Positions 1 through 64,000 of a stretch of 64,000 nt of DNA are shown piece after piece. The notes under the pieces are model-generated. The model worked only from the letters and a program-made list of their open reading frames with translations, ran no database searches and was not told the origin of the DNA. Made by a program: the position numbers and the translations under genes. Source of the DNA: Gautieria morchelliformis (lineage: Eukaryota > Basidiomycota > Agaricomycetes > Gomphales > Gomphaceae); assembly GCA_015179125.1 (NCBI GenBank), contig WHVA01000126.1, positions 1 to 64,000 on the forward strand. Direction: 5' to 3'. How positions within the stretch are numbered: the stretch's first letter is position 1; the number at the start of each line of letters is the position of its first letter.

Positions 1-2
1 GT

Positions 3-1256
3 CCGCAGTTTGTCGCGGAACTGACTCGGGAGCTCTACCGCCTGCTCGGCATAAAGCTGGCTACCACCACAGCGTACCATCCGCAGGGTGATGGACAGAC
101 GGAACGGGTCAATCAGGAGTTGGAGCAATATCTCCGCCTCTTTGTCAATGAGAGGCAGGATGACTGGGATGAGTTACTTCCGCTGGCGGAATTCCAATAC
201 AACAACCATGTCCATTCCGCCACGCAACAGACTCCCTTCATGCTTGACTCCGGACGACACCCGCGGATGGGCTTCGAACCACGCCAGGCTGACTCCCGAC
301 TCGAGACGGTCAATGAGTTCCGAGACCGCATGGACTCCACCCTTTCGGAAGCCAAGTCGGCCCTTGCAAAGGCCAAGGATGACATGGCGAGGTACTACAA
401 CCAACGCCGGGTTCCTGCCCCAGAGTACCAAGTTGGAGACAAGGTGTATCTAGATGCAAGTGACATCCGCACCACACGCCCTTCACAGAAGCTTGCCCAC
501 CGCTACCTTGGGCCCTTCACAGTGACGCGGAGGGTTGGACGGAATGCATACCGCCTGCGACTTCCGATGTCCATGTCCCGCCTCCACCCCGTCTTCAACG
601 TGGTGAAGTTACTCCCTATGCTTGAGGACCCAATTCCAGGTCGGAAGGCTCATCCGCCACCTCTGCCAGAGATTGTAGATGGGGAGGAGCACTATGTGGT
701 GGAACGGATCCTGGACAGCCGGTTTGTGCGAGGACGACTCCAATTCCTCGTGAAATGGGAAGGGTATGGGTACGAAGAGAATTCGTGGGTCCCGGAGCAA
801 GATGTTTCCGCCCCGGACAAGCTCGGGGAGTTCTATAGGACACATCCCGGTGCCCCTCGCCGGATCCGCTCGTTGGCATTTCAATCCCTCGTGTCCCGTG
901 CTTCGAGGACGCAGCACGCTAGAGAGGGGGTGATGTCAGGGGACACCCTGTTTTCCATTTCCGATTCCGATTCCATCTCCGCCTCCGCTCTCGGAAATGA
1001 TTCCGCTTCTGGGAGAACTTCCACCAGTTCTGTTAGCCTTCCCTCCCTTTCCGACTCCGCTTCCGATTCCGATTCCATCTCCGCCTCCGCTCTCGGAAAT
1101 GATTCCGCTTCTGGGAGAACTTCCACCAGTTCTGTTCGCCTTCCCAGTTCCACTCCAATTTCCGAGTTCCACCCTCGGAACAGTGTCGGAAATCAAGCGA
1201 CTCGCGTAATAGGTGACATCAAGGGTCGATCAAGGGTCAGGGAGGTGCAGGGTTGA
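3..1256 (+). CDS. Ty3/gypsy polyprotein, C-terminal part: integrase and chromodomain (cut by the window edge)
   Basis: The frame is already open at base 3 and starts inside the integrase core: PQFVAEL, then AYHPQGDGQTERVNQ, the conserved end of the retroviral-type integrase domain with its catalytic glutamate region. It continues through the integrase C-terminal domain (KVYLDASDIRTTRPSQKL, HPVFNVVKLLP). A chromodomain follows (EHYVVERILDSR, LVKWEGYGYEENSWVPEQD), which in this clade is thought to direct integration to marked chromatin. The last roughly 100 residues are a Ser/Asp-rich tail coded by a tandem repeat and probably lie inside the 3' LTR, so the functional protein may end near base 930. 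No stop or frameshift is visible. The 5' portion (gag, protease, reverse transcriptase) lies outside the window. Confidence 0.9.
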   Translation, partial: PQFVAELTRELYRLLGIKLATTTAYHPQGDGQTERVNQELEQYLRLFVNERQDDWDELLPLAEFQYNNHVHSATQQTPFMLDSGRHPRMGFEPRQADSRLETVNEFRDRMDSTLSEAKSALAKAKDDMARYYNQRRVPAPEYQVGDKVYLDASDIRTTRPSQKLAHRYLGPFTVTRRVGRNAYRLRLPMSMSRLHPVFNVVKLLPMLEDPIPGRKAHPPPLPEIVDGEEHYVVERILDSRFVRGRLQFLVKWEGYGYEENSWVPEQDVSAPDKLGEFYRTHPGAPRRIRSLAFQSLVSRASRTQHAREGVMSGDTLFSISDSDSISASALGNDSASGRTSTSSVSLPSLSDSASDSDSISASALGNDSASGRTSTSSVRLPSSTPISEFHPRNSVGNQATRVIGDIKGRSRVREVQG

Positions 1257-1316
1257 TGGCGGGTGCCAAGTGTTGTCCCTGGCTGCGCAGCGTAGTATAA
1301 TACGGGCTCGCTGACA
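934..1316 (+). repeat. Candidate 3' LTR of the first gypsy element
   Basis: A purine-rich run (agagaggggg, 921-930) that fits a polypurine tract is followed closely by TGTCAGG; a matching TGACA end is seen at 1312-1316. The interval is about 383 bp and overlaps the Ser-rich 3' end of the open frame. The 5' LTR is outside the window, so the boundaries cannot be confirmed by comparison. Confidence 0.4.
961..1136 (+). repeat. 102-bp tandem repeat coding a Ser/Asp-rich segment
   Basis: The unit starting ccgattccgattccatctcc at 961 recurs at 1063, an exact period of 102 bp (34 codons), so the frame is kept. The second copy is about 74 bp before the sequences diverge. It codes SDSDSISASALGND-type repeats. 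Confidence 0.85.
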
Positions 1317-1440
1317 TTGGGGGTCCTTAGACTTTTCTCTTTGGATTTCCCCTTGTCAGGTGAGAATCCCCTCTCTTGTATGCTCTGTTCATTTATACAG
1401 ACTTTGGATTTCCCCTTGTCAGTTGTGTGGTAGTGTGATC
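1317..1440 (+). other. Junction between two gypsy elements, with a 21-bp direct repeat
   Basis: The string ctttggatttccccttgtcag occurs at about 1339 and again at about 1403. The stretch separates the end of the first element from the 5'-truncated second one. No gag, protease or 5' LTR of the second element is present here. Confidence 0.5.
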
Positions 1441-1477
1441 TCCACAACTAGCCAGGGTTGCCCTTACAGAAACCTTC

Positions 1478-4400
1478 ATGTTAAACATGCACCCTTCCAT
1501 CCCTGAGCCAAGTTCGCTTCGCGCTGTAGGCAACGCGCCAGCCCCGACCACACTCCTCCATGAAAGCCCTTTACTGAAGGACGAGTTAGAAATGTTCAGG
1601 GCTGTGGTACCAGAGGAGTACCACAACTTCTTCAATATCTTCTCGCGTGCTAAAGCCAAAGACCTGCCCCCACATCACCCTTATGACCACACCATCGAAA
1701 TCGAGAACGATGGTACACCACCTCACGGCCCCATATACCCACTCTCGAACAGCAAATTAGAGGCTCTCCGCGAATATCTCGAAGACATGCTTGGCAAGGG
1801 ATTTATCCGCTCCTCCCAATCACCCGGTGGCGCCCCTGTTGTCTTCGCGAAAAAGAAGGATGGCACACTGCGAATGTGCGTGGACTATCGAGGGCTGAAT
1901 CGTATCACGTGAAAGAACAAGTACCCTATCCCACTGATTCCGAGCCTTATTGACCAACTCAAAAGTGCGAACGTCTATACCAAATTCGATCTTCGCGCTG
2001 GGTTCAATAATGTTCGGATCACCTCTGGCCAAGAGTGGAAGACAGCCTTCTGAACACAATATGGGTCCTTCGAATATCTCGTCATGCCGTTCGGATTAAC
2101 GAATGCTCCAGCGACGTTCCAACACTTCATGAATGACATCGTCCAAGACATGGCTGACGTCTTCGTTGTAGTCTACCTCGATGACATCCTTATCTTCTCC
2201 AAGAACAGGGAAGACCACTTAGAGCATGTCCGAATGGTCCTCGCCCGTCTTCGAAAACACAACCTCTTCATAAAGCCCGAGAAGTGCCTTTTCCATTCGA
2301 ACTGGGTTGAGTTTCTCGGATTCATCATCTCTCCTGCTGGGGTCTCTATGGACATCGAAAAGACAGCTGCAATCACAAAGTGGCCTGCACCGACGAACGT
2401 TCGCGAAGTCCAATCATTCCTAGGCTTTGCAAACTTCTACAGAAGATTCATCATTTCGTTCTCCGACATCGTCCTGCCACTCACTCACCTGACCAGGAAG
2501 GATACTCCATTCGCCTGGACGCGAAGCAACAGGAGGCTTTCGAAGCACTCAAGGCCGCGTTCTCACAGGCCCCAGTCCTCATCCACTTCAACCCGAATAA
2601 CCCGATCGTCATCGAGACGGACACCTCCGATTACGCCATCGCCACCATCATCTCCCAGATCACCCCCTCCGATGGTGATATCCACCCGATCGCCTTTTAT
2701 TCACAAGGAATGGCACCTGCTGAAATGAACTACGAGATCTATGACAAGGAGCTGCTCGCCATCTTTTGTGCCTTCAAGCAATGGCAAAACTACCTCGAAG
2801 GGGCATCCCACGTCATGCTCGTCCTCTCCGACCACAAGAACCTTGAGTACTTCGCAACTACAAAACAGCTGACCCGACGACAAGTCCGTTGGTCCAAACA
2901 CCTGTCAGGGTTCAGCTATATCATTCGCTACCGAGCTGGGCGACTTGGCACAAAGCCGGATGCATTGACCCGTCGGGGCGACATGTACCCAAAAGGGGGG
3001 ATGGTGCTTACGCATTGGCGAATCCCCACAACTTCCAGTCAATGTTTAAGACTGGGAAACTCATTCACGCCATCATCCTTGACTCTGCATCACTGTTAAC
3101 ATCCATCCAACAGGGCCAGCTGACCGATCCCTTGTCCTCAGCCCAGATTACTCACCTTCAGTCTCAATCATTGGCAGTCACCCCTTCAAATGTGAAGTCA
3201 GACCCCGTCACTTGGAGACGATGGGAAAATGCTGTTATACAAACAGCGAACGTATGTCCCCGATCATAATGATATTCGCTTGGCCATCCTTCGCTCGCTG
3301 CATGATCATCAGTTAGCAGGCCACCCAGGGATCAGCAAAACAATGAAAAACATTCGGAGACAGTATCATTGGCCGAACATGTCCACCTTTGTCACCAACT
3401 ATATCAGCTCCTGTTCCAAGTGTCGCCACGCTAAATCCATTCATCACAAACCCTTCGGTCCACTTCGCTTTCTACCCATCAGCCAACAACCTTGGGATTC
3501 GATCTCCATGGACTTCATCGAAGGGCTCCCACCATCGGATGGGCACGATATGATCCTTGTCATTGTCGACAGGCTAACGAAGATGGCCCTGTTCATTCCA
3601 ACATTCTCAGACATCGATTCGGGAGACATCACCATGCTCTTCCTTCGACACGTATTCGCTAAACACGGTAGCCCCAGCGACATCATCTCTGATCGAGGGA
3701 AGCACTTCACATCCCGATTCTGGACCTCTCTCTGCGAAATCCTCGGCATCAAAGGCAACCTTTCTACAGCCTACCACCCCCAAACCGATGGACAGACCGA
3801 ACGAGTAAACCAAATCCTCGAGCAGTATCTCCGAGTCTATATCAACTACCAGCAGGACGATTGGGTCGACCTCTTGCCTCTTGCCGAATTCGCTTACAAC
3901 AACACAGCCCATTCGGCGACTAAGGTCACACCCTTCTTCGCCAACAAAGGTTTCCATCCCAAGCTCGAAGTATCGCTCACTTTGGTCGCTTCCGAGGACG
4001 CTTATCGCCAGTCGGCAGACCTCAAGGACCTTCACCAATACCTTCGAGATCAAATCAAGAAATCAATTATCCAGCACACTTCGGCCACAACCACTCACTG
4101 CATTCCGATCCCTGAGTTTCAGGTCGGCAACAGAGTATGGCTCGACTCGCGAAATATTCGCACAAAACGGCCTTCGAAGAAACTCGACCACCGAAGACTT
4201 GGCCCATATCCTATCACGGCTAAAATATCTTCTCATGCGTTTCGCTTAGGCTTACCACTGGAGCTTCGCCAGATCCACCCTGTGTTTCATGTATCCCTTC
4301 TCGAACCCGCCACGACATCTACCAGCCCAGGTCGATACACAGAACCCCCACCACCTATCGAAATTGACTCCGTGGATGAGTACGAGATCACGAAGATCCT

Positions 4401-4563
4401 CGATAGTCGCATTCGCCAGAAGCGATTGGAATACCTAGTGGAGTGGAAGGGATACGAACACACTCCCGACGCTACGTCTTGGGAACCCTCTTCGAATGTT
4501 ACTAATTCTGCTCGCAGACTCACCGAATTCCATGCGAAGTACCCCCAGAAACCCAAGGCTTAG
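1478..4563 (+). pseudogene. Ty3/gypsy pol (element G2): RT, RNase H, integrase, chromodomain, decayed
   Basis: Domain order is clear. Reverse transcriptase: [24 protein letters not shown] (about 1826-1899), [13 protein letters not shown] at 2084 and the YLDDILIF catalytic aspartates near 2175. RNase [11 protein letters not shown] and YDKELLAIFCAFKQW at 2610-2790. Integrase zinc-binding region: H..H..CSKCRHAK at 3300-3430. Integrase core: SMDFIEGLP, SDRGKHF, AYHPQTDGQTERVNQ. Chromodomain: YEITKILDSR, LVEWKGYEHTPDATSWEP to the stop at 4561. Two in-frame TGA codons (1910-1912 and near 2052) fall where family members have an arginine. Frameshifts lie near 2520, in the G-run near 2995, and near 3215. 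The integrase-chromodomain part from 3229 is open. Gag and protease are missing. Confidence 0.93.
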
Positions 4564-4989
4564 ACGTTTACCAAACCCAAGAAAACGATACTCTGTTCAC
4601 ATTCTACCTATAGATTCAACTCCCTTAATTAATCTCCTCTCAATCCTCACCCAACTCCCTTCGACTCATTCTACGCCTGCAACCGACGCCTCTTCGGACG
4701 CTCTGAGCTTCCCATCAACCTCTTCGCTCCCCCCTCGATGGCTAGTAAGGGTACTCGAGGGCTGCGCATCATACTTGGCCATCGTCCTGACCATACCCCT
4801 GGATATCCTTGCCCTCCTACCTTCGCCATCAGGGGCGAAGCAGATGCGCAGTCGCCTCACCCTGACAGGCTCTGCAGATTTCGCCGACCCAGGCATACCC
4901 CCGGCCGACTGCGAACCAGAGCAGGGAACCTCGCCGAGTACATCACCGAGTTAGCATGGATGTCACAAGAATACAGGAGGAAACTGTAC

Positions 4990-5408
4990 CTTCCGGGTCC
5001 TCTCTAGTCACCTCCCTTTCTTCGCACTCCTTCGACGTCAGCGTAAAGGTCGGAGCCAGAGTCGAATCAATATCCGCTTCTACAGGTACCGATTCCAATG
5101 TCGATACCGAGCTCTCCAACCACACCCTCGTTTTCTGAATCTCCACCGCCAGCTCGTCTACTTCGGATGGTCTCTCAAACGTGTGGTCAACCGCCTCCTC
5201 AGCCTGTAGCATTTTCCGAAGCTCCTCCTAGACCTCATCATTGAGCAAACGAAAGCTAATAAAGAAAAAGGCCGGTACTCACTTGAACTCCTGCCGCATC
5301 GACCAACCACTGCTCCACATCCCCTCGCGACTCTCCCCGAAGCTCTGGCCTAACCCTCGACATGACCTGCGACCGATCGAGGAGAACTGAGTACCCAGGT
5401 GTTGTCAT
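4990..5408 (-). pseudogene. Antisense spliced gene of the LTR-A gypsy family, copy 1 (first two exons)
   Basis: On the strand opposite to pol, an ATG at 5408 opens a 42-codon exon (5408-5283) ending GVQ and followed directly by GTGAGT. The intron (5228-5282, 55 bp) ends in TAG and the second exon (5227-4990) starts EELRK and ends in phase 1 at GTACAG. The copy in element G4 (51459-52997) has the same first intron position and phase and aligning protein: RPELRGE/RPDFQGE, VEQWLVD/VEQWVID, EELRK/AELRT, FERPSEVDEL/FEHPSDVDDL. DNA differences cluster at third codon positions. The zinc-cluster exon of copy 2 is not recognisable between 4563 and 4990, so this copy looks 3'-truncated or diverged. A TATA-like TTTAAAAA lies about 60-70 bp upstream of the ATG. 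Confidence 0.7.
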
Positions 5409-5602
5409 AGGGGCAGTACGCTTGGCTGGGGTGCTTAGTTGGGTCCCATAACCCCGTTCCGCGCCGCATTTTTAAACAAAAAAAGAAGTCGTGCACGGGC
5501 CACGCAGCTACGCAGGGCCCAGGCTTCAGAGATCCCATCGGGGGACCCATTACATCTTTAACGGTTCCGCCCCACCATAGGACGCAGCGTCGTTGGACTC
5601 CG

Positions 5603-5620
5603 AAGCTAGGAGGGGGGTAC
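5603..5620 (+). promoter_or_regulatory. Polypurine tract before the 3' LTR of G2
   Basis: aagctaggaggggggtac directly precedes TGTCATGAC. The same string precedes the 3' LTR of G4 at 53161-53178, which identifies it as the plus-strand primer site of this family. Confidence 0.75.
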
Positions 5621-6652
5621 TGTCATGACCGGTTTATTTCTCCTACCGCACTACCTCTATGTTCCCCCTCGTCACTCCCTAGCATCTTCGCCAGAGTTCG
5701 CCGCACCCACCGACCACTCCCCCTCTACGTCCACTCTACCCACTGTTCGCCCCATTCTCCGAACCGCGATTCGCTGCTCGCGCATTTCATCAGCAGGCAC
5801 ACCATCGAATATGATCGATACCATTCACCCGGCATGATGGTTCATCATTAACCCCATCATCTTCTTAATCCAACCCCATTGGGTGTTCGTATGGCCAAAG
5901 TGTGATCGCAGGACGTCCCTTCCATAGGCCATGCGGGATCAACCCAGTAAACGAAGAGTCCGTGCAGGGTAGCGTGTATGCGGGTCCCAAGACATGGTTT
6001 TGTCCATAAATGCCTTCGCCACCTTTACTCTCCGTCGTTCCATGTTCTCCCTCTTCTCACATTCTATTGTATGTTTATTTCATCTATGTTGTATCATGAC
6101 TGCGCACCCCTATCCAACCCTGACTCATGACGGCCTCTTTCCTATTCGCTGATACCTTACGAGCATTCGATATAAGTAGTTTACATTCGCATGTATATTC
6201 CCCAGTTCAATTATCATACGTCGTTCATCTTGTGCAAATTTGACCTCGCTGTGGCCATCATCTTAAGCCTTCTCTTGGAGATTTCCATCTTCGACTAGCA
6301 GAGGACTTAGGCGCCACTGGTGAGTTCTCATACTTCGCCTTCGTTACCTTAGCCTTTGAACCATTTTCTGCGCTGTTGGCGAAGGGCTCCGAAAGGGCAC
6401 CTTCGCCAGCGAAGGGATTGTCGAGACTTAGACAGCCCTTCGGTGAGACCTTGCACGTTACATCGTCAAGAGCCACGGGCTATTTCGCTATGACTGTAGA
6501 TAGGGTGAGCCCCGTTTAGGCAAACCCTCTTACCTTGTGAACATTCATTGGTTCACCTATTCGCCGAACGGCATACTTATTCGCACAAGCTATTCGGGCA
6601 TTCGCTGTGTTCACTAATACACGATATTAACGCCTGAAAACCAATCTTGACA
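5621..6652 (+). repeat. LTR-A copy 1: 3' LTR of element G2
   Basis: Starts TGTCATGAC and ends CAATCTTGACA, with the short terminal inverted repeat TGTCA/TGACA; 1032 bp. The same sequence recurs in whole or part at least eight more times in this window in both orientations, which fixes the ends. A TATA-like gatataag lies near 6168. Confidence 0.9.
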
Positions 6653-8039
6653 CATGTCTGGCCATGCCATCATCCTGGCATGCATTCTCCTTCCTTTCTT
6701 TCCCTCCGATTGCCCTCCTATTTTCCTCCTGTCTCTAACATTGCTTGATGTCATATTCACTGTATACTTCAACTTATAAGCAGCTGGCTGTTGTGTTTTT
6801 TTTGGTTTGTCTCTTTCAAATGTCCGCCATTACCTTGGCTGCTAATGTCTGTGTTCAAGGTGGACGTTGTCAGACGACTACTCCCACTTATTACCATCGT
6901 CCAGGGGGTCGCTGACAGCACCGTGCCTCTCGAGATGAGGTGTTACAGTCCCCCCCGGGGTGACTCTCTTTCCAGATGACACCGTCATCCATGTTGTTGG
7001 GTGCATCTTCGCCCCTCCTTCTGGTACCATTTTGTTGGACGTCTTTTCCCTTTCAGCCTACCCGGGGGATCCCGCCTCTGAGAAGTATGAGGACGCGATC
7101 CCCGATGACACATCCGTCGCTGTTTGGGCTGTGGGGCGGTTCTCAACAATGCAGAATATGTGTTGGATTCCCAGACGTGTACTTTCCTTTGCCCTTCTTT
7201 GTACATATGTGGAAGTGTCTTGGGTAGTGTTTGGTATCCCTTCCACGTTGTTGTCCCTCTCTTCCCTAAGTTTCCCCTTTCGCCTCTCACTCCCTCACTG
7301 ACACCATGGCTGATGGTGGCAAGGGGGGTGAGGGGCTGGATGTGCGATGTGCATTATCTTGCTGTTTACTCTCGTCACTGAGATGTCTGTCTTCTCCCTC
7401 CGTGGTCGCTTTTCTCCTGTCTGCGGTCACCATCATCCTGGCATCCCTCCTCCTTCCTTTCTTTCACCCCGATTGTGCTCCTATTTCCTCCTGTCTCTGA
7501 CATTTCAGGCTGTGTATTCGCTGTGTATCTCAACTTATAACGTGGTGAGCGTCGTCTTTTCCCATTTGTCTCTTCCAAATGTCTACCATTACCTTGACTG
7601 CTAATGTATGTCTTTGAGGTGGTCATTGTCCAGGGGTTTGCTGACACTGCCTTAAAAAGTCTGCATTTCGACATGTTTCCAATTTCGGTCATCACCTGAC
7701 TTCGGGTTTAAGACAGTGTCTTATTGTTCTTTCCCTGTCCCCTTTCAAGTTTCTCATCTTTGCTATGCCTCCCAGAATCACTCGTCCATGATCCTTCGCC
7801 GTACTTACCACACCCTTGGTATGTGCCATCCCCACCGACATTTAGTAGACCTGTACCAATGTAATATATCCCCATTATTTTTTTTTCTTCCCATCTATCT
7901 CTGCCAACCCAATGAGTACCTCCTCCCATATGTACTTTATAACGTGGACAGTGTGGGTCACGTGCAGGTGCTATTATGGGTGCATATGGTGTGGTCCATC
8001 AATGGTATCGAGAGTAGTTTCAATAGTTCAAACCCCACC
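6653..8039. other. Non-coding flank with a degenerate direct repeat
   Basis: No convincing gene. A pyrimidine-rich segment of about 250 bp beginning around catcatcctggcat recurs: about 6664-6930 and again about 7428-7660, diverged but colinear (shared pieces include tttctttc, cctcctgtctct, caacttataa, caaatgtc). Open frames here are short and have no recognisable domain. Confidence 0.5.
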
Positions 8040-8342
8040 TGTTGCAATTAGCGCATTGCCTAGAGACGAAGGAGCTCAGTGAATGGGTAATTCACTGAGC
8101 ATCTATTGCTACTGTACCTAGAGACGAAGGAGCTACAGACATAGTGTAAGCTACCGTACGTCTCAGTATACGCGAATGGGACGTACCTCAGTGAATGGGT
8201 AATTCACTGAGGTACTACTAATCGTACTGCGAGTAATATACTGCCACGGTCGACTATGACCGTGGCTCCCTAACTACGCGTCCACGCATCGGACACGTCC
8301 CTGCGTTCTCCGCTTACTCCCGCTCGTCCTCAAATCTCAACA
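8040..8342 (-). repeat. Copia LTR (3' LTR of the minus-strand element), hairpin-rich
   Basis: 303 bp. It contains the direct repeat cctagagacgaaggagct twice and several short palindromes: two copies of a tcagtgaat...attcactga stem, one acgt...gggacgt stem, and one ccacggtc...gaccgtgg stem. Confidence 0.93.
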
Positions 8343-8349
8343 TTCCCCC

Positions 8350-11300
8350 TTAAGCAGAACGCAGCCCAACCAGCTGGTTCATGTGGAGGACCTTCTGCCG
8401 AGGGAGCCCTTTCGTGAACATGTCCGCTGCCATGTCTGCAGTGGGCACGTAGTCAATGCTCAGTATATTCTCCTGGACTGAGTGTCATATGAAATGATAT
8501 CGAATGTCAATATGCTTCGTACGGGGGTGATACTCGTCGTTTTTCGTGATAGAAATGGCGGAGATGTTGTCCAGATGTATGGTGATAGGTTTCCTCAAGG
8601 GGCACGCGATCTCAGTGAGAAACGTCCTTATCCATAGTGCCTCCTTTGCCGCGTGAGTCGCCGCAATGTACTCGGCCTCAGTAGTCGATAACGCGACGAT
8701 CGCCTGCTTTTTCGAGCTCCAGGAGACCGCGCCGCCTCCCATCGTGAAGACGTATCCGGAGATCGAGTGACGGTGTTCCTGCGATGCCCAATCCGCATCC
8801 GAGAACGCCTCAAGTCCTTTCCCGGTTCCCCCAATGACGAGACTCACATCTTTTGTCCCTTTTAGATAACAGAAAACTCTTTTGACCACCTCCCAGTGCG
8901 GTCTTCCGGGATTTTGCATGAACTGCGAGAGGAATGATACAGCGAAGGAAATGTCCGGGCGGGTGCCCAGCGCTGCGTACATGAGGGAGCCGATGGCTTC
9001 CCTGTAAGGTACGCTGCGCATATCTTCGAATTGTCACGGGGTGGATGGACATTGTGACAGGGAGAGCTTGTGGTGAGGGTCAAGTGGGGTCCCAAGCGGG
9101 TTAGCGTCCTGCAGATTGAATCTTTCAAGGATTTTTTGTATGTAGGCACGCTGCGATAGGGAGATCGTGCGTAACTTGCAATCTCTCTTTACTTCGATTC
9201 CCAATAGCCAATGCAAGTCCCCCAGATCCTTGATCTTGAGAACAGTGCGCAGCTCGTCCTTAAACCTGCTGATCGCACCTCTGGAATTCCCAGCCATGGT
9301 AAGATCGTCAACATCTACGGCGACGATGAGGGTGTCCTGCCCGATATACCTGTGGAAGACCGCGTGCTCGACCTCACATCGTGCGAACCCGAAACTGAAC
9401 ATGATCCTGCAGAACATGTTATACCATTCTCTGCCTGACTGCTTCAGGCCGTAAATGGCACGGTTGAGGCGGCAGACATGGCGCTCCTTGCCAGGGGTCT
9501 CATACCCCTTTGCCTGATGCATGTAAACAACCTCGGTGATCGGGGCGTTGAGGTACGCGCCGTCTATATCTGTCTGCTCGAGCTCCCAATCGTTCCTGAC
9601 GGCAATAGCGGCGATGATGCGGATGGCGGAGAGTTTGGCGGTAGGGGAGAATGTCTCGTTGTAGTCGATCCCTTCAGCTTGTGAAAAGCCTTGCACGACG
9701 AGCCTTGTCTTGTGATTCACAATCTTGCCGTTGGCGTCGTGTTTGTAGTGGAATACTAGTTTGCTGCCCACTATGTCCACACCACCTGGGGGTTCCACTA
9801 GGTCCCAGGTTCCCAATTCGGCGTGCTGGGTCAACTCGCGCCTTATGGAGGTGTCCCAGGCCGGCCAGTCTTCGCGTGAACGTGCGTCGTCCAGGCTAAC
9901 CGGGTCAGTTCCCACGCTCTGGATAGACGCCGCCATCGAAAACTCTAGGGGGCGACGCGTCATCCTCCCATCCTCCGCGCAGACTTCCTCCAGTTCCTCC
10001 AGAACCGCCAAGGCCACATTCCCAGTGGGTACCGGTAGGCCCTTAGGGTACATGGGGGCACTCGTGCAACCGGTGCTGCTGCCTGCACCGTCGGCGATGT
10101 CCCTTATGTAGGCAGAGGGCTTGCACGCCCTGTGTCCCCTGCCCTGTGGCTGCTCCTCAGGTGGGTCCGGCGCTTCAAATCCTTCAAGAGGATCAATTCT
10201 GGGCGCAGGGGGGTCGACGCGCGGTGCGGCTGGGGGCAGGAGTGCGCGCGGCGCGGGCAGGTGGTTGTGAGCGGCACCTTGACTGTTCTGGGTGGCTAGC
10301 TCCCCCTCAGTCTGCGCGTTGCTCGGGACGACCAGGATGGACTCGTCGAACACAACGTTGCGCTCGATGGTCACTCAACGTTTGCCGGGCCAGTACACTC
10401 TGTGCCCCTTGCTTTCGTCACTGTATCTGACCCACCTGCCTTCGTCCGCCTTGGCTTCCAGCTTGCCGCGGTCTTCTCTGAGGGTAAAGACCCTCGCGCC
10501 CCATTCCCATTCCGGTAAGTCTGCAAGATCTGGCTTCATGCGGTGCATGATCTCATACGGTGTTTTTCCCTCCAGTGCACGCGTGGATGTCCGGTTTTTC
10601 AACCAGACAGCGTGTTGCACCGACTCTGTCCAGAGAAATTTGGGCAACCCGACTGCCAGGTGCATCGCGCGTGCATGCTCCAGCAGCGTACGGTTGAGTC
10701 TTTCTGACACACCGTTCTCTTCAGGCGTGTCGTGTACGGTCAGGCTTCGAACCGTTCCCTTGCTTTTAAGGTGAGCGCTGAACTCCTCAGAGAGGTATTC
10801 ACCACCGCGATCCGTTTGTAGGCGCTTCAGCTTCGCGCTGTGCTGGGTCTCTACCCACGCCTCGTATTGCCGGTAGCAGCGGAGGGTGTCGCTCTTCCTC
10901 GCCATGGGTTCCAGGTACGTCCACCTGCTGTGATCATCGGTGAAACTAACGAAGTACTCCTTGCCGTCGTAGCTTTGGGGGGTCGCCGGTCCCCACACGT
11001 CCGAGTGGACCTTTTCGCCGAATTTCACAGCCCACGGTCCCTCTCGCGTCTGTGGGACCGGCTTTCTGGTAGGTTTGGCTTGCGCACAAGCTGTGCAAAA
11101 GCCAGGCTGACTGGCTGCGTCTAGCTCCAGTCCTGTGATAACGCCGTCTTGAACAAGCTTTCGAGCGACCTGCGGGGATATGTGTCCCATACGCCGGTGC
11201 AGCTCGTCCAGGGTGAGTACTTTTCGCACTGCACTCGTCGCCGCTGCTGTGGACTCGTGTTCCACCTTGTACAGCCCATTCGAGAGCGGGACCTGCCCAA

Positions 11301-12570
11301 GCAGCGTCCCTCGCTTATCCCGAATCAAGCATTTTTGGTCCTTTAATAGGACCGAGTACCCCGCGGCGTCACAGCGCGTCAGCGAGATCAGCGTAAACAC
11401 TAGATCAGGGCAGTACAGCACGTCCTTTAAGGTAACGTGCGTCGTCGTCTTTCCGTTCAGGATTCCGACCCTCATGCTGCCTATGCCGACAGCTTTGAAC
11501 ACAGTCTTGTCTGCAGCATTGATTGCGCGTGGCGCAATCTCCTTGAAGGTGAGGAAGCGGTGTTTGCTCGGTGACATATGACCTGACGCGCCCGAGTCAT
11601 AGACGTCGACTTCCCATCCCGTCAATGCACTCGTTCCCAGCGCGAGCGTGGTCCCAGCGAACATTGTGGTGAACGCAAAGTCCTCACTTTCCGCTGCCAT
11701 GTTCGCTGATCCGCCTCGCTTCTTATCGTCCTCTTTCTTATCCTTCTTTTTCGCTTTAGAACGACAGTCTGCTTTTAGATGCCCCTTCTTTCCGCATTTC
11801 CAGCACTCCATGTCGGTTTTCGTGGTGCTGGAAGAACTGCTGCCTGCCTGGGGTTTCCCGCGGCCTTTGGATGCTGCAAGTGCGCTCTCGCTGGTTTTCA
11901 GTTGGCGTTCTTCGATCGCTAACCGTTCGAACTCATCAATCAGGGTTCCGACGACCTGATCAGGCTCCAACTTGGCCTTCGCATGTGCCGCAGACATCGC
12001 GATCGCATTTATCAGCGGGCAGTATGACTTTGGGAGCGAGCCGAGGATAACGGTGACTAGGTCATCGTCGGTAAGTGCGGCATTCATTCCTGCCAGCTGT
12101 TCCTGCGTCCTCATGAGTGCCTCCAAGTGCATACGGACATTCAACTCGTCCTCGCACTTCATTTCGTACATCCGGTGCCGCATATCCACCTTAACGGTGA
12201 GTGCCTTGGTTTCGTGCTTCGCACACACGGCGTCCCACACCTCCTTGGCTGTAGGGAGGTTTCGGATCTCGATGAGGAGGCTGTCGGGGACCGTGGTAAA
12301 TACCTGAGCCATGATCGTGGCCTCCCGCTGATTGTAATCGTCCCAGCGCTTTTCCAAAGCGTCCAGGTCCTCCTCCTCCTTCTCCGTTAGTGTGTGACCG
12401 CTGGGGTAGGTGGGGATCGAAGGGGGGATCCTGGCAGTCCCATCCAGATGACGTTTGGCACCACGGGTCGCCGACAGGGTTGCTAACGTCTGACTTTTCC
12501 AGGTGACCCAGTTCGTGCCGTCCCTGGCCAGCTTCGGGACGACAAACGACTTGGAGGTTACGGTAGACAT
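8350..12570 (-). pseudogene. Copia gag-pol polyprotein with three in-frame TGA codons
   Basis: The likely start is the ATG at 12570 (MSTVTSK), since upstream ATGs overlap the LTR. In order: gag; CCHC zinc knuckle CWKCGKKGHLKADC (near 11770-11810); aspartic protease DSGASGHM (near 11590); GAG-pre-integrase HRRMGHIS; integrase HSDVWGP, TDRGGEY, DTPEENGVSERLNRT; reverse transcriptase AIRIIAAIAV, LNRAIYGLKQSG, VDVDDLTMAG; RNase H SDADWASQE, STTEAEY, KHIDIRYH. Stops at 10375-10377, 9034-9036 and 8485-8487 are TGA where family members usually have arginine, fitting CGA-to-TGA transitions. The frame is otherwise unbroken to the TAA at 8350-8352. YVDD is replaced by VDVDD in the RT catalytic motif, as is common in copia. 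Confidence 0.93.
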
Positions 12571-12595
12571 CGTGGGCTCTGTGGGGCCCATAACC

Positions 12596-12898
12596 TGTTG
12601 CAATTAGCGCAGTGCCTAGAGACGAAGGAGCTCAGTGAATGGGTAATTCACTGAGCATCTATTGCTACTGTACCTAGAGACGAAGGAGCTACAGACATAG
12701 TGTAAGCTACCGTACGTCCCAGTATACGCGAATGGGACGTACCTCAGTGAATGGGTAATTCACTGAGGTACTACTAATCGTACTGCGAGTAATATACTGC
12801 CACGGTCGACTATGACCGTGGCTCCCTAACTACGCATCCGCGCATCGGACGCGTCCCTGCGTTCTCCGCTTACTCCCGCTCGTCCTCAAATCTCAACA
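12596..12898 (-). repeat. Copia LTR (5' LTR of the minus-strand element)
   Basis: Partner of the LTR at 8040-8342, about 98% identical by eye. The adjoining internal sequence (minus strand GGTTATGGGCCCCAC) would be the primer-binding region. Confidence 0.93.
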
Positions 12899-13064
12899 CC
12901 ACCGTGTCCAATTCTGAGTAGATCAGTTTCTACTGTAACTCTGTAAGTAGTATACTTGCAAAATAATTTCTATTCTTCCCTCGTAATAACCATCCGCCGA
13001 AGCGAAGCGCAGGCGAGGCTTGTAGTACGTGTACTGAGATGTCAGTCACTAGTATGATCTGCAG

Positions 13065-13430
13065 GTGGATATTCACGTGCACCATCGCAACCGCCCACCA
13101 GTCTTTGAGACTCAGTGTTTCTATGGCCAGCTCCACATGATCCTCACCTTCATATTACCTGATCCCAAGATGTTTGCACAGCCATCATGTCAATTACTAG
13201 CAGTTGTCCAGAGCTGCAATACAGATGGGAGTGATGCGACGCTGGCGCCTGTGACGTACAGGAAGATGCATACATCAATGCAGGTCATTGAACTTACCGC
13301 CATCAGTTGCGTAATAGGCCGGGTCCCTATTGGGATGACTAATATGTGGGGTATCATTGACAGGAGCAATGGTATAGCCCGGCCTTCTTTTATTGAAGAC
13401 CCAGGATTGATAGAAGAGATGGACATGTAA
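13065..13430 (+). pseudogene. C-terminal fragment resembling proteins linked to CACTA/Tnp2-type transposons
   Basis: A 121-codon frame with VFETQCFYGQLHMIL, LLAVVQSCNTDGSDAT, VIELTAISCVIGRV and WGIIDRSNGIARP, ending EEMDM. From memory this pattern (FYG.L..IL..LP, LLA.V..C.T.G.DAT, ..VVGRV, W.IIDRSG) resembles the C-terminal domain of agaricomycete proteins found next to CACTA-like transposases. No transposase catalytic core is visible; the copia element sits just upstream (12898) and may have cut the locus. Without a search the family assignment is tentative. Confidence 0.4.
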
Positions 13431-13599
13431 TTACCTTTCAGTTAGTGCTATTCATGGCTTTTTAAAGGATAATCCACCTAAGTTAGAAGGATACTCCACT
13501 ATGGTATCTATGGTTTATCCATTGAAAATGATTGGAGATCCACATATAACTAATTGACTGGCCATTTATATTTTTCATGGATTATCTAGTGACTACATA

Positions 13600-13860
13600 C
13601 ATGGTGATACCATTATAATATGCCGGATCCTCCACCAGCGCTGCTGTCGGAAAACCCCTTTGCGGTTTTACTGTAAGGGATTCTCCTTCAGCCTGGCAAA
13701 AATTGATCCACCTAAGGGATCGGTGGATGGATCGGTGGATGCAACTCCGGTGGAAACTCCACTGGCCGACAATACCTGATGGATTTTCCACCGGAGTTTG
13801 GTGGAGTCTTTTCCCGCAGTGCCGGGGCTGTATACCACACAATGATGAATAGTCCTTTCC
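13600..13860. repeat. Short palindrome-rich insertion inside a DUF6533 relic
   Basis: This stretch holds complementary blocks (aactccggtggaaactccac, attttccaccggagtttggtggag, repeated gatcggtggatg) and separates pieces of the degenerate gene to its right. It may be a MITE; ends and target duplication could not be fixed. Confidence 0.3.
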
Positions 13861-14050
13861 GAACAACCGGCGACGAACTCAATCTATAATTAAACTCAGG
13901 ACAGTGCTGTTCAGACACTCGAAATGAAAAGTGTACCTCGTCATCAAATACAAGGGCCATTATGACGGAGTTGGTCACACTCCAATACTGATCATGGTCA
14001 CAAACTGGCCGAAGCCTTATATACCAGCATGGCAAGAGGCACGGTTCCAT
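13860..14050 (-). pseudogene. DUF6533-like membrane protein gene, copy A (5' fragment)
   Basis: On the minus strand ALVFDDEVHF follows a segment resembling the intron found at the same place in copy B (YDY-intron-ALTFDDE). Only the first conserved block survives; the rest is replaced by palindrome-rich sequence and then by unrelated sequence. Confidence 0.45.
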
Positions 14051-14619
14051 ACTTTGTTGGTACGTCTGTAGGCGAAGGTAGTGCGAGGGAGGTAGAACTC
14101 ATATTATTATTATTATTCTGTAATACTGACAACCTGGTACAGTATAACTTCAACCTCAGCACTCATTTGAGACAGAGGATCTAGACGGGGTGGGAATAGG
14201 ACTCGAACGGTTATGACATATACAACAGCACGATTGCCTGTTGGAAGGGAGCACATCTTATCATGTTATGAGGCTGCACTTCGGATAGGCACCTCTTCCA
14301 GTCAGCAGGACCGGCACCGCTGTCGGCTGCCTGAAGGCGTGGCTGCAACCGAAGTGAAGAAGTTCGAACTTGTTGCTTGGCGCCTGGCATACCACTCACG
14401 GACGTTGCCTCGTAGCCAGACAGCTGCCAACGCCGCATGCAGATGCTTTGCCAAATATTTCATGATCAAGATTCAGCAAATAAACTGGACAGTCTATAAG
14501 CAATGCTGTTGACAATGAGTCTCAATTAGTTTGAAAAGGTATGAGCAGACTGCGACAAGTTCTAGAGGACACATGATACCAGGCAAGAAATTGGATTGCA
14601 ACCATAACGCCGTGAACAT

Positions 14620-16354
14620 AGGATTGCCGTACCCTATTCTGACAGCCCAGGCGGAGCAAGAGCGAGACCTGAACATGCATCCAACTGTGTGCTCGTCTTG
14701 AAGGGTGCAAAGTGAAGTGACTCAGATGTCTTGACCGTCCAGATGGCCGGCGCCTCCTTGAAAAATCTTTCGCGCATATTGAGAAGTAGGCGGCTGCCCA
14801 GGGTGCACGGTATAGCAACCACAAAGCTGTAGTGGAGCATGGAGCCGTCGGTTAAATGCATGACGGTGGAAACAGTGGTTTCAGGACTCACCCGGCGGTA
14901 GTTCTATTATCCGATAAAGGGTTGGCAAAGACAATACAATTGGCAAGTAGAGCCAAGATCATGCTGATACGCTTGATAAGTACAGAATGATAGAAGGGAA
15001 CAACTATCTTACACTCCAAAATAGATAATACTAATGTGTAACATCAGTGCCGACAAAATCAAGAGGGATTTAACAGGCCGTACTTATCCCTAATAATAAG
15101 GTGCAATAGATTAGAGCCGCCTTCGCGCCTATATACACTCCAGCCTTGTTTCAACATGAGAGACATGAGAAATGTCTCAAAGATAATCGGCGGGATCCAA
15201 CAGGTAAAGGCAAGCGGTGGTGAGGCAACGGATGTACAGGCCATCAAACCATGCATGGCCATGAATGAAACTGGAATATCATGGCAGATTACCAACAAAT
15301 AAGTGGAGCAAACACTCACCCGTGGACAAATTGAAAATTACCAGCACCACAGAGCTGGCTAATTCTGCCATTAAGAGCGCAATCAAGAGGAGAAGCAGTC
15401 TTCGACTGCGGTCATAAACTGCATATATCTGAGAAAAGATATGCCCATAATTACATTAGGGTGAAGGGGTAGTAGAGCCACAACATACTCGAAGTATAAG
15501 GATGCCTATCCGCAGAACCATCAGCGTATGTAGATATTTCCAAAGATAAATAAGTCACACATTCTGCGACGATAATGGCAATCCCCTCCCTGCAACAAAA
15601 TTATGCGTCAGAATGTTGGTCATGACGAGAGGAAGACCCGAGGGCACACGAGGTGTCGAAATCATGAGAGTGCCCATACTGGTGAAAGAATAACTACACC
15701 TACGACGTGATAGTCCACCATGTGAATTTTCGGCAACTGTGTTATGTAATCCCAAATCAGATGTAAAAATAGGCCCTCAAAACATTATTCATACAACTTG
15801 GAAAATAAGGTCAGATAGGACGAGGTGTATATAGTAAGTAAGTCTCACCTGTATTGGATCGGGGAAGAAGAAGGCTACATGCAACATTGGTGGTTTGTTA
15901 TCATAGCTACATCTGCAGGACTACGTATGAAACTGTACCGATGGCATAAGACAGAAGTGCCAGTAATCCGAAATAGCGATTCTGACAGTGTACGCCATCA
16001 GTATAGTCACACATCTGATATTACCAAGAATGCATACAAATATGAACAATGCCTTCCCAAAAGACCAGCGACGCTTCCATACCAGCGCGACCTAAAAAAA
16101 AGATATCTGGAAGTTGTTGGGTCTTGCAAAATCAAACGCACCTCGTCATCAAATGTTAGGGCTATCGGGATGGTGTCATCGAATGGCTCAATACCGATCA
16201 CAGCGCAAAACTGACCATAGTCATATACAAGGATGGAAAGCGCCGCAAGTGTTCCGTACCTTGCAGGTGCGTCTGTATTCAATGGTAGTGAGAGCAAGAG
16301 GAAGGAGAGTGAAACCCGACACTGACCGCCCGAAGGGAGAACATCAATGTTCAT
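14620..16354 (-). CDS. DUF6533-like multi-spanning membrane protein gene, copy B
   Basis: Begins at ATG 16354 (MNIDV). The DUF6533 signature is reached by splicing: DAPARYGTLAALSILVYDY, then a 20-nt exon (16142-16161, LTFDDE), then 16038-16091 (VALVWKRRWSFGKALFIF), then NRYFGLLALLSYAI; the introns start GTCAGT, GTGCGT and GTATGC. Later exons: IYAVYDRSRRLLLLLIALL near 15320-15425; CWIPPIIFETFLMSLML with LLHLIIRDK near 15080-15240; VVAIPCTLGSRLLLNMRERF near 14760-14830. Hydrophobic segments alternate with short loops as expected for a membrane protein. The region near 15500-15620 has no clean frame, so it may be a pseudogene. Function unknown; the family is restricted to fungi, mainly basidiomycetes. 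Confidence 0.6.
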
Positions 16355-16619
16355 TGGGAGATATTGGGAGGGAACGAAGCCGTCTCATTGCTTGTCATGT
16401 ATATATACTTCGCCAGCGCAGACTCATAGATTATGTCATACTGATCCTTGGCAATTCGAGACCTCGAGTTGATGGTAATGCATACTTATTAGTAATGATC
16501 GGCATACTTGTCCAGCTCTTTCCAGTTTATGCTTTATTAAAGCCTCTCAAATTCCAGGTCGTCGAGTTGACCACTGGAAGAGCAAACAATGCCGGCAGGC
16601 CTTGTATGTATTAGAGCTA

Positions 16620-17360
16620 CTCTGATACCCGTGGGGGGTCTTGAGGAGGAGCGGGATTCGAACTAACGTCGAAGGCTGAAGGCGCTGGAAGGACCTGTCT
16701 CGGAGACTGACAGATCACACATGTCAATCGGAATGGAAAAACCCACACAGCATGGCACACCACTTTTTCATGGGCGGGGCTGGGGAGTTATTAGGTACCG
16801 TACTACAGGTTGCGTCGATCTGGCTGTTTGGCACGCGTCACCATTGCAGTGGAAGCATGATATCCATCGAATCCGCGTCGAATCACGATTCCGGTAACTG
16901 AGCCTTGCATGGGTTCTGTCCAACCCCTGGATCATCGTGAGTCCAACATCTGACGCGGGTTGGACCTGGTGTCGATCCTTATGGCGTCAATCTGCACGCA
17001 AGGAGCGATTCTTCCCCAGGGTATGGGGACTGGAGGTCCACATGTTCACTCGGCCCTGTTCAAGTTCCGCTCCTTCACCCTGTTTCATGAGGGCCTCCTC
17101 ATACCCTCCTCTGTGACGCCGACGCACTGGGGCCAGCCCCTGCTGATTCAATTTTGCTAGATTCGACTTCAATCTGAATCATGGACTTTCTGCAACTTTG
17201 CTTTGCTGCCTGTCTCTGGTTATTGCAACTGTGCTCTTTTTGCCACGTTCGTGGTTGTGATATGCACATGTATATTTCGTATTCCGATTTGTCTGTGTCG
17301 GTATGCTGCTGGGTACATAACCTCTGGCAGGGTAAACCTTGCATCGTGGAAGAGTCGTTG
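16620..17360. other. Intergenic stretch between DUF6533 copies
   Basis: No supported gene. A sequence resembling a reversed tRNA B box (ggattcgaac near 16650) is present without a matching A box or acceptor stem, so no tRNA is called. Confidence 0.4.
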
Positions 17361-17569
17361 ACTTAACTAGGGCTCATGTAATTACACTCACAGCTTTGCT
17401 GCAAAAATACACCCCATACAGGGGAGACAGCAGGTCGCAGGCAGCAGGCAGCAGCACCCCTACCCTCATAGCCATGCAAACATAAATACGAACAGATTGA
17501 AGAATTGTATCCAACTCTGTCCTCGTCTCCAGAAATTTGAATGCCTAGGCTGACATGACGGTCCGGATG

Positions 17570-19167
17570 GTCGTCGTCTCTGTATAAAAGCGTTCGCGCA
17601 TATTGAGGAGTAAGCGACAACCCACTGCACAGGGCATGGCATTTGCCCAACTGAGGTGGAACGTTGAGTGGCCCGTCAAATGGAGGTAGATTCAGAGAAT
17701 GATGCCAGGACTCACCCAGCAGCAATTCTAGGATCTAACGAAGGGACGAGCCACACAATACAATTGGCCAGCAGAGTTATGAACATGCTGATACGCTGGA
17801 TAAGCACGGAGCGATAGAAAGGAGAACAAAACCCTACACCAAAAAGTAGAAGAGACTACGGCTGAACATTAGCGCTGACAACATCAAGAAAAATTCACGG
17901 GCCACAGGCCATGTATGCATACCTGTCTCTAATAATCAGATGTAACAGCCTAGAGCATCCCTCACTTCTGTATACCCTCCAACCTTTGCACAACATGAGA
18001 GCCACGAGAAGTGTCTCAAATGCAAGGAAAGGGATCCAAAAGAAAAAGGCATGGGGTGGTGTGGGACCGTTTGGGCAGCCCGTCGTGCCACTTACCTTCA
18101 TCTGTGTGACTGGATTGTCGTGAGAAGGTTGACTGGGCAGAAGTGGAGCAAGTACTTACTGGTAAACAATGTTGAAATGGCCAGCCACGAAGAGCAGGCT
18201 ATCGCCGCCACTAAGAACACAATCATGACGAGGAGTAGTCTTCGGCTGCAGTTATAAACTGCATATATCTAATCGGATTAAAGTAAGGCCGATAATTACA
18301 CTATGGTAAAGGGAATGAGTCACATACTCGAAGCATGAGGATAACTAGTTGCATAGGGATGAGCGCGCATGTAGCTATCCCCAAAGACAAATGTATATCA
18401 TACTTTCCGCGGTTACAATAGCAATAACCTCACTGAAACAGATTTTTGCGTCAGAATGGTCGTGATGGGGACAAGGCATGAGGGTGTCCATTGAGGCAAA
18501 GAAAGTTCAGACTTACGACGTTATATTCCACCAAATAAACTGGCGGCAACTTGTGTCCAACACTGCATCAGGACACTTATACATCCCTGAAGAATTGCGA
18601 TGCATACAACTTTGGAAAACCAAGTGAGATATGGCGAGGCGAATTTACTAATGCCTCACCAGCAACGAGGACCCGAAGGAAAAGGCTAATTGCAACCTTA
18701 GTACATTGATATCACACAGGACCGCGCATGAAAACTGCACCCATCACAATAGAAAGAAGCGACAGTAATCCGAAATAACGATGCTGATGATATACGGCAT
18801 CAATATTACCATAGAGATCTGATACTAACAGGAGCATATACATACAAATATGAATAGTATCTTTCCTAAAGACCAGGGGCGCTTCCATACGAATTCGAAC
18901 TATAACAAGATAGGGCCAGCTGTTCCGTCATTCGAAGTGGCACGCACCTCGTCATCAAATGTAATGGCTATCGCGACGCCGTGAGTCAGCCATATTTCAT
19001 TACTGACCAGTGAGAAACCAACCGTAGTCATATGTTAGCATTGCTAGTGCAGCGACAGCCCCGTACTTTGCTGGTGCGTCTGTAGCCAAACATAATGAGA
19101 GAAGAGTGGAACACTGGTAATACTGACATGCGATAACAGCTTTGAGGTTGTTAACGTCAATACTCAT
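17570..19167 (-). CDS. DUF6533-like multi-spanning membrane protein gene, copy C
   Basis: Starts at ATG 19167 (MSIDVNNLK). Blocks in order: YGAVAALAMLTYDY, intron, AITFDDE, intron (GTGCGT...TAG), FEFVWKRPWSLGKILFIF, intron (GTATGT...CAG), HRYFGLLSLLSIVM; then QLVILMLR, IYAVYNCSRRLLLVMIVFL with a GTAAGT donor; HAFFFWIPFLAFETLLVALML and LLHLIIRDR (17930-18085); and CAVGCRLLLNMRERF near 17590-17640. Intron positions match copy B. Most exons are open. Copy E at 62.1-64.0 kb is nearly identical over about 1.85 kb, so the two arose by a recent segmental duplication. Role unknown. Confidence 0.6.
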
Positions 19168-19221
19168 TTCGAGACAGTGCAGAGTGGGTAGAAGTAGGTC
19201 AGGCTCACCCACTGGCCGCAC

Positions 19222-20430
19222 TGTACATACCCTTATATCATTTTGCTACTGGATGCAACAGCGCCATTCCTAGCGGGAACTGGCAGCTTCTCATGATGTG
19301 CACTGCACGAGTCCACGGCGAACGTAAATTCATTTACAACGGCGATGACTCTCAGAGGCGCTCGTCTGAAATAGGGTAAGTTTTGCTTGCTTTTGGATCC
19401 ATTCAGTAAAAAACCGAAATGCCCGGAAGCCCGAGGCTATTTACATACCTGAAGAGTATGGCCCAAAGCCCTCACGGGCGCTCCGAGCTACAAGGCGCAT
19501 CAGCCATCCCTCATAGCGCATTTCTGGGCACGATCGCGGTGGCCGCCTCCTCCATAGCGCAATCGCGGCTCCTGGGCGGTGGCCGCCTCCTCTGGAGCCT
19601 ATGGGCCGTGGCCGCTGCCTATGCCGTCCATGCGGAGCTATCCGGTTGGGCTGCGCGGCTCCCAAACTAGTACGGTGCCACGATGGGAACTCTTGCTCGG
19701 CCACTAGTAGAGCGAGAGTTCCCGCGGTGGCATAGGTTTACAACCTGATTCCCTCCCAAGGCCCCTCATCTTGTATATGAGTTACTAGTAGTAATTCGGT
19801 GTGGAACGATGCCATCGATGGGTCATCTTCGTCATATGAGGTCAGCTTGTCGCGGTTTGCTTTCATTGACATTGTGCTGACGCTCACTCGCTTACATCCG
19901 CTCGACTTCAAATTGCTTGAAAGGAAACGCTTCTGAACAACTTCTAGCTCATGCCAGCCCCATGTAATAAACATTCCGCCAAGAATATTCAGGCGGCTAC
20001 TAGAACCATATCTGATGCTTTTACGGTGCCTTAGCTGACCGTTTGATTCTATCTGCCATCAGTCACGCCCCCTTGGCAAAAATTGTGCGACTCTCACTGA
20101 TATAGAATGCTGTGAACAAGGCCGTAAGTTGTTCATGGCTCTCCAATCTGCAATATGCACCCTCTCACTCATAGGATCAAAACTTCACGATTATCTATTA
20201 ACGTTGAACGACACTACGATTTCTCTTACCCGCTGCAGTCTGTGTACGTGTCCGTACGTCGTTCTCTTTGATTACCTAACTATCGCATCAGGTCCATCTT
20301 GCCCACAAGTGGGGAGGCAATCCTCTGCGACTCTAGTTGACATTCAGGACGCATACTTCAATCCCGCATGGAGTCCACGGATCAAACCCAGGCTAGTACG
20401 TTGGATCTCGCGGTAACAATACGGACGAGT
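19222..20430. other. Intergenic region with a GC-rich block and a hairpin
   Basis: About 19400-19680 is GC-rich with repeated tggccgcctcctc motifs. At 19676-19732 the arms tgccac..gggaactct and agagttccc..gtggca form a stem-loop. A short plus-strand frame at 20129-20416 contains LHDYLLTLND, which recalls the start of DUF6533 but is too weak to call. Confidence 0.45.
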
Positions 20431-20558
20431 CCTAATCATTACGGATACTGATAATTCTGAGCGAAAAGAGGTTTCATTGTGCGTGGGCCACTCACACTCC
20501 ACCAAATGGCCCCAACATCAGATGGGGGGACACGAATAGTGACAACGGGCCGAAACTG

Positions 20559-21632
20559 ATGTCTTACACCACAGAGCCCATGCCAAAGAGATTGAGGATC
20601 TATCAACAAAATCTTAACAAGTCCGACCCAGCTCACTACGACCTCATCAACTCGGCTCTACACAGGGAATGGGATGTCATCCTATTGCAAGAACCTTACA
20701 TTGACACCCTGGGCAATACCAGGGCCAATCACAACTGGCGCATGATATATCCCACTTCTCACCTCGCTGATGGTTCCATCAAAAGATCAGTTATTCTAGT
20801 CAACGCCAGCCTGGACACCAACCTGTGGTCATAGGTCTCATTCGAAGGCATGAACGACGTCACCGTAATCCAACTCTGACACTCCCAAGGCAAAATCACC
20901 ATCTTCAATATATACCATGACTGCAACCACTTCATTGACAGGGAATGCCACAACCTTATCCAACAGGAAACTGACTCAATGCTATGGTGCGGCGATTTCA
21001 ATAGGCATCATGCTATGTGGGACGAGGAACGGAACCACCACCTGTTCGCGGCGGCGGTGACCAGGGAGGCAGAAGAGCTCATGTTGCTAATAGCAGACTA
21101 CAATATGGTAATGACACTACCGAAACGGACACCAACCCTACAATTGATGGCCACCAAGAACTGGACATGGGTAGATAATGTATTCTGCACTGACAATGTG
21201 GCCGAGACAGTGGTCACATGTGATACTAGCCCCAGGCTGCAGGGGCCGGGCACAGACCATGTGCCAATCCTCATGGTGCTCGACCTAGAGGCAATGCACA
21301 ACCCGCCGACCCCGTTCTGGAACTATAGAATGGTTGACTGGGAACTCTTTAGGGAGCAACTGGCAGAACAGCTTGAAGTAGTGCCAGGGCCGAAGGAGCT
21401 AGACACAATAGCTGAGTTCAATGAGGCTGTCAATGTGCTGACATCTGCCCTCCAGGAGACGATCAGCACAGTGGTACCGCTCTGCAAACCGGTACCACAC
21501 TTGTGTCGGTGGTGGAGCAGGGAGCTCACGGTGCTCAAAAAGGCTAAGAATAAAATCAACACAATGAATCATACTGTCACCGCGCAATTGCTGACCATCC
21601 CTCCCATCAGGAACTGTCATAAAAGATGCTAG
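20559..21632 (+). pseudogene. LINE ORF2 fragment: AP-type endonuclease domain
   Basis: Endonuclease/exonuclease/phosphatase fold motifs of non-LTR retrotransposons: RIYQQNLNKS, VILLQEPYID (catalytic Glu), MLWCGDFNRHH (GDFN), WTWVDNVF and GTDHVPIL (catalytic Asp-His). In-frame stops lie near 20833 and 20877. The sequence breaks off at 21632 before any reverse transcriptase. The RT half of a related LINE is at 54451-56830 but the two do not abut, so they are probably different insertions. Confidence 0.85.
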
Positions 21633-22560
21633 TAAGCCCATCACTACCACTACAACACAGCCCAAACATCCCATTGCCGCATATATGCCACCCCACGTCG
21701 CCTACACACCTCCGCTCACAACAACCAAACCTATCCAAGCTCACACACGTCCGCATGACACACCCTGACATCTCCATCACCCTGCAGACTTGACCCTGAT
21801 CCAGTACCCACGGATCCACCCCAATCCAAGGCGAAGCCCAAGCCCAAGGCATGCTGATCCACCAAGAGACTAGACGTTTAGCCACTCATTTGCATTCCTT
21901 CCATATTTCTTTCTATCTTTTTCTGACTACACTCCACATTTCTGATACACATGACTATCTACATTCCCTCTTATTCAATAGATGAGCCTCTTAGTTACCA
22001 CTGCATCCAGCCCACCGTTCCCCAGAGTCCAGTCGTTCGAGTCCACCCACACATCACTCCTCCGCTCCTCGCACCACAGCACATCCCGTAGCTAGATAAA
22101 TACCTCAGCTTGTAAATCCAAAATCCTCAGTCAATCAGAACTCACCTTTCGAATTATCTTGGTATTTTGCGACACACAGTCTTGCATAGTTATCACTGGA
22201 GAGAATCCACACACATTGTGTTTTCTCTATACTTCTACTTTTACTACCCTACTCAATTCGATTTTGAATAGAAGTCTGAGTCTAACCCACCATCCATTCC
22301 ACTATCAATAACTCTTAGTCTTTCACAGGAACATCGCAAGGTTAGTGTCGAATACGGCGAGGTGATGATCGTGGCTTTGCTGGAGTACGCGAAGTCGTAG
22401 ATCGTTGGTGTCTGGAACGTAAATCCGGGACTTGTACCAGAGAAATATGTCGGAATCGAGGGACCATCCAGGACTGGTTGGGTCATCGAGGTGAGTTGCA
22501 GAGATGGGGTCGGAACAAAGTGCGGAACGGATTTCGGAATGGAGAGACTCGGTCCATAAT
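21633..22560. other. C/A-rich region of unknown origin
   Basis: No reading frame with a recognisable domain on the plus strand. From 22253 to 22699 the minus strand has a 148-codon frame of Ser/Thr/Pro-rich character without known motifs. It may belong to the flank or LTR region of a gypsy element, but I could not identify LTR ends. Confidence 0.3.
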
Positions 22561-22579
22561 AATCAAGGTGCAGAGTTAG

Positions 22580-22700
22580 GTTTGGCGCAAGCCTTGAAGC
22601 TCCGACTTCATCTCCAGAGGAGAGGCTTGTACCAAGCTGCCACGCTAGGGGGACCGTCTCTTCAGGGTGCTGCATCAGCCACAACACCTCTCGCGTCAAG
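22580..22700 (+). repeat. Segment inversely repeated at 23430-23560
   Basis: The piece around aagctgccacgctagggggaccgtctctt on the plus strand matches the minus strand of 23470-23550 (aagatgccgcgctagggggccatctcc), and the similarity continues into ccagccaca...ctctc. It represents two copies of the gypsy region after RNase H in opposite orientations. Confidence 0.5.
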
Positions 22701-23430
22701 GTTTCTTTAGATTATCATAACAGAGATGTATTCTGACAACTTGTCCTGTGTGAGTAGCTAAGAATCATTTTAATTATGTCGTGATGTATGTGCCTTCTGG
22801 GACGAGTGACAAATGGCTTGTGAGGCACGTAGTTGAACCAGTCACTCAAGAATAATTTTAAAAAAATTATCACAATGACCTGTAGTATGTTTTAAAGTGA
22901 TCCCATGAATTACTTTGCTGCTTGGTGACCGGTGGGTGCAGCACCGGGCACTTTTCCAGATGACGGTGTCGACAGTTCGTTACGTCACGTGACTATAAGC
23001 ACGCTCGCGTTTTAAATGGACATCGACGTATGCTGGGGAGATATCCTGCTGTTATCATGCAAAGATGTTCTAGAGGACAGGCTTGGGATCATATTCTCTC
23101 TCATCAGTCATCTGGGAGTCTCCTATTATTGTTTCTCTTCTCTCCTTCTTGCCCGAAGGTTTGAAACCGTGCCTGTCAATGACTCAATTTATTCGTACCA
23201 CTACTATCATAGCGATCGAGCTGTCCCATTTGCTGCTAAAATTATTTAGGATATCTGGCCTACATTCCCAACTATAGATGTCCTTAAAAATCAGCGAACG
23301 GCCGTCTGTAACGCGTTGACAAGTGAGATAGCACAATTGTGCCCACCCCCACTATTCCCAATGGGATATAAGACAGTTACTTGGTGATTAAGCATTTCTA
23401 ACTAGCTAGGGAGCTCAAGAGACATATGGT
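22701..23430. other. AT-richer non-coding stretch with a promoter-like sequence
   Basis: No supported gene. Around 22978-23000 the sequence ttacgtcacgtgactataagc contains a CRE-like TTACGTCA overlapping CACGTG, followed by TATAAG and a short open frame at 23016-23249 without recognisable domains. Confidence 0.3.
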
Positions 23431-23496
23431 CTAGTAGATTGTTATAATGAGTGAAGCCGTAGAGAGTGTGTGGCTGGTAGTAGAGACGGTGGGAGA

Positions 23497-24067
23497 TGGC
23501 CCCCTAGCGCGGCATCTTGGTACAAGCCCCTTCTCCGGAAGGTGCTCGCGGAGCGTGAACTTTGAGTTGGAGATGGGGCTTGTGCCGAACCTAGCGCAGA
23601 GTAGTGGAAACTGCAATGCTGTGGCACGCAGGGACGATGCCAGTTGCTCAGTCGAGAATACTGGGTGGAAATTGTGCGGATTAACGCTGGCATAGTCCCT
23701 ACTTCCCTCTTTTGGGTAGACGTCCCAATGTCTAGTGAGTGCGTTGGGTTTTGCTCCGAGCTTTCCGGGGCGGAAGCGGATCACCATGTTGAACTGTGAG
23801 AGATAGTCAGACCAACGGACTTGACGGCGAGTCAAAATATTAGTAGTTGTGAAATACTTAAGGTTTTTATGATCCGTTACAACATCAATCGGATAAGTTG
23901 GACCTTCAAGGTAATGTTGCCAAATTTTGAAGCCTTCGAAAATTGCAAGTAGTTCCTTATTGTGGACGTCGTAGTTGAGTTCCACAGCAGAAAATGTGCG
24001 GGAATGAAAGGCAATCGGATGAATTTCTCCATCGTCAGGGGAAATGATGGAAAGAATGGCGGCTAGC
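23497..24067 (-). pseudogene. G3 RNase H region
   Basis: Motifs MELNYDVHNKELLAIFEGFK, VVTDHKNLKYF, TRRQVRWSDYLSQF and KPNALTRHWDVYPKEG are typical of gypsy RNase H and its C-terminal tether. The frame continues upstream to 24067 (PDDGEIHPIAFHSRTF), where LTR-A copy 2 begins. Integrase is absent beyond about 23500. Confidence 0.85.
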
Positions 24068-25309
24068 TGTCAAGATTGGTTTTTAGGTGTTAATATCGTG
24101 TATTAGTGAACACAGCGAATGCCCGAATGACTTGTGCGAATAAGTATGCTGTTCAGCGAATGCGTGAACCAATGAATGTTCACAAGATAGGAGGGTTGCC
24201 CGAATGGGGCACGCCCTATCTACAGTCGTAGCAAAATGGCCCGTGGCACTTGACGATACAACATGCAAGGTGTCACGGAAGGGCTGTCTAAGTAGTGACA
24301 ATCCCTTCGCCAACAGCGCAGAAAATAGTTCGAAGGCTAAGGTAATGAAGATGAAGTATGAGAACTCACCAGTGATGCCTAAGTCCTCTGCTGGTCGAAG
24401 ATAGAAATCTCCAAGAGAAGGCTCAAGACGATGATCACAGTGAGGTCAAGTTTGCACAAGATGGACGACGTATGATAATTGAACTGGAGAATATACATGC
24501 GAATGTAAACTACTTATATCGAATGCTCGTAAGGCATCAGCGAATAGGAAAGTGGCCGTCGCGAGTCAGGGTTGGATAGGGGTGCGCAGTCATGATACTA
24601 AGTAGATGGAATAAACATACAATAGAGTGAGGGAAGGGTGCGAACATGAAACAACGGAGAGTAAAGGTGGCGAAGGCATTCATGTACAAAACCATGTCTT
24701 GGGATCCGCATACATGCTACCCTGCACAGACTCTCCGTCTACTGGGTTGATCCCGCACAACCTACAGAAGGGATGTCCTGCGAACACACTTTGGCCATAT
24801 GAACACCTAAAGGGGTTGGATTAAGAAGGTGATGGGGTTAGTGATGAACCATTGTGCCAGGTAAATGGTATTTATCATTTTTGATGGCGTGCCTGCTGGC
24901 GAAATGTGTGAGCAGCGAATAGCGGTTCGGAGAAATGCGAGGAACGGCGAACGGGAATGACATAGGGGAGAAGTGGTTGAAGTGGAGGGCAAAGCCGAGC
25001 GAATACGGGGGAGGAGTGGCAAAAGGGGAAATGGGGATAACAAGGTCCAGGAAATACACAAGTCATGACAGTTCAATCATAGGAACACCATCGAAAGAGG
25101 GTTGAGCAGAGGAGGTGATAGGCTCAGCAATGACTGCTAAGTTAGTTCAGGGATGTTGATCGTGCTTCGACGGCGTGGCCATGGTAAATGGCGCGAACAG
25201 CGAGGATCGGTTGCCGAACACGGCAAGGGCGGTCAGAACGAACACGAAGGTGGAGTGAAAAAATAGGAGAACAGAGCATCTGAGTATGGGAAATAAACGC
25301 GTCATGACA
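24068..25309 (-). repeat. LTR-A copy 2: solo LTR in G3
   Basis: 1242 bp from tgtcaagattgg (24068) to gtcatgaca (25309), reverse orientation. Flanked by CTAGC at 24063-24067 and 25310-25314, a perfect 5-bp target duplication. With no internal sequence it is a solo LTR left by LTR-LTR recombination. Confidence 0.95.
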
Positions 25310-26428
25310 CTAGCACGTAGTCGGAAGCGTCGTATAAGTTGGGCATCAGGAATCCAGAAACTGAGTATAGGAGCCGTAGTGAAGGCTGCTTTGAGGGCTT
25401 CAAATGCGGAACGGCATTCCGGAGTAAAATTCCATGGGGCACCCTTCCTGGTGAGACACGTGAGCGGAACAGTAATGTCGGAAAAATTGTAAATGAAATG
25501 CCGGTAAAAGTTGGCGAAGCCAAGGAAAGACTGCACATCCTTAACACGTCGGGGTTCCGGCCATTCTTTAATTGCCTTGACTTTGTCCTCTGTCATGGTA
25601 AGACCTGTAGGAGAGAGGATGTAGCCGAGGTATTCGACCGTGTAGGTTGCCATTTGCATTTCTCTGCTTTGGTTAGAGATGGTGTTTGCAGAGAGGGCGG
25701 AGTACTTCGCGGACATGTTCCCGATGTTTTTCCGTTGTGTCGGAATAGATGAGGATGTCGTCAATGTAGACTAGAACGCATACGTCGAGGAGGTCGGAAA
25801 ATACATTGTTCATAAATCACTGAAAAGCGGCGGGAGCATTGGTTAGACCAAAAGGCATGACAACCCACTCAAAAGCACCGTAACGGGTGCGGAAAGTGGT
25901 TTTTCACTCGTCACCTTTGCGGATGTGGACAAGGTGATAAGCGTGTCGGAGGTCGATTTTGGTGTAGATCTTTGCCCTGCGGGGAGTGTCGAGGAGGTCG
26001 GAAATGCATGGAAGCGGATATTTGTCCTTCTTAGTGAGGGCGTTAAGTCTGCGGAAATCAACGCAGAGGCGGAGAGATCCATCCTTCTTCTTGACGAAAA
26101 GGACCGGAGCGCCGTGCGGAGACAGCGAAGGGCTGATAAAGCCCATGTTGAGGTGTTCATCAATGAACTCTCGGAGAGTTTGGAGTTCACTTTGCGAAAG
26201 GGAGTAGATCGGTCCAAGGGGCGGAGATGCTCCTTCTTCCAAATCTATCTTCAAATCGTAAGGTCGATGTTCAGCAGGTTTATTGGCTTTGGCCTTATTG
26301 AACACGTCTGGGAAGTCACGATATTCTTCTGGAACTGAGCTCATGTCGACCGGAGCGGAAGTCGAGGCGGAACGAGCCTTGACTGTAGCCAAATTGGAAA
26401 GGTGAAGCTGTGGCGGAAACGAGCGCAA
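25310..26428 (-). pseudogene. G3 reverse transcriptase
   Basis: From APVDMSSVPEEYRDFPDVF through GAPVLFVKKKDGSLRLCVDFR and KIYTKIDLRHAYHLV, then a TGA at 25904 where GDEWKT is expected. It continues [26 protein letters not shown] (catalytic Asp pair) and EYLGYILSPTGLTM...[15 protein letters not shown] to TAPILSFW near 25330, where LTR-A copy 2 interrupts it. Further stops occur near 25820 and 25690. Confidence 0.9.
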
Positions 26429-26553
26429 TTCGAGGAGCTTGGAGGGACGGAGGTGCTAAAGCGGGACCGGAGTGCGGAACTGAATCCACAAACGGAGTTG
26501 CAGAAGAGGCTTGAACCATCTTTGCGGACAACGTCGGAATAGACCGAAGTTGA

Positions 26554-28802
26554 TGTCAAGATTGGTTTTTAGGTGTTAATATCATGTATTATGAACACAG
26601 CGAATGCCCGAATAACTTGTGCGAATAAGTATGCCATTCAGCAAATAGGTGAACCAATGAATGTTCACAAGATAAGAGGGTTGCCCAAACGGAGCTAGCC
26701 CTATCTACAGTTGTAGCGAAATGGCCCGTGGCACTTGACAATGTAACGTGCAAGGTGTCACAGAAGGGCTGTCTAAGTAGCGACAATCCCTTCACCGATG
26801 GACGGGACGTCCCGCGAACGCATCCTGGCCATATGAACACCCAAAGGAGTTGATTCGAGAAGCTGATGGGACTAGTGCTAAGCCATCATACCGGATAGGG
26901 GACATCGATCATGTTTGATGGCGTGCCTGCTGGAGAATGATGCGAGCAGCGAATAGTCGTTGGGCGAATGCAATGAAGGGTGGAGTGGTCGAAGTGAGGG
27001 GCGAAGCCGAGCGAAAGCGGAGGAGGTATGGTGAAAGGGGAAATGGGGATAACTAGGTGCAGGAAATACATGAGTCGTGACAATCCGATCATAGGAACAA
27101 CATCGGAAGAGGGTTGAGCAGAGGAGGTGATAGGCCCAGCAATGACTACCAAGTCGGTCCAAAGACGTTGATCGTGCTTTGACGGCGTGGCTATGGTAAA
27201 TGGCGCGAACAGCGAAGATTGGTCGCTGAACACAGCAAGGGTGATCGGAACAAACACTGTTTTGGAACCCTTCAAGACTTTGGTGTTATTGCTAACACTT
27301 CAATCTATCAGAACGTGTCATTTACGAGACTCAAAGAATATTAAACAATGCTGCAGCACAACTCCGGAAATAATTTAATATTTGTACCTTGGTTGCAATC
27401 CGCGTAAAAACTAGTCCAAGTTAATACGGATGGAAGGCAATGCGTTTCTTAGCAGCACTGAACAATAAACTAAAAGACTGTAGGTTCAAGGACACTATCG
27501 GGGTCCAAGCGTATTCCAAAATATAAAGGAATGTACTTAGCAGGCGAGTTTATAAATGGACTGCCCTGATAATCTACCAGCGCACAGCAATAAAACGAGA
27601 GGCAAAGAATAGAATCTAAAGCGGCTTTTACAAGTAACAGGAATTGACTTGTGAAAGATATTAACCAGGAAAATCAACTGATCAACTCTCTCGAGTATTG
27701 GAGTGCGAATGGCAAGACTATCAATTGACAGACTCACTCTGTAGAATTACACCCGGAGGATTAGTCTAGGTGGCTAAGCAGAAAAGTATCTACTTAACAA
27801 GGAATTAGACACTAAAGTAAGTGAATAACCCTAGCTGGGGTTAGCAGCTTAGTAAGATGCAAGTCACACGAGTCACATGTAGGATAGAAGCAGTAGATTG
27901 CTAGATTGGATGATTCTCCTAGGGGGTCAGAATGGCCTCCTTTTATATTGTAAATTACACAGGATTACGTAAAATGGGGAGCTTCTATCTATTAGGCGAG
28001 TGATGTCATAAGTAAATATTTGCGCAGCTAAAACACACCCTCGTAACTATAGTGGTGTGTTTGTGCAAGGAAATTAAGAATAGATAGCCAATCACCTTCT
28101 CTGATTTGCACTGCCCAGCATAGCCTTACACAGCCCTGCATAGCCCTGCACAGCCCTATGATGTCAAGGGTCCTATTTCAGGGGTTGTGGCACTAAGCTT
28201 GGAGGCTCAGCATCCAATAAGATTGCTTGATTATGCACCCTAGTTTTGGCTCTGCATATCATTGGGCAGTCTTGCACACAGCCTTACACAGCCATGGTTG
28301 CTATGAGGCAAGTCATGTGTCTGCTGGGTTTGAACTATATTTAAGTGTACAGGCTTGTGTAAGCTGCACCGGATATTCCCAATCTCACCAGCTGAGATTG
28401 AAAGAGCCAAAGTGTCGGAGTTGTGGGTGTTTGAGGACGTGCGGCTCTGAATAAGCGCGTTCGATCGCTCCGGTCGGAGTTCTAAATTGAGCGCCAATGA
28501 CAAAGTTATGGACTCTCATGGGTTCATAGCCTTTGTCAAACACAATAAAGCAGTTTTGAGCCAAGGAGGTCAGGAAAATTGGCGAAAAAATGCAAGAAAA
28601 TTCAAGGAATATTCTAAAAACAGTTCCCCATCAAAGCTGCGTGTATTGGCTGATGTTAAGATGGGAAAAAGGTTTTTACAGACTTTTTAATGCTTTTTTT
28701 GAGATTTTTAAACTAGAAAGCTGGTTCCTACACAAACACGGAGGTGGAGTGGGGAATGGGAGAACAGAGCATCTGAGTATGGGAAATAAACACGTCATGA
28801 CA
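26554..28802 (-). repeat. LTR-A copy 3: internally deleted solo LTR, split by a 1.47-kb insertion
   Basis: LTR-A sequence runs 26554-27257 and resumes at about 28733-28802. A deletion of several hundred bases lies near 26795. The flanks gttga (26549-26553) and tttga (28803-28807) form an imperfect target duplication within the G3 protease-RT linker. Confidence 0.85.
27258..28731. mobile_element. Unclassified insertion with 7-8-bp target duplication
   Basis: It interrupts LTR-A copy 3. The target caaacac (8 bp if read acaaacac) is present on both sides, at 27251-27257 and 28733-28739. The ends are TGTTTTGGAACC and GGTTCCTAC(A), which are partly inversely complementary. The interior is AT-rich without a transposase; the longest frame (28487-28690) has no known motif. 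Repeated cagccctgcatagccctgcacagcc is seen near 28125-28155. An 8-bp duplication would fit a non-autonomous hAT-like element, but the ends are not canonical. Confidence 0.6.
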
Positions 28803-29138
28803 TTTGATCCAGGGTACGGAACTGTATTTGATCCAGGGTACGGAACTGTATTTGATCCAATGCCCAATTAATCGACGGATTATAGCGGGTGAGCCAATTG
28901 TGTCCTAGTGCAACGGAACAGCTAGCATCTCGCGGAGTAACGTAAAATGTAACTTCATGGTTGTCCCCAGTAGCGAAACGGATGGACAGGTCCACGACTT
29001 GGGAGATTGCCGTGTTGGATGACCCTCGAAGAGGCGGAGGGGAATTGTCGGAATGTTGCGGGTCAGAAGTTTATGCTTCAAAACAAAGTCGGAATCGAGG
29101 AAACAATGAGTCGAAGGAGAGTCGATCAGTGCTGTCAA
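28803..29138 (-). pseudogene. G3 aspartic protease
   Basis: TALIDSPSTHCFLDSDFV (altered DSG[AS] catalytic motif, with Pro for the Gly) and, in another frame, TFYVTPRDASCSVALGHNWLTRYNP, the C-terminal half of gypsy proteases. A 24-bp direct repeat (ttgatccagggtacggaactgta, near 28803-28850) sits at its end. It is cut by LTR-A copy 3. Confidence 0.75.
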
Positions 29139-29284
29139 CGGGGGTGTGGAAATTGTGTCGGAAGTGAGCGGAACTGAGAGGGAGTCGGAGGACGAAAGAG
29201 TGGATGCATTGAGTTTAACCTCGTTTGTCGCACGAATGGGGTCAACACAGCCCTCAGCTCGTGCGGAGGCCGGAGGACTGCTGA

Positions 29285-29722
29285 CTATTTTTTTGCATCT
29301 GTAGTGGGAGTCGCTTTGGATTTCTCTTCCGTCTTTGCTGCGTGGCCCTTGGCCTTAGCAGCGGAAGCGGAAGCTTGGGTGCAGTCGCAAGTGACATGAC
29401 TGCCTTTGCCGCAGAAAAGGCAAAGGTTGTTGTCCATGTGATGCTGACGTTCTGCAGGGGTTAGTTTTCCGTCCTTCCCAAGTTTGTCGGAAAGGTCCGG
29501 AGTACTTTTCTGGGCGTTGGTGTTGGAACCAGAGGCCTGGTTGTTGCGGGGTGTGGAAGTGTTGTTCCGGTGATAGCGAGTAGGGGTTTGACGAAGAGGA
29601 TAACAGAGGCTTTGAAGCAGATGAATGCTAGCAGGGAGGCGGAGCAAGTCCATAACCACGGTGACGAGTCTATCAAGCAAGATTGAGGCACTGGAGCTAC
29701 TATGACATTTTATGCACTGCAT
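29285..29722 (-). pseudogene. G3 gag C-terminal part with zinc knuckle
   Basis: A 145-codon frame containing CLFCGKGSHVTCDC, a CX2CX4HX4C nucleocapsid zinc knuckle, after an Asn/Thr-rich linker and GKLTPAERQ. The N-terminal capsid part is missing beyond 29722. Confidence 0.8.
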
Positions 29723-30199
29723 ACATACACGTACAGAAACGGTCTAATATCAAGTGTATCCGCCAAGTTGCCGAAATTATGCTCTGCCTTTTCGGGGATG
29801 CGCTGAAAGGAACTACATTGAAAAGAATATCCCGTGAACGCGTGAAGGTCGAATCGCTGATATCTGAAGCAGTACCGTCAGCTTACAGGACGGGATAAGT
29901 CGTACTACAGGATCGACAGCTGATGAATGAAAACGATGACGCCATTACCCTCGACTATTTCAACAAGTGATCAATCCAACATTCCCAGTTATTGTACATT
30001 CACAAGTATCCTAGTATCGAGGAAGGTATACTGCCACTGGTGTGAGGCACAGGAGATGCCAGGTGAGAAACAAGGTATAAGGTTGCGCAAGAAAATTGCT
30101 ACAGAGTTACCTGAGAGGAAAATTCAGAACACGAACAAGGGATGCAACGATTGAATCTGGTAGCTACACCGTAGCATCATTCTTCGCCGTATAGCAATG

Positions 30200-31600
30200 A
30201 TGCAAGTACTGTCGTGTCTGTGAAAAATCTTTCCCGCATGTTCAGTAGTAGGCGACTGCCCATTACACATGGTATGGCAATGCCCCAGCTGAAAGGAAGG
30301 GGATTATTATCAGTTGAGTGAGCCGTGAGTAAACTTCAGACACACCTAATACCAATTTGAAAGTCCAGATGAAGCCTGGTAGGCAAAGCCCAAATGATGG
30401 TATTGGCTACGAACGCCATGAAAATGCTAAGCTATTTGATAAGCGCGGAACGCTGTAAAGGTTACCTAAAACCTACGTGAAAAAGTATAGAAGACTATGC
30501 GGAACATCAATGCCGGCTACGATCAAGAAGAATTCGAGGGCGAGACCTATCTTGCATGATCCGGCACCCTAAAGCCTGTCCCGCTCCTGTATATCCACCA
30601 GCCTTTTAGGACCATGAGAAAAAGGAGAAATGATTCGAAGAGAAGCGGGGGGATCCAAGAAATGAAGGAGTGAGGTGGTAGTGGGTGGTGTAGGCAAGCC
30701 GTCTTGCCTTTCACCGACGTCATTGCAACTGGATCATTGTGAGTGATATCCAAGCAGTCGAGCGTGAACACATGTCTCACTCGCATGAACTTTTAAAACT
30801 GAAATCGCCACAGAACCAACCAAGTCTGCTATTAAGAGCGCGATCATCAGGAATAGCAATGGGCGATTACAGTCGTAAACGGCGTGTATCTGATAGAGAA
30901 ACAAATTTAAGGCTGAAATCATATTATACGGGGAAGGCACAAACCCTCATTATAAGGATAACTATGATTCCAAGGTGATCAGTGCATGTGTCATCAGGTT
31001 GAAACATAAATCTACTATACTTTCTGCACTAACGACCGCAGTTGCCGTGCTGGAACAAATCCACGCGTCAGAATGGTTGATTTTGGATGAGGGCAGACTT
31101 AAGACCATGCAGATTTCGGCCTCCCTCGTGTGCCCATGATTTCGCAAACTGTTAGACTTACGTCGTGAGTTCCCACCAGATGAAATTCTGACAGCTTGTA
31201 TTTTTACAACGTCAGGATAACGGAGAGAACATATCAAAGCTGGGGTGCATACGCCTGTCCAACGTCGTGTAAGTTCAAACCTTGGGAGGTCACTATTACA
31301 CGTCCTTACCTTAAGGGACAGGGTGGATAAGAAAAACGCTGATCGAAAGACGAGTGCATCAGTACAGTCACTGCGGGGATAACGTATGAAAAGAATACCG
31401 ATCATGTTGGAAAGAAGGGCAAGGATGCCAAAGTAGCGATTCTAGAAAGCAGGCGTTCAATGCTGTTATATACCTGATTTTGGCAGCAATACTTGCAAAT
31501 AAAAATACTGCCTTTCCGACAGACCACGCTCGCTGCCATACGAATTGAATCTGCACCAAAAGAAATCAGTGAAGCAGTGAAGGTGATCATTCACTGAAAG
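30200..31600 (-). pseudogene. DUF6533-like membrane protein gene, copy D
   Basis: Minus-strand blocks in the same order as copies B and C: FVWQRAWSVGKAVFLF (near 31500-31550), NRYFGILALL and IGILFIRY (31380-31440), IHAVYDCNRPLLFLMIALL (30800-30890), SWIPPLLFESFLLFLMVLKGW (30590-30690) and AIPCVMGSRLLLNMRERFF (30210-30285). The RDR block after the WIPP exon is altered (TGFRVPDHA) and the 5' exon is unclear, so it is probably decayed. Confidence 0.6.
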
Positions 31601-32470
31601 CGAAACGTGCCTCAGCATCAAGTGTCAAGGCTGTGGGGACTATGTAAGAAATACGCAACATGCAGTGGCAAGAGACTCACCATAGTCATATACTAGCATG
31701 GTGAATGCCGCAACGGCCCCATACGTCGTAGGTACGTCTGTAGGCAGGGGTGGTGAGTGGAAGGAGACTGGGCGTCCTCAATACTAACAGCCGGCGACAT
31801 AAGCATCTGGCACATCGCTCATTCGAGACAGAGGGTGACCGGTGAGGGCTTTGGGAGGCAACGACTTGAGAAATTCATAAATTCGTGTCTTATATATACT
31901 TTGTCTCGCCATGAGTATCGCTTGAGCTTAGCTGATCATAACCCCTGTATGCGTGGACTTGAATGGTCTCAGACCGATCGAGAATCTGAAAAAATATATA
32001 TGTGGAGTTATAACAGACTGAATTGCAAATACGCGTGAGGCTCATTCAGTTTGTTGATATACCGTCAACACGCTTTTCAAGTGCAGGGTAGGCGAACCTG
32101 AGAGAAACGCGAACCTTGACCGTCAGCCACCGTCTGGTCGCCGTTTTCAGTAATACCCGACGCAGCCCGTAGCGCCAGGCGGTTATGGTTCAGTGCACTC
32201 TATCTACAAAATATATTGGCCACCCTAATGTTTAAGTGCTATCAAATGGTGGGAATGGCGTACCTAGTGGTTTCCAAGTCTGGTCTAAAGACCCGTCCTA
32301 GCCCGAGCCGGGACTCGGACGCCAAAGACAAAGACGGGACGGGACCAAGCCGTTATGGGGGAAGTCCCGTCCCTGGATCGAGAGAGCCGGAGCTGGGACG
32401 AAGACGGGTCTTTCGGGCGCTTCTCAGGGGCGACCCATAGCGTGTCATTATAGACATTTTTTCAAGTGAA
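31600..32470. other. 5' flank of copy D with a GC-rich palindromic insertion
   Basis: Remnants of the copy D first exon may lie near 31680-31800. At 32287-32297 (aaagacccgtc) and 32403-32413 (gacgggtcttt) an inverted pair encloses a GC-rich segment with further gggac/gtccc complements, resembling a small MITE. Confidence 0.4.
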
Positions 32471-32713
32471 AAACCCGGTAATGGCTCGCGCACGAAAAAT
32501 ATTGGATCCAATGATGTACATCGTGAATTGATAGAAATGTTGATACAATAATAGTATCCGACATTCGAAAGAGACTTTCCTTCCCTCCTTTTTACCCTGG
32601 CGCGACGACACTGCGTACGGAAATCACCTGCGAGACTCGTTAGAACAGGGTTTGCGAGAGATCGTAACGATTCGGGTGCTCACCATTTGCAATATTCAGC
32701 AACTACATAAACG

Positions 32714-33253
32714 TCAAGAGACCCACTCGCTCCGCACAAGCAACCCATCGGGCTGCACCATAAATTCGTACTGGTGGACCACCAGTTTCCCACGGGTACG
32801 GCGTCCCGCGCCTCCGCCTCTCCCCCGTCTCTGCTCGCCGTCCCTCGTACCGACCAGCATGGATCTTCTCCCGGCTTCTGAGCTCAAATTGGGCTCCGGG
32901 TCCAAGGAGGTAAAGTGTTGTGTGTTGTTGCGAGGGCTGCTGCCCCCGCGAGCTGCCCGGCCTAGGGCCTTTCCGCCCTTCGCCTTGATCTTGGCGTTCG
33001 CCTTTGACGCTCCACGTCGATGGCCCCCTCGAGCCGGGACTGTGTCGGCGATCGGTGGCGGGTTCACAGTGGCCATGCGTGGCCCAGGTAGCCGCGGTAA
33101 TGGGGCGGGTATGGGGGGCGGCGGAGTGGCTGGGCGCGACCAAGGCCTTAAAGGCGGTAGTGTCAGGCGGCGGCAATCCGCCGCTGCGAGTGCCAGGTCG
33201 TCGTTGTAGTCCAACCAGAGGTCAGACAAGCTGGGGAGGTTTGTGTTGTTCAT
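32714..33253 (-). CDS. Uncharacterised Pro/Arg-rich protein, tandem copy 1
   Basis: The ATG at 33253 (MNNTNLPSLSDLWLDYNDDL) is chosen because it lies about 60 bp after a TATA sequence; an upstream in-frame ATG at 33265 exists. The N-terminal 35 residues look folded and acidic/hydrophobic; the middle is Pro-, Ala- and Arg-rich with basic clusters (HRRGASKANAKIKAKGGK); the C-terminus has VHQYEFMVQPDGLLVRSEW. It is conserved nearly unchanged in copies 2 and 3. No known domain recognised; a nuclear or nucleic-acid role is only a guess from the basic composition. Confidence 0.55.
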   Translation of the reverse strand: MNNTNLPSLSDLWLDYNDDLALAAADCRRLTLPPLRPWSRPATPPPPIPAPLPRLPGPRMATVNPPPIADTVPARGGHRRGASKANAKIKAKGGKALGRAARGGSSPRNNTQHFTSLDPEPNLSSEAGRRSMLVGTRDGEQRRGRGGGAGRRTRGKLVVHQYEFMVQPDGLLVRSEWVS

Positions 33254-33307
33254 AGCTTGGAACACGACTAAGTGAAAAGTGGTGGGGCGAAGAGACTGAT
33301 ATCAACA

Positions 33308-33320
33308 GCCTTATATATAC
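33308..33320 (-). promoter_or_regulatory. TATA box upstream of tandem copy 1
   Basis: Minus strand cgtatatataagg, about 55-65 bp before the ATG at 33253. It is retained in unit 2 (near 35158-35168) and as tatataag with one change in unit 3. Confidence 0.55.
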
Positions 33321-33596
33321 GAAGAGAAGCGACGATACAGTACCTAATCAGATGACACACAATCACTGGCTGGACGTGTTATCATCCGCATCCGCTTTCC
33401 TTTGTGTCAGCCACTTAGAAGCGAGTTGTATTAGTCGAAGCTATGCGACTGCTTCCATTACAGACTCTTATAAGTGACGCGTGACGACGTGCTCACAATG
33501 AGATTGTGCTTCTGCCACTTCATGTGCCCTCTCACCTCTCACCTGTCAACACCGCCTCCCGTGGCTCCCACGTATGGAGCCCATGCCTTAGCCTTG

Positions 33597-34383
33597 TCAT
33601 CGGGCCGCAGAAGGATCTGCTTCGTTACGACTGCCTCGCAGTCGGGTCGGACATTGCAAACATGGCCCTCCCTGTCGCTTTGGCCCTTCTTGAATCAGGT
33701 CCAGCATTGTCACTCTGGAGCGATTCACGAGCTCTTTAGAGGCAGCGGCACGGTCTCCGGAGGAGATATTTATCTTTCGAGCTACAGCGGAATAGGCTTC
33801 TTTCATATTCGAACCATGTCGAGTAGGGTTGTGGATTCTTGGACGTAGCAAAGCTTTGAAGGATCGTACAGTGGCGTCAAGTCGGCACGGCGAAGCTGCA
33901 TGGTCACAGAGATGGGCTCCCCGTCCAACCTCGCTGCATAGTTTCGTTACATTTTCAAGAACAAAGAGAAGATAACGAGCACGACTCTGGCTCGTAAGAT
34001 AGCTTCCATGGGGCTCATTCGAAGTAGTCGTCCTCAGCTTCTCGTCCTGGTAGTGCTTGACGATAGTGGCCGAAGTCATACTAGGGCAGAACATGGTCCC
34101 GAGTATGATATGACATGATAGAGTTGAACTAGTAGAAAGGATGATGAATGGATGCGCACTCGACTACTAGCATGGTGGTCGCAGCGAAAGGAACTGATTG
34201 CATAATCAGACACCCGTCGTTAGAGCTCCTGCTCGTCATTGCACTTACACTATCAAATATTTCACGAACATCCTTCCCTGCAGGGCTGACAGATCCACGA
34301 ATCATTAGAGACACCCGGTAACACGAAAAATATCGGAACCAATGATATGCAGCATGAATACTAGATAGCAAATGTTGATACAA
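33597..34383 (-). other. Second gene-like region of tandem unit 1
   Basis: Two minus-strand frames. In 34383-34129 a possible intron (GTAAGTGCAATG...TTATGCAG) would join REIFDS to SVPFAATTMLVV, ending at TAG 34129. In 34094-33597 a 165-codon frame begins MFCPSMTSATIVKHYQDEK. Unit 2 carries 5-bp and about 15-bp indels that shift this second frame, so at least one copy is not intact. No family recognised. Confidence 0.4.
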
Positions 34384-34561
34384 TATGCGACATTTGAAAC
34401 AGACTTTCCCTTCTACCCTGGGAGACCATCACGCCCATCCGCAAACTTACACGACACTGCAGAAATCGCCTGCAAGCTTGGTACTCGTTAGAACAGGGTT
34501 TGCGAGAGATCGTAACGATTCGGGTGCTCACCATTTGCAATATTCAGCAACTACATAAATG

Positions 34562-35101
34562 TCAAGAGACCCACTCGCTCCGCACAAGCAACCCATCGGG
34601 CTGCACCATAAATTCGTACTGGTGGACCACCAGTTTCCCACGGGTACGGCGTCCCGCGCCTCCGCCTCTCCCCCGTCTCTGCTCGCCGTCCCTCGTACCG
34701 ACCAGCATGGATATTCTCCCGGCTTCTGAGCTCAAATTGAGCTCCGGGTCCAAGGAGGTATAATGTTGTATGTTGTTGCGAGGGCTGCTGCCCCCGCGAG
34801 CTGCCCGGCCTTGGGCCTTTCCACTCTTCGCCTTGATTTTGGCGTTCGCCTTTGACGCTCCATGTCGATGGCCCCCTCGAGCCGGGACTGTGTCGGCGAT
34901 CGGTGGCGGGTTCACAGTGGCCATGCGTGGCCCAGGTAGCCGCGGTAATGGGGCGGGTATGGGGGGCGGCGGAGTGGCTGGGCGTGACCAAGGCCTTAAA
35001 GGCGGTAGTGTCAGGCGGCGGCAATCCGCCGCTGCGAGTGCCAGGTCGTCGTTGTAGTCCAACCAGAGGTCAGACAAGCTGGGGAGGTTTGTGTTGTTCA
35101 T
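34562..35101 (-). CDS. Uncharacterised Pro/Arg-rich protein, tandem copy 2
   Basis: Same protein as copy 1, with a few substitutions (HRHG for HRRG, KAQG for KALG, a change near YEG). The upstream TATA sequence and 5' leader are retained. Frame conservation across three copies, despite silent and non-silent differences, argues that the protein is real. Confidence 0.55.
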   Translation of the reverse strand: MNNTNLPSLSDLWLDYNDDLALAAADCRRLTLPPLRPWSRPATPPPPIPAPLPRLPGPRMATVNPPPIADTVPARGGHRHGASKANAKIKAKSGKAQGRAARGGSSPRNNIQHYTSLDPELNLSSEAGRISMLVGTRDGEQRRGRGGGAGRRTRGKLVVHQYEFMVQPDGLLVRSEWVS

Positions 35102-35559
35102 AGCTTGGAACACGACTAAGTGAAAAGTGGTGGGGCGAAGAGACTGATATCAACAGCCTTATATATACGAAGAGAAGCGACGATACAGTACCTAATCAGA
35201 TGACACACAATCACTGGCTGGACGTGTTATCATCCGCATCCGCTTTCCTTTGTGTCAGCCACTTAGAAGCGAGTTGTATTAGTCGAAGCGATGCGACTGC
35301 GTCCATTACAGACCCCTATAAGTGACGCGTGACGACGTGGCTCACAATGAGATTGTGCTTCTGCCACTTCATGTGCCCTCTCACCTCTCACCTGTCAACA
35401 CCGCCTCCCGTGGCTCCCAATGGATTACCCCACAGAGTTTCGGAATAGCTCGACCATCGCAACATCGCGTGGAATGACGGGGACAAGCATGCGTCGCCCT
35501 TTATTTTCTCGGTATGGAGCCCATGCCTTAGCCTTGTCATCGTGCCGCAGAAGGATCTG

Positions 35560-36347
35560 CTTCGTTACGACTGCCTCGCAGTCGGGTCGGACATTGCAAA
35601 CATGGCCCTCCCTGTCGCTTTGACCCTTCTTGAATCAGGTCCAGCATTGTCACTCTGGAGCGATTCACGAGCTCTTTAGAGGCAGCGAGCGGCACGGTCT
35701 CCGGAGGAGATATTTATCTTTCGAGCTACAGCGGAATAGGCTTCTTTCATATTCGAACCATGTCGAGTAGGGTTGTGGATTCTTGGACGTAGCAAAGCTT
35801 TGAAGGATCGTACAGTGGCGTCAAGGGCCGTGTCAAGAGTCGGCACGGGCGAAGCTGCATGGTCACAGAGATGGGCTCCCCTCCCCGTCCAACCTCGCTG
35901 CATAGTTTCGTTACATTTTCAAGAACAAAGAGAAGATAACGAGCATGACTCTGGCTCGTGAGATATCTTCCATGGGGCTCATTCGAAGTAGTCGTGCTCA
36001 GCTTCTCGTCCTGGTAGTGCTTGACGATAGTGGCCGAAGTCATACTAGGGCAGAACATGGTCCCGAATATGACATGACATGATAGAGTTGAACTAGTAGA
36101 AAGGATGATGAATGGATGCGCACTCGACTACTAGCATGGTGGTCGCAGCGAAAGGAACTGATTGCATAATCAGACACCCGTCGTTAGAGCTCCTGCTCGT
36201 CATTGCACTTACACTATCAAATATTTCACGAACATCCTTCCCTGCAGGGCTGACAGATCCACCAATCATGAGAGACACCCGGTAACACGAAAAATATCGG
36301 AACCAATGATATGCAGCATGAATACTAGATAGCAAATGTTGATACAA
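35560..36347 (-). other. Second gene-like region of tandem unit 2
   Basis: Homologue of 33597-34383. The 36347-36093 frame is kept (MIGGSVSPAGKDVREIF). The 36058-35747 frame diverges after SEVGRGG because of small insertions relative to unit 1. An additional segment at 35418-35510 interrupts or extends the coding part relative to unit 1. Confidence 0.4.
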
Positions 36348-36525
36348 TATGCGACATTTGAAACAGACTTTCCCTTCTACCCTGGGAGACCATCACGCCC
36401 ATCCGCAAACTTACACGACACTGCAGAAATCGCCTGCAAGCTTGGTACTCGTTAGAACAGGGTTTGCGAGAGATCGTAACGATTCGGGTGCTCACCATTT
36501 GCAATATTCAGCAACTACATAAATG

Positions 36526-37065
36526 TCAGGAGACCCACTCGCTCCGCACAAGCAACCCATCGGGCTGCACCATAAATTCGTACTGGTGGACCACCAGTTT
36601 CCCACGGGTACGGCGTCCCGCGCCTCCGCTTCTCCCCCGTCTCTGCTCGCCGTCCCTCGTACCGACCAGCATGGATATTCTCCCGGCTTCTGAGCTCAAA
36701 TTGAGCTCCGGGTCCAAGGAGGTAGTGTGTTGTGTGTTGTTGCGAGGGCTGCTGCCCCCGCGAGCTGCCCGGCCTTGGGCCTTTCCACTCTTCGCCTTGA
36801 TTTTGGCGTTCGCCTTTGACGCTCCACGTCGATGGCCCCCTCGAGCCGGGACTGTGTCGGCGATCGGTGGCGGGTTCACAGTGGCCATGCGTGGCCCAGG
36901 TAGCCGCGGTAATGGGGCGGGTATGGGGGGCGGCGGAGTGGCTGGGCGTGACCAAGGCCTTAAAGGCGGTAGTGTCAGGCGGCGGCAATCCGCCGCTGCG
37001 AGTGCCAGGTCGTCGTTGTAGTCCAACCAGAGGTCAGACAAGCTGGGGAGGTTTGTGTTGTTCAT
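36526..37065 (-). CDS. Uncharacterised Pro/Arg-rich protein, tandem copy 3
   Basis: 183-codon frame as in copies 1 and 2, with the ATG at 37065 preferred. Its promoter region is present up to about 37275, where homology to the other units ends, so the upstream second gene is absent from this unit. Confidence 0.55.
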   Translation of the reverse strand: MNNTNLPSLSDLWLDYNDDLALAAADCRRLTLPPLRPWSRPATPPPPIPAPLPRLPGPRMATVNPPPIADTVPARGGHRRGASKANAKIKAKSGKAQGRAARGGSSPRNNTQHTTSLDPELNLSSEAGRISMLVGTRDGEQRRGRSGGAGRRTRGKLVVHQYEFMVQPDGLLVRSEWVS

Positions 37066-37279
37066 AGCTTGGAACACGACTAAGTGAAAAGTGGTGGGGC
37101 GAAGAGACTGATAGCAGCAGCCTTATATACACGAAGAGAAGCGACGATACAGTACCTAATCAGATGACACACAATCACTGGCTGGACGTGTTATCATCCG
37201 CATCCGCTTTCCTTTGTGTCAGCCACTTAGAAGCGAGTTGTATTAGTCGAAGCTATGCTACTGCTTCCATTACAGATCC

Positions 37280-38200
37280 CCCACGTGTAAATGTCAAGCA
37301 AGTGAGAAACTAAGTTATAGCAGCTTTTGGGGGCTCGGCCCATCACTATTGCTGCGTGAAGGACTCTTGCCGCAGTGAGGCTGCTGGCCTGTGGACAATC
37401 GGACGCTGACGAGATTATACAGTAGATGATAAATTAGTATGTGTCTCGTGGTGTATTTGGAAGACCCGAGCCATCATGCATCAAACCTTATGATCCTGAC
37501 TTCTTACGAAACCGCGCAAACGGTCCATAAGCGGTCGTACTTAGCAGTTTCTTTCATCCCGCTCCAATCGAGGCGTCATCTGCATCGATACACGCATCTT
37601 GCACGCCTAGTACAACTCAAATTCTATATGCGGTGGTACTTTGAAGCTTGTTCTGGTTCCAATCAACGCGTCGTCTGGCAGTGCATCGACACGTGGGGCA
37701 CCAACACATGGGGGACCAACGCGTTGTCTCACAGTGCATCGACACGTGGGTACCAACGCGTCGTTTGCAAATGCATCGACACATCAGGCACCAACGCGTC
37801 GTCCGGCAGTGCAAGGATACACGCAACTTGGAGCACCTACAGGCTACAACTTGAATTGGGATTAGCGAGAATATCGGGTCGATCCGGATCACTAACACCG
37901 CACCACACAGTCCTTGCGTTCCCGAGTCTTGTCCTGCAGCCTAAAAGGATATAGTACGGGTGGAATAACCGCCTTGCTCCATATGCGCCTCTGCCATCAA
38001 CCGCCCCTCAGATGCTCGCCGCGTTCCCGTGCAAGAGTAATGGGCTGTTGATCCTCAATGCATCCAAGCAACTGCGCATCAACTCCAGGTATCAACAATG
38101 CATGTATACCCATCACTACTGCAGCAGATATTCTTCGGGGTAAGAACGTGTGAGAACTAGATGACGCTAGTAGAATATTTGCTCACCACGCCTTGGGGGC
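37280..38200. other. Non-coding stretch with a minisatellite
   Basis: No supported gene. A 171-codon plus-strand frame (37439-37954) runs through a tandem repeat at 37663-37826 and is probably a by-product of it. Confidence 0.4.
37663..37826 (+). repeat. Minisatellite, about 42-bp period
   Basis: Units begin caacgcgtcgt and contain gcatcgacacgtggg; four degenerate units, the first longer by about 15 bp (extra caacacatgggggac). Confidence 0.7.
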
Positions 38201-38207
38201 ATAAAAG

Positions 38208-38327
38208 GGCTTTCTGAAATTAGAGAACCTGCCACTTGGTGCCACCAAGTGACAGGATCTCTAATTTCAGAAAGCCGGTGCAGTGGATCTCTCAAAGCGA
38301 TACAATCTGTATCGATTTGAGAAATCC
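38208..38327. repeat. Two consecutive long hairpins
   Basis: First: ggctttctgaaattagaga pairs with tctctaatttcagaaagcc, the stem continuing through cctg.cacttggtg/caccaagtg.cagg around a tiny loop (38208-38276). Second: ggat.tctcaaa.cgatacaatctgtatcg.tttgaga.atcc (38285-38327). Both stems have only a few mismatches. Confidence 0.85.
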
Positions 38328-38505
38328 GGTACGCCAATTGATTACACTTTTCACTAATCTCCCTTCCAGAGTGGTGGCACGACTACGATTCTGAAAATTC
38401 CCATCCACACGATTATAGTACTGTATCCGACAGTGACAACAGCAAAGAGGACTGCCATCCGTGGTGTGATTATGTAAGCCAAGTGCCGCCCTAGCAAAGC
38501 CGGGC

Positions 38506-38739
38506 TGTAAGGACCCGGGCTAGCTTACTAACGCCGAGCCCTTACAGACTCCGACCAGCTAAAGATAGAACTAGAAAAACATATAAGATCAGACAAATTT
38601 CCTGTATATAATTCGAGACTCTTAGTACCCACCTATCGAAGGTTGACTCAGACTGGTTATATCGAGTGTTGCACCCCTTAAGAGCTCGGTTTCCACAGTC
38701 TGTCGCTATACTTTGAGCTCCGACTCACACTTCCTTACA
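38506..38739 (+). repeat. LTR-B (5' LTR of a gypsy element)
   Basis: 234 bp, TGTAAGGA...TCCTTACA. The inverted counterpart at 41792-42032 shares the first 140 bases closely, which supports the boundary. A gag frame starting MVTRSG follows about 107 bp downstream. Confidence 0.65.
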
Positions 38740-38846
38740 TTTTTTAACCTACTCACCGTCAACATCGAACTCGACACGGACTGATCACCCGCTGTTGAGT
38801 ACCCCAAAATCCAATTTTTTTTCTCTAACAACTTGAACATAGGAAC

Positions 38847-40290
38847 ATGGTGACTCGCTCCGGAAGAAGCTACGCTGAGCCTCACCACAACCCAACGGCG
38901 CCGTCGAACAGCGGAAGCACTCCGCGGGACGTCGAAGAATCTTCGAACGATCCCAAAACGACTGAGATTAGCCCACTCACTTCGGTAAGTCGGTCTATCT
39001 CACCTGTACCCGACTACGTCGGAAGAGAGGGTGTGCCTGCAACGGCAACCTCTAGATTAGTCATCGACCCCGTCGACGACAGCTCGCTCCCTCCAGAGTC
39101 GATGCTGGAGCAGCGAGCGGTGCTCACGCCCCTGGCGTTGGATGCACGCTCAGTCGCCCCTGCTTAGCGGACAGAGCAGACGATATGTCCGAGAGGACAT
39201 CTAGACACACGCTGCCGGGCTTGATCGACTACACGTCCCCCACTGAGAGCGGCTCGGAGCCCGAGGGAAAGCACGATCAGGGTGACGGCTCACCGACGAA
39301 AGCCAATAGCCACAACGAGTCGCTATTCTTCCCCGGCTGGTTTTCCAACGACGAGTCAGCGACGGAAGGAACGGACAGAGAAGAGGAACGCCCCTCAACG
39401 CCCAGGTGGTCTGACTACGATGGATCAGAAGACCCTTTTGGGACAATCCCAGAGGGTTGGGTAAATGAGCCAGCTAGGGGCAAATCGAGACGTCGCGCCG
39501 CCCGTAGACCAAAGGTCGACGAGCTGGACGTGTACAAGACCTTTATGATGGGAATAATAGAGGACATGGATTCTGAAACTCTGCGCAATATGATAAGGAG
39601 ACGGGCTGACCTAGTAGAAAACCTACCCACCAAAAATCATGAGACCTCTGTAACCTCAACAGGGAACGTCACCTCGGAGCCAACCACGACGTCAAAGAGG
39701 ACGCACGGATCGCGTCTCACGGCAAAAGAAAAGGGGAAGTGGAGGGCGACTTCGCTCCCCGAAGCAAGGCCTGAGGAATCGGATGAGGACAACGTACTAC
39801 CGGACGAGCAAGTCGCCTTGAAACTACACCAGATTCTCAACGGCAACGTAAGCGCAGATCCACAGGCAAGGGGTAACTTACATAACCCTAAGAGGACTAC
39901 AGCAGTGCTACCAGGTGTTTACCAGTTGAGGAATATGAAGCCAGGCGATACGGCTCAACCATCCCTACCAAAAAAAGATATCAGCCTCCTGCAACTGCGC
40001 AGATACCACGGGATGGATACCTTGCAAAAACGCTGTTTAGTAAGAAATTCCCCCCCGCGGACCTTGACATTGATTCAGACGAGTCGGATACTACTTCCTC
40101 AAGTGACTCAATGGCCAGATACAGAGCTAAACGAAAGAAACAAGCTTACAAGGAAAAACTAAAACTTCGCATGAAGAAAGCTTCGAGTGTAAAAATCTCG
40201 GAGCCGGATCCGTACGATGGCTCTGCTGACTTCGACGCGTTCGAACAATGGACCTTCGAGGTTAACAACTGGTTTGAAATGACTGACTTC
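38847..40290 (+). pseudogene. Gypsy gag, LTR-B element, truncated
   Basis: MVTRSGRSYAEP is a frequent gag start in agaricomycete gypsy elements. A TAG at 39165-39167 ends the first frame and a second opens at 39185 (MSERTSRH). A frameshift in a C-run near 40050 leads to KISEPDPYDGSADFDAFEQW and FEVNNWFEMTDF, the start of the capsid (retrotransposon gag) domain. The sequence stops abruptly near 40290 at a head-to-head junction with another gag. Pol is absent. Confidence 0.75.
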
Positions 40291-40294
40291 CCTA

Positions 40295-40949
40295 CCAGTC
40301 GACGAGGGCGAACGGATCCATGGGCGGGTTCGAAATAGTTGAGAGCCGTGCCTTGGAGGTAGGAAAGGGCGTAGTTGACCTTTCGTTCGTTGTCGGGAAA
40401 GGCGTCGGGACGATCGTGGAAGTTGAGTTGAAGCTGGACCAAAAAAGGCTGGAGCTTCTTGGGGTTGGAACCGTCGAATTGATCCGGTTCACAGACTTTT
40501 GTCTTGGAGTGTGGAGCTTGGGCCGGGCACTGTAGTTGGCCGGCTAGCATGGCGATAGCTTGTGCAAGATCCAGAACTGGTGTGGGCAGAACTGGGTTGG
40601 TGGGAATGGGAGGTGGAGGACCGCCTGGGGGACTGCCGGGGGGGCCACCATGAGGGCCGGGAGGTGGTCCTGGTGGAGGTGGTGGAGGTGGAGCTGGGCG
40701 TCGGAATGACACTGCTGTTTGTTCACCGCTGCTGCTTGACGTGTTTCCGTTGTAGTTGGGATTGTCGTCGGGATTAGCGTCAGGAACCTCTTTGAAGCGT
40801 TGCGGAATAGCGTTGGAAAGCTCATCATCGGCACGAGAGCTGCTGGAGGGTTCCACATGCCTTGGTGCTGCGGATCTAAGGCTGCCAAAATAAGAGAGAG
40901 CTTCGACAGCTCCTGCTCGAGCTGAAGTAGCTGTGGTACGAGGAGGCAT
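40295..40949 (-). pseudogene. Gypsy gag, LTR-C element, truncated
   Basis: Starts MPPRTTATSARAG at 40949, only 34 bp after the end of LTR-C. A Pro/Gly-rich stretch precedes the capsid domain: VCEPDQFDGSNPKKLQPFL, LNFHDRP, VNYALSYLQGTALNYFEP. The next expected piece, PFALVDW, is present in another frame, so a small frameshift lies near 40320, and the gag ends at about 40295. The open frame reads on into the antisense of the neighbouring gag, which is an artefact of the junction. Confidence 0.8.
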
Positions 40950-40982
40950 AGTGATAGTTATCGGGTGGGAAACAGATAATAC

Positions 40983-41627
40983 TGTTACGTATTGAGATTT
41001 CCACTAAGTTGGAACTGGAAAGGACAGTGGCTTCAACTTATAGGTTGCACCCCCAATGAACTATTGTCCTAAGTATTTTGGAAATGGGTCGGAAGTCGGA
41101 AAGTATTGAACTAAGGGTTGGTCGGAACTTGAGTCGGAACTGAAGTGGAAGGCGGAGAGATGGATGTCTTGCTAGACTCACTGTACTAAGAACAGGAGAT
41201 GGAGCGAAGGAAATCAAGTATCGAAGGTGATTATCTGATTGCAGAATAACAGACATACATGACAGGCTTTTATACAAAGAGCTGAGACAACAGGTAATGA
41301 GATGGTACTAAGCAAATTCTGGGGGGAGTGGAAGTCGGGTAGACATGCGTGGGAACTAACTAATTGGGAACAATGGGACTACAAGGGGGGTTCAGGGTAA
41401 GGTAAAACAATGGCAAAAGAACAAGGGGTTGGAAAACATATCTGACAACGAACTACAAGGGTGACCGGATATATGATCTTGATGAACGATGAAGCGGGTC
41501 TGGAGTGTCCGAGTAATAGAGTCGAAAGAACAAGGGAGTAGAACAAGGGGCGGAATGTCGGAATTATCAGAGGGGCGGAAAGTGTGCGGAACTGAGGGTC
41601 GGAAATCGGAAATGCACGGTCGTAACA
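40983..41627 (-). repeat. LTR-C (5' LTR of a minus-strand gypsy element)
   Basis: 645 bp bounded by tgttacg (40983) and cgtaaca (41621-41627), a perfect 7-bp terminal inverted repeat. On the minus strand it contains a TATA box (gtataaaagcc, near 41265). It lies just upstream of the gag start at 40949. No second LTR is in the window. Confidence 0.75.
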
Positions 41628-41659
41628 GGAGACTAGGGTTCTCTATAGTGGGGGAGGGT

Positions 41660-41776
41660 GTAAATATAGATATTTACCTGTGTTGCCACGAGGCAACACA
41701 TAATAGCTGGTATAGTGCCAGTGGGTCCTCGCAGACCCACTGTATAGTTCTTGTGTGGGAATCCCCTGGGATTCCC
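41660..41776. repeat. Cluster of short palindromes
   Basis: At least four perfect or nearly perfect stems in 117 bp: gtaaatatagatatttac (41660-41677), gtgttgccacgaggcaacac (41680-41699), agtgggtcc..gacccact (41720-41741) and gggaatcccctgggattccc (41757-41776). A weaker ctgg/ccag pair lies between them. Confidence 0.85.
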
Positions 41777-41791
41777 CAGCTTAACTTTACC

Positions 41792-42032
41792 TGTAACCGT
41801 CACTACGTCGTATTAGAATTGCCATAGTTTGGTCGAGTTCTACTGCCTTGTGATAACACAATTAATAAGCCACCCATCTTACACAAATGTCAACATGTGA
41901 TATATGGGTACTAAGAGTCTCGAATATTTACAGGTAATTGGTCTGATCTTATATATGTTTTCCTCATTCTATCTTTGGTTCGGTCGGAGTCTGTAAGGGC
42001 TCGATGTTAGTAAGCTAGCCCAGATCCTTACA
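41792..42032 (-). repeat. LTR-B related LTR, reverse orientation
   Basis: On the minus strand it starts TGTAAGGATCTGGGCTAGC and ends CGGTTACA, about 241 bp. It matches the LTR at 38506 closely over its first half and more loosely afterwards. No gag of the same family follows, so it may be a solo or orphan LTR. Confidence 0.6.
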
Positions 42033-42424
42033 GTCATCAACGCGTCAGTGCACGGAAGTGCCGCCCGGGAGCTCCAGATCCCAACAGTATGTCTCACTGG
42101 CTCACAAGGATAATGGCTTTACTCCATCATTTATCCACATCCCCACTTATGCACCTAGCTTATCACTGGTGTACATGGATCATGGTGATACCATACCACT
42201 TGTACCTACGAAGTGAATTGATTTTAGATACTGTAGCCACTCCATAGCCATCATCCCCAGATGATATGCTTGTCCTAGGGCTTAAGCTCCTTTCAACTGT
42301 GTTAATGCTAGTTTTTCTGCTCTTTACGCTGTCGGAACCAGACCAACTGTAAAATGATCAGTCAACTCACCGAAATAAATGTTCCTGTAAATGCCAATTA
42401 TATCCTTGGACAACCAACTTAATT
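42033..42424. other. 3' flank of the F-box gene
   Basis: No gene seen. It contains the 11-bp string aagtgccgccc (42056-42066), also present at 38481-38491 beside the other LTR-B copy. Confidence 0.4.
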
Positions 42425-43758
42425 CTAGGGCTCATCGCAAAATATACACGGGGAAACATATAGCTCAGACGACGACACTCTAACGCCTCGTGTTTCCAAT
42501 AATGGATGATCATAAACCATGTTGTCACTCAGGTCAACCACCTCGGCAGGTTTGTGTGAGCAATTCCAGGCAACATCGCCAACCTCAATATTGATGTACA
42601 GCGCCCGCAGAAACTGGAAATGTGGTCCCCCAAGGACGCTGTACACTTCACGCCAAGCTGCCCAGTCCAGTTGCGTATTGTAGTCATAGAAAGGATCCAC
42701 GCGTAATTCCATATTATGTATACGGTTGGATGGATTGACAGTAGACAGGACCTTCCTGAAGGTGGATAGGGTGTCACTTCCCATATCGATCTGAACCACA
42801 CTTAGGATTTCAATATTCACATTGAATGCCAGATTGACCAAGACCGGTACTGTTGCTCACAAGTCAGGAAGGTTTTTGTATTCAATCAAACAGGTGGTCA
42901 CTCACACACATGTGGCAGGATAATAGAGACGTGCTTGAGGGAGCTGCCAATGCCGCAAAGTAGCCGGTTGACACTGTCATCTTGGGTCATAGGGAGGTGT
43001 ATGTGCAATGTATGAATGTGCGATACGTCCAAATGTGGTCGAGGTCCAAGGAGCCAGTTAACAAATATGGACCTGCACCCCATGTCCAGGCGAGTGAGGT
43101 GAGGAATGCGATGCCGGTCAAACTCCTCTTTATTGTCCTCCGCTTGTTTGGTTTCAGCTTTGAAAGATTGCGGAGGAACCCATGACGTTTCGATATTGCC
43201 TAAGTAGAGGCCTATTGGGCCTCTGGCGTGATTTATAAAGTTCGTAAAGTCGTCCATGCAGATAAATTGAGCGTAGTGGATAGATACAAACGCCATCGAG
43301 GGCAGCTCGAGTACCCGGCAAAGCGATTGTCTGAAATCTCCTGCCAAGCCGGAGATGTTGAGTTTCTGCAAATGGGTGAACTTGTGCAATAGTGAGGAGA
43401 GTCGTTTGTCTATCGCATTCCAAGCTGGGGGACGGTGCTCGTGGTACATAGGGTCTCCATAGTTCTCCAAGTCAGGTAGCTCCAGCACTCGGATGTAACT
43501 GGCAAGATGGGGTGAGTAGAGTAGAACCTGATCCAGTCGCTGGATTTTTGCTTCCAGCTTGGAAAGGCGTGGAAGCCTTATGTGGTGAAAGAGGCGACGT
43601 TGGCTTGAGGGAAGCCATATACGGCAAACCAGCGAGCAGCTGTGCATGTGAGAGCGGATCCTATAGTCCTCGTTAACATGACCGATAATGTCATCAATGA
43701 GTTCTATGGCTAGACTGTTCATGGATCCTCGCAGGATTGCCGTGGTAGTAGCATTCAC
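42425..43758 (-). CDS. F-box protein, two exons
   Basis: Exon 1 43758-42906 and exon 2 42849-42425, joined by a 56-bp GT-AG intron (GTGAGT...CAACAG) in phase 1; 425 codons in all. An N-terminal F-box follows the Met at codon 13 (NSLAIELIDDIIGHV, SLVCRIWLPSSQRRLFHHI). The rest is a leucine-rich region with spaced L..L.I elements, typical of the large basidiomycete F-box/LRR-like families that recruit substrates to SCF ubiquitin ligases through Skp1. Either ATG at 43758 or 43722 could be the start. No stop or frameshift, so this is the best candidate for an intact host gene here. The substrate cannot be told. Confidence 0.85.
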
Positions 43759-45379
43759 TTCAGGATGTGTTGGCTTGGCGCTGAACGGCGAAGCTAAGTA
43801 CCCAGAATCTGAGGTGTAACGTGCCTCAGATATCCCGCTTGGATATGTATCAGTATGTACTCACCCCCACCGTGGAAGACTATTCGTAGTCCTAAATCCC
43901 TATGAAATAACTGTGCAAAGTTAGTGCGCGTGCGGAAAGAGAGCTGAGGCGTGACGTGTGTCACGGTGTTGACGCGAGTGCTGACGTTGTAGCGGCCCTA
44001 GCCGGTATTCAGCGAACGGCAGTGTGCTGAAGCATGGTTGCGCGTGGGTAGTCAGTTCATTTCACGGAAATACCGTACGTACACCATCCCACCTTGGACC
44101 CGTAGCCAGATCTTCCGTCGTTATATGTTCCCGTCCACCTCTCCGTGCCTGGCCCAGGTCCTTCTATTACATCTCCGTCCCCACCCCTGCGGGAAATGAT
44201 CGAATATCTGGCTTGCTGACCCGTCATCACACCCCGGCGAGTCGGATACCCACACAACATCTGCCATTACTAAACCATCCTCGTCCCGTCACACCACGCT
44301 CTCCACGGGGACGTCTATCATAGTAAGTATGGCCCGGTCACACAAGCTGTAGCGTACTTCGTGATTGCGTGTCACCCGATCCTATACCCACGTCCGAGCG
44401 CATTCCGAAGAATCACAGCGACAGACGCCAAGCCTGCGGCCCAAATGTCATGTCTCCCATGACCTCAACGTCCCACCCTAGGCAACGATGTCACTATCTA
44501 ACAGCCCGGAGAACAATCAAAATAACAATACCTGTACCACGGGCGATGTTTGCCTGAAATAATATGTCCCAGATCAGGCCGGAGTCACGGTGCGGGGACG
44601 ACGCGCACTAAGTAACTCTGCCTCGGAGGCGGGGAGAAATGATACGCTCATGTCTGAGTTCACAGGACGAGATGAAAGAGTTTGAGAGCAAAACATGTCT
44701 TTGCTCTCAAAGTCTTTCGCCCCTTCACCCGAGATAACGCGACCCACCAGCGTACCGATGGGGTCTGGCGTTCGAGACGAGCTGCCTGGAAGAGTGTACC
44801 AGTTAGAATCATGGTAGTTGTTTCAGATCAGAGAGGAAGACACCAAGTATTAATAGGCCGACACTACGGTGCAGATTCGTTCGTCAAGGGTACTTACATC
44901 ATCGAGGAGTATATGAATTAGAGCGGGCAGGTCAGAGAGCAAAGCACGTAGGTACCGCGCGCGTAGGTTCGTTCGATTGTGGTGATGCCCTTACTGCGTG
45001 AATCGTAGCTGGCTTTTGCGTGAATACTTGCGTCGTGCACCCTTCATAGCAGGTCCACTTATTCCGAACCACGTACGGTGTGCCGAAGTCTGGCAATGTG
45101 TTGCTGCCATGCTGGAGGATCGTCCTATGCCAGTCCCAACCCTCGAAAAACAGCCACAGCTCATATCAACGCGGCCCAACGCAAAGCAATACCCCACACT
45201 GTAGGAAGAATGGGCACTTAAAATAAGTACTTTTTGCACTAGTACTTATTTTCAGTAGCTTTTTTCACCCCAAAATCAGTTTCAAGGAAATAATTTTAGC
45301 TAACACCAAAATTAACTACATTTACGCACTTAAATTAGGCTACCCAAATGCAGCAGTCCAAGTCACTGTAGTACGCCGT
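43759..45379. other. Gene-poor region with two perfect hairpins
   Basis: No reading frame with recognisable domains. Hairpins: tttgagagcaaa/tttgctctcaaa at 44681-44711 with a 7-base loop, and aaaataagtact/agtacttatttt at 45220-45252. Confidence 0.5.
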
Positions 45380-46629
45380 TGTCATGGCCCGTTTATTTCT
45401 CATACTTGCATACTCTGTCCTCCCATTCCTCACTCCACCTCCGTGTTCGCTCCGATCGCCCTTGCCCTGTTCGGCGACCGATCTTCGCTGTTCGTGCCAC
45501 TCACCCTAGCCACGCCATCAATGCATGATCGACGTCTTTGGACCGACTTGGTGGTTCATCACTGGTCCTATCACCTCCTCCGCTCAACCCTCTTCCGATG
45601 TTGTTCCTATGATCGGATTGTCACAACTCGTGTATTTCCTGCACCTAGTTATCCCCATTTCCCCTTTTGCCATACCTCCTCCGCTTTCGCTCGGCTTCGC
45701 CCCTCACTTTGACCACTCTGCCCTTCGCTGCATTCGCCGAACGACTATTCGCTGCTCGCATCATTCTCCAGCAGGCACGCCATCAAACATGATTGATGTC
45801 CCCTATCCGGTATGATGGCTTAGCACTAGTCCCATCAGCTTCTCAAATCAACTCCTTTGGGTGTTCATATGGCCAGGATGCGTTCGCGGGACGTCCCGTC
45901 CATAGGTCGTGTGGGATCAACCCAGTAGACGAAGAGTCCATGCAGGGTAGCATGTATGCAGGTCCCAAGACGTGGTTTCGTACATAAGTGCATTTGCCAC
46001 CCTTATTCTCTGTCGTTTCATGTTCGCACTCCTCCCTCACTCTATTGTATGTTTATTCCATCTATTCCATGTCATGACTGCGCACCCCTATCCAACCCTG
46101 ACTCACGATGGCCTCATCCCTATTCGCTGATACCTTACGAGCATTCGATATACGTAGTTTACATTCGCAGGTATATTCCTCAGTTCAATTATCATACATC
46201 GTCCATATTGTGCAAACTTGACCTCGCTGTGATCATCATCTTGAGCCTTCTCCTGGAGATTCCTATCTTCAACCAGAAGAGGACTTAGGCATCACTGGTG
46301 AGTTCTCATACTTCATCTTCGTTACCTTAGCCTTCGAACTATTTTCTGCACTGTCGGCGAAGGGCTCCGAAGGAGCACCTTCGCCGGCAAAGGGATTGTC
46401 GCGACTTAGACAGCCCTTCCGTGACACCTTGTACGTTACATCGTCAAGTGCCACAGGCTATTTCACTATGACTGTAGATAGGGCGAGATCTGTTCGGGCA
46501 ACCCTCTTATCTTGTGAACATTTATTGGTTCACCTATTCGCCGAACGGCATACTTATTCGCACAAGTTATTCGGGCATTCACTGTGTTCACTAATACACG
46601 ATATTAACGCCTAAAAACCAATCTTGACA
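45380..46629 (+). repeat. LTR-A copy 4: 5' LTR of G4
   Basis: 1250 bp from TGTCATGGCC to CAATCTTGACA; followed by the internal sequence gtataattgaactaac, a possible primer-binding region. Confidence 0.9.
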
Positions 46630-46675
46630 GTATAATTGAACTAACAGCTACAGTCAAAGCATTCCCCTATTTTTC

Positions 46676-49065
46676 ATGTCATCTACACAACAAGAAAACC
46701 CTGTTGTCCATAGAACTCGCTCGACAGGTCCAGTTCCTACTCCAGCACCACTCCAGAGGCGAACAGCTTCCATCTCATTCCCTTCGCAAAACCCCACAGA
46801 AGACATCATCCCTTTCTCCCACCTCGTCACCATATCTGCATCTCAGCCTACACCGCACCATCCAGTCCCTGAACACGCATCACCGCCTCACTTCGACATT
46901 CAACGGCAGCTGACTCCAGGCGAACAGCACTTCTCCCCTCAGCGACCACTTTCAGCCAGTACTCCCATATCTAGTCACAGGCCCAGTGCCGATTCTTCAC
47001 GCCACTTATTGGCCCCTAATTCACCCAGCGGTCGCCCACAGAACCCTAGCCCATTTCAAGAACCTTATCCTTCTAGGACCCCTCGGATTGTCGGTGCTTC
47101 AGGACTCCGATTACAATCAGCCTTCGCACGACCCCACTTGCCACCTGCTTCGCCTAGTCATACTCCGAATCCTTTTCTCGATGTGCACTACCCCCAGCCT
47201 ACACCTCCTCTCAATTCTAGGCATACCACCCCTGTACAAGTGGAATCTCAGGCTCACACACCTGCTTCGCACAATTCATCATCTCATTCACATCACTCAC
47301 ATGCTTCTTCGCACTATTCGCAGGCTCTTCACAGTCCTCACCATTCGGTATATAGTGACCATACTCGAGTCAGTTCTCAACAGACTCCCCCTCACGAGGC
47401 ACCTTTAGCAGACCAGGGACATCACACTGACCCTGCGCCCGAACAACATCTTGGCTATCCCGTTAGTGGCATGCCCTATTATGATCCGAATGCTTTGCCA
47501 TTCGGAGGTGCCCCACCTCCATTCGCAGGGCAACCTCACCCGTTTGCAGGACAACCCTGTACCAACCTCCAGCCCAGATTCCTGCCCCACCTGGCGGGCC
47601 TGAGCCTCTTCTATTCGCAGGACAACTTGACCCCTTCGCAGGACAACCTCCTCCGCAGCAGCCTCTGATCCAGATTCCTGCCCCACCTGGTGGGCCTGCG
47701 CCTCTTCCATTCGCAGGACAACTTCACCCCTTCGCAGGACAGCCTCCCCTGCAACCGCCTCTGGCCCAGATTCCTGCCCCACCCAGCGGGCCTGTGCCCC
47801 TTCCATTCATGGGACAACCTCTCCCCCCTTCGCGGACAACCTCCCCCGCAACAGCCCCCGGCCCAGATTCCTGCCCCACCTGGTGGACCTGCACCTTTTC
47901 CATTCGCAGGACAACCTCACCCCTTCGCAGGATGACCTCCCCCACAGCAGCCTCCGGCACAGATTCCTGCCCCACCTCGTGGGCCTGTACCGCCTCCTCC
48001 ACCACCTCTCGGGCCACCATTTCCCCATTTTGGAGTACCTCCGATCAGGCCTCCCGGGCCACCAGGGCCCCCTGGACCTCCTGGCCCATCTCCACTCCCT
48101 GGTGGAGGGCCTTGGCCGCAACCAGGGTTCCCATGGAACCCCTATTATCCCTTTCCTTTCGCCTACCCTCAGGCCGACCCTGATGGTGATTCCGATGCTG
48201 CGAAGCCTGACAAATTCACAGGGAAAGAACCTCGCCTTCTCCGAACATTCATCGCTAGTTGTATTATGGTCTTCGACAACAAGCCCCGAAAGTTCCAGCA
48301 GGAGCGACAGCGAGTCTCCTACACAGCATCCTACCTCAGCGACATTGCCTTGATCTGGTGGCAACCTTTTCTCATTCAGGTCCCAGAGCCTCCCATTCGG
48401 AGCAACTGGCTTATCTTTGTTGACGAACTTAACCATCTTTTTGGTCAGGCCGACATCATCCAGGTGTCCGAGCGAGCTATTCGCAGGCTCAAGATGCTCG
48501 ACACCCATCGTGTCAATCACCACATGACCACATTTGCTGAGTTGTCCTCTTACGTCGAGTGGAACGATGCTGCCCTTTACGACGCTTTCTACAACAGCCT
48601 CGCCGAGCGCATCAAAGACCACATGCTCTCCTACAAACGTCCCGAAAGCCTCAACGATCTCAAACGTCAGGCGGCTCTTCGCATCGACAATCGCTACTGG
48701 GAGCGCCAAGGCGAAAAGCAGATTACAACCTCTATTCGTCCCCCTTCCTCTTCCGAACCTTCTTCTACACTACGTGCTAACGCTCGACCCAGACCCTCAG
48801 CTGCAGCCAAGCCCGACGAACAGAAAGATCTTTCCAGTATCCTCGATGCCACTGGACGTCTGACTAAAGCCGAGAAAGATTGACGAAAAACCAAAGGCCT
48901 TTGCCCTTATTGCGGCGAACCCCCCACACATCACACGAAGGAGTGCCGCTTTCAGGAGTCTGCCTCAACCACTGGCAGGGCTATCTTCACCCTTGAAGGC
49001 AACCCTCAGGTTGCGATTCTCAAAGAGGTTCCCGAAGATAGCGAAAGCTCCCCCGCGGAAGATTA
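46676..49065 (+). pseudogene. G4 gag with Pro-rich minisatellite and CCHC knuckle
   Basis: Starts MSSTQQENPVVHRTRSTG. A long Ser/His/Pro-rich region is followed by a 96-bp repeat coding PFAGQ...QIPAPPGGP, then a PPGPPGP stretch and the capsid domain (KPDKFTGKEPRLLRTFI, YLSDIALIWWQPFL, YKRPESLNDLKRQA). The nucleocapsid knuckle is CPYCGEPPTHHTKEC. Frameshifts lie within the repeat (stop at 47666-47668; the main frame is regained by 48266) and an in-frame TGA lies at 48881-48883 just before the knuckle. Role in the family: packaging of element RNA. Confidence 0.85.
47520..47990 (+). repeat. 96-bp minisatellite in gag, about five units
   Basis: The landmark cagattcctgccccacc occurs at 47575, 47671, 47767, 47864 and 47960, spacings 96, 96, 97 and 96. 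The one-base expansion in the third interval shifts the frame. Confidence 0.9.
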
Positions 49066-49079
49066 GCTCGCGATCCCTC

Positions 49080-49766
49080 TGTGGTGTTAACAATGGATCG
49101 CTTTACTCCTTTTAACAACGACCCTACCCACTCTGTACAATCCCTGTATCTGTTCGCTTTGACTATCCTGTCCCCCCTTCATCTCTCCCCAGCCATGTAC
49201 ACATTCTCGGTCTCTAATTCCTTCCTACTCTCATCAACTCTGGTGCCACTCCGAATTTCATTGATAACTTGTTCCTCTCTCATCCTAGTTCTTAAAAAAT
49301 CCATCGCCCTGACTACCAAACAATGTCTCCTCTTCCTTTTCTTTCCCAGTACACTAGCTACTACATATCTCGTTCATCGAACACGTAGATATTCGTTTCA
49401 TCAACTCCCCTTCAACGGATATTTTCGCCACCTGGAACAAAGCTACACTCTTCAGGTTACCTTCAAACACGCATTCCGAATCCTTGTCCCTGCTATCCTC
49501 GGGCTGCTTCCCAAACACAGCGATTGGACCCCCCTCCAACATCTCGGTCCTTCCACCAGGTGTCACTTCTTCGCCCTTTCCTATCCCGAATCTTCCTGTT
49601 TTCACACAGACGTTTGACGTGGACGGCAAACTATTACCTACCTCAGCAAAGCCTATCGAGCATCACTCTGCTGAGTCCTCCATATCGCTGTTCAATACTT
49701 GTCCCCGCTATCCTTGGGCTACGCGCCGAACACAGCGATTGGACCACTCTATTTACACCTTGGTCC
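49080..49766 (+). pseudogene. G4 protease region, partly duplicated
   Basis: PAILGL...HSDWT segments recall the LG..WL..H.P.IDW end of gypsy proteases. This piece occurs twice: about 49476-49560, and 49690-49766 continuing at 51042 after the nested LTR. Both are followed by ggtccttccaccaggtgtc and tttgacgtgga, so there is an internal duplication of roughly 200 bp. Confidence 0.55.
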
Positions 49767-51041
49767 TGTCAAGATTGGTTTTCAGGCGTTAATATCGTGT
49801 ATTAGTGAACACAGCGAATGCCCGAATAGCTTGTGCGAATAAGTATGCCATTCGGTGAATAGGTGAACCAATGGATGTTCACAAGGTAAGAGGGTTTGCC
49901 TAAATGGGGCTCACCCTATCTACAGTCGTAGCGAAATAGCCCGTGACTCTTGACGATGTAACGTGCAAGGTGTCACGGAAGGGCTGTCTAAGTCGCGACA
50001 ATCCCTTCGCCGGTGAAGGTGCTCCTTCGGAGCCCTTCGCCAACAGCCCAGAAAATGGTTCGAAGGCTTAGGTAACGAAGATGAAGTATGAGAACTCACC
50101 AGTGATGCCTAAGTCCTTTGCTAGTCGAAGATGGGAATCTCCAAGAGAAGGCTTAAGATGATGACCACGGCAAGGTCAAAGCTGCACAAGATGAACGACG
50201 TATGATAATTGAACTGGGGAATATACATGTGAATGTAAACTACTTATATCAAATGCTCGTAAGGTATCAGCGAATAGGAAAGAGGCCGTCACAAGTCAGG
50301 GTTGGATAGGGGTGCGCAGCCATGATACAACATAGATGAAATAAACATACAATAGAATGTGAGAAGAGGGAGAACATGAAACGACGGAGGGTAAAGGTGG
50401 CGAAGGCACTTATGGACAAAACCATGTCTTGGGACCCGCATACATGCTACCCTGCACGGACTCTTGGTCTACTGGGTTGATTCCGCACGATATATGGAAA
50501 GGATGTCCTGCAAACATACTTTGACCATACGAACGCCCAATGGGGTTGGATTTAAGAAGACGATGGGGTTAATGATGAACCATCATGCCAGGTGAATGGT
50601 ATCGATCATTTTTGATGGTGTGCCTGCTGGCGAATGATGTGAGCGGTGAATAGCCGTTCGGCGAAATGCAAGGAAGGGCGAACAGAAGTGACATAGGGGA
50701 GGAGAGGTCGAGGTGGAGGGCGAAGCTGAGCGAACACTGAGGAGGAGTAGCGAAAGGGAAAATGGGGATACCAAGGTGCAGGAGATGCACAGGTCATGAC
50801 AACCCAACTATTAGAACACCATCGGAAGAGGGTCGAGCAGAGGAGGTGGTAGGCCCAGTGATAACTGCCGAGTCAGTCCCAAGACATTGATCGTGCGTTT
50901 GACGGCGCGGCTATGGTAGTTGGCATGAACAGCGAGAGTTGGTTGCCGAACATGACAATGGTGATCGGAACGAACACGAAGGTGGGGTGAGAAAATGGGA
51001 AAACTGAGCTTCTGAGTATGGGAAATAAACGCGTCATGACA
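49767..51041 (-). repeat. LTR-A copy 5: solo LTR nested in G4
   Basis: 1275 bp, reverse orientation, flanked by a perfect GGTCC target duplication (49762-49766 and 51042-51046). Confidence 0.95.
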
Positions 51042-51380
51042 GGTCCTTCCACCAGGTGTCGTTTCTTTTCTTCGCCCACTCCGGCTACGAACAGACGTTT
51101 GACGTGGATAGCGAACCATTCCGTCTTCCAACTTCATCCCGAACCATCCCAACGCATTTTACCCGTCGGGGCGACGTGTACCAAGAGGGGGGATGGGACT
51201 TGGGAGAACCCCCAAGCCTTTCATTCGGAGAACTTGAGGATCCCTTTGGCGTCCTTCGCATGACCTCACTTCCCATTCACCATCACTCCTAGTCGGAATC
51301 GCTCATAGCCACATTCACCAAGAGAACACGGCAACTTGCCTACTTTCACGCGAAGTCCCCGAAGAGTTCTAGGGCTTAGG
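51042..51380 (+). pseudogene. Collapsed pol of G4
   Basis: The protease tail runs directly into THFTRRGDVYQEGGWDLG, equivalent to the end of RNase H (G2: DALTRRGDMYPKGG), and then into TRQLAYFHAKSPK, equivalent to the last residues of pol (G2: ARRLTEFHAKYPQ). Reverse transcriptase, most of RNase H, integrase and chromodomain are deleted. Confidence 0.75.
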
Positions 51381-51446
51381 GCACCATAAAAGAGACAAAA
51401 CACACTTCTATGTTCACAATGATTACCACAACCAACTCTACTCTAT

Positions 51447-51452
51447 TTTATT
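51447..51452 (-). terminator. AATAAA polyadenylation signal of the antisense gene
   Basis: Minus strand AATAAA lies a few bases after the TAG stop of the antisense gene at 51459. It is within the usual range for a fungal transcript end. Confidence 0.45.
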
Positions 51453-51458
51453 AATTTC

Positions 51459-52997
51459 CTAATAGTCGCTTGGACTCCCTCTAGCTCTAAAATAGCCCCA
51501 TTCAACATGTTCAGTTTTACTGATAAATTCGTTCAGCTTCACGGACACATTCCTCATCAGGTCCTCTGACCTCTCCACCAGCTCCTCCACCTTCTCCTCA
51601 CCAACCATCGTAGACATTCGGGTACCTTCGAAGGTATCTGGAAATCAGCCGAAAAGATAGCAAAAGTAATAGAAGGGACTTACCAAGAATACCCTTTGAC
51701 GAGATCGAAGGATGGCCCACCGCTGAACTCTTATCCTCCACCTTGCCTTTCCCCTTACTCTTCGCCTCACCCTCTCGGGCGTCCTTCTCCTCCTTCACCT
51801 CATACTCTAGAGGGGGGACAACAACTCCACATCAGTTCGGATGGTGCGAGAGAGACTCTAGGAAAAATGGGCTTACCCTCAGGCAAGACACAGCCCTGTT
51901 TATCACGGATACATTGTCCACACATCTTCCTGACCAGTCCGCTACACGTATGGTTGTAGCGAAGGCACCTCCCGCACTTCGCAGACTTGATCACAGGCTT
52001 GGGCTACGATAGGGATTTGGGTTAATCCTGCGAACACCGGTGAAGACTAAGGATGCTTACCCCAATGTATATCTTCCACCCTAAGAGATAGGCATGATCG
52101 GGGTACCCTTGCTTCGCCACCGATTGTGGGACCTTATCGGATTCCGCCACCAGCGCATTTGCCCGACCCTTGCGACGCTGTGCAGGAGTGGGCTCGATCG
52201 CAACGATTTCGGGAGATGGGCTCTTAGCCGGTTGGGAGCCAGAGTCCATTCGGGCCTTCTTCGGCGTCAGGGCATCATCATGTTCATCATCGGATAACAG
52301 AAACATCAGTCGTCGCTTTGTACGAACGGCCTGGGTTGTGGGTATTGATCTGGATGATTCGGAGAATGTGACAGGGGGCTTGATCACAATAACAGTATCT
52401 TCAACAAATATTGTGTTAGCTGGATTCACAGAAAGGCAGTCTTCATTTACCTTTGGGCTCCCTCGCAGTACTCCCCTCGACCTCGGCCTCCTTCACAACA
52501 GCCCTCTCGCCCACGACTACCTTCCCTACACTACTCCTCTCCCCCTCGGACCCCTTCACTGCAGCCCCGTCGACCTCGGCTGCCTTCGCTGCAACTTCGC
52601 CTATCTCGGGCCCCTTCAAAAGACGTCACGACGCTGTGGGATCAGGGGTCGGATTCATCTCACTATCTAGGAAAGCTGGGCTAAGTGTAAAGACCAGACT
52701 TTCAAGCCACTCCTTCGACGGCTTCACTTCCTTCAACAAGTCGTCCACATCCGATGGATGCTCGAACGAAGGGTCGACAATCGCTTCCACATGCATCGCA
52801 GTCCGAAGCTCAGCCTACGAAACAGAGTGGTTAACAAGCATTCCAAGAGAAGCATCGCCACTCACCTGTATCCCCTCATCGATGACCCACTGTTCTACCT
52901 CCTCGCGCAACTCTCCTTGAAAGTCCGGGCGGACCTTCACCGACGTTCGTGCTCGCTCAATGAGTAAAGAGAGGAGGGCAGAGCCGTCAGAAGCCAT
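51459..52997 (-). CDS. Antisense spliced gene in gypsy element G4: Zn(II)2Cys6-like cluster protein
   Basis: Six exons on the strand opposite to gag/pol: 52997-52866, 52814-52451, 52398-52061, 52003-51877, 51806-51684, 51637-51459. The five introns are 46-70 bp, all GT...AG (GTGAGT, GTAAAT, GTAAGC, GTAAGC, GTAAGT), and every phase agrees, giving 420 codons plus TAG. Exon 4 has cysteines 288, 291, 298, 306, 309 and 316, spaced C-x2-C-x6-C-x7-C-x2-C-x6-C as in fungal zinc-cluster DNA-binding domains, although the usual basic run after the second cysteine is weak. Exon 3 has basic, possibly nuclear-localising stretches (TKRRLMF, TPKKARMD); exon 6 has a likely coiled coil (EEKVEELVERSEDLM). One internal TGA at 52626-52628 (codon 107) fits CGA-to-TGA decay. 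Exons 1-2 are conserved in G2. No transcript evidence is available. Confidence 0.7.
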
Positions 52998-53045
52998 GGG
53001 GTATCAAACGAGGGAAATGACCCTGTCGCCTCACGCCGCAATGCC

Positions 53046-53053
53046 TTTTAAAG
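53046..53053 (-). promoter_or_regulatory. TATA-like element of the antisense gene
   Basis: Minus strand ctttaaaaggcattgcggcg, about 50-55 bp before the ATG at 52997. The corresponding place in G2 has tttaaaaatgcggcg upstream of its ATG at 5408. Confidence 0.4.
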
Positions 53054-53178
53054 CCCTGGGCGTGGTCGTGAACGGACCATGCAGTAAGAGATCACATCGG
53101 GGAACCTATTACGTCTTCATGCCCCACCCCCATCCCAAGTTACTGCGTCGTTGGACTCGGAAGCTAGGAGGGGGGTAC

Positions 53179-54450
53179 TGTCATGACGTGTTTATTTCTC
53201 ATACTTGCATACTCTGTCCTCCCATTCCTCACTCCACCTCCGTGTTCGCTCCGATCACCCTTGCCCTGTTCAGCGACCGATCTTCACTGTTCGCGCCACT
53301 CACCCTAGCCATGTTATCAACACACGATCGACGTCTTTGGACCGACTTGGTGGTTCATCACTGGTCCTATCACCTCCTCCGCTCAACCCTCTTCCGATGT
53401 TGTTCCTATGATCGGATTGTCACAACTCGTGTATTTCCTGCACCTAGTTATCCCCATTTCCCCTTTTGCCATACCTCCTCCGCTTTCGCTCGGCTTCGCC
53501 CCTCACTTCGACCACTCCTCCCCTATGTCCTCTCCGTTCACCCTTCGCTGCATTCGCCGAACGACTATTTGCTGCTCGCATCATTCTCCAGCAGGCACGC
53601 CATCGAACATGATCGATGTCCCCTATCCGGTATGATGGCTTAGGACTAGTCCCATCAGCTTCTCGTATCAACCCCTTTGGGTGTTCATATGGCCAGGATG
53701 CGTTCGCGGGACGTCCTGTCCATAGGTCGTGTGGGATCAACCCAGTAGACGAAGAGTCCATGCAGGGTAGCATGTATGCAGGTCCCAAGACGTGGTTTCA
53801 TACATAAGTGCATTTGCCACCCTTATTCTCTGTCGTTTCATGTTCGCACTCCTCCCTCACTCTATTGTATGTTTATTCCATCTATTCCATGTCATGACTG
53901 CGCACCTCTATCCAACCCTGACTCACGAAGGCCTCATCCCTATTCTCTGATACCTTACAAGCATTGGATATACGTAGTTACATTCGCAGGTATATTCCTC
54001 AGTTCTCAATTATCATACGTCGTCCATATTGTGCAAACTTGACCTCGCTGTGATCATCGTCTTGAGCCTTCTCCTGGAGATTTCTATCTTCAACTAGAAG
54101 AGGACTTAAGCATCACTGGTGAGTTCTCATACTTCACCTTCATTACCTTAGCCTTCGAACTATTTTCTGTGCTGTTGGTGAAGGGCTCCGAAGGAGCACC
54201 TTCACCAGCGAAGGGATTGTTGCGACTTAGACAGCCCTTCCGTGACACCTTGCACGTTACATCGTCAAGTGCCATGGGCTATTTCGCTACAACTGTAGAT
54301 AGGGCGAGCTCCGTTCGGGCAACCCTCTTATCTTGTGAACATTTATTGGTTCACCTATTCGCCGAACGGCATACTTATTCGCACAAGTTATTCGGGCATT
54401 CACTGTGTTCACTAATACACGATATTAACGCCTAAAAACCAATCTTGACA
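53179..54450 (+). repeat. LTR-A copy 6: 3' LTR of G4
   Basis: 1272 bp, TGTCATGAC...CAATCTTGACA, preceded by the polypurine tract gctaggaggggggtac. Its right end abuts LINE coding sequence. Confidence 0.9.
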
Positions 54451-56829
54451 GTGGGTCACGATCATCCTCCGGGAGCCAGGCAAAGCCAGCTATGACGTGC
54501 CTAAAGCCTACTGGCCAATAGCGCTCCTCAACACCATTGGCAAGCTCCTGACAGCAATAGTATCAGAAGACCTGGTGTACATGACAGAGAAATACCATAT
54601 TCTACCTGCGAACCACCTTGGGGGGAGGCTGGGTGCACAACGACAGACTCCTTACACCTGGTTGTCAACAAAATCAAAGGGGCTTGGCGACGGAAAAAGG
54701 TAGCAGTAATGTTGTTCCTAGATATCGAGGGTGCCTTCCCAAACGCTGTCACGGACCGGCTCCTACATAACATGCGCAAGCAGCGGGTCCCAGAAGAATA
54801 TGGTTTATTTGTAGAAAGGATGCTGGCGAGCAGGTGAACGAAGCTCCACTTTGACGACTACACATCTGACTGGGTGGCGATAGACAATGGCATAGGGCAG
54901 GGGGACTCGCTATCTATGATTCTCTACTTATACTACAATGCTGACCTCTTAGACATCCCAGCTAGGAAAGGGCAGGCCGTGGTCGCCTTCATGGATGACA
55001 CAAACTTGTATGCAGAGGGGGACACCTACGAGGAGGCTTACGACAGTCTCAGGGGGATGCTGCTAAAGCCAGGGGGTGTGAAGGAGTGGACAGCTACCCA
55101 CAACTCAAGGTTCAAAAACACGAAATTCACAGTGGTGTGCTTTTCAAGGAGGAGGGTGCTGCACCCAACACGTGCAGGAAAAACAAAGCCGATGGCAAGA
55201 CCTAACTTCCTCTATGAAGACACAGATATCGAGCCGGCAAAGGCCCACAAGTTCCTAGGTGTCTTCCTGGATGAGGAGCTGCGCTGGAATATACAGGTGG
55301 AGAAAGCCATAAAAGCTGCTAAGTGGACCTTGCTCTTCCACAGATTGTCTAAGCCATCGACAGGTGTGCGCACTGGCCTAATGAGACAGCTGTACCGGGC
55401 GGTAGCTATCCCCAAATTTACATACGCTGCAGACACTTGGTTCACCCCAGTGAGGAGGCAGGAGGGATAAAAAAGGGCCAAGGGGTCGGTAGGTGTGGTG
55501 AAAAAACTAGCTTCAGTACAGAGGATAGCCACCATGGCTATTACCGGATCAATGAGGACAACAGCGACGGATGTCCTGGAAGCCCATGCCAATGTCATGC
55601 CCGTAGAGCTACTGATGCAGGAAGTGTGTCACCGGGCGGCTCTCCAACTCGTCACCTTACCAAAGGCCCACCCACTACACCGGCCGGCGTGCTCATGTGC
55701 TAGACATCTTGTCAAACGACACCCCTCCTCACTGCATCAACTACTCCATGCCTTCCACCTCGTTCCAGACGCCTATGAGAAAATCAAGCCAGCCCTGCAG
55801 CCACCCAAAGCGGCACAGCTACCACAGAGGTAGCATCCACCAGGGAGGAGTCCAAGGAGGAGGACATGAATGACACCGTGGAGGCCAAGGTCTATACAGA
55901 TAGGTCTGGCCTGGAACAGGTGGCGGGGCCGCAGCGGTCTTATACAAGGGAGGACGGAAGGTCAAGGTGGTGAGATATCACCTGGGCTCACTAGCTGACC
56001 ACACTACCTATGAGGCAGAGGCGATTGGTGTCATGCTAGCCCTGGAGCTCCTGTCAAGGGAGAAAGGGGTTAAGGAGGCGACGGTCCTGCTGGACAACCA
56101 GGCCATCATACAGTCCATTGGAAGCGCACGGTCCAGGCCAGCTCAGCACATCTTGGAGCACGCCAACAACATGGCTAACAAGGTCACTAGGCCAACACGA
56201 AAGTGCAGAGTCAGGCTCAAGGTCACATGGATCTCCGGACACAATGATGTGGAAGGGAATGAAGCGGCGGACTCAGAAGCAAGGAAAGTGGCTACAGTGG
56301 GTAGCATTCAGCAAAGTGAGCTCCCAGCCTTCTTGACATTGGAGCTGCTACCGTGCAGTGTTTCTGCTGCACGACATTGCTTTTGAATAGACCAGAGACA
56401 GGAGTGGCAGAGGCAGTGGATGGCCTCACCCCTCTTTGCCAGAATGGAGAAGATAGACGGGGTCTCCCCTCCAAGAGCTACTATGAGATGGTATCCGACT
56501 TCACCCGAGCTCAAACAAGTCTGATCACGCAACTACTAACGGGCCACATTCCCCTCAACAGCCACCTCCACAGAATCAAAAGAGCTACATCACCCCTATG
56601 CCCGGCATGCTCATCAGCCGACGAAACAGTGCACCAGTTTTTGTTCAACTGTTGAACCTACGAACACACCAGACACAAACTGTGTCGAAATATGGGGCGT
56701 AGGTCTAAATCTGTGAAGGCGCTTCTAGGGAGCACCAAGGGAATGGCAGCACTTTTATTCTATGTGGCAGATACAAAGCGGCTGGAGGGCACTTTTGGTG
56801 ATGTTACCCCTCGTATACCTGACAAGTGA
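54451..56829 (+). pseudogene. LINE ORF2 fragment: reverse transcriptase, RNase H, C-terminal zinc motif
   Basis: Begins inside the RT: AYWPIALLNTIGKLLTAIV, then after a frameshift near 54640 VAVMLFLDIEGAFPNA (motif A), IGQGDSLSMILYLYYNADLL (motif B) and AFMDDTNLY (motif C, MDD). RNase H: YEAEAIGVMLALEL, LLDNQAIIQSI, WISGHNDVEGNEAAD. The C-terminal part LLTGHIPLNSHLHRI...CPACSSADETVHQFLFNC is typical of the zinc motif ending many fungal LINEs. Stops: TGA near 54836, TAA near 55468, TAG near 55832, TGA near 56654, plus frame changes near 55860-55960. The endonuclease half is missing, cut at the LTR-A boundary. Confidence 0.9.
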
Positions 56830-57410
56830 CGGAATCACACCCACACAGACAGGACCAGTGATCATGACCAGGATCAGAAAAGACGACAGCACAGCATCAC
56901 ACTCACTGATACACCAACCTACCTAGCTCGAGCGATGACATGATAAGACTCAACACAGCAAGGGATGAGGGATCGGGATCAGGATCGACTGTCAAGGTGG
57001 CACGGTGCAACAACACACTCCGGACCTTTCTCTTTTATTCTTTTATGGCTGCGGCACTCCCACATGTCATGCAGGCCCGCTCTGGTGGCTGAGCACTTAG
57101 CATGACAGACCAACCACATGGGCTAATATAACCAAGCGGAGAGCAGGAGTACCTTATCTCACAACAGAGGGGGGTGGTAAACGATTCCGAGGGAGTCGGG
57201 TCGGCGGGGGAGAGGGTCCGTCGCTGGTGCCACCGCCCACTCGAGAACATAGCGGGCAGGAGCCTCAGGGAGTGAGGAGGAAGGCCCACCCTGTTTGTAG
57301 GTACAATGTGTGCAGCGACCATCATAGGTACACCTGCGGTCGAATAAAATGACTTAAATTAAAATAAAAATAATAAAAATAAAAATAAAAATAAAAATAA
57401 AAAAACTCCA
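56830..57410 (+). other. LINE 3' untranslated region with (AAAAT)n tail
   Basis: Non-coding sequence ending in repeated taaaa/aaaat units at about 57355-57407, the A-rich tail expected where target-primed reverse transcription starts. Confidence 0.75.
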
Positions 57411-57480
57411 CCAAATTAGGACAAACCAGAGATAGCAGTCTAGAAGGAAAGGTTCAGGACGATTATCACACTGTGGCAAG

Positions 57481-57866
57481 CACTAGGTGCAAGTCACTGT
57501 TTGTTTACCATAACCCCCAGCAACAAATAGTGAAAAAGAGAAAAGAGGAAATCTGTAATAATTTAAACTATGGCAAGTGGTGAAGAATTCTTCCTTTATT
57601 CCTACAATTTAAGACATCAAGAAAATTTCAATAAAGGCAAATAATTATTTCTTGCATCTTATGCAGTGAATAGGATTTATTTTGTCACAATTTATTTCTT
57701 ATAAATGTTCATCAGATTCTATTCAGATTTTCTTGATGTTTTAAATTGTAAACAAAAAGGAAGGATTCTTCACCATTTGCCATAGTTTCAAATTGTTACC
57801 AGATTTCCTCTTTTTGCACTATTTGTTGCTGTAGGTTATGGTAAACAAACAGTGACTTGCACCTAG
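57481..57866. mobile_element. Foldback MITE 1
   Basis: Left arm ctaggtgcaagtcactg... (from 57483) and right arm ...cagtgacttgcacctag (to 57866) are inverted repeats of about 150 bp with small indels, around an AT-rich centre near 57650-57710. No coding capacity. TA at both edges would fit a Tc1/mariner-type duplication, but the target site is not certain. Confidence 0.8.
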
Positions 57867-58031
57867 CGAAGATAGTGCACAATGTAGATGTATGATATTA
57901 AACTAGGAATATACATGTGAATGTGGGCCACTTATACCAAATACATGTAAGGTATCAGTGAATGGGAGAGAGGCCATGATGGTCAGAACAGTACAGGAGG
58001 TATGGAGCTAAGAGCTAAGATACAGACACAC
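57867..58031 (-). repeat. Fragment of LTR-A, reverse
   Basis: Contains gatgtatgatatt.aact, atatacatgtgaatgt and gtaaggtatcagtgaat, which occur in that order in reverse LTR-A copies such as 24460-24545. Confidence 0.6.
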
Positions 58032-59810
58032 TGTCATGACCTATCTATTTCCCTTGCCTCACTGTCTCTACCTTCCCCCTCATCGCTCCTCCTGCAGGTT
58101 CACCTGAGTTCGCCCTTCCCTTCCACCATGCTGTCAAGATTGGTTTTTAGGCATTAATATCATGTATTAGTGAACACAGTGAATGCCCAAATAACTTGTG
58201 CGAATAAGTATGCCGTTCGGTGAATAGGTGAACCAATAAATGTTCACAAGATAAGAGGGTTGCCCGAACAGAGCTCGCCCTATCTACAGTCGTAGCGAAA
58301 TAGCCCGTGGCACTTGATGATGTAACGTGCAAGGTGTCACGGAAGGGCTGTCTAAGTAGCGACAATCCCTTCGCCGACAGCACAGAAAATAGTTCGAAGG
58401 CTAAGGTAACGAAGATGAAGTATGAGAACTCACCAGTGATGCCTAAGTCCTCTTCTGGTTGAAGATAGAAATCTCCAGGAGAAGGCTCAAGACGATGATC
58501 ACAGCGAGGTCAAGTTTGCACAAGATGGACGACGTATGATAATTGAACTAGGGGATATACATGTGAATGTAAACTACTTATATTGAATGCTCGTAAGGTA
58601 TCAGCGAATAGGAAAGAGGCCGTTGTGAGTCAGGGTTGGATAGGGGTGCGTAGCCATGATACAACATAGATGAAATAAACATACAATAGAGTGAAGGAGG
58701 AGTGCGAACATGAAACGACAGAGAGTAAAGGTGGCGAAGGCACTTATGTACGGAACCATGTCTTGGGACCTGCATATATGCTACCCTGCACGGACTCTTC
58801 ATCTACTGGGTTGATCCCACATGACCTACGGAAGGGACATCCCGCGAACACATCCTGGCCATATGAACACCCAAAGGGGCTGGATCGAGAAGCTGATGGG
58901 AGTAGTGACGAACCATCATACCGGGGAGGGGGTGTCAATCATGTTTTGATGGTGTGCCTGTTGGCGAATGATGTGAGCAGCAAATAGTCATTCGGCGAAA
59001 TGTGAGGAAGGGCCAACGGAGATGACATAGGGGAGGAGTGGTCGAAGTGGGGGGTGAAGCCGAGCGAACATGGGGGAGGAGTGGCGAAAGGGGAAATGGG
59101 GATAACAAGGTGCAGGAAATACACAAGTCATGACAATCTGATCATAGGAACACCATTGAAAGAGGGTTGATCAGAGGAGGTGATAGGCCCAGTGATGACT
59201 ATCAAGTCATTCCAAAGACGTCGATCATGCTTTGACGGCGTGGCTATGGTGAATGGTGCGAACAGCGAAGATCGGTCGCCAAACACGGCAAGGGCGATCA
59301 GAGCGAACACGGAGATGGAGTAGGGAATGGGAGAACCGAGCATCTGAGTATGGGAAATGAACGCGTCATGACACACGCCTCCTTGATATGCGCTCTATTC
59401 GTTCTTCGCCCCATTCACTGAATGGCCATTCGCTGCTCGCATCATTCGCCAGCAGGTACGCCATCAAACACAATCAACACCCTCTACCCGGCATGATGGT
59501 TCGTCACTGGCCCCACCATCTTCCCTATCCAACCCCTTTAGGTGTTCGTATGGCCGGAATGCAATGTCCTACCCGTAGATCATGTGGGATCAACCCAGCA
59601 GACGAAGAGTCCATGCAGGGTAGCGTATATGCAGGTCCCAAGGCATGTTTTCATATGTAAGTACCTTCGTCCCCTTTCCTCCCTGTCATTTCATGTTCGC
59701 ACTCCTCTTTCATTCTATTGTATCTGTGTTTCATCTATTTGTATCATGACTGCACACCCCCATCCAACCCTGACTCCAGACAGCCTCTTTCCTATTCGCT
59801 GATATCATAC
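58032..59810 (+). repeat. LTR-A copy 7: truncated and interrupted
   Basis: Starts TGTCATGACC at 58032, is interrupted at 58131 by copy 8, resumes at about 59379 and is cut at 59810 by copy 9. Its last few hundred bases are missing. Confidence 0.75.
58132..59373 (-). repeat. LTR-A copy 8: solo LTR nested in copy 7
   Basis: 1242 bp, reverse, flanked by catgc (58127-58131) and cacgc (59374-59378), a target duplication with one transition. Confidence 0.9.
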
Positions 59811-60841
59811 TGTCATGACTTGTATATTTCCCTTACCCTGCTGTCTCTGTTCCTCCTTCCATCGTTCCTCTTGCATCTTCGCCTGAGTTCACCATACCCT
59901 CCGACCACTCCCCAACTATGTTCGTTCCACTCACTCTTCACCACATTTGCCAAACGACCATTCGCTGCTCGCACCGTTCACCAGCAGGCATGCCATCAGA
60001 CATGATCGACACCCTTTACCCGGCGTGATGGCTCATCACTGGCCCCATCACCTTCTCGATCCATCCCCTTTAGGTGTTCATATGGCCGGGATACATTCGT
60101 GGGACGTCCTACCCATAGGTTGTGTGGGATCAACCCAGCAGATGAAGAGTCCGTGCAGGGTGGTGTATATGTGGGTCCCAAGGTGTATTTCCATACATAG
60201 GTGCCTTCTCCCCCTTTCCTCTCCATTGTTTCATGTTCGCACCCTTCTTCCGCTTTATTGTATGTTTAATCCATCTCTCTGTAATCATGACTGCGCACCC
60301 CTATCCAACCCTGACTCATGACGGCCTCTTTCCTATTTGCTGATACCTTACAAGCATTCTATATAAGTAGTCTACATTCGCATGTATATTCCCCAGTTCA
60401 ATTATCATACGTCCATCTTGTGCAAACTTGACCTCACTGTGATCATTGTCTTGAGCCCTCACCTGTAGATTCCTATCTTCGACCAGAGGAGGACTTAAGC
60501 GCCACTGGTGAGTTTTCGTACTTCACCTTCGTTACTTTAGCCTTCGAACTATTTTCTGTGCTGTCGGTGAAGGGCTCCGAAGGAGCGCCTTCGCTGGTGA
60601 AAGGATTGTTGCTAATTAGACAACCTTTCCGTGACACCTTGCACGTTACATCATCAAGTGCCACGGGCTATTTTCGCTCGGACTGTAGATAGGGCGAGCT
60701 CCGTTCGGGCAGCCCTCTTATCTTCTGAACATTTATTGGTTCACCCTATTCGCCGAATGGCATACCTATTCACACAAGTTATGCGGGCATTCGCTGTGTT
60801 CACTAATACACAATATTAATGCCTAAAAACCAATATTGACA
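59811..60841 (+). repeat. LTR-A copy 9
   Basis: 1031 bp from TGTCATGACT to CAATATTGACA. The left flank is interior LTR-A copy 7 and the right flank (ggtga) is unrelated, so no target duplication is seen; a deletion or recombination joined them. Confidence 0.85.
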
Positions 60842-61474
60842 GGTGAAAGGTGGGCGAGGTGCACCATGAACATTCTGGGCATTTATTGGAGATGGTTGGT
60901 GGTGGGAGTGACTATGAACAATGTGACTGGTGAGGGTGCTTGGCGAATGCATTGAATAGTGAACAGGGTACATGGATATATGGCCAAAAGGTGGTGCCGC
61001 AAACAGGTTTGTTGGTGGATGATGGCTCAGATCAGGAATTGGCAAATCCTCTAAGTGGGTCATGGTTGAAGGGACAAGTGAAGGTGAAGGAGGTATAGAG
61101 CAAATGGATTCAGTGGGAAGGTTGAGTGATGAAATAAATGCATGTATCAAAGGATAATAAGTCTGAATGGTGATCAGTAGGACCAAAATAATAAAGTCAG
61201 CATCAGTCACCATGGATGCTGGTGGCCAGCAGTTCGCACCAGCAATTACCACTGTTTAGCACCACTGCACAGTGCTATTAGCACTAACCCCTGCAAATCG
61301 TGTATTGCCTTGTGCGGGGTCTGCAAGGCCACACTCATACCCTGAGTACAGATTGATACAATCCATTCTCTTAATATAATAGTCAAATAACCCTTTCCAC
61401 CATTATACGAATGTCCAAATATATTTTCTGTGGCAGCCACCTCACTAGGCTCTGGCACCCACTACACCTTGCCG
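60842..61474. other. Non-coding flank
   Basis: A minus-strand frame (61252-60803, 149 codons) rich in His, Pro and Ser runs into LTR-A copy 9 at its end and has no known motif. It could be the 5' end of a gag, but I cannot support it. Confidence 0.3.
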
Positions 61475-62005
61475 CTGGAGACATGGCAAAATTTCCTGAC
61501 TTTGAAAATCAACTGGAAATTCTGAGGATATTCCACATTTCTTCAAAATTTCCCAGTTCAGGAAATTGGATGAAAATTTAATGTTTTGTCAAAGTTTTTT
61601 GACTGCAAGAAATCCTTCAAAAATTGTAAAATTATCACCTAAAAACCCTCAAGAAATGCTGAGGAAACATTGAATTTCCCCAGTTAGGCAATTCTATAGA
61701 ATTTCTACAAAGTTTCCCTGTCAAATATTCAGGAAACCAACATTTTCATAAAATTTCCAACCTGAGGAAACTTTATTAAATATTTAGTTTCATGGAGGAG
61801 GAAATTCAATGTTTCCTGAGCATTTCTTGAAGATTTTGAGGTGATAATTTTACAAATTTTGAAGGATTTCCTGAAGTCAAAAACTTTGTGACAAAACAAT
61901 AAATATTCATCCAATTTCCTAAACTGGGAAATTTTGACAAAATGTGGAATATCCTTAGGATTTCCAGTAGATTTCCAAAGTCAGGAAATTTTGTCATGTC
62001 TCCAG
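61475..62005. mobile_element. Foldback MITE 2
   Basis: 531 bp, AT-rich. It starts ctggagacatggcaaaatttcctgac and ends with its near-complement gtcaggaaattttgtcatgtctccag. Pairing extends over most of the element (for example acattgaatttcc/ggaaattcaatgt and gataattttac/gtaaaattatc), meeting near 61740. No coding capacity. Confidence 0.88.
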
Positions 62006-62125
62006 TGTGCTCAAAGCCAGCCTCCCTTGCATTCATAGCTTATATTATTAGCTCATAGACATAGTATATTATATACTAGGTTAAACACAGAAGCAGATAC
62101 AAATATCTTGAACATGACGAGTCTA

Positions 62126-64000
62126 TCACGAATCTCCGCGATAATTAGGCGAAAGGAGTACCTTGGCGAGCAAGGTAATTACAATCACAGCTTTGCTGCG
62201 AAGATACACTCCCATACACATGAGACAGCACAGGTCGTAGGCAGCACCCCTACCCTCACAGCGATACGAACAGAAACACGAACAGATTGAAGAATTGTAT
62301 CCAACTCGGTCCTTGTCTCCAGAAATTTGAATGACGAGAGCTCGGACTTGTGAAAGATTGATCCTAGGCTGACATGACGGTCCGGATCGACGTCTCTTTA
62401 TAAAAGCTTTCGCGCATATTGAGGAGTAAGCGACAACCCACTGCACACGGCATGGCAATTGCCCAACTGAGGTGGAACGTTGAGTTGCCTGTCAAATGGA
62501 GGTAGTTTCAGAGAACTCACTAAGCAGCAGTTCCAGGATCTAACGACGGGATGCCCCACAGAATACAATTCGCGAGTAGAGATATGAACATGCTGATACG
62601 CTGGATAAGCACGTTGAGTTTAGAAAAGAGAACAAAATCCTACACCCCAAAGTAGAAAAGACTAAGGCTGAACATCAGCGTTGGCAATATCAAGAAAAAT
62701 TCACGGCCACAGGCCATGTATGCATACCTGTCTCTAATAATCAGATGTAACAGTCTAGAGCCTCCCTCGCTTCTGTATACCCTCCAACCTTTGCACAACA
62801 TGAGAGCCACGAGAAATGTCTCAAATATAAGGAAAGGGATCCAAAAGAAAAAGGCATGGGGTGGTATGGTACCGATTGGGCAGCCAGTCGTGCCACTTAC
62901 CATCTGTGCGACTGGATTGTCGTGAGAAGGTTGACTGGGCAGAAGTGGAGCAAGGACTCGCTGGTAGACAATGTTGAACTGGCCAGCCACGAAGAGCTGA
63001 CTATTGCTGCCACTAAGAACACAATCATGATGAGGAGTAGTCTTCGGCTGCAGTTATAAACTGCATATATCTAATCAGATTTAGTAAAGTAAGGCCGATA
63101 ATTATACTATGGCAAAGGGAAGGAGCCACATACTCGAAGTATGAGGATAACTAGGTGCATAAGGATGAGCACGCATGTAGCTATCCCCAAAAACAAATAT
63201 ATATCACACTTTCTGCGGTTACAATAGCAATAACCTCACTGAACATATTTTTGCATCAGAATCGTGATGGGGACGAGGCATGAGGGTGTCCATCGAGGCA
63301 AAGAAAGTTTAGACCTACGACGTTATAGACCACGAGATAACCCACCGGCAGCTTGTGTCCAACACTGCATCAGGACACTTATACATACTTGAAGAATTGC
63401 GATGCATACAACTTTGGAAAATCAGGTGAGATGTGGCGAGGCGAATTTACTAGTTCCTCACTAGCAACGAGGTCCCAAAGGAAAAGGCTGATCGCAACAT
63501 TAGTACATTGATATCACACAGGTCCGCGCATGAAAACTGCACCCATCACAAGAGAAAGAAGCGACAGTAATCCGAAATAACGATGCTGATGATGTATGGC
63601 ATCAATATTACGATAGAGACCTGATACTAACAGGAACATATACATACAAACATGAATAGTGTCTTTCCTAAAGACCAGCGGCGCTTCCATACGAATTCGA
63701 ACTATAACAAGATTGGCCAAGCTGTTCCGTCATTCGAAGTGACACGCACCTCGTCATCAAATGTGATGGCTATCGCGACGGAGTCAGTCATACTTCATTA
63801 CTGACCAGTGAGAAACCAACCATAGTCATATGTTAGCATTGCTAGTGCAGCGACAGCCCCGTACTTTGTTGCTGCATCTGTAGCCAAACATAATGAGAGA
63901 AGAGAGAAAGGAGAAGGAACACTGGTAATACTGACATGCGATAACAGCTTCCACGTTATCAACGTCAATACTCATTTCGAGACAGCGGAGGGTGGGTAGA
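62126..64000 (-). pseudogene. DUF6533-like membrane protein gene, copy E (runs off the window)
   Basis: Almost identical to copy C over its length: HAFFFWIPFLIFETFLVALML with LLHLIIRDR (62740-62890), the RRLLL exon near 63000-63060 and the first exons near 63660-63960. The first exon differs from copy C by an insertion (minus strand cttctcctttctct-like, near 63900-63925) that shifts the frame before YGAVAALAML, and KYGA is preceded by AATK. The start is near 63980. It may be damaged in exon 1, unless the insertion lies within an intron as suggested by copy B. Confidence 0.6.

What the first reader, a model, noticed from the sequence alone, without database searches (positions are those of the whole stretch)
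51459..52997. A spliced antisense gene with a Zn(II)2Cys6-like motif inside a gypsy retrotransposon
Seen: six exons, five GT-AG introns of 46-70 bp with fully consistent phases, a start, a stop and AATAAA, all opposite to gag/pol and placed between the pol end and the 3' LTR. Cysteine spacing C-x2-C-x6-C-x7-C-x2-C-x6-C matches the zinc-cluster rule of fungal transcription factors, and a likely coiled coil follows. Known: antisense extra genes are described in some plant gypsy elements. Inference: the element carries its own DNA-binding regulator, perhaps acting on its LTR or on host silencing. An element-encoded zinc-cluster protein transcribed against the genomic strand would be unusual.
Basis: partly seen in the sequence, partly recalled or inferred. 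Interest (0 to 1): 0.9.

Follow-up and report, generated by a model that had tools for sequence, protein, structure and literature searches.

The report
Antisense spliced gene in fungal retrotransposons
A family of virus-like jumping elements in the false-truffle fungus Gautieria carries an extra, intron-containing gene on the opposite strand that natural selection has kept working, and many copies kept it although they lost their own copying enzymes, so it probably helps the elements control or spread themselves.

Summary
An exon-4 search finds 91 copies in the genome. 4 of 28 copies examined (top hits, not a random sample) have an intact six-exon frame. dN/dS is 0.25 in the true frame against 1.05 in shifted same-strand frames; gag is 0.20. 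47 of 91 copies have gag antisense on their 3' side. Two pol-less elements have paired LTRs and perfect 5-bp target duplications; one has a long open gag frame and an intact antisense gene. A diverged form, with no Cys-cluster match found, follows 67 of 103 integrase-chromodomain ends of related pol-bearing elements, always antisense. Cys spacing fits Zn2Cys6, but Pfam Zn_clus matches 0 of 30 members. Three protein searches found relatives only in Gautieria. Best reading: an element-encoded accessory protein, probably nuclear and nucleic-acid-binding; a new variant of the known antisense extra ORF (Grande, Retand, Boty brtn). No RNA or protein data.

The parts
52866..52997 (-). Antisense gene, exon 1 (ATG at 52997)
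   Evidence: Spliced translation and relatives
52451..52814 (-). Exon 2; carries an in-frame TGA at 52628-52626 in this copy
52061..52398 (-). Exon 3 (basic stretches KKAR, RRKG)
51877..52003 (-). Exon 4, six-cysteine cluster C-x2-C-x6-C-x7-C-x2-C-x6-C; median dN/dS 0.18 over 28 pairs of copies
51684..51806 (-). Exon 5 (Lys/Glu-rich linker)
51443..51637 (-).
52998..53178 (-). Region between the gene start and the 3' LTR, with a TTTAAAAGG box upstream of the ATG; probable promoter (inferred)
   Evidence: a TTTAAA/TTAAAA/TATAAA box in 11 of 17 extracted copies, several of which do not reach this region
45380..46629 (+). 5' LTR (TGTCATGG...TTGACA)
   Evidence: 94.1% identical to the 3' LTR
53179..54450 (+). 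3' LTR
46640..48883 (+). gag (Retrotrans_gag), broken over several frames in this copy
48992..49753 (+). Protease-linker remnants, partly repeated
   Evidence: matches L025 element 1870-2168 and 2321-2533
49767..51041 (-). Inverted LTR of the same family inserted in the element
51157..51424 (+). Short remnants of RNase H end and pol end, marking the pol deletion
1439..4563 (+). Second element in the window: pol with RT, RNase H, integrase, SH3 and chromodomain (frames interrupted)
4829..5408 (-). Diverged antisense gene (form S) behind that pol: exon 1 5408-5283, exon 2 5227-4990; exon 3 unresolved
5621..6652 (+). 3' LTR of the second element, same LTR family

Best explanation
A clade of chromodomain-bearing Ty3/Gypsy elements in Gautieria morchelliformis carries its own accessory gene between pol and the 3' LTR, on the opposite strand. 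SHOWN: the gene has six exons in its long form, is multicopy, is tied to these elements, and has evolved under purifying selection as a protein. It exists in two forms: a long one with a six-Cys cluster and a predicted C-terminal coiled coil (L), and a diverged one sharing exons 1-2 in which no Cys cluster was found (S). Among copies that could be placed, form L sits mostly in elements with gag but no detected pol, at least two of which inserted as units; form S follows pol in related elements of the same LTR family. INFERRED: the gene is transcribed from a promoter just inside the 3' LTR. Its introns survive retrotransposition because the genomic RNA carries the complement of the splice sites. 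The protein is a nuclear, nucleic-acid-binding accessory factor that regulates the element's own expression or helps its preintegration complex. In the pol-less elements it acts together with Gag, while enzymes are borrowed from pol-bearing relatives.
For: Multicopy and element-linked: 92 exon-4 matches, counted as 91 copies; 47 of 91 have gag on the opposite strand within 8 kb on the 3' side, 31 of those at 1.5-2.1 kb, where a full pol would not fit; in 10 of 20 fetched loci an LTR of the same family begins just beyond the gene's 5' end in the element's direction, and in an eleventh (L012) it abuts a truncated gene. Selection: median dN/dS 0.26 over 160 pairs with dS>0.3; 0.25 in the true frame against 1.05 in both shifted frames for 28 pairs; exon 4 0.18; gag core 0.20 over 45 pairs. 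Indels: WIN, L010 and L016 against L041 are in-frame in exons (one exception, WIN's frameshift), mostly not multiples of three in introns. Intact frames in 4 of 28 distinct copies. L041 and L043 have paired LTRs (96.7%, 95.4%) and 5-bp TSDs (GTAAT, CCGTG); L041 has a 662-codon open gag frame, no RT or integrase match and an intact antisense gene, and L043 is colinear with it. Five copies show two pol gaps around a short RNase H piece. Form S: 67 of 103 integrase-chromodomain hits have it downstream within 3 kb, all antisense, mostly about 587 bp away.
Against: No RNA or protein evidence. Zn_clus unmatched (0 of 30). AF2 mean pLDDT 49, Cys region unreliable, no fold match. Form S has no detected Cys cluster. 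36 of 91 exon-4 copies have neither a gag nor an integrase hit nearby; 3 copies have a gag hit on the 5' side and 2 on the 3' side on the same strand. The integrase search scored only 150 of 4217 candidates, so pol may be missed beside some form L copies. Gap edges differ among the five pol-less copies, so one common deletion is not proven. 24 of 28 examined copies are broken. L041's gag frame has a stretch that matches the window gag in another frame. One species only.
Confidence: 0.5

Rival explanations
1. Same element-encoded gene, but the protein acts in the particle or on RNA (Gag partner, RNA chaperone, packaging or nuclear import of cDNA) rather than as a DNA-binding regulator; the six Cys form a zinc knuckle-like module.
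For: Pol-less elements keep gag plus this gene; predicted coiled coil; Zn_clus profile not met; the Cys2-Cys3 loop lacks the basic residues of Gal4-type domains.
Against: Cys spacing matches the Zn2Cys6 rule; basic stretches near residues 160-205 of P0003 look like nuclear signals (by eye). Some plant analogues are reported as nuclear.
Confidence: 0.25
2. The antisense RNA, not the protein, matters: it makes dsRNA with the genomic RNA and tunes silencing.
For: Known idea for antisense transcripts of retroelements; sense and antisense transcripts would overlap.
Against: Protein-level constraint: dN/dS 0.25 against 1.05 in shifted frames, in-frame exon indels in the better-preserved copies, conserved splice sites. 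An RNA role could coexist.
Confidence: 0.07
3. A host zinc-cluster gene captured by an element; the element copies are relics.
For: Intron-rich structure typical of host genes; most examined copies broken (24 of 28).
Against: Three protein searches gave only Gautieria proteins; no antisense-gene copy among the listed Zn_clus hits; constraint held while the copies diverged to dS about 1; the form S gene sits at the same place in pol-bearing elements. A free-standing copy among the 36 unplaced ones was not excluded.
Confidence: 0.1
4. A narrower case of the best reading: a self-limiting or superinfection factor. The protein represses LTR transcription or competing relatives, comparable in role to HTLV-1 HBZ.
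For: Similar layout to antisense retroviral regulators (abstract of PMC10186651); pol-less and pol-bearing elements share an LTR family.
Against: No expression data; selection on a selfish element for self-repression needs special conditions.
Confidence: 0.15

Closest known systems
Boty-like elements of Botrytis cinerea with antisense gene brtn (Zhao et al. 2011, not read; seen in reference lists and in passages of other papers)
   Same: Fungal element with a chromodomain in gag-pol and an antisense extra gene, listed by a review among antisense ORFs between pol and the 3' LTR.
   Different: Whether brtn has introns or a Cys cluster could not be read here; sequence similarity not tested. Ascomycete, not Gomphales.
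Antisense aORF-3R of plant Gypsy elements: maize Grande gene23, rice RIRE2, Retand TRP28 ORF, PvRetro13
   Same: Antisense, between pol and 3' LTR, conserved like other element proteins, own promoter and nuclear product (Grande), putative DNA binding (TRP28), some carriers non-autonomous (Retand).
   Different: Here five introns, a six-Cys cluster with a predicted coiled coil, chromodomain elements of a basidiomycete, and elements with gag plus the antisense gene but no RT/RH/IN. 'Intron' has 0 occurrences in both papers, 'zinc' 0 in the Retand paper.
HTLV-1 HBZ, antisense retroviral regulator (abstract of PMC10186651; its splicing is recalled)
   Same: Antisense gene at the 3' end of an LTR element with a regulatory protein.
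   Different: Different virus family and protein; HBZ is driven from the 3' LTR, here the likely promoter lies just inside it.
Zn2Cys6 (Zn_clus, PF00172) transcription factors such as GAL4
   Same: Cys spacing fits the C-x2-C-x6-C-x(5-12)-C-x2-C-x(6-8)-C rule (rule recalled); a coiled coil is predicted, but far from the cluster.
   Different: Profile not matched, no basic C2-C3 loop, no proline in the linker, cluster in the middle of the protein.

Membership tests
[quoted passage not shown]
Antisense aORF-3R of LTR retrotransposons | Present in many copies and conserved like gag/pol proteins | tested here: met
   91 copies; dN/dS 0.25 against 0.20 for gag core
Antisense aORF-3R of LTR retrotransposons | Transcribed antisense from its own promoter | not testable with these tools
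   TATA-like box in 11 of 17 extracted copies, no RNA data
Zn2Cys6 (Zn_clus) protein | Six Cys with binuclear-cluster spacing | tested here: met
   in A3 (30 of the 56 protein hits, hand-chosen) four of the six Cys are invariant, two at 90% or more
Zn2Cys6 (Zn_clus) protein | Match to the Zn_clus profile | tested here: not met
   0 of 30 members at E<=10; none of the 79 listed genome hits is an antisense-gene copy
Zn2Cys6 (Zn_clus) protein | Profile-profile similarity to solved Zn2Cys6 domains | tested here: inconclusive
   hhalign 42% over 31 columns, mainly Cys
Zn2Cys6 (Zn_clus) protein | Basic C2-C3 loop and linker proline | tested here: not met
   LRYGHT loop and SGEAGKM linker against K12 and P18 invariant in five solved domains
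Ty3/Gypsy chromovirus | RT, RNase H, integrase and chromodomain in pol | tested here: met
Non-autonomous LTR retrotransposon | Several insertions with paired LTRs and TSD but no RT/IN | tested here: met
   L041; L043 by colinearity with L041

The most novel reading that the evidence does not exclude
The elements form a two-partner system. Pol-bearing elements carry a short antisense protein; pol-less satellites carry only Gag plus a long antisense protein that has a zinc-binding module and a coiled coil. With it the satellite steers expression, packaging or integration in its own favour, so the antisense gene is a satellite's competition factor, evolved inside a retroelement and able to keep introns because it lies on the non-genomic strand.
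Probability: 0.25. Interest if true: 0.82.

Novelty: new variant of a known kind. Interest (0 to 1): 0.62.

Why it matters
The function of antisense extra ORFs in LTR retrotransposons is unknown (stated). Here is a case with five conserved introns, strong purifying selection, and elements reduced to gag plus the antisense gene. That suggests which two proteins such an element keeps and makes the accessory role testable. It also shows a way for a retroelement to carry an intron-rich gene. TE annotation by ORF alone would miss it.

Tried and rejected
Pfam on the Cys exon, full proteins and a 30-member alignment: no family, only chance-level hits (Siva, Barwin, FR47 and others). PDB sequence searches with exon 4 and with the profile: nothing of use. 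AF2 on P0003 with 30 sequences: only the N-terminal helices (pLDDT about 67-83) and the C-terminal helix (70-81) are fair; Foldseek against PDB gave nothing below E 3, so I drew no fold conclusion. Viral contigs with exon 3: none. Other species: three protein searches gave only Gautieria; searches scored only the about 8000 candidates sharing most words, one search scored 54 candidates, so distant relatives may be missed.

A sense-strand reading of the gene region: the lowest sense-strand frame has dN/dS 0.37 (the mirror frame), the others 1.23 and 1.25, against 0.25 for the gene frame; rejected. Host-gene relic: rejected as the main reading (see rivals). Exact exon 3 of form S: my two trial acceptors give frames that differ from the conserved open frame; left open.

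Rows dropped before counts: of the 150 integrase matches (150 of 4217 candidates scored) I used the 103 with at least 70% identity. Of the gag matches (150 of 1596 candidates scored) I hand-picked 106; left out were the 35-40% ones (another gag group) and eight of 60-82%, which lie on contigs without an exon-4 match. Of (150 of 301 candidates scored, list cut) I used 87 exon-2 matches. (all 104 candidates scored) lists 92 matches; two at C880 were merged. A3 holds 30 of 56 protein hits. The 28 copies are top hits.

Full report
WHAT WAS CLAIMED AND WHAT IS THERE. The window is the first 64 kb of contig C145 of a 122-Mb genome. Protein searches name the source as Gautieria morchelliformis, an agaricomycete of the order Gomphales. 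On the minus strand between 52997 and about 51443 there are six exons and five GT-AG introns of 51, 52, 57, 70 and 46 nt. Exon 4 holds C-x2-C-x6-C-x7-C-x2-C-x6-C. This copy is not intact: exon 2 has an in-frame TGA (52628-52626) and the last exon is out of frame near its end relative to relatives. The public annotation has this locus as JB92DRAFT_3116429, 395 aa (P0001); it lacks the residues around the stop, which I read as an extra predicted intron.

THE ELEMENT AROUND IT. LTRs lie at 45380-46629 and 53179-54450 (94.1% identical, K2P 0.044) with no matching target duplication. gag (Retrotrans_gag) is broken over frames. RT and integrase pieces from a pol-bearing relative do not match window 40001-56000. 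Mapping on that relative (L025) leaves the protease linker, about 42 nt near the RNase H end, and about 80 nt at the pol end. An inverted LTR of the same family sits at 49767-51041.

THE FAMILY. A DNA search (40 of 130 candidates scored) finds relatives of the gene at 68-90% identity. A search with exon 4 alone gives 92 matches, which I count as 91 copies; all 104 candidates were scored and 23 of the 92 matches contain a stop. Of 20 fetched loci, 10 have an LTR of the same family beginning just beyond the gene's 5' end in the element's direction; in an eleventh (L012) it abuts a truncated gene. Of the 91 copies, 47 have a gag hit on the opposite strand within 8 kb of the gene's 3' side, 31 of them at 1.5-2.1 kb; 3 copies have a gag hit on the 5' side and 2 on the 3' side on the same strand; 6 have an integrase-chromodomain hit within 3 kb on the 3' side, opposite strand; 36 have neither.

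INTACT COPIES AND POL-LESS ELEMENTS. P0003 (386 aa) is encoded exactly by six exons at C826, with introns of 48, 53, 59, 69 and 47 nt. Among 28 distinct copies examined, 4 have an intact spliced frame with all splice sites: L041, L029, L037 and L042 (the output has 31 rows, of which L034, L035 and L043 repeat other loci). L041 is a pol-less element: LTRs 96.7% identical, 5-bp duplication GTAAT, a 662-codon open gag frame, no RT or integrase match, and the intact antisense gene. Its gag frame is not clearly normal throughout: L041 residues around 90-180 match the window gag in another frame. L043 is colinear with L041 at another place, with LTRs 95.4% identical and duplication CCGTG; its gag is broken and its antisense gene has a frameshift. 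Five copies (window, L010, L015, L020, L041) show two pol gaps around a short RNase H piece; the gap edges differ (right edges on L025 from 4154 to 4279 and from 6316 to 7011), and L020 keeps more of the pol end. I read this as one pol-deleted ancestor with later losses, mobilised in trans (inference).

SELECTION. By Nei-Gojobori counting, 160 pairs with dS above 0.3 have a median dN/dS of 0.26 (range 0.15-0.42); 30 closer pairs have 0.33. For 28 pairs among eight copies, the true frame gives 0.25 and the two shifted frames 1.05 each; exon 4 gives 0.18. On the sense strand the values are 1.25, 1.23 and 0.37; the last is the mirror frame. The gag core gives 0.20 over 45 pairs. Indels between the window, L010 or L016 and L041 are multiples of three in exons, apart from the window's frameshift, and mostly not in introns; more degenerate copies show broken exons and some lost splice sites. 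So the antisense reading was kept as a protein during element evolution.

A SECOND FORM. The window also holds a related element with RT, RNase H, integrase, SH3 and chromodomain and an LTR of the same family. Behind its pol, antisense, lies a diverged gene matching exons 1 and 2 of the family (44 and 47% identity, E 6e-13). The intron after exon 1 is at the same place and, with the donor I chose, exon 2 ends in the same phase. A search with these two exons, compared with 103 integrase-chromodomain hits, finds 67 with this gene within 3 kb downstream, all antisense, most about 587 bp away; 20 of 87 gene hits are not near a listed integrase hit. Together with the 6, 73 of 103 have an antisense gene. 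Several lie in long open pol frames (992, 935, 891 and 888 codons at C936, C818, C171 and C277). The following conserved frame of about 94 codons has no six-Cys cluster; its splice junction is unresolved.

WHAT THE PROTEIN MAY DO. No Pfam family of use in 30 members. The Cys spacing fits Zn2Cys6, but the profile, the basic loop and the linker proline are not met; hhalign against five solved domains is inconclusive (42%). AF2 supports N-terminal helices and a C-terminal helix read as a coiled coil; the middle is not predicted. Basic stretches near 160-205 would suit nuclear import (by eye). The best mechanism is a nuclear, nucleic-acid-binding accessory protein of the element. Evidence for nuclear action is by analogy only: Grande gene23 is nuclear and Retand TRP28 may bind DNA. 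A Gag-partner or RNA role is the main rival.

NOVELTY. [quoted passage not shown] passages of PMC8365987, and PMC4227169; abstract and passages of PMC11963269). PMC7264820 asks for attention to antisense and spliced transcripts. In searches I saw, in titles and abstract starts, no report of an intron-rich antisense gene with a Cys cluster, nor of this family in Gautieria; the library lacks most subscription papers, and Zhao et al. 2011 was not read. PMC7550596 names the species, but the two passages seen say nothing on this gene.

The L041 gag is now called an open frame rather than intact, the LTR count is 10 plus 1 of 20, and the shared pol deletion is put as a pattern with differing edges.

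Noticed in passing
window 47545-47997: Four tandem copies spaced about 96 nt in the Pro-rich part of gag.
   Followed up: no
window 8485-12603 (-): Copia-type element: Retrotran_gag_2, rve and RVT_2 in two adjacent open frames, flanked by a 306-bp direct repeat 8037-8342/12593-12898 at 98.4% identity, possibly its LTRs.
   Followed up: partly
window 57876-60841: Cluster of solo or partial LTRs of the same family in both orientations.
   Followed up: no
G000, 79 matches of PF00172: Several Zn_clus matches look repeated (many of about 38 codons with similar scores), perhaps another multicopy zinc-cluster family.
   Followed up: no
L018 2114-5485 (oriented, minus): Open frame of 1124 codons that looks like a Helitron helicase-type protein (by eye).
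   Followed up: no
L009 5219-6121 (oriented): His/Gly-rich tandem-repeat frame (HGDTH units), probably simple repeat rather than a gene.
   Followed up: no
L041 5536-6204 (oriented) and window 49487-49753: Protease-linker region is tandemly repeated in pol-less copies.
   Followed up: partly
window 46630-46655: Sequence after the 5' LTR (GTATAATTGAACTAACAG) does not look like a usual tRNA primer site; self-priming possible (inference).
   Followed up: no
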